Below, piece after piece: positions 1 through 64,000 of a stretch of DNA of 64,000 bases; within the stretch, counting starts at the first letter, position 1; each line of letters starts with the position of its first letter. The notes beneath the pieces were generated by a model. The model worked only from the letters and a program-made list of their open reading frames with translations. It searched no databases and was not told where the DNA came from. Origin of the DNA: Ascidia mentula (taxonomy: Eukaryota; Chordata; Ascidiacea; Phlebobranchia; Ascidiidae); contig OX387199.1 in the NCBI GenBank assembly GCA_947561715.1, positions 12,715,001-12,779,000 on the forward strand, read 5' to 3'. The translations under genes were made by a program, and so were the position numbers.

Positions 1-3000
1 TCAGCACTTGTCCATCTTGCAGTATATGACTTTTCGATAAAAAATATTTTTTTTCATTACAAGCTTTATTATACAGTGGAAAACGCTGGTACTCCAGTAT
101 TGCTTTTGCGGTTGCACAACGTATGTAACTATGCGATTTCAGCACTTGTCCATTTTGCAGTATATGACTTTTCGATAAAAAATATTTTTTTTCAGTACAA
201 GCTTTATTACACAGTGGAAAACGCTGATACTCCAGTATTGCGTTTGCGGTTGCACAACGTATGTAACTATGCGATTTCAGCACTTGTCCATTTTGCAGTA
301 TATGACTTTTCGATAAAAAATATTTTTTTTCAGTACAAGCTTTATTATACAGTGGAAAACGCTGATACTCCAGTATTGCGTTTGCGGTTGCACAACGTAT
401 GTAACTATGCGCTTTCAGCACTTGTCCATTTTGCAGTACATGACTTTTCAATAAAAAATATTTTTTTTCAGTACAAGCTTTATTATACAGTGGAAAACGC
501 TGATACTCCAGTTTTGCGTTTGCGGTTGCACAACGTATGTAACTATGCGCTTTCAGCACTTGTCCATTTTGCAGTATATGACTTTTCGATAAAAAATATT
601 TTTTTTCAGTACAAGCTTTATTATACAGTGGAAAACGCTGATACTCCAGTACTGAGTTTGCGGTTGCACAACGTATGTAACTATGTGATTTCAGCACTTG
701 TCCATTTTGCAGTATACGACTTTTCGATAAAAAATATTTTTTTTCAGTACAAGCTTTATTATTCAGTGGAAAACGCTGATACTCCAGTTTTGCGTTTGCG
801 GTTGCACAACGTATGTAAATATGCGCTTTCAGCACTTGTCCATTTTGCAGTATATGACTTTTCGATAAAAAATATTTTTTTTCAGTACAAGCTTTATTAT
901 ACAGTGGAAAACGCTGATACTCCAGTACTGAGTTTGCGGTTGCACAACGTATGTAACCATGCGATTTCAGCACTTGTCCATTTTTCAGTATATGACTTTT
1001 CGATAAAAAATATTTTTTTTCAGTACAAGCTTTATTATACAGTAGAAAACGCTGATACTCCAGTAATGAGTTTGCGGTTGCACAACGTATGTAACTATGC
1101 GATGTCAGCACTTGTCCATCTTGCAGTATATGACTTTTCGATAAAAAATATTTTTTTTCATTACAAGCTTTATTATACAGTGGAAAACGCTGGTACTCCA
1201 GTATTGCTTTTGCGGTTGCACAACGTATTTAACTATGCGATTTCAGCACTTGTCCATTTTGCAGTATATGACTTTTCGATAAAAAATATTTTTTTTCAGT
1301 ACAAGCTTTATTATACAGTGGAAAACGCTGATACTCCAGTATTGCGTTTGCGGTTGCACAACGTATGTAACTATGCGATTTCAGCACTTGTCCATTTTGC
1401 AGTATATGACTTTTCGATAAAAAATATTTTTTTTCAGTACAAGCTTTATTATACAGTGGACAACGCTGATACTCCAGTATTGCGTTTGCGGTTGCACAAC
1501 GTATGTAACTATGCGCTTTCAGCACTTGTCCATTTTGCAGTATATGACTTTTCGATAAAAAATATTTTTTTTCAGTACAAGCTTTATTATACAGTGGAAA
1601 ACGCTGATACCCCAGTACTGAGTTTGCGGTTGCACAACGTATGTAACCATGCGATTTCAGCACTTGTCCATTTTGCAGTATACGACTATTCGGTAAAAAA
1701 TATTTTTTTTCAGTACAAGCTTTGTTATACAGTGGAAAACGCTGATACTCCAGTTTTGCGTTTGCGGTTGCACAACGTATGTAACTATGCGCTTTCAGCA
1801 CTTGTCCATTTTGCAGTATATGACTTTTCGATAAAAAATATTTTTTTTCAGAACAAGCTTTATTATACAGTGGAAAACGCTGATACTCCAGTACTGAGTT
1901 TGCGGTTGCACAACGTATGTAACTATGCGATTTCAGCACTTGTCCATTTTGCAGTATACGACTTTTCGGTAAAAAATATTTTATTTCAGTACACGCTTTA
2001 TTATACAGTGGAAAACGCTGGTACTCCAGCATTGCTTTTGCGGTTGCACAACGTATGTAACTATGCGATTTCAGCACTTGTCCATTTTGCAGTATATGAC
2101 TTTTCGACAAAAAATAGTTTTTTTTCTGTACAAGCTTTATTATACAGTGGAAAAGGCTGATACTCCAGTATTGCGTTTGCGGTTGCACAATGTATGTAAC
2201 TATGCGATTTCAGCACTTGTCCATTTTGCAGTATATGACTTTTCGATAAAAAATGTTTTTTTTCAGTACAAGCTTTATTATACAGTGGAAAACGCTGATA
2301 CTCCAGTACTGAGTTTGCGGTTGCACAACGTATGTAACTATGCGATTTCAGCACTTGTCCATCTTGCAGTATATGACTTTTCGATAAAAAATATTTTTTT
2401 TCATTACAAGCTTTATTATACAGTGGAAAACGCTGGTACTCCAGTATTGCTTTTGCGGTTGCACAACGTATGTAACTATGCGATTTCAGCACTTGTCCAT
2501 TTTGCAGTATATGACTTTTCGATAAAAAATATTTTTTTTCAGTACAAGCTTTATTATACAGTGGAAAACGCTGATACTCCAGTATTGCGTTTGCGGTTGC
2601 ACAACGTATGTAACTATGCGATTTCAGCACTTGTCCATTTTGCAGTATATGACTTTTCGATAAAAAATATTTTTTTTCAGTACAAGCTTTATTATACAGT
2701 GGAAAACGCTGATACTCCAGTATTGCGTTTGCGGTTGCACAACGTATGTAACTATGCGCTTTCAGCACTTGTCCATTTTGCAGTACATGACTTTTCAACA
2801 AAAAATATATTTTTTTCAGTACAAGCTTTATTATACAGTGGAAAACGCTGATACTCCAGTATTGCGTTTGCGGTTGCACAACGTATGTAACTATGCGCTT
2901 TCAGCACTTGTCCATTTTGCAGTATATGACTTTTCGATAAAAAATATTTTTTTTCAGTACAAGCTTTATTATACAGTGGAAAACGCTGATACCCCAGTAC

Positions 3001-6000
3001 TGAGTTTGCGGTTGCACAACGTATGTAACCATGCGATTTCAGCACTTGTCCATTTTGCAGTACACGACTATTCGGTAAAAAATATTTTTTTTCAGTACAA
3101 GCTTTGTTATACAGTGGAAAACGCTGATACTCCAGTTTTGCGTTTGCGGTTGCACAACGTATGTAACTATGCGCTTTCAGCACTTGTCCATTTTACAGTA
3201 TATGACTTTTCGATAAAAAATATTTTTTTTCAGTACAAGCTTTATTATACAGTGGAAAACGCTGATACTCCAGTACTGAGTTTGCGGTTGCACAACGTAT
3301 GTAACTATGTGATTTCAGCACTTGTCCATTTTGCAGTATACGACTTTTCGATAAAAAATATTTTTTTTCAGTACAAGCTTTATTATACAGTGGAAAACGC
3401 TGATACTCCAGTTTTGCGTTTGCGGTTGCACAACGTATGTAACTATGCGCTTTCAGCACTTGTCCATTTTGCAGTATATGACTTTTCGATAAAAATTTTT
3501 TTTTTCAGTACAAGCTTTATTATACAGTGGAAAACGCTGATACTCAAGTACTGAGTTTGCGGTTGCACAACGTATGTAACCATGCGATTTCAGCACTTGT
3601 CCATTTTGCAGTATATGACTTTTCGATAAAAAATATTTTTTTTCAGTACAAGCTTTATTATACAGTGGAAAACGCTGATACTCCAGTACTGAGTTTGCGG
3701 TTGCACAACGTATGTAACCATGTGATTTCAGCACTTGTCCATTTTGCAGTATACGACTATTCGGTAAAAAATATTTTTTTTCAGTACAAGCTTTATTATA
3801 CAGTGGAAAACGCTGATACTCCAGTATTGCGTTTGCGGTTGCACAACGTATGTAACTATGCGCTTTCAGCACTTGTCCATTTTGCAGTATATGACTTTTC
3901 GATAAAAAATATTTTTTTTCAGTACAAGCTTTATTATACAGTGGAAAACGCTGATACTCCAGTACTGAGTTTGCGGTTGCACAACGTATGTAACTATGCG
4001 ATTTCAGCACTTGTCCATTTTGCAGTATATGACTTTTCGATAAAAAATATTTTTTTTCAGTACAAGCTTTATTATACAGTGGAAAACGCTGATACTCCAG
4101 TACTGAGTTTGCGGTTGCACAACGTATGTAACCATGCGATTTTAGCACTTGTCCATTTTACAGTATATGACTTTTCGATAAAAAATATTTTTTTTCAGCA
4201 CAAGCTTTATTATACAGTGGAAAACGCTGATACTCCAGTACTGAGTTTGCGGTTGCGCAATGTATGTAACCATGCGATTTCAGCACTTGTCCATTTTGCA
4301 GTATATGACTTTTCGATAAAAAATATTTTTTTTCAGTACAAGCTTTATTATACAGTGGAAAACGCTGATACTCCAGTACTGAGTTTGCGGTTGCACAACG
4401 TATGTAACTATGCGATTTCAGCACTTGTCCATTTTGCAGTATATGAATTTTCGATAAAAAATATTTTTTGTCAGTACAAGCTTTATTATACAGTGGAAAA
4501 CGCTGATACTCCAGTACTGAGTTTGCGGTTGCACAACGTATGTAACCATGCGATTTCAGCACTTGTCCATTTTGAAGTATACGACTTTTCGGTAAAAAAT
4601 ATATTTTATTCAGTACAAGCTTTATTATACAGTGGAAAACGCTGATACTCCAGTATTGCGTTTGCGGTTGCACAACGTATGTAACTATGCGCTTTCAGCA
4701 CTTGTCCATTTTGCAGTATATGACTTTTCGATAAAAAATATTTTTTTTCAGTACAAGCTTTATTATACAGTGGAAAACGCTGATACTCCAGTACTGAGTT
4801 TGCGGTTGCACAACGTATGTAACTATGCGCTTTCAGCACTTGTCCATTTTGCAGTATATGACTTTTCGATAAAAAATATTTTTTTTCAGTACAAGCTTTA
4901 TTATACAGTGGAAAACGCTGATACCCCAGTACTGAGTTTGCGGTTGCACAACGTATGTAACCATGCGATTTCAGCACTTGTCCATTTTGCAGTACACGAC
5001 TATTCGGTAAAAAATATTTTTTTTCAGTACAAGCTTTGTTATACAGTGGAAAATGCTGATACTCCAGTTTTGCGTTTGCGGTTGCACAACGTATGTAACT
5101 ATGCGCTTTCAGCACTTGTCCATTTTGCAGTATATGACTTTTCGATAAAAAATATTTTTTTTCAGTACAAGCTTTATTATACAGTGGAAAACGCTGATAC
5201 TCCAGTACTGAGTTTGCGGTTGCACAACGTATGTAACTATGTGATTTCAGCACTTGTCCATTTTGCAGTATATGACTTTTCGATAAAAAATATTTTTTTT
5301 CAGTACAAGCTTTATTATACAGTGGAAAACGCTGATACTCCAGTACTGAGTTTGCGGTTGCACAACGTATGTAACCATGCGATTTCAGCACTTGTCCATT
5401 TTTCAGTATATGACTTTTCGATAAAAAATATTTTTTTTCAGTACAAGCTTTATTATACAGTGGAAAACGCTGATACACCAGTAATGAGTTTGCGGTTGCA
5501 CAACGTATGTAACTATGCGATTTCAGCACTTGTCCATCTTGCAGTATATGACTTTTCGATAAAAAATATTTTTTTTCATTACAAGCTTTATTATACAGTG
5601 GAAAACGCTGGTACTCCAGTATTGCTTTTGCGGTTGCACAACGTATTTAACTATGCGATTTCAGCACTTGTCCATTTTGCAGTATATGACTTTTCGATAA
5701 AAAATATTTTTTTTCAGTACAAGCTTTATTATACAGTGGAAAACGCTGATACTCCAGTATTGCCTTTGCGGTTGCACAACGTATGTAACTATGCGATTTC
5801 AGCACTTGTCCATTTTGCAGTATATGACTTTTCGATAAAAAATATTTTTTTTCAGTACAAGCTTTATTATACAGTGGAAAACGCTGATACTCCAGTATTG
5901 CGTTTGCGGTTGCACAACGTATGTAACTATGCGCTTTCAGCACTTGTCCATTTTGCAGTATATGACTTTTCGATAAAAAATATTTTTTTTCAGTACAAGC

Positions 6001-9000
6001 TTTATTATACAGTGGACAACGCTGATACTCCAGTATTGCGTTTGCGGTTGCACAACGTATGTAACTATGCGCTTTCAACACTTGTCCATTTTGCAGTATA
6101 TGACTTTTCGATAAAAAATATTTTTTTTCAGTACAAGCTTTATTATACAGTGGAAAACGCTGATACTCCAGTACTGAGTTTGTGGTTGCACAACGTATGT
6201 AACTATGCGCTTTCAGCACTTGTCCATTTTGCAGTATATGACTTTTCGATAAAAAATATTTTTTTTCAGTACAAGCTTTATTATACAGTGGAAAACGCTG
6301 ATACACCAGTACTGAGTTTGCGGTTGCACAACGTATGTAACCATGCGATTTCAGCACTTGTCCATTTTGCAGTATACGACTATTCGGTAAAAAATATTTT
6401 TTTTCAGTACAAGCTTTATTATACAGTGGAAAACGCTGATACTCCAGTTTTGCGTTTGCGGTTGCACAACGTATGTAACTATGCGCTTTCAGCACTTGTC
6501 CATTTTGCAGTATATGACTTTTCGATAAAAAATATTTTTTTTCAGTACAAGCTTTATTATACAGTGGAAAACGCTGATACTCCAGTACTGAGTTTGCGGT
6601 TGCACAACGTATGTAACTATGCGATTTCAGCACTTGTCCATCTTGCAGTATATGACTTTTCGATAAAAAATATTTTTTTTCATTACAAGCTTTATTATAC
6701 AGTGGAAAACGCTGGTACTCCAGTATTGCTTTTGCGGTTGCACAACGTATTTAACTATGCGATTTCAGCACTTGTCCATTTTGCAGTATATGACTTTTCG
6801 ATAAAAAATATTTTTTTTCAGTACAAGCTTTATTATACAGTGGAAAACGCTGATACTCCAGTATTGCCTTTGCGGTTGCACAACGTATGTAACTATGCGA
6901 TTTCAGCACTTGTCCATTTTGCAGTATATGACTTTTCGATAAAAAATATTTTTTTTCAGTACAAGCTTTATTATACAGTGGAAAACGCTGATACTCCAGT
7001 ATTGCGTTTGCGGTTGCACAACGTATGTAACTATGCGCTTTCAGCACTTGTCCATTTTGCAGTATATGACTTTTCGATAAAAAATATTTTTTTTCAGTAC
7101 AAGCTTTATTATACAGTGGACAACGCTGATACTCCAGTATTGCGTTTGCGGTTGCACAACGTATGTAACTATGCGCTTTCAACACTTGTCCATTTTGCAG
7201 TATATGACTTTTCGATAAAAAATATTTTTTTTCAGTACAAGCTTTATTATACAGTGGAAAACGCTGATACTCCAGTTTTGCGTTTGCGGTTGCACAACGT
7301 ATGTAACTATGCGCTTTCAGCACTTGTCCATTTTGCAGTATATGACTTTTCGATAAAAAATATTTTTTTTCAGTACAAGCTTTATTATACAGTGGAAAAC
7401 GCTGATACTCCAGTACTGAGTTTGCGGTTGCACAACGTATGTAACTATGCGATTTCAGCACTTGTCCATTTTGCAGTATACGACTTTTCGGTAAAAAATA
7501 TTTTTTTTCAGTACAAGCTTTATTATACAGTGGAAAACGCTGGTACTCCAGCATTGCTTTTGCGGTTGCACAACGTATGTAACTATGCGATTTCAGCACT
7601 TGTCCATTTTGCAGTGTATGACTTTTCGACAAAAAATAGTTTTTCTTCTGTACAAGCTTTATTATACAGTGGAAAAGGCTGATACTCCAGTATTGCGTTT
7701 GCGGTTGCACAACGTATGTAACTATGCGATTTCAGCACTTGTCCATTTTGCAGTATATGACTTTTCGATAAAAAATGTTTTTTTTCAGTACAAGCTTTAT
7801 TATACAGTGGAAAACGCTGATACTCCAGTAATGAGTTTGCGGTTGCACAACGTATGTAACTATGCTATTTCAGCACTTGTCCATCTTGCAGTATATGACT
7901 TTTCGATAAAAAATATTTTTTTTCATTACAAGCTTTATTATACAGTGGAAAACGCTGGTACTCCAGTATTGCTTTTGCGGTTGCACAACGTATGTAACTA
8001 TGCGATTTCAGCACTTGTCCATTTTGCAGTATATGACTTTTCGATAAAAAATATTTTTTTTCAGTACAAGCTTTATTATACAGTGGAAAACGCTGATACT
8101 CCAGTATTGCGTTTGCGGTTGCACAACGTATGTAACTATGCGATTTCAGCACTTGTCCATTTTGCAGTATATGACTTTTCGATAAAAAATATTTTTTTTC
8201 AGTACAAGCTTTATTATACAGTGGAAAACGCTGATACTCCAGTATTGCGTTTGCGGTTGCACAACGTATGTAACTATGCGCTTTCAGCACTTGTCCATTT
8301 TGCAGTACATGACTTTTCGATAAAAAATATTTTTTTTCAGTACAAGCTTTATTATACAGTGGAAAACGCTGATACTCCAGTATTGCGTTTGCGGTTGCAC
8401 AACGTATGTAACTATGCGCTTTCAGCACTTGTCCATTTTGCAGTATATGACTTTTCGATAAAAAATATTTTTTTTCAGTACAAGCTTTATTATACAGTGG
8501 AAAACGCTGATACTCCAGTACTGAGTTTGCGGTTGCACAACGTATGTAACCATGCGATTTCAGCACTTGTCCATTTTGCAGTATATGACTTTTCGATAAA
8601 AAATATTTTTTTTCAGTACAAGCTTTATTATACATTGGAAAACGCTGATACTCCAGTACTGAGTTTGCGGTTGCACAACGTATGTAACCATGCGATTTCA
8701 GCACTTGTCCGTTTTGCAGTGTACGACTTTTCGTTAAAAAATATTTTTTTTCAGTACAAGCTTTATTATACAGTGGAAAACGCTGATACTCCAGAACTGA
8801 GTTTGCGGTTGCACAACGTATGTAACTGTGCGCTTTCAGCACTTGTCCATTTTGCAGTATATGACTTTTCGATAAAAAATATTTTTTTTCAGTACAAGCT
8901 TTATTATACAGTGGAAAACGCTGATACTCCAGTTTTGCGTTTGCGGTTGCACAACGTATGTAACTATGCGCTTTCAGCACTTGTCCATTTTGCAGTATAT

Positions 9001-12000
9001 GACTTTTGGATAAAAAATTTTTTTTTTCTGTACAAGCTTTATTATACCGTGGAAAACGCTGATACTCCAGTACTGAGTTTGCGGTTGCACAACGTATGTA
9101 ACTATGCGATTTCAGCACTTGTCCATTTTGCAGTATATGAATTTTCGATAAAAAATATTTTTTTTCAGTACAAGCTTTATTATACAGTGGAAAACGCTGA
9201 TACTCCAGTACTGAGTTTGCGGTTGCACAACGTATGTAACCATGCGATTTCAGCACTTGTCCATTTTGAAGTATACGACTTTTCGGTAAAAAATATATTT
9301 TATTCAGTACAAGCTTTATTATACAGTGGAAAACGCTGATACTCCAGTATTGCGTTTGCGGTTGCACAACGTATGTAACTATGCGCTTTCAGCACTTGTC
9401 CATTTTGCAGTATATGACTTTTCGATAAAAAATATTTTTTTTCAGTACAAGCTTTATTATACAGTGGAAAACGCTGATACTCCAGTACTGAGTTTGCGGT
9501 TGCACAACGTATGTAACTATGCGCTTTCAGCACTTGTCCATTTTGCAGTATATGACTTTTCGATAAAAAATATTTTTTTTCAGTACAAGCTTTATTATAC
9601 AGTGGAAAACGCTGATACCCCAGTACTGAGTTTGCGGTTGCACAACGTATGTAACCATGCGATTTCAGCACTTGTCCATTTTGCAGTACACGACTATTCG
9701 GTAAAAAATATTTTTTTTCAGTACAAGCTTTGTTATACAGTGGAAAACGCTGATACTCCAGTTTTGCGTTTGCGGTTGCACAACGTATGTAACTATGCGC
9801 TTTCAGCACTTGTCCATTTTGCAGTATATGACTTTTCGATAAAAAATATTTTTTTTCAGTACAAGCTTTATTATACAGTGGAAAACGCTGATACTCCAGT
9901 ACTGAGTTTGCGGTTGCACAACGTATGTAACTATGTGATTTCAGCACTTGTCCATTTTGCAGTATACGACTTTTCGATAAAAAATATTTTTTTTCAGTAC
10001 AAGCTTTATTATACAGTGGAAAACGCTGATACTCCAGTTTTGCGTTTGCGGTTGCACAACGTATGTAACTATGCGCTTTCAGCACTTGTCCATTTTGCAG
10101 TATATGACTTTTCGATAAAAATTTTTTTTTTCAGTACAAGCTTTATTATACAGTGGAAAACGCTGATACTCAAGTACTGAGTTTGCGGTTGCACAACGTA
10201 TGTAACCATGCGATTTCAGCACTTGTCCATTTTGCAGTATATGACTTTTCGATAAAAAATATTTTTTTTCAGTACAAGCTTTATTATACAGTGGAAAACG
10301 CTGATACTCCAGTACTGAGTTTGCGGTTGCACAACGTATGTAACCATGCGATTTCAGCACTTGTCCATTTTGCAGTATACGACTATTCGGTAAAAAATAT
10401 TTTTTTTCAGTACAAGCTTTATCATACAGTGGAAAACGCTGATACTCCAGTTTTGCGTTTGCGGTTGCACAACGTATGTAACTATGCGCTTTCAGCACTT
10501 GTCCATTTTGCAGTATATGACTTTTCGATAAAAAATATTTTTTTTCAGTACAAGCTTTATTATACAGTGGAAAACGCTGATACTCCAGTACTGAGTTTGC
10601 GGTTGCACAACGTATGTAACCATGCGATTTCAGCACTTGTCCATTTTGAAGTATACGACTTTTCGGTAAAAAATATATTTTATTCAGTACAAGCTTTATT
10701 ATACAGTGGAAAACGCTGATACCCCAGTATTGCGTTTGCGGTTGCACAACGTATGTAACTATGCGCTTTCAGCACTTGTCCATTTTGCAGTATATGACTT
10801 TTCGATAAAAAATATTTTTTTTCAGTACAAGCTTTATTATACAGTGGAAAACGCTGATACTCCAGTACTGAGTTTGCGGTTGCACAACGTATGTAACTAT
10901 GCGCTTTCAGCACTTGTCCATTTTGCAGTATATGACTTTTCGATAAAAAATATTTTTTTTCAGTACAAGCTTTATTATACAGTGGAAAACGCTGATACCC
11001 CAGTACTGAGTTTGCGGTTGCACAACGTATGTAACCATGCGATTTCAGCACTTGTCCATTTTGCAGTACACGACTATTCGGTAAAAAATATTTTTTTTCA
11101 GTACAAGCTTTGTTATACAGTGGAAAACGCTGATACTCCAGTGTTGCGTTTGCGGTTGCACAACGTATGTAACTATGCGCTTTCAGCACTTGTCCATTTT
11201 GCAGTATATGACTTTTCGATAAAAAATATTTTTTTTCAGTACAAGCTTTATTATACAGTGGAAAACGCTGATACTCCAGTATTGCCTTTGCGGTTGCACA
11301 ACGTATGTAACTATGCGATTTCAGCACTTGTCCATTTTGCAGTATATGACTTTTCGATAAAAAATATTTTTTTTCAGTACAAGCTTTATTATACAGTGGA
11401 AAACGCTGATACTCCAGTATTGCGTTTGCGGTTGCACAACGTATGTAACTATGCGCTTTCAGCACTTGTCCATTTTGCAGTATATGACTTTTCGATAAAA
11501 AATATTTTTTTTCAGTACAAGCTTTATTATACAGTGGAAAACGCTGATACTCCAGTACTGAGTTTGCGGTTGCACAACGTATGTAACTATGCGATTTCAG
11601 CACTTGTCCATTTTGCAGTATATGACTTTTCGATAAAAAATATTTTTTTTCAGTACAAGCTTTAGTATACAGTGGAAAACGCTGATACTCCAGTACTGAG
11701 TTTGCGGTTGCACAACGTATGTAACCATGCGATTTCAGCACTTGTCCATTTTACAGTATATGACTTTTCGATAAAAAATATTTTTTTTCAGCACAAGCTT
11801 TATTATACAGTGGAAAACGCTGATACTCCAGTACTGAGTTTGCGGTTGCGCAATGTATGTAACCATGCGATTTCAGCACTTGTCCATTTTGCAGTATATG
11901 ACTTTTCGATAAAAAATATTTTTTTTCAGTACAAGCTTTATTATACAGTGGAAAACGCTGATACTCCAGTACTGAGTTTGCGGTTGCACAACGTATGTAA

Positions 12001-15000
12001 CTATGCGATTTCAGCACTTGTCCATTTTGCAGTATATGAATTTTCGATAAAAAATATTTTTTTTCATTACAAGCTTTATTATACAGTGGAAAACGCTGAT
12101 ACTCCAGTACTGAGTTTGCGGTTGCACAACGTATGTAACCATGCGATTTCAGCACTTGTCCATTTTGAAGTATACGACTTTTCGGTAAAAAATATATTTT
12201 ATTCAGTACAAGCTTTATTATACAGTGGAAAACGCTGATACTCCAGTATTGCGTTTGCGGTTGCACAACGTATGTAACTATGCGCTTTCAGCACTTGTCC
12301 ATTTTGCAGTATATGACTTTTCGATAAAAAATATTTTTTTTCAGTACAAGCTTTATTATACAGTGGAAAACGCTGATACTCCAGTACTGAGTTTGCGGTT
12401 GCACAACGTATGTAACTATGCGCTTTCAGCACTTGTCCATTTTGCAGTATATGACTTTTCGATAAAAAATATTTTTTTTCAGTACAAGCTTTATTATACA
12501 GTGGAAAACGCTGATACCCCAGTACTGAGTTTGCGGTTGCACAACGTATGTAACCATGCGATTTCAGCACTTGTCCATTTTGCAGTACACGACTATTCGG
12601 TAAAAAATATTTTTTTTCAGTACAAGCTTTGTTATACAGTGGAAAACGCTGATACTCCAGTACTGAGTTTGCGGTTGCACAACGTATGTAACTATGTGAT
12701 TTCAGCACTTGTCCATTTTGCAGTATATGACTTTTCGATAAAAAATATTTTTTTTCAGTACAAGCTTTATTATACAGTGGAAAACGCTGATACTCCAGTA
12801 CTGAGTTTGCGGTTGCACAACGTATGTAACTATGCGATTTCAGCACTTGTCCATCTTGCAGTATATGACTTTTCGATAAAAAATATTTTTTTTCATTACA
12901 AGCTTTATTATACAGTGGAAAACGCTGGTACTCCAGTATTGCTTTTGCGGTTGCACAACGTATTTAACTATGCGATTTCAGCACTTGTCCATTTTGCAGT
13001 ATATGACTTTTCGATAAAAAATTTTTTTTTTTCAGTACAAGCTTTATTATACAGTGGAAAACGCTGATACTCCAGTATTGCTTTTGCGGTTGCACAACGT
13101 ATGTAACTATGCGATTTCAGCACTTGTCCATTTTGCAGTATATGACTTTTCGATAAAAAATATTTTTTTTCAGTACAAGCTTTATTATACAGTGGAAAAC
13201 GCTGATACTCCAGTATTGCGTTTGCGGTTGCACAACGTATGTAACTATGCGCTTTCAGCACTTGTCCATTTTGCAGTATATGACTGTTCGATAAAAAATA
13301 TTTTTTTTCAGTACAAGCTTTATTATACAGTGGACAACGCTGATACTCCAGTATTGCGTTTGCGGTTGCACAACGTATGTAACTATGCGCTTTCAGCACT
13401 TGTCCATTTTGCAGTATATGACTTTTCGATAAAAAATATTTTTTTTCAGTACAAGCTTTATTATACAGTGGAAAACGCTGATACTCCAGTACTGAGTTTG
13501 CGGTTGCACAACGTATGTAACTATGCGCTTTCAGCACTTGTCCATTTTGCAGTATATGACTTTTCGATAAAAAATATTTTTTTTCAGTACAAGCTTTATT
13601 ATACAGTGGAAAACGCTGATACTCCAGTACTGAGTTTGCGGTTGCACAACGTATGTAACTATGCGCTTTCAGCACTTGTCCATTTTGCAGTATATGACTT
13701 TTCGATAAAAAATATTTTTTTTCAGTACAAGCTTTATTATACAGTGGAAAACGCTGATACTCCAGTATTGCGTTTGCGGTTGCACAACGTATGTAACTAT
13801 GCGATTTCAGCACTTGTCCATTTTGCAGTATATGACTTTTCGATAAAAAATATTTTTTTTCAGTACAAGCTTTATTATACAGTGGAAAACGCTGATACTC
13901 CAGTATTGCGTTTGCGGTTGCACAACGTATGTAACTATGCGATTTCAGCACTTGTCCATTTTGCAGTATATGACTTTTCGATAAAAAATATTTTTTTTCA
14001 GTACAAGCTTTATTATACAGTGGAAAACGCTGATACTCCAGTATTGCGTTTGCGGTTGCACAACGTATGTAACTATGCGCTTTCAGCACTTGTCCATTTT
14101 GCAGTACATGACTTTTCGATAAAAAATATTTTTTTTCCGTACAAGCTTTATTATACAGTGGAAAACGCTGATACTCCAGTATTGCGTTTGCGGTTGCACA
14201 ACGTATGTAACTATGCGCTTTCAGCACTTGTCCATTTTGCAGTATATGACTTTTCGATAAAAAATATTTTTTTTCAGTACAAGCTTTATTATACAGTGGA
14301 AAACGCTGATACTCCAGTACTGAGTTTGCGGTTGCACAACGTATGTAACCATGCGATTTCAGCACTTGTCCATTTTGCAGTATATGACTTTTCGATAAAA
14401 AATATTTTTTTTCAGTACAAGCTTTATTATACATTGGAAAACGCTGATACTCCAGTACTGAGTTTGCGGTTGCACAACGTATGTAACCATGCGATTTCAG
14501 CACTTGTCCATTTTGCAGTATACGACTTTTCGGTAAAAAATATTTTTTTTCAGTACAAGCTTTATTATACAGTGGAAAACGCTGATACTCCAGTACTGAG
14601 TTTGCGGTTGCACAACGTATGTAACTGTGCGCTTTCAGCACTTGTCCATTTTGCAGTATATGACTTTTCGATAAAAAATATTTTTTTTCAGTACAAGCTT
14701 TATTATACAGTGGAAAACGCTGATACTCCAGTTTTGCGTTTGCGGTTGCACAACGAATGTAACTATGCGCTTTCAGCACTTGTCCATTTTGCAGTATATG
14801 AATTTTCGATAAAAAATATTTTTTGTCAGTACAAGCTTTATTATACAGTGGAAAACGCTGATACTCCAGTACTGAGTTTGCGGTTGCACAACGTATGTAA
14901 CCATGCGATTTCAGCACTTGTCCATTTTGAAGTATACGACTTTTCGGTAAAAAATATATTTTATTCAGTACAAGCTTTATTATACAGTGGAAAACGCTGA

Positions 15001-18000
15001 TACTCCAGTATGGCGTTTGCGGTTGCACAACGTATGTAACTATGCGCTTTCAGCACTTGTCCATTTTGCAGTATATGACTTTTCGATAAAAAATATTTTT
15101 TTTCAGTACAAGCTTTATTATACAGTGGAAAACGCTGATACTCCAGTACTGAGTTTGCGGTTGCACAACGTATGTAACTATGCGCTTTCAGCACTTGTCC
15201 ATTTTGCAGTATATGACTTTTCGATAAAAAATATTTTTTTTCAGTACAAGCTTTATTATACAGTGGAAAACGCTGATACCCCAGTACTGAGTTTGCGGTT
15301 GCACAACGTATGTAACCATGCGATTTCAGCACTTGTCCATTTTGCAGTACACGACTATTCGGTAAAAAATATTTTTTTTCAGTACAAGCTTTGTTATACA
15401 GTGGAAAACGCTGATACTCCAGTTTTGCGTTTGCGGTTGCACAACGTATGTAACTATGCGCTTTCAGCACTTGTCCATTTTGCAGTATATGACTTTTCGA
15501 TAAAAAATATTTTTTTTCAGTACAAGCTTTATTATACAGTGGAAAACGCTGATACTCCAGTACTGAGTTTGCGGTTGCACAACGTATGTAACTATGTGAT
15601 TTCAGCACTTGTCCATTTTGCAGTATACGACTTTTCGATAAAAAATATTTTTTTTCAGTACAAGCTTTATTATACAGTGGAAAACGCTGGTACTCCAGTA
15701 CTGAGTTTGCGGTTGCACAACGTATGTAACCATGCGATTTCAGCACTTGTCCATTTTGAGGTATACGACTTTTCGGTAAAAAATATTTTTTTTCAGTACA
15801 AGCTTTATTATACAGTGGAAAACGCTGATACTCCAGTACTGAGTTTGCGGTTGCACAACGTATGTAACTGTGCGCTTTCAGCACTTGTCCATTTTGCAGT
15901 ATATGACTTTTCGATAAAAAATATTTTTTTTCAGTACAAGCTTTATTATACAGTGGAAAACGCTGATACTCCAGTTTTGCGTTTGCGGTTGCACAACGTA
16001 TGTAACTATGCGCTTTCAGCACTTGTCCATTTTGCAGTATATGACTTTTCGATAAAAAATTTTTTTTTTCTGTACAAGCTTTATTATACCGTGGAAAACG
16101 CTGATACTCCAGTACTGAGTTTGCGGTTGCACAACGTATGTAACTATGCGATTTCAGCACTTGTCCATTTTGCAGTATATGAATTTTCGATAAAAAATAT
16201 TTTTTGTCAGTACAAGCTTTATTATACAGTGGAAAACGCTGATACTCCAGTACTGAGTTTGCGGTTGCACAACGTATGTAACCATGCGATTTCAGCACTT
16301 GTCCATTTTGAAGTATACGACTTTTCGGAAAAAATATATTTTATTCAGTACAAGCTTTATTATACAGTGGAAAACGCTGATACTCCAGTATTGCGTTTGC
16401 GGTTGCACAACGTATGTAACTATGCGCTTTCAGCACTTGTCCATTTTGCAGTATATGACTTTTCGATAAAAAATATTTTTTTTCAGTACAAGCTTTATTA
16501 TACAGTGGAAAACGCTGATACTCCAGTACTGAGTTTGCGGTTGCACAACGTATGTAACTATGCGCTTTCAGCACTTGTCCATTTTGCAGTATATGACTTT
16601 TCGATAAAAAATATTTTTTTTCAGTACAAGCTTTATTATACAGTGGAAAACGCTGATACCCCAGTACTGAGTTTGCGGTTGCACAACGTATGTAACCATG
16701 CGATTTCAGCACTTGTCCATTTTGCAGTACACGACTATTCGGTAAAAAATATTTTTTTTCAGTACAAGCTTTGTTATACAGTGGAAAACGCTGATACTCC
16801 AGTTTTGCGTTTGCGGTTGCACAACGTATGTAACAATGCGCTTTCAGCACTTGTCCATTTTGCAGTATATGACTTTTCGATAAAAAATATTTTTTTTCAG
16901 TACAAGCTTTATTATACAGTGGAAAACGCTGATACTCCAGTACTGAGTTTGCGGTTGCACAACGTATGTAACTATGTGATTTCAGCACTTGTCCATTTTG
17001 CAGTATACGACTTTTCGACAAAAAATATTTTTTTTCAGTACAAGCTTTATTATACAGTGGAAAACGCTGATACTCCAGTTTTGCGTTTGCGGTTGCACAA
17101 CGTATGTAACTATGCGCTTTCAGCACTTGTCCATTTTGCAGTATATGACTTTTCGATAAAAATTTTTTTTTTCAGTACAAGCTTTATTATACAGTGGAAA
17201 ACGCTGATACTCAAGTACTGAGTTTGCGGTTGCACAACGTATGTAACCATGCGATTTCAGCACTTGTCCATTTTGCAGTATATGACTTTTCGATAAAAAA
17301 TATTTTTTTTCAGTACAAGCTTTATTATACAGTGGAAAACGCTGATACTCCAGTACTGAGTTTGCGGTTGCACAACGTATGTAACCATGCGATTTCAGCA
17401 CTTGTCCATTTTGCAGTATACGACTATTCGGTAAAAAATATTTTTTTTCAGTACAAGCTTTATTATACAGTGGAAAACGCTGATACTCCAGTTTTGCGTT
17501 TGCGGTTGCACAACGTATGTAACTATGCGCTTTCAGCACATGTCCATTTTGCATTATATGACTTTTCGATAAAAAATATTTTTTTTCAGTACAAGCTTTA
17601 TTATACAGTGGAAAACGCTGATACTCCAGTACTGAGTTTGCGGTTGCACAACGTATGTAACTATGCGATTTCAGCACTTGTCCATTTTGCAGTATATGAC
17701 TTTTCGATAAAAAATATTTTTTTTCAGTACAAGCTTTATTATACAGTGGAAAACGCTGATACTCCAGTACTGAGTTTGCGGTTGCACAACGTATGTAACC
17801 ATGCGATTTCAGCACTTGTCCATTTTACAGTATATGACTTTTCGATAAAAAATATTTTTTTTCAGCACAAGCTTTATTATACAGTGGAAAACGCTGATAC
17901 TCCAGTACTGAGTTTGCGGTTGCGCAATGTATGTAACCATGCGATTTCAGCACTTGTCCATTTTGCAGTATATGACTTTTCGATAAAAAATATTTTTTTT

Positions 18001-19679
18001 CAGTACAAGCTTTATTATACAGTGGAAAAGGCTGATACTCCAGTACTGAGTTTGCGGTTGCACAACGTATGTAACTATGCGATTTCAGCACTTGTCCATT
18101 TTGCAGTATATGACTTTTCGATAAAAAATATTTTTTTTCAGTACAAGCTTTAGTATACAGTGGAAAACGCTGATACTCCAGTACTGAGTTTGCGGTTGCA
18201 CAACGTATATAACCATGCGATTTCAGCACTTGTCCATTTTGCAGTATACGACTTTTCGGTAAAAAATATTTTTTTTCAGTACAAGCTTTATTATACAGTG
18301 GAAAACGCTGGTACTCCAGTATTGCTTTTGCGGTTGCACAACGTATGTAACTATGCGATTTCAGCACTTGTCCATTTTGCAGTATATGACTTTTCGACAA
18401 AAAATAGTTTTTTTTCTGTACGAGCTTTATTATACAGTGGAAAACGCAGATACTCCAGTACTGAGTTTGCGGTTGCACAACGTATGTAACTATGCGATTT
18501 CAGCACTTGTCCATTTTGCAGTATATGACTTTTCGATAAAAAATATTTTTTTTCATTACAAGATTTATTATACAGTGGAAAAGGCTGATACTCCAGTATT
18601 GCGTTTGCGGTTGCACAACGTATGTAACTATGCGATTTCAGCACTTGTCCATTTTGCAGTATATGACTTTTCGATAAAAAATATTTTTTTTCAGTACAAG
18701 CTTTATTATACAGTGGAAAACGCTGATACTCCAGTAATGAGTTTGCGGTTGCACAACGTATGTAACTATGCGATTTCAGCACTTGTCCATCTTGCAGTAT
18801 ATGACTTTTCGATAAAAAATATTTTTTTTCATTACAAGCTTTATTATACAGTGGAAAACGCTGGTACTCCAATTTTGCTTTTGCGGTTGCACAACGTATT
18901 TAACTAGGCGATTTCAGCACTTGTCCATTTTGCAGTATATGACTTTTCGATAAAAAATATTTTTTTTCAGTACAAGCTTTATTATACAGTGGAAAACGCT
19001 GATACTCCAGTATTGCGTTTGCGGTTGCACAACGTATGTAACTATGCGATTTCAGCACTTGTCCATTTTGCAGTATATGACTTTTCGATAAAAAATGTTT
19101 TTTTTCAGTACAAGCTTTATTATACAGTGGAAAACGCTGATACTCCAGTACTGAGTTTGCGGTTGCACAACGTATGTAACTATGCGCTTTCAGCACTTGT
19201 CCATTTTGCAGTATATGACTTTTCGATAAAAAATATTTTTTTTCAGTACAAGCTTTATTATACAGTGGAAAACGCTGATACCCCAGTACTGAGTTTGCGG
19301 TTGCACAACGTATGTAACCATGCGATTTCTGCACTTGTCCATTTTGCAGTACACGACTATTCGGTAAAAAATATTTTTTTTCAGTACAAGCTTTGTTATA
19401 CAGTGGAAAACGCTGATACTCCAGTTTTGCGTTTGCGGTTGCACAACGTATGTAACTATGCGCTTTCAGCACTTGTCCATTTTGCAGTATATGACTTTTC
19501 GATAAAAAATATTTTTTTTCAGTACAAGCTTTATTATACAGTGGAAAACGCTGATACTCCAGTACTGAGTTTGCGGTTGCACAACGTATGTAACTATGTG
19601 ATTTCAGCACTTGTCCATTTTGCAGTATACGACTTTTCGATAAAAAATATATTTTTTCAGTACAAGCTTTATTATACAG
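1..19679. repeat. Satellite subfamily A domain
   Basis: Monomers here carry CACAACGTATG and GCACTTGTCC, and usually TCGATAAAAAAT, TCGGTAAAAAAT or TCGACAAAAAAT in the A/T block. The B-type states CACAAAGTATG, GCACATGTCC and TCGTGAAAAAAT are absent or nearly so; one isolated GCACATGTCC is at about 17,538. A marker monomer with TTTTGAAGTATACGAC and an A/T block ending in TTTTATTCAG ends near 4,645, 9,339, 10,719, 12,238, 15,000 and 16,370. That spaces copies by about 34, 10, 11, 20 and 10 monomers, so there is higher-order structure but no single fixed unit. The right boundary is the first clearly B-type monomer, which begins near 19,680 with AAAACGTTGGTATTCC. Confidence 0.8.
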
Positions 19680-22600
19680 TGGAAAACGTTGGTATTCCAG
19701 TATTGCTTTTGCGGTTGCACAAAGTATGTAACTATGCGATTTCAGCACATGTCCATTTTGCAGTATATGACTTTTCGATAAAAAATATTTTTTTTCAGTA
19801 CAAGCTTTATTGTACAGTGGAAAACGCTGGTACTCCAGTATTGCTTTTGCGGTTGCCCAACGTATGTAACTATGCAATTTCAGCACTTGTCCATTTTGCA
19901 GTATATGACTTTTCGTGACAAAATATTTTTTTTCAGTACAAGCTTTATTATGCAGTGGAAAACGCTGGTACTCCAGTATTGCTTTTGCGGTTGCACAACG
20001 TATGTAACTATGCGATTTCAGCACATGTCCATTTTGCAGTATATGACTTTTCGATAAAAAATATTTTTTTTCAGTACAAGCTTTATTGTACAGTGGAAAA
20101 CGCTGGTACTCCAGTATTGCTTTTGCGGTTGCACAACGTATGTAACTATGCAATTTCAGCACTTGTCCATTTTGCAGTATATGACTTTTCGTGAAAAAAT
20201 ATTTTTTTTCAGTACAAGCTTTATTATACAGTGGAAAACGCTGGTACTCCAGTATTGCTTTTGCGGTTGCACAAAGTATGTAACTATGCGATTTCAGCAC
20301 TTGTCCATTTTGCAGTATGTGACTTTTCGATAAAAAATATTTTTTTTCAGTACAAGCTTTATTATACAGTGGAAAACGTTGGTACTCCAGTATTGCTTTT
20401 GCGGTTGCACAAAGTATGTAACTATGCTATTTCAGCATATGTCGATTTTGCAGTATATGACTTTTCGATAAAAAATATATTTTTTCAGTACAAGCTTTAT
20501 TATACAGTGGAAAACGTTGGTACTCCAGTATTGCTTTTGCGGTTGCACAAAGTATGTAACTATTCGATTTCAGCACATGTCCATTTTGCAGTATATGACT
20601 TTTCGATAAAAAATATATTTTTTCAGTACAAGCTTTATTATACAGTGGAAAACGCTGGTACTCCAGTATTGCTTTTGCGGTTGCACAACGTATGTAACTG
20701 TGCAATTTCAGCACTTGTCCATTTTGCAGTATAAGACTTTTCGTGAAAAAATATTTTTTTTCAGTACAAGCTTTATTATACATTGGAAAACGCTGGTACT
20801 CCAGTATTGCTTTTGCGGTTGCACAACGTATGTAACTGTGCGATTTCAGCACATGTCCATTTTGCAGTATATGACTTTTCGATAAAAAATATTTTTTTTC
20901 AGTACAAGCTTTATTATACAGTGGAAAACGCTGGTACTCCAGTATTGCTTTTGCGGTTGCACAACGTATGTAACTATGCGATATCAGCACTTGTCCATTT
21001 TGCAGTATATGACTTTTCGATAGAAAATATTTTTTTTCAGTACAAGCTTTATTATACAGTGGAAAACGCTGGTACTCCAGTATTGCTTTTGCGGTTGCAC
21101 AAAGTATGTAACTATGCGATTTCAGCACTTGTCCATTTTGCAGTATATGACTTTTCGATAAAAAATATTTTTTTTCAGTACAAGCTTTATTATACAGTGG
21201 AAAACGCTGATACTCCAGTACTGAGTTTGCGGTTGCACAACGTATGTAACTATGCGATTTCAGCACTTGTCCATTTTGCAGTATATGACTTTTCGATAAA
21301 AAATATTTTTTTTCAGTACAAGCTTTATTATACAGTGGAAAACGCTGGTACTCCAGAATTGCTTTTGCGGTTGCACAACGTATGTAACTATGCGATTTCA
21401 GCACTTGTCCATTTTGCAGTATATGACTTTTCGTGAAAAAATATTTTTTTTCAGTACAAGCTTTATTATACAGTGGAAAACGCTGATACTCCAGTACTGA
21501 GTTTGCGGTTGCACAACGTATGTAACCATGTGATTTCAGCACTTGTCCATTTTGCAGTATATGACTTTTCGATAAAAAATATTTTTTTTCAGTACAAGCT
21601 TTATTATACAGTGGAAAACGCTGATACTCCAGTACTGAGTTTGCGGTTGCACAACGTATGTAACCATGCGATTTCAGTACTTGTCCATTTTGCAGTATAC
21701 GACTTTTCGATAAAAAATATTTTTTTTCAGTACAAGCTTTATTATACAGTGGAAAACGCTGATACTCCAGTACTGAGTTTGCGGTTGCACAACGTATGTA
21801 ACCATGTGATTTCAGCACTTGTCCATTTTGCAGTATACGACTTTTCGGTAAAAAATATATTTTTTTCAGTACAAGCTTTATTATACAGTGGAAAACGCTG
21901 GTACTCCAGTATTGCTTTTGCGGTTGCACAAAGTATGTAACTATGCGATTTCAGCACTTGTCCATTTTGCAGTATATGACTTTTCGATAAAAAATATTTT
22001 TTTTCAGCACAAGCTTTATTATACAGTGGAAAACGTTGGTACTCCAGTATTGCTTTTGCGGTTGCACAACGTATGTAACTATGCGATTTCAGCACATGTT
22101 CATTTTGCAGTATATGACTTTTCGATAAAAAATATATTTTTTCAGTACAAGCTTTATTATACAGTGGAAAACGATGATACTCCAGTTTTGCGTTTGCGGT
22201 TGCACAACGTATGTAACTATGCGCTTTCAGCACTTGTCCATTTTGCAGTATATGACTTTTCGATAAAAAATATTTTTTTTCAGCACAAGCTTTATTATAC
22301 AGTGGAAAACGTTGGTACTCCAGTATTGCTTTTGCGGTTGCACAACGTATGTAACTATGCGATTTCAGCACATGTTTATTTTGCAGTATATGACTTTTCG
22401 ATAAAAAATATATTTTTTCAGTACAAGCTTTATTATACAGTGGAAAACGCTGGTACTCCAGTATTGCTTTTGCGGTTGCACAACGTATGTAACTGTGCAA
22501 TTTCAGCACTTGTCCATTTTGCAGTATATGACTTTTCGTGAAAAAACATTTTTTTTCAGTACAAGCTTTATGATACATTGGAAAACGCTGGTACTCCAGT

Positions 22601-23838
22601 ATTGCTTTTGCGGTTGCACAACGTATGTAACTGTGCGATTTTAGCACATGTCCATTTTGCAGTATATGACTTTTCGATAAAAAATATTTTTTTTCAGTAC
22701 AAGCTTTATTATACAGTGGAAAACGCTGGTACTCCAGTATTGCTTTTGCGGTTGCACAACGTATGTAACTATGCGATATCAGCACTTGTCCATTTTGCAG
22801 TATATGACTTTTCGATAGAAAATATTTTTTTTCAGTACAAGCTTTATTATACAGTGGAAAACGCTGGTACTCCAGTATTGCTTTTGCGGTTGCACAAAGT
22901 ATGTAACTATGCGATTTCAGCACTTGTCCATTTTGCAGTATATGACTTTTCGATAAAAAATATTTTTTTTCAGTACAAGCTTTATTATACAGTGGAAAAC
23001 GCTGATACTCCAGTACTGAGTTTGCGGTTGCACAACGTATGCAACTGTGCGATTTCAGCACTTGTCCATTTTGCAGTATATGACTTTTCGATAAAAAATA
23101 TTTTTTTTCAGTACAAGCTTTATTATACAGTGGAAAACGCTGGTACTCCAGAATTGCTTTTGCGGTTGCACAACGTATGTAACTATGCGATTTCAGCACT
23201 TGTCCATTTTGCAGTATATGACTTTTCGTGAAAAAATATTTTTTTTCAGTACAAGCTTTATTATACAGTGGAAAACACTGGTACTCCAGTACTGAGTTTG
23301 CGGTTGCACAACGTATGTAACTATGCGATTTCAGCACTTGTCCATTTTGCAGTATATGAATTTTCGATAAAAAATATTTTTTTTCAGTACAAGCTTTATT
23401 ATACAGTGGAAAACGCTGATACTCCAGTACTGAGTTTGCGGTTGCACAACGTATGTAACCATGCGATTTCAGCACTTGTCCATTTTGAAGTATACGACTT
23501 TTCGGTAAAAAATATATTTTATTCAGTACAAGCTTTATTATACAGTGGAAAACGCTGATACTCCAGTATTGCGTTTGCGGTTGCACAACGTATGTAACTA
23601 TGCGCTTTCAGCACTTGTCCATTTTGCAGTATATGACTTTTCGATAAAAAATATTTTTTTTCAGTACAAGCTTTATTATACAGTGGAAAACGCTGATACT
23701 CCAGTACTGAGTTTGCGGTTGCACAACGTATGTAACCATGCGATTTCAGTACTTGTCCATTTTGCAGTATACGACTTTTCGGTAAAAAATATTTTTTTTC
23801 AGTACAAGCTTTATTATACAGTGGAAAACGCTGATACT
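19680..23838. repeat. Satellite domain with subfamily B monomers mixed with A
   Basis: From about 19,680 the monomers show a linked set of changes: GCTGGTACTCC or GTTGGTACTCC, TATTGCTTTTGCGG, CACAAAGTATG, GCACATGTCC, and TCGTGAAAAAAT or a TATATTTTTTCAG variant of the A/T block. A-type monomers return between 21,180 and 23,838. The stretch corresponds monomer by monomer to about 44,101-48,258, at a constant shift of 24,421 bp (18,365 bp once the transposon and the duplicated CT are removed). It is therefore a higher-order block also present in the right array. Its last monomer is cut by the transposon at 23,838. Confidence 0.8.
23837..23838. other. Left target-site duplication (CT)
   Basis: The satellite reads GATACT up to 23,838 and the element starts with CACTG at 23,839. 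After the element the satellite resumes with CTCCAGTACTAAG at 29,893. Uninterrupted monomers read GATACTCCAG, so CT is present twice. A 2-bp duplication is within the 2-3 bp range known for CACTA elements. Confidence 0.85.
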
Positions 23839-23851
23839 CACTGTAAAATTT
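23839..23851 (+). repeat. Left terminal inverted repeat of the CACTA element
   Basis: CACTGTAAAATTT pairs with the reverse complement of the right end, CACTGTAAATTT, with one extra A. Nine bases (CACTGTAAA) are identical without a gap. The following subterminal sequence is not a longer perfect inverted repeat. Confidence 0.88.
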
Positions 23852-23859
23852 GGAGGTTG

Positions 23860-24160
23860 TAATAACCCACCTCGGGGTGGAAATTTGTGAAAAATGGTGG
23901 TAAATTCCACCATTTTGTGGATAAAGGTGGAAATAAAACTCCTATGTGTGGAATTTTCCACCATCAACAAAAGCATGTGATTTATGGCGTGGAAATTTCC
24001 ACCCTCTGATCCTGAAAACGTGGAGAAAGCCACCCCACCCCAAGTCATAGAGTGGAATACTCCACCTTATGGTGGTCAAGGTGGAAATTTCCACCCTCTG
24101 GCAGAAAACATGATATTTTCAGCGTGGAATTTCACACCATTTAAACGTGGAGAATAACAC
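23860..24160. promoter_or_regulatory. Left subterminal repeat region of the transposon
   Basis: Dense copies of GTGGAAA or GTGGAA and their complement TTCCACC lie in both orientations, often as palindromes: GGTGGTAAATTCCACC at 23,896-23,911, GTGGAAATTTCCACC at 23,989-24,003, GTGGAATACTCCACC at 24,052-24,066, and the perfect 16-bp palindrome GGTGGAAATTTCCACC at 24,080-24,095. Further half-copies lie near 23,876, 23,926, 23,948, 24,020, 24,124 and 24,146. In En/Spm of maize, subterminal motif arrays are bound by the element's own protein and are needed for excision; by analogy these are the likely transposase or accessory-protein sites here. The binding role is inferred. Confidence 0.8.
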
Positions 24161-24765
24161 CAATACTTATACGACATTAATATTTAAGTGATATTCATTT
24201 GTTGAATTTAATTACCACAAATGATTTCAATTGATTACCACATTCCAATGTCAAGGTGTTTATGTGCTGTGTCGTGTGTATGAAACGTCGCTACACAGTG
24301 AGAAATTGAATTTGGCGGACAAATGCTAAACATATGTCGGTGAATTTACAACCAGAAAACCGGTTACAACTAACAAATCCAGTGAAATTGCGATGGCGTT
24401 ATTAGCGCACTCGCAATGCCACTGCGCTGTTCGGTCCTTTGAAGTAAGCGCGCCAACAACGTCTTCAAGTTAAGACGACGCTCCGATTGGTTAATATTGG
24501 AAGGAGGTCATAACTCAATAATGAGCGAACAATAGGCATAGTTTTGGCGGGGTTTCAGCACAGCAGGTCTTCAAACCGGGTAGCGGGAGGGGAAAAGGAG
24601 CTGTCTCGTTAGTCTGGTGATGGATCGCATTCTTCTCAGTTTATAGTAGGATTGGATTTGTTGAGAGTTGAAGTATTTGTGCCAGTATAATGTTCTTAGT
24701 TGGATGGTCTATTTAGTAATATTTTAATATATTTGTAGATATGTAGCTTATACAGTATAGAAACA
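24161..24765 (+). promoter_or_regulatory. Presumed promoter and 5' leader of the transposon genes
   Basis: There is no open frame of note. The part from about 24,361 to 24,600 is richer in G+C and CpG than anything else in the window. It carries two inverted CCAAT boxes (ATTGG at 24,486-24,490 and 24,496-24,500), a TTTTGGCGGGG at about 24,542, and a 6-bp inverted repeat CGTCTT...AAGACG (24,460-24,477). I see no convincing TATA box. The last 60 bases have several AG-ending pyrimidine-poor sites (for example TTTGTAG at about 24,738 and TTATACAG at about 24,754), so a 5' untranslated intron is possible but not shown. The promoter assignment is inferred from composition and position. Confidence 0.5.
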
Positions 24766-27048
24766 ATGGAAATACCGTGTCCTCGTGCTAATTGTATGGT
24801 TAAATGTGAAAAAAGGTTATTGCTTCATCACCTGAAACAGTCTCACTTAGTTAGCAGTTCTTACACGTGCAAAATTAATAACTGTCACTGCACATATTCA
24901 AGCATTAGAAGTTATGAGAAGCACTTGCAAAGAGATCATTCCAATCTAGATTTTTTTGTTGCTGAAGAACCGAATGAAGAAAGTACTCAAGTGTTTTGTA
25001 GTTCTGCGGATTTTGAAATGTTGGAATATGGTAATCCTGGGCAGGATTTTGAATGTAAACTTGCGAAGTTTTGTTTGAAATTAAAAGAGAAATATGTTCT
25101 TTCAAATTCCACTTACATGAATATAATGGATGATACAATAGGATTGTTTTCTTCTTTTCATTCAAATATATTGGGTAAGCTTACCCCAAGGCCTGGAACT
25201 GACATGGATATGGCTTTGTTGGATGAAGAATTTTTGGTAAGAAGTTGGGCTTCTTTAAAATGTAAGAATTATTTTACAAACTACTGCAGAACCCTTGGAC
25301 TGGTGGAATCCATCACTATTCATTTAGATGATAAGTCTTCATTTGAATATATACCTGTGCTTAATACTCTAAAGCAATATTTGAAACATTCAGATGTATG
25401 GGCTTCTATAAAAAAAAATGCCACCACAGAATCAAGAAAAAATGTAGATTTTACAAATGGAATATTGTTCAATGAGCACCCCTATTTTCAGGGTAAAAAA
25501 GATTTGCTTAGACTGCACTTCTATTTCGATGAATTAGAGCTATGCAATCCACTTGGGTCATCAAAGTCCAAAAATAAACTGGCATGTTTTTATTTTTATG
25601 TGGGTAACATAGGTCCAAAGTACTGTTCACAACTGAGGAATATTTTTTTGTCGATATTGGTAAAAGGGGAAACATTAAAATCTTATGGTCTTGATCCAAT
25701 TGTGGCTCCTCTTATTAATGACATTCAGAAACTGGAATTCGAAGGGTTGCTTGTACAACCACATGTATCGGCGCAAATGGACAGTGCTGGGACTCGTGTT
25801 TTTGGGACAATTGCCACAATATCGGCAGACAACCTTGGGGCACATCAACTAGGTGGATTTAGAAGATGCTTTAGCAGTGGGTGTATATGTAGGTTTTGCA
25901 TGTGTTCCCATGCAGATATCAAAACAAAATGCAGAGAAACGGATTTTAAGCTCCGAACACCATCTATCCACAATCAACATGTAGCTGCAGTAAGCATTGA
26001 TGACACACTGGTGTCAGCATATGGAGTGGCAAAAAGTTGTGCTTTTCATATTATTCAGGGGTTTTCACCTGTGACTGCCTTTCCCCCAGATATAATGCAC
26101 GATTGCTTGGAAGGAGTGCTTCCATCTGTCATGCAAGCAATATTTAAACATTTTCAAGATAGTGGTATATGTTCAATTGCATTTGTTAATGAAAGATTGA
26201 AGAAGTTCAAATTTGGAAGATGTGAGAACAAAAATAAGCCACGTGCTCTCCCTGGGAATGTAATAATGCAAAATGGGAAAATATCACTTTCTGCCAGTGA
26301 AACATTATGCTTGTTTAGATATTTGCCTTTCATTATTGGAGATATTGTTCCTTATGGGGATACAGCATGGCATTTATACTCTTTGCTTTCCGAAATTATG
26401 GATATTATTTTGGCTCCAATGACCAGCACGAACATTAGTGATCATTTAAGATGTTTGATTGAAGAATTGTATTTGTTGTTTGCTGCTTTTGCTCCAGACT
26501 TAGTCAAACCCAAACTACATTTTCTCCTTCATTATCCTCGTTTGTTAGAAATTTATGGCCCATTGCGCAATTTATGGTGCATGCGGTTTGAATCTTTTCA
26601 TAGAAAATTAAAGTTAGTGGCCCAAAGATGTAAAAATTTCAAAAATATTTGCATGACAGTTGCGAGTCGCATCCAATCAATGAAGTGCTATGAGCAGTGT
26701 GACATTGCAGGCCTCACTGGAGATGTTGACAGTGTAATAGGAAAACCTATACTTGTAGATGAGCTGCCACATGCATTTTCTAGTTACTTACACACAGAGT
26801 TAGGATTTCAACCCAATGAAACAGCTATCAGTACGAAATGGATCACTGAAAATGGAATAACATATTCTGTAAAAGATGTGTTTGTCTTGGATGTGTTAGA
26901 TGATGTTCCCATGTTTATTCAAATTAAGAACATTGTTGTGTTAAAATCTATAACATACATTTGTGGTTCATTTTTAAAAACTCTTTCTTTTATTTCACAT
27001 TACCATAGTTATGCTGTAATTGAAACAGAGACAATGCTATTTTTTTAA
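24766..27048 (+). CDS. CACTA/EnSpm transposase with N-terminal C2H2 zinc fingers
   Basis: A single-exon 760-codon gene. The enzyme should bind the element ends and carry out DDE-type cut-and-paste in the nucleus. Residues 5-27 (C5, C10, H22, H27) and 35-58 (C35, C40, H53, H58) form two C2H2-like fingers. The catalytic core shows FYFDELELCNPLGSS with D255, SADNLGAHQLGGF with D355, a CRFC pair (C375, C378), the family motif PPDIMHDCLEG (440-450), then HFLLH (H585, H589) and RFESFHR with E609. D-D, a CxxC pair after the second D, and an HxxxH pair 20 residues before the E match the layout shared by CMC transposases and RAG1/Transib. The start is the first ATG after an in-frame TAG at 24,736, with A at -3 and G at +4. 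No frameshift or internal stop is present. I assign the acidic triad from motif context rather than an alignment. Confidence 0.93.
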   Translation: MEIPCPRANCMVKCEKRLLLHHLKQSHLVSSSYTCKINNCHCTYSSIRSYEKHLQRDHSNLDFFVAEEPNEESTQVFCSSADFEMLEYGNPGQDFECKLAKFCLKLKEKYVLSNSTYMNIMDDTIGLFSSFHSNILGKLTPRPGTDMDMALLDEEFLVRSWASLKCKNYFTNYCRTLGLVESITIHLDDKSSFEYIPVLNTLKQYLKHSDVWASIKKNATTESRKNVDFTNGILFNEHPYFQGKKDLLRLHFYFDELELCNPLGSSKSKNKLACFYFYVGNIGPKYCSQLRNIFLSILVKGETLKSYGLDPIVAPLINDIQKLEFEGLLVQPHVSAQMDSAGTRVFGTIATISADNLGAHQLGGFRRCFSSGCICRFCMCSHADIKTKCRETDFKLRTPSIHNQHVAAVSIDDTLVSAYGVAKSCAFHIIQGFSPVTAFPPDIMHDCLEGVLPSVMQAIFKHFQDSGICSIAFVNERLKKFKFGRCENKNKPRALPGNVIMQNGKISLSASETLCLFRYLPFIIGDIVPYGDTAWHLYSLLSEIMDIILAPMTSTNISDHLRCLIEELYLLFAAFAPDLVKPKLHFLLHYPRLLEIYGPLRNLWCMRFESFHRKLKLVAQRCKNFKNICMTVASRIQSMKCYEQCDIAGLTGDVDSVIGKPILVDELPHAFSSYLHTELGFQPNETAISTKWITENGITYSVKDVFVLDVLDDVPMFIQIKNIVVLKSITYICGSFLKTLSFISHYHSYAVIETETMLFF

Positions 27049-27311
27049 ACCTGGGATGGAGTTGTGTGGACACCCCCATGATTTATATAAATGTGATGAT
27101 AAACAGATGGTTAGACTACAATACAGAATTTTTTTGTAACAGACCACAGAAATCATTGTTGATAGACTGGCCTGGCACATGCCTTTATGTACATACATTG
27201 TTAATTGTATTAGTATGATTTTGCTATAGTACTCATTGATCATGTCAATTGACCTGTATTTTGTGTGTTTCAATCCGAATTTAACCATTTTTTTAAGAAT
27301 TTAACAGGAAC
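27049..27311 (+). other. Spacer between the two transposon genes with a likely splice acceptor
   Basis: These 263 bases hold no open frame that looks real and no exact AATAAA, so the transposase transcript has no obvious poly(A) signal here. The spacer ends in a T-rich tract followed by TTTAACAG (acceptor AG at 27,306-27,307), only four bases before the ATG of the second gene. This suggests that the second gene's first coding exon is joined to an upstream leader exon, possibly one shared with the transposase. The donor partner is not identified. Confidence 0.5.
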
Positions 27312-29505
27312 ATGAGTTGTCAATACCATATTAGCTGCAATGATAGGAAACAAGTTTTGAAATGTGAAAAAAGTGAAATTATTCAAAAAATCAAATGCAC
27401 ATTTGATGTGGCTAATTTTCGTTTGCAACAATGGAATGAAGACTTTCAGGATTGGGAGGACATTGATGTGCCTGAAAATTTGCCAGACAAGACCAAACTG
27501 CTTGTTCTCCCTACAGGTAAATAATTAAATATTAAAATATAATAAAAATTAAAAAAATTAACCTGGTTTGCTTTTTTAAAGATGTATGTTCGTCCAGTTC
27601 TGTGGCCAGCACTGTGCCTTTAAGTTCTGAGGAAGATGTTGCAGCAAGTATATATATTTATTGCAGATAATATTCTTACTATTTTCTTAAATCTAACAAC
27701 TTTGACCCAGACAAACCTGTAGATGAACCAGTGGCCACATGTAGTAACACCGATTGGATTGTTGGCTACAAACTGCCCGCCCTACCTGTTATGGTGCGAC
27801 AGGCTATTCATGATTCTAATGGCAGACTTGGTTCTTCAGCTAGAAGACAAGTTTGTCAGATATTATTTCATTCAATGTCTGCTCATACACTGTAAGCTGA
27901 CAAGCACATTTTTTTGGGTTATTAGGTAATACTGATCACAAATATCCATTGCTGTTTTTCATAAAAAGATATCCCACACACCTGGAGTATCAGCATGTGA
28001 TCATGGAATTGCTGAAACAGTTTCCTGAGCTAAAGGACCAGAATTCCAAAAACCCTGCTGTATGTGTCCAAAAAACTGTATGTGTGTGTATAAAACCACT
28101 TTCATGATTTTGTAACAGGGTACATGGATTGAAAGCATTCGTCAAAAATTTAGAGATGCACGAAGACCAATGACAACCAACGAAATGGTGATAAAAATGA
28201 AGAACAAATTTGGGCACAAACGAAAGAGATCATCACAAGAGCTCAAAGATGACATCATTCCAGCAAAACGCCAGTGTGCCCAATTTGATAAGGTTTTTCA
28301 GTTTAAATGTATAGAAACATATATATATATATTATCTCTTTAATAGATGTTCAATATCTACTCTATAGCAGCCATTAACATATATGTAACACCATATTCT
28401 TTGAATGTAGGACAGTCTGGAAGACGACCACAGCATAGAAATGCACATCAAACATATGGCTAAAGAGTGTCGAAAAAATGTAAAAAACATGGAGTCAATT
28501 TTGGATAGAATGGGAAGAACTTACACATTTCGAAGAAATGAAGTCCGTGAGGGAACCTTGACCGTGGAGAGCCTAATTGAAAAATACCCAGCTTTGCAAT
28601 TTCCTGATGTGGTGAGTATTCCATGAGATAATTAATGCCATATGAGATTATTATGCTTGGTTTTAAAAATGGTGGTAAATGTAATGTTGTTTTTATCACT
28701 GGTTTAACCACAATATTTCAACTTTCTAATATTTTGTCAGGTGTTTGGTGAGGCTCAAAGAATTTTCAACCAAGATTTAAGAGAAAATCTTAAAAGTATA
28801 TCATCTGGCTGTATCAAAAAATTGAACCAAAAATTAGAAAAAAAAATAAAATTGGCTCCAAAGAAGATAATTCAGCTATTAAAAGGAAAAGGTATGCATC
28901 CAAAGATTTTGCGAAGTAAATATTATGTCATTTACTGTGTGGTCTGTACTAGTAACGCTTTCTGTTGTGGTCTATTAATAACTCATTTCCCATTTTCAGC
29001 CATTATTAATCAGTTAATAAACACCATTTGTATAATGTTAGTATTAAAAGAAAGTATGTAGTATGTAAGTAATAATATGTATGTTTATAAATTCAATGTT
29101 TTTAAGGTTCTGCTGAAGTCCTCTGTTTTATTCCTGTTTTGTTTGGTACCAATCAGTTAAATCAGTTCATACAATACAGAGAAGAGGTATGTAATGCTTA
29201 ATGGACAGCAAAAATATATTGTTTTGAGTTTGTATTGATTAATGCTCTTTTAGGATGAAGAGGTGGATACACCATATCCCTGTATGGTTTTAACTGGGAC
29301 AACAATATCCATTTATGTACAAAAATGTTGGATGTGCAACTGTGATTGTTTTGAGGATGCAATTGTCATACTGATTGCTGCATATTGGATTTTTGATATC
29401 CAATTTCCACAAGTGCTTAACAATACTTTCCAGTTGTTAAGCTATCTTTTGAAGATCCCAACCGGCATTAATATATCAGTTCAGCGTGTAATCAATTGGC
29501 TCTAA
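27312..29505 (+). CDS. Second transposon gene, nine exons, SAMD3-like accessory protein
   Basis: I join exons 27,312-27,516, 27,582-27,647, 27,711-27,891, 27,969-28,059, 28,119-28,292, 28,411-28,611, 28,741-28,891, 29,107-29,186 and 29,254-29,505. All eight introns are short (59-215 bp) and GT-AG, and the 1,401 joined bases stay in frame: 466 codons plus stop. Visible landmarks are an N-terminal 68-residue module, LPALPVMVRQAI (112-123), LYPTHLEY (151-158), GTWIESIRQKFRDARRP (182-198), a basic HKRKR stretch (214-218) that could be a nuclear signal, a helical MAKECRKNVKNMESIL segment in exon 6, and a hydrophobic C-terminal part in exon 9. From memory, this order resembles the uncharacterised 'sterile alpha motif domain-containing protein 3-like' proteins common in fish and invertebrates. 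A role in binding the subterminal repeats, like maize TNPA, is inference. Exon 2 is the least certain. Confidence 0.8.
28319..28332. repeat. Short (AT)7 microsatellite in an intron
   Basis: A run of seven AT dinucleotides lies in the intron between exons 5 and 6 of the second transposon gene. It is too short to mean much, but it would be a polymorphic marker between copies of the element. Confidence 0.8.
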
Positions 29506-29689
29506 GTTGAAGTGCTTTCCTTTTTGTGTACTGTATCCGTGCATGGTGTATATTTTTACGTTTCACCATTCTGTTTTCCTTGGTTCTTTTTTTGTCATGT
29601 CATTATTGAGACTTGACCCAGTACGCCTATCTGTTTATATATGGCCCTGCATTGTCTCAATAAAAAACCATGACGTATTTTTGTTGTGG
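29506..29689 (+). other. 3' untranslated region of the second transposon gene
   Basis: Follows the TAA stop at 29,503-29,505. There is no further exon-like open frame of interest. It holds the only good AATAAA in the 3' part of the element and leads directly into the right subterminal repeats, so the transcript should end before or within them. Confidence 0.6.
29659..29664 (+). terminator. Poly(A) signal AATAAA
   Basis: An exact AATAAA lies 154 bases after the stop codon of the second gene, in CTCAATAAAAAACC. A G/T-rich stretch (TTTTTGTTGTGGGTGG) follows about 15 bases downstream, as expected of a cleavage region. It probably ends the second gene's transcript and may also serve the transposase. 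Confidence 0.65.
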
Positions 29690-29880
29690 GTGGAGAATAA
29701 CATGCTTGAAAAGAGGTGGAAATTCACACCCTACGGTACACACTTTAAAGGTGGAAAGTAGTCACTCTAGGGGTGGAAAGCTATAGGGTGGTATTTTCCA
29801 CGCTGTATTTTAGGGTGGTCAGTTCCACCTTTTAGGGACCACGGTTTTAGGTGGTAACTACCACCTAAAGGGGTGGATTT
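29690..29880. promoter_or_regulatory. Right subterminal repeat region of the transposon
   Basis: The same motifs as at the left end occur in both orientations: GTGGAGAATAACA near 29,689, AGGTGGAAATTCACACC near 29,715, GGTGGAAAGTAG near 29,750, GGGTGGAAAG at 29,771-29,780, GGGTGGTATTTTCCACG near 29,786-29,802, GGTGGTCAGTTCCACC near 29,814, and the near-palindrome GGTGGTAACTACCACC at 29,850-29,865. Shared subterminal motifs at both ends support both ends belonging to the same element and mark the likely protein-binding sites. Confidence 0.8.
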
Positions 29881-29892
29881 AAATTTACAGTG
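29881..29892 (-). repeat. Right terminal inverted repeat of the CACTA element
   Basis: AAATTTACAGTG is the reverse complement of CACTGTAAATTT and pairs with the left end with one base gap. The next two bases are the CT of the target duplication. Confidence 0.88.
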
Positions 29893-29894
29893 CT
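29893..29894. other. Right target-site duplication (CT)
   Basis: The satellite resumes as CTCCAGTACTAAGTTTGCGG immediately after the element, repeating the CT that precedes it at 23,837-23,838. The uninterrupted paralogue at 35,831 has this CT once. Confidence 0.85.
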
Positions 29895-32800
29895 CCAGTA
29901 CTAAGTTTGCGGTTGCACAACGTATGTAACTATGCGCTTTCAGCACTTGTCCATTTTGCAGTATATGACTTTTCGATAAAAAATATTTTTTTTCAGTACA
30001 AGCTTTATTATACAGTGGAAAACGCTGATACTCCAGTACTGAGTTTGCGGTTGCACAACGTATGTAACCATGTGATTTCAGCACTTGTCCATTTTGCAGT
30101 ATACGACTTTTCGGTAAAAAATATATTTTTTTCAGTACAAGCTTTATTATACAGTGGAAAACGATGATACTCCAGTTTTGCGTTTGCGGTTGCACAACGT
30201 ATGTAACTATGCGCTTTCAGCACTTGTCCATTTTGCAGTATATGACTTTTCGATAAAAAATTTTTTTTTTCTGTACAAGCTTTATTATACCGTGGAAAAC
30301 GCTGATACTCCAGTACTGAGTTTGCGGTTGCACAACGTATGTAACCATGTGATTTCAGCACTTGTCCATTTTGCAGTATACGACTTTTCGGTAAAAAATA
30401 TATTTTTTTCAGTACAAGCTTTATTATACAGTGGAAAACGCTGGTACTCCAGTATTGCTTTTGCGGTTGCACAAAGTATGTAACTATGCGATTTCAGCAC
30501 TTGTCCATTTTGCAGTATATGACTTTTCGATAAAAAATATTTTTTTTCAGCACAAGCTTTATTATACAGTGGAAAACGTTGGTACTCCAGTATTGCTTTT
30601 GCGGTTGCACAACGTATGTAACTATGCGATTTCGGCACATGTTCATTTTGCAGTATATGACTTTTCGATAAAAAATATATTTTTTCAGTACAAGCTTTAT
30701 TATACAGTGGAAAACGCTGGTACTCCAGTATTGCTTTTGCGGTTGCACAACGTATGTAACTGTGCAATTTCAGCACTTGTCCATTTTGCAGTATATGACT
30801 TTTCGTGAAAAAATATTTTTTTTCAGTACAAGCTTTATTATACATTGGAAAACGCTGGTACTCCAGTATTGCTTTTGCGGTTGCACAACGTATGTAACTG
30901 TGCGATTTCAGCACATGTCCATTTTGCAGTATATGACTTTTCGATAAAAAATATTTTTTTTCAGTACAAGCTTTATTATACAGTGGAAAACGCTGGTACT
31001 CCAGTATTGCTTTTGCGGTTGCACAACGTATGTAACTATGCGATATCAGCATTTGTCCATTTTGCAGTATATGACTTTTCGATAGAAAATATTTTTTTTC
31101 AGTACAAGCTTTATTATACAGTGGAAAACGCTGGTACTCCAGTATTGCTTTTGCGGTTGCACAAAGTATGTAACTATGCGATTTCAGCACTTGTCCATTT
31201 TGCAGTATATGACTTTTCGATAAAAAATATTTTTTTTCAGTACAAGCTTTATTATACAGTGGAAAACGCTGATACTCCAGTACTGAGTTTGCGGTTGCAC
31301 AACGTATGCAACTGTGCGATTTCAGCACTTGTCCATTTTGCAGTATATGACTTTTCGATAAAAAATATTTTTTTTCAGTACAAGCTTTATTATACAGTGG
31401 AAAACGCTGGTACTCCAGAATTGCTTTTGCGGTTGCACAACGTATGTAACTATGCGATTTCAGCACTTGTCCATTTTGCAGTATATGACTTTTCGTGAAA
31501 AAATATTTTTTTTCAGTACAAGCTTTATTATACAGTGGAAAACACTGGTACTCCAGTATTGCTTTTGCGGTTGCCCAACGTATGTAACTATGCAATTTCA
31601 GCACTTGTCCATTTTGCAGTATATGACTTTTCGATAAAAAATATTTTTTTTCAGTACAAGCTTTATTATACATTGGAAAACGCTGGTACTCCAGTATTGC
31701 TTTTGCGGTTGCACAACGTATGTAACTGTGCGATTTCAGCACATGTCCATTTTGCAGTATATGACTTTTCGATAAAAAATATTTTTTTTCAGTACAAGCT
31801 TTATTATACAGTGGAAAACGCTGGTACTCCAGTATTGCTTTTGCGGTTGCACAACGTATGTAAATATGCGATATCAGCACTTGTCCATTTTGCAGTATAT
31901 GACTTTTCGATAAAAAATATTTTTTTTCAGTACAAGCTTTATTATACAGTGGAAAACGCTGGTACTCCAGTATTGCTTTTGCGGTTGCACAAAGTATGTA
32001 ACTATGCGATTTCAGCACTTGTCCATTTTGCAGTATATGACTTTTCGATAAAAAATATATTTTTTCAGTACAAGCTTTATTATACAGTGGAAAACGTTGG
32101 TATTCCAGTATTGCTTTTGCGGTTGCACAAAGTATGTAACTATGCGATTTCAGCACATGTCCATTTTGCAGTATATGACTTTTCGATAAAAAATATTTTT
32201 TTTCAGTACAAGCTTTATTGTACAGTGGAAAACGCTGGTACTCCAGAATTGCTTTTGCGGTTGCACAACGTATGTAACTATGCGATTTCAGCACTTGTCC
32301 ATTTTGCAGTATATGACTTTTCGTGAGAAAATATTTTTTTTCAGTACAAGCTTTATTATACAGTGGAAAACACTGGTACTCCAGTATTGCTTTTGCGGTT
32401 GCCCAACGTATGTAACTATGCAATTTCAGCACTTGTCCATTTTGCAGTATATGACTTTTCGTGACAAAATATTTTTTTTCAGTACGAGCTTTATTATGCA
32501 GTGGAAAACGCTGGTACTCCAGTATTGCTTTTGCGGTTGCACAACGTATGTAACTATGCGATTTCAGCACATGTCCATTTTGCAGTATATGACTTTTCGA
32601 TAAAAAATATTTTTTTTCAGTACAAGCTTTATTGTACAGTGGAAAACGCTGGTACTCCAGTATTGCTTTTGCGGTTGCACAACGTATGTAACTATGCAAT
32701 TTCAGCACTTGTCCATTTTGCAGTATATGACTTTTCGATAAAAAATATTTTTTTTCATTACAAGATTTATTATACAGTGGAAAACGCTGATACTCCAGTA

Positions 32801-35800
32801 TTGCGTTTGCGGTTGCACAAAGTATGTAACTATGCGATTTCAGCACTTGTCCATTTTGCAGTATATGACTTTTCGACAAAAAATAGTTTTTTTTCTGTAC
32901 AAGCTTTATTATACAGTGGAAAACGCAGATACTCCAGTAATGAGTTTGCGGTTGCACAACGTATGTAACTATGCGATTTCAGCACTTGTCCATCTTGCAG
33001 TATATGACTTTTCGATAAAAAATATTTTTTTTCAGTACAAGCTTTATTATTCAGTGGAAAACGCTGGTACTCCAGTATTGCTTTTGCGGTTGCACAAAGT
33101 ATGTAACTATGCGATTTCAGCACTTGTCCATTTTGCAGTATATGACTTTTCGTGAAAAAATATTTTTTTTCAGTACAAGCTTTATTATACAGTGGAAAAC
33201 GCTGATACTCCAGTACTGAGTTTGCGGTTGCACAACGTATGCAACTGTGCGATTTCAGCACTTGTCCATTTTGCAGTATATGACTTTTCGATAAAAAATA
33301 TTTTTTTTCAGTACAAGCTTTATTATACAGTGGAAAACACTGGTACTCCAGTATTGCTTTTGCGGTTGCCCAACGTATGTAACTATGCAATTTCAGCACT
33401 TGTCCATTTTGCAGTATATGACTTTTCGTGACAAAATATTTTTTTTCAGTACAAGCTTTATTATGCAGTGGGAAACGCTGGTACTCCAGTATTGCTTTTG
33501 CGGTTGCACAACGTATGTAACTATGCGATTTCAGCACATGTCCATTTTGCAGTATATGACTTTTCGATAAAAAATATTTTTTTTCAGTACAAGCTTTATT
33601 GTACAGTGGAAAACGCTGGTACTCCAGTATTGCTTTTGCGGTTGCACAACGTATGTAACTATGCAATTTCAGCACTTGTCCATTTTGCAGTATATGACTT
33701 TTCGTGAAAAAATATTTTTTTTCAGCACAAGCTTTATTATACAGTGGAAAACGCTGGTACTCCAGTATTGCTTTTGCGGTTGCACAACGTATGTAACTAT
33801 GCGATTTCAGCACATGTCCATTTTGCAGTATATGACTTTTCGATAAAAAATATTTTTTTTCAGTACAAGCTTTATTGTACAGTGGAAAACGCTGGTACTC
33901 CAGTATTGCTTTTGCGGTTGCACAACGTATGTAACTATGCGATTTCAGCACTTGTCCATTTTGCAGTATATGACTTTTCGATAAAAAATATTTTTTTTCA
34001 GCACAAGCTTTATTATACAGTGGAAAACGTTGGTACTCCAGTATTGCTTTTGCGGTTGCACAACGTATGTAACTATGCGATTTCAGCACATGTTCATTTT
34101 GCAGTATATGACTTTTCGATAAAAAATATATTTTTTCAGTACAAGCTTTATTATACAGTGGAAAACGATGATACTCCAGTTTTGCGTTTGCGGTTGCACA
34201 ACGTATGTAACTATGCGCTTTCAGCACTTGTCCATTTTGCAGTATATGACTTTTCGATAAAAAATATTTTTTTTCAGCACAAGCTTTATTATACAGTGGA
34301 AAACGTTGGTACTCCAGTATTGCTTTTGCGGTTGCACAACGTATGTAACTATGCGATTTCAGCACATGTTTATTTTGCAGTATATGACTTTTCGATAAAA
34401 AATATATTTTTTCAGTACAAGCTTTATTATACAGTGGAAAACGCTGGTACTCCAGTATTGCTTTTGCGGTTGCACAACGTATGTAACTGTGCAATTTCAG
34501 CACTTGTCCATTTTGCAGTATATGACTTTTCGTGAAAAAACATTTTTTTTCAGTACAAGCTTTATGATACATTGGAAAACGCTGGTACTCCAGTATTGCT
34601 TTTGCGGTTGCACAACGTATGTAACTGTGCGATTTTAGCACATGTCCATTTTGCAGTATATGACTTTTCGATAAAAAATATTTTTTTTCAGTACAAGCTT
34701 TATTATACAGTGGAAAACGCTGGTACTCCAGTATTGCTTTTGCGGTTGCACAACGTATGTAACTATGCGATATCAGCACTTGTCCATTTTGCAGTATATG
34801 ACTTTTCGATAGAAAATATTTTTTTTCAGTACAAGCTTTATTATACAGTGGAAAACGCTGGTACTCCAGTATTGCTTTTGCGGTTGCACAAAGTATGTAA
34901 CTATGCGATTTCAGCACTTGTCCATTTTGCAGTATATGACTTTTCGATAAAAAATATTTTTTTTCAGTACAAGCTTTATTATACAGTGGAAAACGCTGAT
35001 ACTCCAGTACTGAGTTTGCGGTTGCACAACGTATGCAACTGTGCGATTTCAGCACTTGTCCATTTTGCAGTATATGACTTTTCGATAAAAAATATTTTTT
35101 TTCAGTACAAGCTTTATTATACAGTGGAAAACGCTGGTACTCCAGAATTGCTTTTGCGGTTGCACAACGTATGTAACTATGCGATTTCAGCACTTGTCCA
35201 TTTTGCAGTATATGACTTTTCGTGAAAAAATATTTTTTTTCAGTACAAGCTTTATTATACAGTGGAAAACACTGGTACTCCAGTACTGAGTTTGCGGTTG
35301 CACAACGTATGTAACTATGCGATTTCAGCACTTGTCCATTTTGCAGTATATGAATTTTCGATAAAAAATATTTTTTTTCAGTACAAGCTTTATTATACAG
35401 TGGAAAACGCTGATACTCCAGTACTGAGTTTGCGGTTGCACAACGTATGTAACCATGCGATTTCAGCACTTGTCCATTTTGAAGTATACGACTTTTCGGT
35501 AAAAAATATATTTTATTCAGTACAAGCTTTATTATACAGTGGAAAACGCTGATACTCCAGTATTGCGTTTGCGGTTGCACAACGTATGTAACTATGCGCT
35601 TTCAGCACTTGTCCATTTTGCAGTATATGACTTTTCGATAAAAAATATTTTTTTTCAGTACAAGCTTTATTATACAGTGGAAAACGCTGATACTCCAGTA
35701 CTGAGTTTGCGGTTGCACAACGTATGTAACCATGCGATTTCAGTACTTGTCCATTTTGCAGTATACGACTTTTCGGTAAAAAATATTTTTTTTCAGTACA

Positions 35801-38800
35801 AGCTTTATTATACAGTGGAAAACGCTGATACTCCAGTACTAAGTTTGCGGTTGCACAACGTATGTAACTATGCGCTTTCAGCACTTGTCCATTTTGCAGT
35901 ATATGACTTTTCGATAAAAAATATTTTTTTTCAGTACAAGCTTTATTATACAGTGGAAAACGCTGATACTCCAGTACTGAGTTTGCGGTTGCACAACGTA
36001 TGTAACCATGTGATTTCAGCACTTGTCCATTTTGCAGTATACGACTTTTCGGTAAAAAATATATTTTTTTCAGTACAAGCTTTATTATACAGTGGAAAAC
36101 GATGATACTCCAGTTTTGCGTTTGCGGTTGCACAACGTATGTAACTATGCGCTTTCAGCACTTGTCCATTTTGCAGTATATGACTTTTCGATAAAAAAAT
36201 TTTTTTTTCTGTACAAGCTTTATTATACCGTGGAAAACGCTGATACTCCAGTACTGAGTTTGCGGTTGCACAACGTATGTAACCATGTGATTTCAGCACT
36301 TGTCCATTTTGCAGTATACGACTTTTCGGTAAAAAATATATTTTTTTCAGTACAAGCTTTATTATACAGTGGAAAACGCTGGTACTCCAGTATTGCTTTT
36401 GCGGTTGCACAAAGTATGTAACTATGCGATTTCAGCACTTGTCCATTTTGCAGTATATGACTTTTCGATAAAAAATATTTTTTTTCAGCACAAGCTTTAT
36501 TATACAGTGGAAAACGTTGGTACTCCAGTATTGCTTTTGCGGTTGCACAACGTATGTAACTATGCGATTTCGGCACATGTTCATTTTGCAGTATATGACT
36601 TTTCGATAAAAAATATATTTTTTCAGTACAAGCTTTATTATACAGTGGAAAACGCTGGTACTCCAGTATTGCTTTTGCGGTTGCACAACGTATGTAACTG
36701 TGCAATTTCAGCACTTGTCCATTTTGCAGTATATGACTTTTCGTGAAAAAATATTTTTTTTCAGTACAAGCTTTATTATACATTGGAAAACGCTGGTACT
36801 CCAGTATTGCTTTTGCGGTTGCACAACGTATGTAACTGTGCGATTTCAGCACATGTCCATTTTGCAGTATATGACTTTTCGATAAAAAATATTTTTTTTC
36901 AGTACAAGCTTTATTATACAGTGGAAAACGCTGGTACTCCAGTATTGCTTTTGCGGTTGCACAACGTATGTAACTATGCGATATCAGCATTTGTCCATTT
37001 TGCAGTATATGACTTTTCGATAGAAAATATTTTTTTTCAGTACAAGCTTTATTATACAGTGGAAAACGCTGGTACTCCAGTATTGCTTTTGCGGTTGCAC
37101 AAAGTATGTAACTATGCGATTTCAGCACTTGTCCATTTTGCAGTATATGACTTTTCGATAAAAAATATTTGTTTTCAGTACAAGCTTTATTATACAGTGG
37201 AAAACGCTGATACTCCAGTACTGAGTTTGCGGTTGCACAACGTATGCAACTGTGCGATTTCAGCACTTGTCCATTTTGCAGTATATGACTTTTCGATAAA
37301 AAATATTTTTTTTCAGTACAAGCTTTATTATACAGTGGAAAACGCTGGTACTCCAGAATTGCTTTTGCGGTTGCACAACGTATGTAACTATGCGATTTCA
37401 GCACTTGTCCATTTTGCAGTATATGACTTTTCGTGAAAAAATATTTTTTTTCAGTACAAGCTTTATTATACAGTGGAAAACACTGGTACTCCAGTATTGC
37501 TTTTGCGGTTGCCCAACGTATGTAACTATGCAATTTCAGCACTTGTCCATTTTGCAGTATATGACTTTTCGATAAAAAATATTTTTTTTCAGTACAAGCT
37601 TTATTATACATTGGAAAACGCTGGTACTCCAGTATTGCTTTTGCGGTTGCACAACGTATGTAACTGTGCGATTTCAGCACATGTCCATTTTGCAGTATAT
37701 GACTTTTCGATAAAAAATATTTTTTTTCAGTACAAGCTTTATTATACAGTGGAAAACGCTGGTACTCCAGTATTGCTTTTGCGGTTGCACAACGTATGTA
37801 AATATGCGATATCAGCACTTGTCCATTTTGCAGTATATGACTTTTCGATAAAAAATATTTTTTTTCAGTACAAGCTTTATTATACAGTGGAAAACGCTGG
37901 TACTCCAGTATTGCTTTTGCGGTTGCACAAAGTATGTAACTATGCGATTTCAGCACTTGTCCATTTTGCAGTATATGACTTTTCGATAAAAAATATATTT
38001 TTTCAGTACAAGCTTTATTATACAGTGGAAAACGTTGGTATTCCAGTATTGCTTTTGCGGTTGCACAAAGTATGTAACTATGCGATTTCAGCACATGTCC
38101 ATTTTGCAGTATATGACTTTTCGATAAAAAATATTTTTTTTCAGTACAAGCTTTATTGTACAGTGGAAAACGCTGGTACTCCAGAATTGCTTTTGCGGTT
38201 GCACAACGTATGTAACTATGCGATTTCAGCACTTGTCCATTTTGCAGTATATGACTTTTCGTGAAAAAATATTTTTTTTCAGTACAAGCTTTATTATACA
38301 GTGGAAAACACTGGTACTCCAGTATTGCTTTTGCGGTTGCCCAACGTATGTAACTATGCAATTTCAGCACTTGTCCATTTTGCAGTATATGACTTTTCGT
38401 GACAAAATATTTTTTTTCAGTACGAGCTTTATTATGCAGTGGAAAACGCTGGTACTCCAGTATTGCTTTTGCGGTTGCACAACGTATGTAACTATGCGAT
38501 TTCAGCACATGTCCATTTTGCAGTATATGACTTTTCGATAAAAAATATTTTTTTTCAGTACAAGCTTTATTGTACAGTGGAAAACGCTGGTACTCCAGTA
38601 TTGCTTTTGCGGTTGCACAACGTATGTAACTATGCAATTTCAGCACTTGTCCATTTTGCAGTATATGACTTTTCGATAAAAAATATTTTTTTTCATTACA
38701 AGATTTATTATACAGTGGAAAACGCTGATACTCCAGTATTGCGTTTGCGGTTGCACAAAGTATGTAACTATGCGATTTCAGCACTTGTCCATTTTGCAGT

Positions 38801-39800
38801 ATATGACTTTTCGACAAAAAATAGTTTTTTTTCTGTACAAGCTTTATTATACAGTGGAAAACGCAGATACTCCAGTAATGAGTTTGCGGTTGCACAACGT
38901 ATGTAACTATGCGATTTCAGCACTTGTCCATCTTGCAGTATATGACTTTTCGATAAAAAATATTTTTTTTCAGTACAAGCTTTATTATTCAGTGGAAAAC
39001 GCTGGTACTCCAGTATTGCTTTTGCGGTTGCACAAAGTATGTAACTATGCGATTTCAGCACTTGTCCATTTTGCAGTATATGACTTTTCGTGAAAAAATA
39101 TTTTTTTTCAGTACAAGCTTTATTATACAGTGGAAAACGCTGATACTCCAGTACTGAGTTTGCGGTTGCACAACGTATGCAACTGTGCGATTTCAGCACT
39201 TGTCCATTTTGCAGTATATGACTTTTCGATAAAAAATATTTTTTTTCAGTACAAGCTTTATTATACAGTGGAAAAGGCTGGTACTCCAGAATTGCTTTTG
39301 CGGTTGCACAACGTATGTAACTATGCGATTTCAGCACTTGTCCATTTTGCAGTATATGACTTTTCGTGAAAAAATATTTTTTTTCAGTACAAGCTTTATT
39401 ATACAGTGGAAAACACTGGTACTCCAGTATTGCTTTTGCGGTTGCCCAACGTATGTAACTATGCAATTTCAGCACTTGTCCATTTTGCAGTATATGACTT
39501 TTCGTGACAAAATATTTTTTTTCAGTACAAGCTTTATTATGCAGTGGGAAACGCTGGTACTCCAGTATTGCTTTTGCGGTTGCACAACGTATGTAACTAT
39601 GCGATTTCAGCACATGTCCATTTTGCAGTATATGACTTTTCGATAAAAAATATTTTTTTTCAGTACAAGCTTTATTGTACAGTGGAAAACGCTGGTACTC
39701 CAGTATTGCTTTTGCGGTTGCACAACGTATGTAACTATGCAATTTCAGCACTTGTCCATTTTGCAGTATATGACTTTTCGTGAAAAAATATTTTTTTTCA
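29893..39800. repeat. Tandemly repeated higher-order block of about 5.94 kb (two copies, the second partial)
   Basis: Sequence from 29,893 recurs from 35,831 at a shift of 5,938 bp (43 monomers plus 4 bases), with the same order of variant monomers and shared private changes, such as TACGAGC at about 32,481 and 38,419. Near 39,270 the second copy gains one extra monomer and the shift becomes 6,076. By about 39,800 the second copy stops matching and instead resembles the block that begins near 20,200. The unit is therefore a mosaic. Confidence 0.75.
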
Positions 39801-42800
39801 GTACAAGCTTTATTATACAGTGGAAAACGCTGGTACTCCAGTATTGCTTTTGCGGTTGCACAAAGTATGTAACTATGCGATTTCAGCACTTGTCCATTTT
39901 GCAGTATGTGACTTTTCGATAAAAAATATTTTTTTTCAGTACAAGCTTTATTATACAGTGGAAAACGTTGGTACTCCAGTATTGCTTTTGCGGTTGCACA
40001 AAGTATGTAACTATGCTATTTCAGCATATGTCGATTTTGCAGTATATGACTTTTCGATAAAAAATATATTTTTTCAGTACAAGCTTTATTATACAGTGGA
40101 AAACGTTGGTACTCCAGTATTGCTTTTGCGGTTGCACAAAGTATGTAACTATTCGATTTCAGCACATGTCCATTTTGCAGTATATGACTTTTCGATAAAA
40201 AATATATTTTTTCAGTACAAGCTTTATTATACAGTGGAAAACGCTGGTACTCCAGTATTGCTTTTGCGGTTGCACAACGTATGTAACTGTGCAATTTCAG
40301 CACTTGTCCATTTTGCAGTATATGACTTTTCGTGAAAAAATATTTTTTTTCAGTACAAGCTTTATTATACATTGGAAAACGCTGGTACTCCAGTATTGCT
40401 TTTGCGGTTGCACAACGTATGTAACTGTGCGATTTCAGCACATGTCCATTTTGCAGTATATGACTTTTCGATAAAAAATATTTTTTTTCAGTACAAGCTT
40501 TATTATACAGTGGAAAACGCTGGTACTCCAGTATTGCTTTTGCGGTTGCACAACGTATGTAACTATGCGATATCAGCACTTGTCCATTTTGCAGTATATG
40601 ACTTTTCGATAAAAAATATTTTTTTTCAGAACAAGCTTTATTATACAGTGGAAAACGCTGGTACTCCAGTATTGCTTTTGCGGTTGCACAAAGTATGTAA
40701 CTATGCGATTTCAGCACTTGTCCATTTTGCAGTATATGACTTTTCGATAAAAAATATTTTTTTTCAGTACAAGCTTTATTATACAGTGGAAAACGCTGAT
40801 ACTCCAGTACTGAGTTTGCGGTTGCACAACGTATGTAACTATGCGATTTCAGCACTTGTCCATTTTGCAGTATATGACTTTTCGATAAAAAATATTTTTT
40901 TTCAGTACAAGCTTTATTATACAGTGGAAAACGCTGGTACTCCAGAATTGCTTTTGCGGTTGCACAACGTATGTAACTATGCGATTTCAGCACTTGTCCA
41001 TTTTGCAGTATATGACTTTTCGTGAAAAAATATATTTTTTCAGTACAAGCTTTATTATACAGTGGAAAACACTGGTACTCCAGTACTGAGTTTGCGGTTG
41101 CACAACGTATGTAACTATGCGATTTCAGCACTTGTCCATTTTGCAGTATATGAATTTTCGATAAAAAATATTTTTTTTCAGTACAAGCTTTATTATACAG
41201 TGGAAAACGCTGATACTCCAGTACTGAGTTTGCGGTTGCACAACGTATGTAACCATGCGATTTCAGCACTTGTCCATTTTGAAGTATACGACTTTTCGGT
41301 AAAAAATATATTTTATTCAGTACAAGCTTTATTATACAGTGGAAAACGCTGATACTCCAGTATTGCGTTTGCGGTTGCACAACGTATGTAACTATGCGCT
41401 TTCAGCACTTGTCCATTTTGCAGTATATGACTTTTCGATAAAAAATATTTTTTTTCAGTACAAGCTTTATTATACAGTGGAAAACGCTGATACTCCAGTA
41501 CTGAGTTTGCGGTTGCACAACGTATGTAACCATGCGATTTCAGTACTTGTCCATTTTGCAGTATACGACTTTTCGGTAAAAAATATTTTTTTTCAGTACA
41601 AGCTTTATTATACAGTGGAAAACGCTGATACTCCAGTACTAAGTTTGCGGTTGCACAACGTATGTAACTATGCGCTTTCAGCACTTGTCCATTTTGCAGT
41701 ATATGACTTTTCGATAAAAAATATTTTTTTTCAGTACAAGCTTTATTATACAGTGGAAAACGCTGATACTCCAGTACTGAGTTTGCGGTTGCACAACGTA
41801 TGTAACCATGTGATTTCAGCACTTGTCCATTTTGCAGTATACGACTTTTCGTGAAAAAATATATTTTTTCTGTACAAGCTTTATTATACCGTGGAAAACG
41901 CTGATACTCCAGTACTGAGTTTGCGCTTGCACAACGTATGTAACCATGTGATTTCAGCACTTGTCCATTTTGCAGTATACGACTTTTCGGAAAAAATATA
42001 TTTTTTTCAGTACAAGCTTTATTATACAGTGGAAAACGATGATACTCCAGTTTTGCGTTTGCGGTTGCACAACGTATGTAACTATGCGCTTTCAGCACTT
42101 GTCCATTTTGCAGTATATGACTTTTCGATAAAAAATATATTTTTTCTGTACAAGCTTTATTATACCGTGGAAAACGCTGATACTCCAGTACTGAGTTTGC
42201 GGTTGCACAACGTATGTAACTATGCGCTTTCAGCACTTGTCCATTTTGCAGTATATGACTTTTCGATAAAAAATATATTTTTTCTGTACAAGCTTTATTA
42301 TACCGTGGAAAACGCTGATACTCCAGTACTGAGTTTGCGGTTGCACAACGTATGTAACCATGTGATTTCAGCACTTGTCCATTTTGCAGTATACGACTTT
42401 TCGGTAAAAAATATATTTTTTTCAGTACAAGCTTTATTATACAGTGGAAAACGCTGGTACTCCAGTATTGCTTTTGCGGTTGCACAAAGTATGTAACTAT
42501 GCGATTTCAGCACTTGTCCATTTTGCAGTATATGACTTTTCGATAAAAAATATTTTTTTTCAGCACAAGCTTTATTATACAGTGGAAAACGTTGGTACTC
42601 CAGTATTGCTTTTGCGGTTGCACAACGTATGTAACTATGCGATTTCAGCACATTTTCATTTTGCAGTATATGACTTTTCGATAAAAAATATATTTTTTCA
42701 GTACAAGCTTTATTATACAGTGGAAAACGCTGGTACTCCAGTATTGCTTTTGCGGTTGCACAACGTATGTAACTGTGCAATTTCAGCACTTGTCCATTTT

Positions 42801-44164
42801 GCAGTATATGACTTTTCGTGAAAAAATATTTTTTTTCAGTACAAGCTTTATTATACATTGGAAAACGCTGGTACTCCAGTATTGCTTTTGCGGTTGCACA
42901 ACGTATGTAACTGTGCGATTTCAGCACATGTCCATTTTGCAGTATATGACTTTTCGATAAAAAATATTTTTTTTCAGTACAAGCTTTATTATACAGTGGA
43001 AAACGCTGGTACTCCAGTATTGCTTTTGCGGTTGCACAACGTATGTAACTATGCGATATCAGCACTTGTCCATTTTGCAGTATATGACTTTTCGATAGAA
43101 AATATTTTTTTTCAGTACAAGCTTTATTATACAGTGGAAAACGCTGGTACTCCAGAATTGCTTTTGCGGTTGCACAAAGTATGTAACTATGCGATTTCAG
43201 CACTTGTCCATTTTGCAGTATATGACTTTTCGATAAAAAATATTTTTTTTCAGTACAAGCTTTATTATACAGTGGAAAACGCTGATACTCCAGTACTGAG
43301 TTTGCGGTTGCACAACGTATGCAACTGTGCGATTTCAGCACTTGTCCATTTTGCAGTATATGACTTTTGGATAAAAAATATTTTTTTTCAGTACAAGCTT
43401 TATTATACAGTGGAAAACGCTGGTACTCCAGAATTGCTTTTGCGGTTGCACAACGTATGTAACTATGCGATTTCAGCACTTGTCCATTTTGCAGTATATG
43501 ACTTTTCGTGAAAAAATATTTTTTTTCAGTACAAGCTTTATTATACAGTGGAAAACACTGGTACTCCAGTATTGCTTTTGCGGTTGCCCAACGTATGTAA
43601 CTATGCAATTTCAGCACTTGTCCATTTTGCAGTATATGACTTTTCGATAAAAAATATTTTTTTTCAGTACAAGCTTTATTATACATTGGAAAACGCTGGT
43701 ACTCCAGTATTGCTTTTGCGGTTGCACAACGTATGTAACTGTGCGATTTCAGCACATGTCCATTTTGCAGTATATGACTTTTCGATAAAAAATATTTTTT
43801 TTCAGTACAAGCTTTATTATACAGTGGAAAACGCTGGTACTCCAGTATTGCTTTTGCGGTTGCACAACGTATGTAAATATGCGATATCAGCACTTGTCCA
43901 TTTTGCAGTATATGACTTTTCGATAAAAAATATTTTTTTTCAGTACAAGCTTTATTATACAGTGGAAAACGCTGGTACTCCAGTATTGCTTTTGCGGTTG
44001 CACAAAGTATGTAACTATGCGATTTCAGCACTTGTCCATTTTGCAGTATATGACTTTTCGATAAAAAATATATTTTTTCAGTACAAGCTTTATTATACAG
44101 TGGAAAACGTTGGTATTCCAGTATTGCTTTTGCGGTTGCACAAAGTATGTAACTATGCGATTTC

Positions 44165-47100
44165 AGCACATGTCCATTTTGCAGTATATGACTTTTCGAT
44201 AAAAAATATTTTTTTTCAGTACAAGCTTTATTGTACAGTGGAAAACGCTGGTACTCCAGTATTGCTTTTGCGGTTGCCCAACGTATGTAACTATGCAATT
44301 TCAGCACTTGTCCATTTTGCAGTATATGACTTTTCGTGACAAAATATTTTTTTTCAGTACAAGCTTTATTATGCAGTGGAAAACGCTGGTACTCCAGTAT
44401 TGCTTTTGCGGTTGCACAACGTATGTAACTATGCGATTTCAGCACATGTCCATTTTGCAGTATATGACTTTTCGATAAAAAATATTTTTTTTCAGTACAA
44501 GCTTTATTGTACAGTGGAAAACGCTGGTACTCCAGTATTGCTTTTGCGGTTGCACAACGTATGTGACTATGCAATTTCAGCACTTGTCCATTTTGCAGTA
44601 TATGACTTTTCGTGAAAAAATATTTTTTTTCAGTACAAGGTTTATTATACAGTGGAAAACGCTGGTACTCCAGTATTGCTTTTGCGGTTGCACAAAGTAT
44701 GTAACTATGCGATTTCAGCACTTGTCCATTTTGCAGTATGTGACTTTTCGATAAAAAATATTTTTTTTCAGAACAAGCTTTATTATACAGTGGAAAACGT
44801 TGGTACTCCAGTATTGCTTTTGCGGTTGCACAAAGTATGTAACTATGCTATTTCAGCATATGTCGATTTTGCAGTATATGACTTTTCGATAAAAAATATA
44901 TTTTTTCAGTACAAGCTTTATTATACAGTGGAAAACGTTGGTACTCCAGTATTGCTTTTGCGGTTGCACAGAGTATGTAACTATTCGATTTCAGCACATG
45001 TCCATTTTGCAGTATATGACTTTTCGATAAAAAATATATTTTTTCAGTACAAGCTTTATTATACAGTGGAAAACGCTGGTACTCCAGTATTGCTTTTGCG
45101 GTTGCACAACGTATGTAACTGTGCAATTTCAGCACTTGTCCATTTTGCAGTATAAGACTTTTCGTGAAAAAATATTTTTTTTCAGTACAAGCTTTATTAT
45201 ACATTGGAAAACGCTGGTACTCCAGTATTGCTTTTGCGGTTGCACAACGTATGTAACTGTGCGATTTCAGCACATGTCCATTTTGCAGTATATGACTTTT
45301 CGATAAAAAATATTTTTTTTCAGTACAAGCTTTATTATACAGTGGAAAACGCTGGTACTCCAGTATTGCTTTTGCGGTTGCACAACGTATGTAACTATGC
45401 GATATCAGCACTTGTCCATTTTGCAGTATATGACTTTTCGATAGAAAATATTTTTTTTCAGTACAAGCTTTATTATACAGTGGAAAACGCTGGTACTCCA
45501 GTATTGCTTTTGCGGTTGCACAAAGTATGTAACTATGCGATTTCAGCACTTGTCCATTTTGCAGTATATGACTTTTCGATAAAAAATATTTTTTTTCAGT
45601 ACAAGCTTTATTATACAGTGGAAAACGCTGATACTCCAGTACTGAGTTTGCGGTTGCACAACGTATGTAACTATGCGATTTCAGCACTTGTCCATTTTGC
45701 AGTATATGACTTTTCGATAAAAAATATTTTTTTTCAGTACAAGCTTTATTATACAGTGGAAAACGCTGGTACTCCAGAATTGCTTTTGCGGTTGCACAAC
45801 GTATGTAACTATGCGATTTCAGCACTTGTCCATTTTGCAGTATATGACTTTTCGTGAAAAAATATTTTTTTTCAGTACAAGCTTTATTATACAGTGGAAA
45901 ACGCTGATACTCCAGTACTGAGTTTGCGGTTGCACAACGTATGTAACCATGTGATTTCAGCACTTGTCCATTTTGCAGTATATGACTTTTCGATAAAAAA
46001 TATTTTTTTTCAGTACAAGCTTTATTATACAGTGGAAAACGCTGATACTCCAGTACTGAGTTTGCGGTTGCACAACGTATGTAACCATGCGATTTCAGTA
46101 CTTGTCCATTTTGCAGTATACGACTTTTCGATAAAAAATATTTTTTTTCAGTACAAGCTTTATTATACAGTGGAAAACGCTGATACTCCAGTACTGAGTT
46201 TGCGGTTGCACAACGTATGTAACCATGTGATTTCAGCACTTGTCCATTTTGCAGTATACGACTTTTCGGTAAAAAATATATTTTTTTCAGTACAAGCTTT
46301 ATTATACAGTGGAAAACGCTGGTACTCCAGTATTGCTTTTGCGGTTGCACAAAGTATGTAACTATGCGATTTCAGCACTTGTCCATTTTGCAGTATATGA
46401 CTTTTCGATAAAAAATATTTTTTTTCAGCACAAGCTTTATTATACAGTGGAAAACGTTGGTACTCCAGTATTGCTTTTGCGGTTGCACAACGTATGTAAC
46501 TATGCGATTTCAGCACATGTTCATTTTGCAGTATATGACTTTTCGATAAAAAATATATTTTTTCAGTACAAGCTTTATTATACAGTGGAAAACGATGATA
46601 CTCCAGTTTTGCGTTTGCGGTTGCACAACGTATGTAACTATGCGCTTTCAGCACTTGTCCATTTTGCAGTATATGACTTTTCGATAAAAAATATTTTTTT
46701 TCAGCACAAGCTTTATTATACAGTGGAAAACGTTGGTACTCCAGTATTGCTTTTGCGGTTGCACAACGTATGTAACTATGCGATTTCAGCACATGTTTAT
46801 TTTGCAGTATATGACTTTTCGAGAAAAAATATATTTTTTCAGTACAAGCTTTATTATACAGTGGAAAACGCTGGTACTCCAGTATTGCTTTTGCGGTTGC
46901 ACAACGTATGTAACTGTGCAATTTCAGCACTTGTCCATTTTGCAGTATATGACTTTTCGTGAAAAAATATTTTTTTTCAGTACAAGCTTTATTATACATT
47001 GGAAAACGCTTGTACTCCAGTATTGCTTTTGCGGTTGCACAACGTATGTAACTGTGCGATTTTAGCACATGTCCATTTTGCAGTATATGACTTTTCGATA

Positions 47101-49412
47101 AAAAATATTTTTTTTCAGTACAAGCTTTATTATACAGTGGAAAACGCTGGTACTCCAGTATTGCTTTTGCGGTTGCACAACGTATGTAACTATGCGATAT
47201 CAGCACTTGTCCATTTTGCAGTATATGACTTTTCGATAGAAAATATTTTTTTTCAGTACAAGCTTTATTATACAGTGGAAAACGCTGGTACTCCAGTATT
47301 GCTTTTGCGGTTGCACAAAGTATGTAACTATGCGATTTCAGCACTTGTCCATTTTGCAGTATATGACTTTTCGATAAAAAATATTTTTTTTCAGTACAAG
47401 CTTTATTATACAGTGGAAAACGCTGATACTCCAGTACTGAGTTTGCGGTTGCACAACGTATGCAACTGTGCGATTTCAGCACTTGTCCATTTTGCAGTAT
47501 ATGACTTTTCGATAAAAAATATTTTTTTTCAGTACAAGCTTTATTATACAGTGGAAAACGCTGGTACTCCAGAATTGCTTTTGCGGTTGCACAACGTATG
47601 TAACTATGCGATTTCAGCACTTGTCCATTTTGCAGTATATGACTTTTCGTGAAAAAATATTTTTTTTCAGTACAAGCTTTATTATACAGTGGAAAACACT
47701 GGTACTCCAGTACTGAGTTTGCGGTTGCACAACGTATGTAACTATGCGATTTCAGCACTTGTCCATTTTGCAGTATATGAATTTTCGATAAAAAATATTT
47801 TTTTTCAGTACAAGCTTTATTATACAGTGGAAAACGCTGATACTCCAGTACTGAGTTTGCGGTTGCACAACGTATGTAACCATGCGATTTCAGCACTTGT
47901 CCATTTTGAAGTATACGACTTTTCGGTAAAAAATATATTTTATTCAGTACAAGCTTTATTATACAGTGGAAAACGCTGATACTCCAGTATTGCGTTTGCG
48001 GTTGCACAACGTATGTAACTATGCGCTTTCAGCACTTGTCCATTTTGCAGTATATGACTTTTCGATAAAAAATATTTTTTTCAGTACAAGCTTTATTATA
48101 CAGTGGAAAACGCTGATACTCCAGTACTGAGTTTGCGGTTGCACAACGTATGTAACCATGCGATTTCAGTACTTGTCCATTTTGCAGTATACGACTTTTC
48201 GGTAAAAAATATTTTTTTTCAGTACAAGCTTTATTATACAGTGGAAAACGCTGATACTCCAGTACTAAGTTTGCGGTTGCACAACGTATGTAACTATGCG
48301 CTTTCAGCACTTGTCCATTTTGCAGTATATGACTTTTCGATAAAAAATATTTTTTTTCAGTACAAGCTTTATTATACAGTGGAAAACGCTGATACTCCAG
48401 TACTGAGTTTGCGGTTGCACAACGTATGTAACCATGTGATTTCAGCACTTGTCCATTTTGCAGTATACGACTTTTCGGTAAAAAATATATTTTTTTCAGT
48501 ACAAGCTTTATTATACAGTGGAAAACGATGATACTCCAGTTTTGCGTTTGCGGTTGCACAACGTATGTAACTATGCGCTTTCAGCACTTGTCCATTTTGC
48601 AGTATATGACTTTTCGATAAAAAAAATTTTTTTTTCTGTACAAGCTTTATTATACCGTGGAAAACGCTGATACTCCAGTACTGAGTTTGCGGTTGCACAA
48701 CGTATGTAACCATGTGATTTCAGCACTTGTCCATTTTGCACTATACGACTTTTCGGTAAAAAATATATTTTTTTCAGTACAAGCTTTATTATACAGTGGA
48801 AAACGCTGGTACTCCAGTATTGCTTTTGCGGTTGCACAAAGTATGTAACTATGCGATTTCAGCACTTGTCCATTTTGCAGTATATGACTTTTCGTGAAAA
48901 AATATTTTTTTTCAGTACAAGCTTTATTATACATTGGAAAACGCTGGTACTCCAGTATTGCTTTTGCGGTTGCACAACGTATGTAACTGTGCGATTTCAG
49001 CACATGTCCATTTTGCAGTATATGACTTTTCGATAAAAAATATTTTTTTTCAGTACAAGCTTTATTATACAGTGGAAAACGCTGGTACTCCAGTATTGCT
49101 TTTGCGGTTGCACAACGTATGTAACTATGCGATATCAGCACTTGTCCATTTTGCAGTATATGACTTTTCGATAGAAAATATTTTTTTTCAGTACAAGCTT
49201 TATTATACAGTGGAAAACGCTGGTACTCCAGTATTGCTTTTGCGGTTGCACAAAGTATGTAACTATGCGATTTCAGCACTTGTCCATTTTGCAGTATATG
49301 ACTTTTCGATAAAAAATATTTTTTTTCAGTACAAGCTTTATTATACAGTGGAAAACGCTGATACTCCAGTACTGAGTTTGCGGTTGCACAACGTATGCAA
49401 CTGTGCGATTTC
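44165..49412. repeat. 5,248-bp higher-order duplication, copy 1
   Basis: Matches 49,413-54,660 at a shift of 5,248 bp (38 monomers plus 4 bases). Rare variants are shared at the same places, for example CAAGGTTTATT at about 44,637 and 49,885, GTATGTGACTATG at about 44,560 and 49,808, and TATAAGAC at about 45,152 and 50,400. The only difference noticed is one A in an A-tract near 48,622 (one more than near 53,870). The right end is a chimeric monomer at about 49,404-49,417. Confidence 0.85.
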
Positions 49413-52400
49413 AGCACATGTCCATTTTGCAGTATATGACTTTTCGATAAAAAATATTTTTTTTCAGTACAAGCTTTATTGTACAGTGGAAAACGCTGGT
49501 ACTCCAGTATTGCTTTTGCGGTTGCCCAACGTATGTAACTATGCAATTTCAGCACTTGTCCATTTTGCAGTATATGACTTTTCGTGACAAAATATTTTTT
49601 TTCAGTACAAGCTTTATTATGCAGTGGAAAACGCTGGTACTCCAGTATTGCTTTTGCGGTTGCACAACGTATGTAACTATGCGATTTCAGCACATGTCCA
49701 TTTTGCAGTATATGACTTTTCGATAAAAAATATTTTTTTTCAGTACAAGCTTTATTGTACAGTGGAAAACGCTGGTACTCCAGTATTGCTTTTGCGGTTG
49801 CACAACGTATGTGACTATGCAATTTCAGCACTTGTCCATTTTGCAGTATATGACTTTTCGTGAAAAAATATTTTTTTTCAGTACAAGGTTTATTATACAG
49901 TGGAAAACGCTGGTACTCCAGTATTGCTTTTGCGGTTGCACAAAGTATGTAACTATGCGATTTCAGCACTTGTCCATTTTGCAGTATGTGACTTTTCGAT
50001 AAAAAATATTTTTTTTCAGAACAAGCTTTATTATACAGTGGAAAACGTTGGTACTCCAGTATTGCTTTTGCGGTTGCACAAAGTATGTAACTATGCTATT
50101 TCAGCATATGTCGATTTTGCAGTATATGACTTTTCGATAAAAAATATATTTTTTCAGTACAAGCTTTATTATACAGTGGAAAACGTTGGTACTCCAGTAT
50201 TGCTTTTGCGGTTGCACAGAGTATGTAACTATTCGATTTCAGCACATGTCCATTTTGCAGTATATGACTTTTCGATAAAAAATATATTTTTTCAGTACAA
50301 GCTTTATTATACAGTGGAAAACGCTGGTACTCCAGTATTGCTTTTGCGGTTGCACAACGTATGTAACTGTGCAATTTCAGCACTTGTCCATTTTGCAGTA
50401 TAAGACTTTTCGTGAAAAAATATTTTTTTTCAGTACAAGCTTTATTATACATTGGAAAACGCTGGTACTCCAGTATTGCTTTTGCGGTTGCACAACGTAT
50501 GTAACTGTGCGATTTCAGCACATGTCCATTTTGCAGTATATGACTTTTCGATAAAAAATATTTTTTTTCAGTACAAGCTTTATTATACAGTGGAAAACGC
50601 TGGTACTCCAGTATTGCTTTTGCGGTTGCACAACGTATGTAACTATGCGATATCAGCACTTGTCCATTTTGCAGTATATGACTTTTCGATAGAAAATATT
50701 TTTTTTCAGTACAAGCTTTATTATACAGTGGAAAACGCTGGTACTCCAGTATTGCTTTTGCGGTTGCACAAAGTATGTAACTATGCGATTTCAGCACTTG
50801 TCCATTTTGCAGTATATGACTTTTCGATAAAAAATATTTTTTTTCAGTACAAGCTTTATTATACAGTGGAAAACGCTGATACTCCAGTACTGAGTTTGCG
50901 GTTGCACAACGTATGTAACTATGCGATTTCAGCACTTGTCCATTTTGCAGTATATGACTTTTCGATAAAAAATATTTTTTTTCAGTACAAGCTTTATTAT
51001 ACAGTGGAAAACGCTGGTACTCCAGAATTGCTTTTGCGGTTGCACAACGTATGTAACTATGCGATTTCAGCACTTGTCCATTTTGCAGTATATGACTTTT
51101 CGTGAAAAAATATTTTTTTTCAGTACAAGCTTTATTATACAGTGGAAAACGCTGATACTCCAGTACTGAGTTTGCGGTTGCACAACGTATGTAACCATGT
51201 GATTTCAGCACTTGTCCATTTTGCAGTATATGACTTTTCGATAAAAAATATTTTTTTTCAGTACAAGCTTTATTATACAGTGGAAAACGCTGATACTCCA
51301 GTACTGAGTTTGCGGTTGCACAACGTATGTAACCATGCGATTTCAGTACTTGTCCATTTTGCAGTATACGACTTTTCGATAAAAAATATTTTTTTTCAGT
51401 ACAAGCTTTATTATACAGTGGAAAACGCTGATACTCCAGTACTGAGTTTGCGGTTGCACAACGTATGTAACCATGTGATTTCAGCACTTGTCCATTTTGC
51501 AGTATACGACTTTTCGGTAAAAAATATATTTTTTTCAGTACAAGCTTTATTATACAGTGGAAAACGCTGGTACTCCAGTATTGCTTTTGCGGTTGCACAA
51601 AGTATGTAACTATGCGATTTCAGCACTTGTCCATTTTGCAGTATATGACTTTTCGATAAAAAATATTTTTTTTCAGCACAAGCTTTATTATACAGTGGAA
51701 AACGTTGGTACTCCAGTATTGCTTTTGCGGTTGCACAACGTATGTAACTATGCGATTTCAGCACATGTTCATTTTGCAGTATATGACTTTTCGATAAAAA
51801 ATATATTTTTTCAGTACAAGCTTTATTATACAGTGGAAAACGATGATACTCCAGTTTTGCGTTTGCGGTTGCACAACGTATGTAACTATGCGCTTTCAGC
51901 ACTTGTCCATTTTGCAGTATATGACTTTTCGATAAAAAATATTTTTTTTCAGCACAAGCTTTATTATACAGTGGAAAACGTTGGTACTCCAGTATTGCTT
52001 TTGCGGTTGCACAACGTATGTAACTATGCGATTTCAGCACATGTTTATTTTGCAGTATATGACTTTTCGAGAAAAAATATATTTTTTCAGTACAAGCTTT
52101 ATTATACAGTGGAAAACGCTGGTACTCCAGTATTGCTTTTGCGGTTGCACAACGTATGTAACTGTGCAATTTCAGCACTTGTCCATTTTGCAGTATATGA
52201 CTTTTCGTGAAAAAATATTTTTTTTCAGTACAAGCTTTATTATACATTGGAAAACGCTTGTACTCCAGTATTGCTTTTGCGGTTGCACAACGTATGTAAC
52301 TGTGCGATTTTAGCACATGTCCATTTTGCAGTATATGACTTTTCGATAAAAAATATTTTTTTTCAGTACAAGCTTTATTATACAGTGGAAAACGCTGGTA

Positions 52401-54660
52401 CTCCAGTATTGCTTTTGCGGTTGCACAACGTATGTAACTATGCGATATCAGCACTTGTCCATTTTGCAGTATATGACTTTTCGATAGAAAATATTTTTTT
52501 TCAGTACAAGCTTTATTATACAGTGGAAAACGCTGGTACTCCAGTATTGCTTTTGCGGTTGCACAAAGTATGTAACTATGCGATTTCAGCACTTGTCCAT
52601 TTTGCAGTATATGACTTTTCGATAAAAAATATTTTTTTTCAGTACAAGCTTTATTATACAGTGGAAAACGCTGATACTCCAGTACTGAGTTTGCGGTTGC
52701 ACAACGTATGCAACTGTGCGATTTCAGCACTTGTCCATTTTGCAGTATATGACTTTTCGATAAAAAATATTTTTTTTCAGTACAAGCTTTATTATACAGT
52801 GGAAAACGCTGGTACTCCAGAATTGCTTTTGCGGTTGCACAACGTATGTAACTATGCGATTTCAGCACTTGTCCATTTTGCAGTATATGACTTTTCGTGA
52901 AAAAATATTTTTTTTCAGTACAAGCTTTATTATACAGTGGAAAACACTGGTACTCCAGTACTGAGTTTGCGGTTGCACAACGTATGTAACTATGCGATTT
53001 CAGCACTTGTCCATTTTGCAGTATATGAATTTTCGATAAAAAATATTTTTTTTCAGTACAAGCTTTATTATACAGTGGAAAACGCTGATACTCCAGTACT
53101 GAGTTTGCGGTTGCACAACGTATGTAACCATGCGATTTCAGCACTTGTCCATTTTGAAGTATACGACTTTTCGGTAAAAAATATATTTTATTCAGTACAA
53201 GCTTTATTATACAGTGGAAAACGCTGATACTCCAGTATTGCGTTTGCGGTTGCACAACGTATGTAACTATGCGCTTTCAGCACTTGTCCATTTTGCAGTA
53301 TATGACTTTTCGATAAAAAATATTTTTTTCAGTACAAGCTTTATTATACAGTGGAAAACGCTGATACTCCAGTACTGAGTTTGCGGTTGCACAACGTATG
53401 TAACCATGCGATTTCAGTACTTGTCCATTTTGCAGTATACGACTTTTCGGTAAAAAATATTTTTTTTCAGTACAAGCTTTATTATACAGTGGAAAACGCT
53501 GATACTCCAGTACTAAGTTTGCGGTTGCACAACGTATGTAACTATGCGCTTTCAGCACTTGTCCATTTTGCAGTATATGACTTTTCGATAAAAAATATTT
53601 TTTTTCAGTACAAGCTTTATTATACAGTGGAAAACGCTGATACTCCAGTACTGAGTTTGCGGTTGCACAACGTATGTAACCATGTGATTTCAGCACTTGT
53701 CCATTTTGCAGTATACGACTTTTCGGTAAAAAATATATTTTTTTCAGTACAAGCTTTATTATACAGTGGAAAACGATGATACTCCAGTTTTGCGTTTGCG
53801 GTTGCACAACGTATGTAACTATGCGCTTTCAGCACTTGTCCATTTTGCAGTATATGACTTTTCGATAAAAAAATTTTTTTTTCTGTACAAGCTTTATTAT
53901 ACCGTGGAAAACGCTGATACTCCAGTACTGAGTTTGCGGTTGCACAACGTATGTAACCATGTGATTTCAGCACTTGTCCATTTTGCACTATACGACTTTT
54001 CGGTAAAAAATATATTTTTTTCAGTACAAGCTTTATTATACAGTGGAAAACGCTGGTACTCCAGTATTGCTTTTGCGGTTGCACAAAGTATGTAACTATG
54101 CGATTTCAGCACTTGTCCATTTTGCAGTATATGACTTTTCGTGAAAAAATATTTTTTTTCAGTACAAGCTTTATTATACATTGGAAAACGCTGGTACTCC
54201 AGTATTGCTTTTGCGGTTGCACAACGTATGTAACTGTGCGATTTCAGCACATGTCCATTTTGCAGTATATGACTTTTCGATAAAAAATATTTTTTTTCAG
54301 TACAAGCTTTATTATACAGTGGAAAACGCTGGTACTCCAGTATTGCTTTTGCGGTTGCACAACGTATGTAACTATGCGATATCAGCACTTGTCCATTTTG
54401 CAGTATATGACTTTTCGATAGAAAATATTTTTTTTCAGTACAAGCTTTATTATACAGTGGAAAACGCTGGTACTCCAGTATTGCTTTTGCGGTTGCACAA
54501 AGTATGTAACTATGCGATTTCAGCACTTGTCCATTTTGCAGTATATGACTTTTCGATAAAAAATATTTTTTTTCAGTACAAGCTTTATTATACAGTGGAA
54601 AACGCTGATACTCCAGTACTGAGTTTGCGGTTGCACAACGTATGCAACTGTGCGATTTCA
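49413..54660. repeat. 5,248-bp higher-order duplication, copy 2
   Basis: Near-identical tandem copy of 44,165-49,412. It keeps the same order of A and B monomers and the same private variants. After 54,660 the similarity to copy 1's continuation is lost. The monomer just past the end has a 2-base-shorter A/T block lacking the usual CAG (about 54,700-54,712). Confidence 0.85.
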
Positions 54661-57600
54661 GCACTTGTCCATTTTGCAGTATATGACTTTTCGATAAAAA
54701 ATTTTTTTTTAGTACAAGCTTTATTATACAGTGGAAAACGCTGGTACTCCAGAATTGCTTTTGCGGTTGCACAACGTATGTAACTATGCAATTTCAGCAC
54801 TTGTCCATTTTGCAGTATATGACTTTTCGATAAAAAATATTTTTTTTCAGTACAAGCTTTATTATACATTGGAAAACGCTGGTACTCCAGTATTGCTTTT
54901 GCGGTTGCACAACGTATGTAACTGTGCGATTTCAGCACATGTCCATTTTGCAGTATATGACTTTTCGATAAAAAATATTTTTTTTCAGTACAAGCTTTAT
55001 TATACAGTGGAAAACGCTGGTACTCCAGTATTGCTTTTGCGGTTGCACAACGTATGTAAATATGCGATATCAGCACTTGTCCATTTTGCAGTATATGACT
55101 TTTCGATAAAAAATATTTTTTTTCAGTACAAGCTTTATTATACAGTGGAAAACGCTGGTACTCCAGTATTGCTTTTGCGGTTGCACAAAGTATGTAACTA
55201 TGCGATTTCAGCACTTGTCCATTTTGCAGTATATGACTTTTCGATAAAAAATATATTTTTTCAGTACAAGCTTTATTATACAGTGGAAAACGTTGGTATT
55301 CCAGTATTGCTTTTACGGTTGCACAAAGTATGTAACTATGCGATTTCAGCACATGTCCATTTTGCAGTATATGACTTTTCGATAAAAAATATTTTTTTTC
55401 AGTACAAGCTTTATTGTACAGTGGAAAACGTTGGTACTCCAGTATTGCTTTTGCGGTTGCACAAAGTATGTAACTATGCTATTTCAGCATATGTCGATTT
55501 TGCAGTATATGACTTTTCGATAAAAAATATATTTTTTCAGTACAAGCTTTATTATACAGTGGAAAACGTTGGTACTCCAGTATTGCTTTTGCGGTTGCAC
55601 AAAGTATGTAACTATTCGATTTCAGCACATGTCCATTTTGCAGTATATGACTTTTCGATAAAAAATATTTTTTTTCAGTACAAGCTTTATTATACAGTGG
55701 AAAACGCTGGTACTCCAGTATTGCTTTTGCGGTTGCACAACGTATGTAACTGTGCAATTTCAGCACTTGTCCATTTTGCAGTATATGACTTTTCGTGAAA
55801 AAATATTTTTTTTCAGTACAAGCTTTATTATACATTGGAAAACGCTGGTACTCCAGTATTGCTTTTGCGGTTGCACAACGTATGTAACTGTGCGATTTCA
55901 GCACATGTCCATTTTGCAGTATATGACTTTTCGATAAAAAATATTTTTTTTCAGTACAAGCTTTATTATACAGTGGAAAACGCTGGTACTCCAGTATTGC
56001 TTTTGCGGTTGCACAACGTATGTAACTATGCGATATCAGCACTTGTCCATTTTGCAGTATATGACTTTTCGATAGAAAATATTTTTTTTCAGTACAAGCT
56101 TTATTATACAGTGGAAAACGCTGGTACTCCAGTATTGCTTTTGCGGTTGCACAAAGTATGTAACTATGCGATTTCAGCACTTGTCCATTTTGCAGTATAT
56201 GACTTTTCGATAAAAAATATTTTTTTTCAGTACAAGCTTTATTATACAGTGGAAAACGCTGATACTCCAGTACTGAGTTTGCGGTTGCACAACGTATGTA
56301 ACTATGCGATTTCAGCACTTGTCCATTTTGCAGTATATGACTTTTCGATAAAAAATATTTTTTTTCAGTACAAGCTTTATTATACAGTGGAAAACGCTGG
56401 TTCTCCAGAATTGCTTTTGCGGTTGCACAACGTATGTAACTATGCGATTTCAGCACTTGTCCATTTTGCAGTATATGACTTTTCGTGAAAAAATATTTTT
56501 TTTCAGTACAAGCTTTATTATACAGTGGAAAACGCTGATACTCCAGTACTGAGTTTGCGGTTGCACAACGTATGTAACCATGTGATTTCAGCACTTGTCC
56601 ATTTTGCAGTATATGACTTTTCGATAAAAAATATTTTTTTTCAGTACAAGCTTTATTATACAGTGGAAAACGCTGATACTCCAGTACTGAGTTTGCGGTT
56701 GCACAACGTATGTAACCATGCGATTTCAGTACTTGTCCATTTTGCAGTATACGACTTTTCGATAAAAAATATTTTTTTTCAGTACAAGCTTTATTATACA
56801 GTGGAAAACGCTGATACTCCAGTACTGAGTTTGCGGTTGCACAACGTATGTAACCATGTGATTTCAGCACTTGTCCATTTTGCAGTATACGACTTTTCGG
56901 TAAAAAATATATTTTTTTCAGTACAAGCTTTATTATACAGTGGAAAACGCTGGTACTCCAGTATTGCTTTTGCGGTTGCACAAAGTATGTAACTATGCGA
57001 TTTCAGCACTTGTCCATTTTGCAGTATATGACTTTTCGATAAAAAATATTTTTTTTCAGCACAAGCTTTATTATACAGTGGAAAACGTTGGTACTCCAGT
57101 ATTGCTTTTGCGGTTGCACAACGTATGTAACTATGCGATTTCAGCACATGTTCATTTTGCAGTATATGACTTTTCGATAAAAAATATATTTTTTCAGTAC
57201 AAGCTTTATTATACAGTGGAAAACGATGATACTCCAGTTTTGCGTTTGCGGTTGCACAACGTATGTAACTATGCGCTTTCAGCACTTGTCCATTTTGCAG
57301 TATATGACTTTTCGATAAAAAATATTTTTTTTCAGCACAAGCTTTATTATACAGTGGAAAACGTTGGTACTCCAGTATTGCTTTTGCGGTTGCACAACGT
57401 ATGTAACTATGCGATTTCAGCACATGTTTATTTTGCAGTATATGACTTTTCGATAAAAAATATATTTTTTCAGTACAAGCTTTATTATACAGTGGAAAAC
57501 GCTGGTACTCCAGTATTGCTTTTGCGGTTGCACAACGTATGTAACTGTGCAATTTCAGCACTTGTCCATTTTGCAGTATATGACTTTTCGTGAAAAAATA

Positions 57601-60600
57601 TTTTTTTTCAGTACAAGCTTTATTATACATTGGAAAACGCTGGTACTCCAGTATTGCTTTTGCGGTTGCACAACGTATGTAACTGTGCGATTTTAGCACA
57701 TGTCCATTTTGCAGTATATGACTTTTCGATAAAAAATATTTTTTTTCCGTACAAGCTTTATTATACAGTGGAAAACGCTGGTACTCCAGTATTGCTTTTG
57801 CGGTTGCTCAACGTATGTAACTATGCGATATCAGCACTTGTCCATTTTGCAGTATATGACTTTTCGATAAAAAATATTTTTTTTCAGTACAAGCTTTATT
57901 ATACAGTGGAAAACGCTGGTACTCCAGTATTGCTTTTGCGGTTGCACAAAGTATGTAACTATGCGATTTCAGCACTTGTCCATTTTGCAGTATATGACTT
58001 TTCGATAAAAAATATTTTTTTTCAGTACAAGCTTTATTATACAGTGGAAAACGCTGATACTCCATTACTGAGTTTGCGGTTGCACAACGTATGCAACTGT
58101 GCGATTTCAGCACTTGTCCATTTTGCAGTATATGACTTTTCGATAAAAAATATTTTTTTTCAGTACAAGCTTTATTATACAGTGGAAAACGCTGGTACTC
58201 CAGTATTGCTTTTGCGGTTGCACAACGTATGTAACTATGCGATTTCAGCACTTGTCCATTTTGCAGTATATGACTTTTCGTGAAAAAATATTTTTTTTCA
58301 GTACAAGCTTTATTATACAGTGGAAAACACTGGTACTCCAGTACTGAGTTTGCGGTTGCACAACGTATGTAACTATGCGATTTCAGCACTTGTCCATTTT
58401 GCAGTATATGAATTTTCGATAAAAAATATTTTTTTTCAGTACAAGCTTTATTATACAGTGGAAAACGCTGATACTCCAGTACTGAGTTTGCGGTTGCACA
58501 ACGTATGTAACCATGCGATTTCAGCACTTGTCCATTTTGAAGTATACGACTTTTCGGTAAAAAATATATTTTATTCAGTACAAGCTTTATTATACAGTGG
58601 AAAACGCTGATACTCCAGTATTGCGTTTGCGGTTGCACAACGTATGTAACTATGCGCTTTCAGCACTTGTCCATTTTGCAGTATATGACTTTTCGATAAA
58701 AAATATTTTTTTTCAGTACAAGCTTTATTATACAGTGGAAAACGCTGATACTCCAGTACTGAGTTTGCGGTTGCACAACGTATGTAACCATGCGATTTCA
58801 GTACTTGTCCATTTTGCAGTATACGACTTTTCGGTAAAAAATATATTTTTTTCAGTACAAGCTTTATTATACAGTGGAAAACGATGATACTCCAGTTTTG
58901 CGTTTGCGGTTGCACAACGTATGTAACTATGCGATTTCAGCACTTGTCCATTTTGCAGTATATGACTTTTCGATAAAAAATATTTTTTTTCAGCACAAGC
59001 TTTATTATACAGTGGAAAACGTTGGTACTCCAGTATTGCTTTTGCGGTTGCACAAAGTATGTAACTATGCGATTTCAGCACTTGTCCATTTTGCAGTATA
59101 TGACTTTTCGATAAAAAATATATTTTTTCAGTACAAGCTTTATTATACAGTGGAAAACGCTGGTACTCCAGTATTGCTTTTGCGGTTGCACAACGTATGT
59201 AACTGTGCAATTTCAGCACTTGTCCATTTTGCAGTATATGACTTTTCGTGAAAAAATATTTTTTTTCAGTACAAGCTTTATTATACATTGGAAAACGCTG
59301 GTACTCCAGTATTGCTTTTGCGGTTGCACAACGTATGTAACTGTGCGATTTCAGCACATGTCCATTTTGCAGTATATGACTTTTCGATAAAAAATATTTT
59401 TTTTCCGTACAAGCTTTATTATACAGTGGAAAACGCTGGTACTCCAGTATTGCTTTTGCGGTTGCACAACGTATGTAACTATGCGATATCAGCACTTGTC
59501 CATTTTGCAGTATATGACTTTTCGATAGAAAATATTTTTTTTCAGTACAAGCTTTATTATACAGTGGAAAACGCTGGTACTCCAGTATTGCTTTTGCGGT
59601 TGCACAAAGTATGTAACTATGCGATTTCAGCACTTGTCCATTTTGCAGTATATGACTTTTCGATAAAAAATATTTTTTTTCAGTACAAGCTTTATTATAC
59701 AGTGGAAAACGCTGATACTCCAGTACTGAGTTTGCGGTTGCACAACGTATGCAACTGTGCGATTTCAGCACTTGTCCATTTTGCAGTATATGACTTTTCG
59801 ATAAAAAATATTTTTTTTCAGTACAAGCTTTATTATACAGTGGAAAACGCTGGTACTCCAGAATTGCTTTTGCGGTTGCACAACGTATGTAACTATGCGA
59901 TTTCAGCACTTGTCCATTTTGCAGTATATGACTTTTCGTGAAAAAATATTTTTTTTCAGTACAAGCTTTATTATACAGTGGAAAACACTGGTACTCCAGT
60001 ATTGCTTTTGCGGTTGCCCAACGTATGTAACTATGCAATTTCAGCACTTGTCCATTTTGCAGTATATGACTTTTCGATAAAAAATATTTTTTTTCAGTAC
60101 AAGCTTTATTATACATTGGAAAACGCTGGTACTCCAGTATTGCTTTTGCGGTTGCACAACGTATGTAACTGTGCGATTTCAGCACATGTCCATTTTGCAG
60201 TATATGACTTTTCGATAAAAAATATTTTTTTTCAGTACAAGCTTTATTATACAGTGGAAAACGCTGATACTCCAGTATTGCTTTTGCGGTTGCACAACGT
60301 ATGTAAATATGCGATTTCAGCACTTGTCCATTTTGCAGTATATGACTTTTCGATAAAAAATATTTTTTTTCAGTACAAGCTTTATTATACAGTGGAAAAC
60401 GCTGATACTCCAGTATTGCTTTTGCGGTTGCACAACGTATGTAAATATGCGATATCAGCACTTGTCCATTTTGCAGTATATGACTTTTCGATAAAAAATA
60501 TTTTTTTTCAGTACAAGCTTTATTATACAGTGGAAAACGCTGGTACTCCAGTATTGCTTTTGCGGTTGCACAAAGTATGTAACTATGCGATTTCAGCACT

Positions 60601-63600
60601 TGTCCATTTTGCAGTATATGACTTTTCGATAAAAAATATATTTTTTCAGTACAAGCTTTATTATACAGTGGAAAACGTTGGTATTCCAGTATTGCTTTTG
60701 CGGTTGCACAAAGTATGTAACTATGCGATTTCAGCACATGTCCATTTTGCAGTATATGACTTTTCGATAAAAAATATTTTTTTTCAGTACAAGCTTTATT
60801 GTACAGTGGAAAACGCTGGTACTCCAGTATTGCTTTTGCGGTTGCACAACGTATGTAACTATGCAATTTCAGCACTTGTCCATTTTGCAGTATATGACTT
60901 TTCGTGAAAAAATATTTTTTTTCATTACAAGCTTTATTATACAGTGGAAAACGCTGGTACTCCAGAATTGCTTTTGCGGTTGCACAACGTATGTAACTAT
61001 GCGATTTCAGCACTTGTCCATTTTGCAGTATATGACTTTTCGTGAAAAAATATTTTTTTTCAGTACAAGCTTTATTATACAGTGGAAAACACTGGTACTC
61101 CAGTATTGCTTTTGCGGTTGCCCAACGTATGTTACTATGCAATTCCAGCACTTGTCCATTTTGCAGTATATGACTTTTCGTGACAAAATATTTTTTTTCA
61201 GTGCGAGCTTTATTATGCAGTGGAAAACGCTGGTACTCCAGTATTGCTTTTGCGGTTGCACAACGTATGTAACTATGCGATTTCAGCACATGTCCATTTT
61301 GCAGTATATGACTTTTCGATAAAAAATATTTTTTTTCAGTACAAGCTTTATTGTACAGTGGAAAACGCTGGTACTCCAGTATTGCTTTTGCGGTTGCACA
61401 ACGTATGTAACTATGCAATTTCAGCACTTGTCCATTTTGCAGTATATGACTTTTCGTGAAAAAATATTTTTTTTCAGCAGAAGCTTTATTATACAGTGGA
61501 AAACGTTGGTACTCCAGTATTGCTTTTGCGGTTGCACAACGTACGTAACTATGCGATTTCAGCACATGTTCATTTTGCAGTATATGACTTTTCGATAAAA
61601 AATATATTTTTTCAGTACAAGCTTTATTATACAGTGGAAAACGCTGGTACTCCAGTATTGCTTTTGCGGTTGCACAACGTATGTAACTGTGCAATTTCAG
61701 CCCTTGTCCATTTTGCAGTATATGACTTTTCGATAAAAAATATTTTTTTTCAGTACAAGCTTTATTATACATTGGAAAACGCTGGTACTCCAGTATTGCT
61801 TTTGCGGTTGCACAACGTATGTAACTGTGCGATTTCAGCACATGTCCATTTTGCAGTATATGACTTTTCGATAAAAAATATTTTTTTTCAGTACAAGCTT
61901 TATTATACAGTGGAAAACGCTGGTACTCCAGTATTGCTTTTGCGGTTGCACAAAGTATGTAACTATGCGATTTCAGCACTTGTCCATTTTGCAGTATATG
62001 ACTTTTCGATAAAAAATATATTTTTTCAGTACAAGCTTTATCATACAGTGGAAAACGTTGGTATTCCAGTATTGCTTTTGTGGTTGCACAAAGTATGTAA
62101 CTATGCGATTTCAGCACATGTCCATTTTGCAGTATATGACTTTTCGATAAAAAATATTTTTTTTCAGAACAAGCTTTATTGTACAGTGGAAAACGCTGGT
62201 ACTCCAGTATTGCTTTTGCGGTTGCACAACGTATGTAACTATGCAATTTCAGCACTTGTCCATTTTGCAGTATATGACTTTTCGTGAAAAAATATTTTTT
62301 TTCAGTACAAGCTTTATTGTACAGTGGAAAACGCTGGTACTCCAGTATTGCTTTTGCGGTTGCACAACGTATGTAACTATGCAATTTCATCACTTGTCCA
62401 TTTTGCAGTATATGACTTTTCGTGAAAAAATATTTTTTTTCAGTACAAGCTTTATTATACAGTGGAAAACGTTGGTACTCCAGTATTGCTTTTGCGGTTG
62501 CACAAAGTATGTAACTATGCGATTTCAGCACATGTCCATTTTGCAGTATATGACTTTTCGATAAAAAATATTTTTTTTCAGTACAAGCTTTATTGTACAG
62601 TGGAAAACGCTGGTACTCCAGTATTGCTTTTGCGGTTGCACAACGTATGTAACTATGCAATTTCAGCACTTGTCCATTTTGCAGTATATGACTTTTCGTG
62701 AAAAAATATTTTTTTTCTGTACAAGCTTTGTGATACAGTGGAAAACGCTGGTACTCCAGTATTGCTTTTGCGGTTGCACAAAGTATGTAACTATGCGATT
62801 TCAGCACTTGTCCATTTTGCAGTATATGACTGTTCGATAAAAAATATTTTTTTTTAATACATGCTTTATTATACAGTGGAAAACGTTGGTACTCCAGTAT
62901 TGCTTTTGCGGTTGCACAAAGTATGTAACTATGCGATTTCAGCACATGTCCATTTTGCAGTATATGACTTTTCGACAAAAAATATATTTTTACAGTACAA
63001 GCTTTATTATACAGTGGAAAACGCTGGTACTCCAGTATTGCTTTTGCGGTTGCACAACGTATATAACTGTGCAATTTCAGCACTTGTCCATTTTGCAGTA
63101 TATGACTTTTCGTGACAAAATATTTTTTTTCAGTACAAGCTTTATTATGCAGTGGAAAACGCTGGTACTCCAGTATTGCTTTTGCGGTTGCACAACGCAT
63201 GTAACTATGCGATTTCAGCACATGTCCATTTTGCAGTATATGACTTTTCGATAAAAAATATTTTTTTTCAGTACAAGCTTTATTGTACAGTGGAAAACGC
63301 TGGTACTCCAGTATTGCTTTTGCGGTTGCACAACGTATGTAACTATGCAATTTCAGCACTTGTCCATTTTGCAGTATATGACTTTTCGATAAAAAATATT
63401 TTTTTTCAGTACAAGCTTTATTGTACAGTGGAAAACGCTGGTACTCCAGTATTGCTTTTGCGGTTGCACAACGTATGTAACTATGCAATTTCAGCACTTG
63501 TCCATTTTGCAGTATATGACTTTTCGTGAAAAAATATTTTTTTTCAGTACAAGCTTTATTATACAGTGGAAAACGCTGGTACTCCAGTATTGCTTTTGCG

Positions 63601-64000
63601 GTTGCACAACGTATGTAACTATGCAATTTCAGCACTTGTCCATTTTGCAGTATATGACTTTTCGTGAAAAAATATTTTTTTTCAGTACAAGCTTTATTGT
63701 ACAGTGGAAAACGCTGGTACTCCAGTATTGCTTTTGCGGTTGCACAACGTATGTAACTATGCAATTTCAGCACTTGTCCATTTTGCAGTATATGACTTTT
63801 CGTGAAAAAATATTTTTTTTCAGTACAAGCTTTATTATACAGTGGAAAACGTTGGTACTCCAGTATTGCTTTTGCGGTTGCACAAAGTATGTAACTATGC
63901 GATTTCAGCACATGTCCATTTTGCAGTATATGACTTTTCGATAAAAAATATTTTTTTTCAGTACAAGCTTTATTGTGCAGTGGAAAACGCTGGTACTCCA

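Follow-up and report, generated by a model that had tools for sequence, protein, structure and literature searches.

The window, the whole stretch of 64,000 nucleotides analysed here (C52:12715001–12779000), lies in a 138-bp satellite array (positions 1–64000), and this array contains a transposon of 6,054 bp at positions 23839–29892. Its terminal inverted repeats are 12 bp long, with CACTGTAAAATT at 23839–23850 on the forward strand and CACTGTAAATTT, read inward on the reverse strand, at 29881–29892. The two ends are identical at 11 of the 12 bases and are of the CACTG type, in agreement with the CACT(A/G) start of CACTA/EnSpm elements. The dinucleotide CT is found on both sides (23837–23838 and 29893–29894). 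When the 2,000-bp flanks were joined after removal of one CT, they matched positions 33834–37830 of the window at 99.85% over 3,998 columns. The satellite block holding the element has an empty counterpart at 33893–38831, which carries a single CT at 35831–35832 and differs from the filled block at 4 positions in 4,939 bp in an ungapped comparison. Since the joined flanks match an empty block with a single CT, the CT is a true 2-bp target-site duplication. The terminal 350-bp stretches, on the left rich in GGTGGAAA/TTTCCACC (23839–24188) and on the right containing GGTGGAA(A) (29543–29892), together hold nine copies of GGTGGAAA, counted on both strands, while no copy is present inside the element; the top count of any 8-mer in 200 dinucleotide shuffles was six. 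The ends, the CT on both sides, both subterminal repeat regions and the location within a satellite array had been noted in the preliminary description, and all were confirmed.

A transposase gene occupies positions 24766–27048 on the forward strand, and the uninterrupted 760-codon reading frame noted earlier is present. The predicted protein combines N-terminal C2H2 fingers with a DDE core (760 aa, compared with 790 aa in three sibling copies). We aligned 12 host proteins, namely one sibling and 11 relatives, two of which are nearly identical, out of at least 61 genome matches. Each of the following residues was conserved in 12 of the 12 proteins: the putative catalytic aspartates D255 (codon at 25528–25530, forward strand) and D355 (25828–25830, forward strand), followed by C375 and C378, H585 and H589, and the putative catalytic glutamate E609 (26590–26592, forward strand). 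The order D, D, C(2)C, H(3-4)H, E of the CMC clade was thus found in every aligned protein. The best Pfam match of the window protein was Transposase_21 (E=0.0017), at 18 bits against a cut-off of 28.6, and among eight family members two matched this domain at E values up to 1 and six did not. In a PDB search with a profile of the eight sequences, the convincing matches were zinc fingers, with profile positions 2–59 resembling the C2H2 fingers of GLI (E=3.6e-7); a zf-C2H2 match above the Pfam cut-off was obtained for one relative. Searches of PDB sequences with the single transposase gave matches at chance level alone (best E=0.035), and no relative was confirmed among the viral and prokaryote contigs searched. 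As suggested by the D-D-C(2)C-H(3)H-E signature, the DDE transposase would excise the element and reinsert it with a 2-bp duplication, presumably guided by its N-terminal zinc fingers and the terminal inverted repeats.

Downstream of the transposase, a second gene (ORF2) of nine exons is predicted on the forward strand at 27312–29505, with exons at 27312–27516, 27582–27647, 27711–27891, 27969–28059, 28119–28292, 28411–28611, 28741–28891, 29107–29186 and 29254–29505. These are separated by eight GT-AG introns and join into 466 codons without a stop, and a possible poly(A) signal, AATAAA, was seen directly in the sequence past this gene (29659–29664, forward strand). The exons were first picked by eye, and the model was then checked on relatives by splice-aware alignment. 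In the C70 relative, ORF2 was identical at 225 of 460 residues, without a stop and with eight introns, all in the same phases as in the window; five were at the identical residue and three were displaced by 1, 3 and 10 residues. Copy L072 (216 of 460 identical, no stop) also has eight introns, six of them identical. The relative at 8.14 Mb of C1 (161 of 438 identical, no stop, seven introns) and the C71 relative (136 of 445 identical, one stop, nine introns) each share three introns in place and phase. The splice-aware aligner gave 891 on L072 versus 36–53 on three controls, which were the reverse strand of L072, the 5′ region of one sibling and a stretch of satellite.

Comparison of the C70 relative with L072 gave a dN of 0.040 and a dS of 0.122 for ORF2 (28 synonymous and 40 non-synonymous codon differences), a ratio of 0.33 by NG86 and 0.39 by YN00; the comparison of the window copy with the C70 relative was saturated (dS 2.7). 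We also analysed the position of ORF2 across the host genome, using 54 transposase loci obtained by merging 61 match rows by hand, with the identity cut placed in the empty interval from 35% to 37%, and 65 of the 97 ORF2 match rows (32 further exon rows belonging to four siblings were excluded). ORF2 was located downstream of the transposase, on the same strand and within 6.5 kb, at 23 of the 28 loci of at least 37% identity, which include four of the window family; the five loci without ORF2 are partial matches. It was detected at none of the 26 loci below 37%, where a diverged ORF2 could escape detection. Because of the intron positions in relatives, the purifying selection in the related pair and the association at 23 of 28 loci, the reading of the nine exons as a real gene, joined in frame over eight introns as first described, is supported.

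To place the element within the host genome, 195,842,439 bases in 79 contigs were searched. The transposase query gave at least 61 matches, four of them at 99–100% identity, and a DNA query identified the same four near-identical loci on C52, C1, C67 and C69. The C1 sibling (C1:14395442–14401495) is full length, with six mismatches to the window copy in 6,055 columns, and is flanked by CA on both sides. The C67 sibling is also full length, is split by an insertion and is flanked by TG on both sides. The C69 sibling is damaged: it is split by another insertion, carries a frameshift in ORF2 and has lost its last 13 bases including the right end. Accordingly, the 2-bp duplications CT, CA and TG were observed in three of the four copies, the right end being missing in the fourth. 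In the four-copy alignment, after exclusion of columns gapped in three of the four rows, C52, C1 and C67 had three private substitutions each, and C69 had many more. Near-identical copies with different flanks had been proposed as the mark of a young element, and these three siblings at 99% identity or more support a young, mobile family; it is not the case that all other copies are highly diverged. Older fragments of the element, at 76–95% identity, are also present, and a search of these fragments for end pairs gave no convincing pair. Given these fragments, the family is not new to the genome and has instead undergone renewed recent movement.

The siblings also bear on the state of the window copy. 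A T-run at 27040–27046 (forward strand) consists of seven T in the window copy and of six in all three siblings, which leaves the window copy with an open frame of 769 codons, compared with 799 in the siblings, and removes 30 residues from the transposase. The tail encoded by the siblings aligns with that of nearer relatives. Its identity was 17 of 32 residues in the C70 relative (body, 430 of 756); for six further nearer relatives, the bodies of which are 36–44% identical, the values were 11/32, 10/31, 10/31, 14/32, 8/22 and 12/31. In the four most distant relatives it was 8/32, 5/31, 3/22 and none, the last of these sequences being incomplete as fetched. The window transposase therefore lacks a tail that its nearer relatives keep. 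The preliminary description had presented this copy as intact and without visible damage. The ends, the target duplication and ORF2 are indeed in place, but the transposase has 760 residues rather than the 790 of three of three siblings and has lost a conserved tail, so that the absence of visible damage is untenable and the undamaged status of this copy is doubtful. Full-length versions of the transposase do exist, as the siblings show.

The empty block sets a limit on the age of the insertion. It lies nearby and differs at very few positions from the filled block, so that the element was most simply inserted once the two blocks had been formed by duplication; the higher-order satellite would thus have received the window copy more recently than this block was last duplicated locally. 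For each of the two blocks, the divergence corresponds to approximately 4e-4 substitutions per site. With animal mutation rates generally between 1e-9 and 1e-8 per site per generation, this would give an upper limit of about 40,000 to 400,000 generations for the age of the insertion. The duplication could be older than the divergence implies if gene conversion has taken place between the blocks, and precise loss of the element from the other block is a less simple alternative. The higher-order satellite site has the advantage that the divergence of neighbouring empty blocks bounds the insertion, which allows dating without recourse to the sequence of the element itself.

The features of the element were compared with those of known systems. 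The CMC/CMCT clade (EnSpm, Mirage, Chapaev and Transib) is characterized by the motifs C(2)C and H(3-4)H, located after the second D and before the last E, by CA..TG termini and by duplications of 2–5 bp (PMC12730594). The element shares the motifs, the termini and the duplication range, and shows no difference from the clade features quoted there. Among described elements, the animal TRC elements come closest; for these, SmTRC1 included, DeMarco (2006) demonstrated 2-bp duplications via empty paralogous sites and reported relatives in Ciona intestinalis (PMC1636069). Like these, the present element has an animal CACTA-related transposase with a CXXC motif, a 2-bp duplication confirmed by an empty site, and predicted spliced products from the 3′ part; to the Transposase_21 domain of the TRC elements it has the sub-cut-off match given above. 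Unlike them, it begins with CACTG and has a 12-bp inverted repeat, whereas TRC ends begin with CCC and the inverted repeat of SmTRC1, compared here by its description, is 54 bp. Outside Transposase_21, no detectable conservation was reported for the TRC proteins (PMC1636069), while conservation of the second gene described here extends across families within one genome. Maize En/Spm depends on TNPD as well as on TNPA, the latter being the protein that binds its subterminal repeats (PMC2613891). Plant En/Spm and Tgmt* share with the present element CACTA-type ends, subterminal repeats and a transposase accompanied by a many-exon second product, tnpA having 11 exons. They differ from it in that the duplication of Tgmt* is 3 bp, and in that TNPD and TNPA, the latter compared by description, arise by alternative splicing (PMC2613891), whereas the two predicted coding regions of the present element lie apart. 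In its 2-bp duplication, the element thus agrees with the animal TRC value and not with the 3 bp of plants and fungi.

Taken together, these results make it very probable that the element is a CACTA/EnSpm (CMC clade) DNA transposon of a recently mobile family and that its insertion is recent, a joint judgement in which the role of ORF2 is not included. The CACTA identity given in the preliminary description is thereby upheld by the ends, the subterminal repeats and the invariant signature, with a Pfam score below the cut-off. The 2-bp duplication, the low Transposase_21 score and a weak Plavaka match in one of eight family members would also fit another CMCT lineage (Mirage, Chapaev or Plavaka-like), but the CACTG ends, the subterminal repeats and the two-gene plan, together with Transposase_21 as the best Pfam match of the window protein and the published animal CACTA relatives with 2-bp duplications (PMC1636069), make such an assignment highly improbable. 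Within the CACTA/EnSpm assignment, the window copy itself can be read in two ways. If the additional T reflects a genuine mutation, the copy is defective and non-autonomous and would need a sibling transposase to move. The difference from three of three siblings and the alignment of the lost tail in nearer relatives point in this direction, and we give this reading slightly less than an even chance. Against it, the loss amounts to just 30 of 790 residues and the catalytic residues are retained. One-base differences in homopolymers are a common error of long reads, and a second indel private to the window copy, in intron 2, is also a single T and could be an error too. That both private indels are single T's, with nothing else broken, is what would be expected of an intact copy with an assembly error in the T-run; this reading, for which our analysis offers no support for error over mutation, likewise falls a little short of even. 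As assembled, with a transposase lacking the conserved tail, the window copy may rely on its siblings for movement. The preliminary description is thus essentially correct, but it overstated the integrity of this copy. The element is well preserved and belongs, as a recently mobile member, to a known superfamily, and the family offers a clean case of recently mobile animal CACTA elements with two-gene relatives for comparison in the same genome.

By analogy with maize, the spliced ORF2 would most likely supply a TNPA-like partner acting on the GGTGGAAA subterminal repeats. We consider the chances about even that its product binds these repeats and is needed together with the transposase. Searches of Pfam with the ORF2 proteins gave sub-cut-off matches alone, none of them credible, and a search of PDB with an ORF2 profile gave two matches (E=0.48 and 0.54), with none for exon 9 alone. 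ORF2 may resemble the fish ‘SAMD3-like’ proteins. No description of the gene was found in our searches of the open-access literature; most subscription papers and Repbase were outside our reach, and it may well be described there. The lack of a known domain would suit a passenger, a repressor or a host-derived gene rather than a partner required for transposition, and one relative with nearly all of its transposase deleted retains an open ORF2 with eight introns, as a repressor-coding derivative would. The location of ORF2 downstream on the same strand at most of the nearer transposase loci argues against these alternatives and is in keeping with a functional component of the element, and we regard this group as unlikely. 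The TNPA-like reading can be extended to a so far undescribed accessory subunit that would define an animal CACTA clade, keep its eight-intron structure and bind GGTGGAAA-type repeats, with transposase-less copies that keep ORF2 regulating the family; this extension is speculative and rather improbable. Two relatives have CACTGTAAATC ends and TA duplications, and the best end pair of the C71 relative has no matching duplication. The C1 relative carries GGTGGAAA five times in its ends and once inside (largest shuffle count, five), and the C70 relative carries GGATGGAA four times in its ends and not inside (largest shuffle count, four), so that both counts equal the shuffle maxima and lie above the 95% level of three. 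Similar subterminal 8-mers across families are compatible with a conserved binding partner, for which either ORF2 or the zinc fingers could be the reader. The conserved ORF2, with its predicted splicing, offers a candidate for an animal equivalent of TNPA that can be put to the test, and it is the part of this element most worth following.

Finally, we analysed the satellite surroundings. A 25-base probe for the satellite, allowing up to two mismatches, had 23,814 forward and 16,069 reverse sites in the host genome, and the reversed control probe had none. At one site per 138 bp, the satellite makes up approximately 2.8% of the genome. All six samples taken between 12.0 and 12.7 Mb of C52 were satellite and that at 12.80 Mb was partly so, while no satellite was found in the samples at 11.0 Mb and from 12.85 Mb onward. 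This array, which lies mid-chromosome and extends over at least 0.8 Mb, could be centromeric; a CENP-B-box-like pattern, with up to one mismatch, gave no matches in the window against 2.41 expected by chance. Around the three siblings, no satellite was detected in the approximately 10 kb surrounding each (0 matches with the satellite probe), and Tandem Repeats Finder reported solely a 17-bp repeat in the element and a 20-bp repeat in the C67 insertion. With a genome share of approximately 2.8%, the chance that satellite holds one or more of four copies is near 11%, so nothing follows on a preference for, or shelter within, satellite; with its siblings outside satellite, the location of the window copy is unremarkable. 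For the suggestion in the preliminary description that the satellite may have sheltered the element from silencing or exposed it to silencing, our results speak neither for nor against. In the same assembly, the insect marker families 7tm_6 and Chitin_bind_4 had no match, a result of little weight because the control genomes had none either. COX1 on C79, read by its familiar motifs, has 4 AGA and 14 AGG codons at glycine positions, as in the ascidian mitochondrial code, which makes a tunicate the most likely host.

Within the window, the 138-bp satellite array is organized into higher-order repeats between positions 19839 and 58891, where blocks of several kilobases recur with an identity of more than 99%; for example, the block at 21839–23838 recurs at 46260–48258 and at 51508–53506 with 99.75% identity. 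This level of identity among the blocks shows very recent turnover of the satellite array. Long open frames are present in the satellite on both strands throughout the window (1–64000), the longest reaching 1,727 codons (58728–63911, minus strand). Since the satellite period is divisible by three, these frames are probably a mechanical consequence of the repeat length and not genes.

Two of the three near-identical siblings of the CACTA element carry insertions. The C67 sibling contains an insertion of approximately 0.5 kb in ORF2 intron 5 (about 6362–6892 of stretch L030), with ends like CAKGGGCGTATCC and the 8-bp duplication TATATATA, and we take it to resemble a hAT-type MITE. The 5′ region of the C69 sibling contains a 515-bp insertion (2685–3199 of stretch L031) with CAGGGTTGCCA-type ends and the 8-bp duplication AGCGGGAG, which is presumably a second hAT-type MITE.

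Retention of ORF2 was observed in L072 (C1:8930500–8938500), a further copy of the C70 family, in which the transposase is reduced to about the first 60 residues; despite this near-complete loss, ORF2 is still open, with eight introns. Portions of both ends of L072 could be aligned with those of the C70 element, and the exact CACTG/CAGTG end pair was not found in this copy. Among the matches listed in the transposase search of the host genome, a second, distant group comprised 26 loci of less than 37% identity, many with open frames of several hundred residues each and none with a detectable ORF2 downstream.

In stretch L036 (C72:10716500–10721500), approximately 150 bp separate an older fragment of the element's family from a 927-bp piece of the 138-bp satellite, so that the family and the satellite lie close to each other at a second place. 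Four short matches on contig C2 at 2.29–2.94 Mb (L023 and L025–L027) cover only the last 110–160 bp of the element and are possibly short non-autonomous derivatives.
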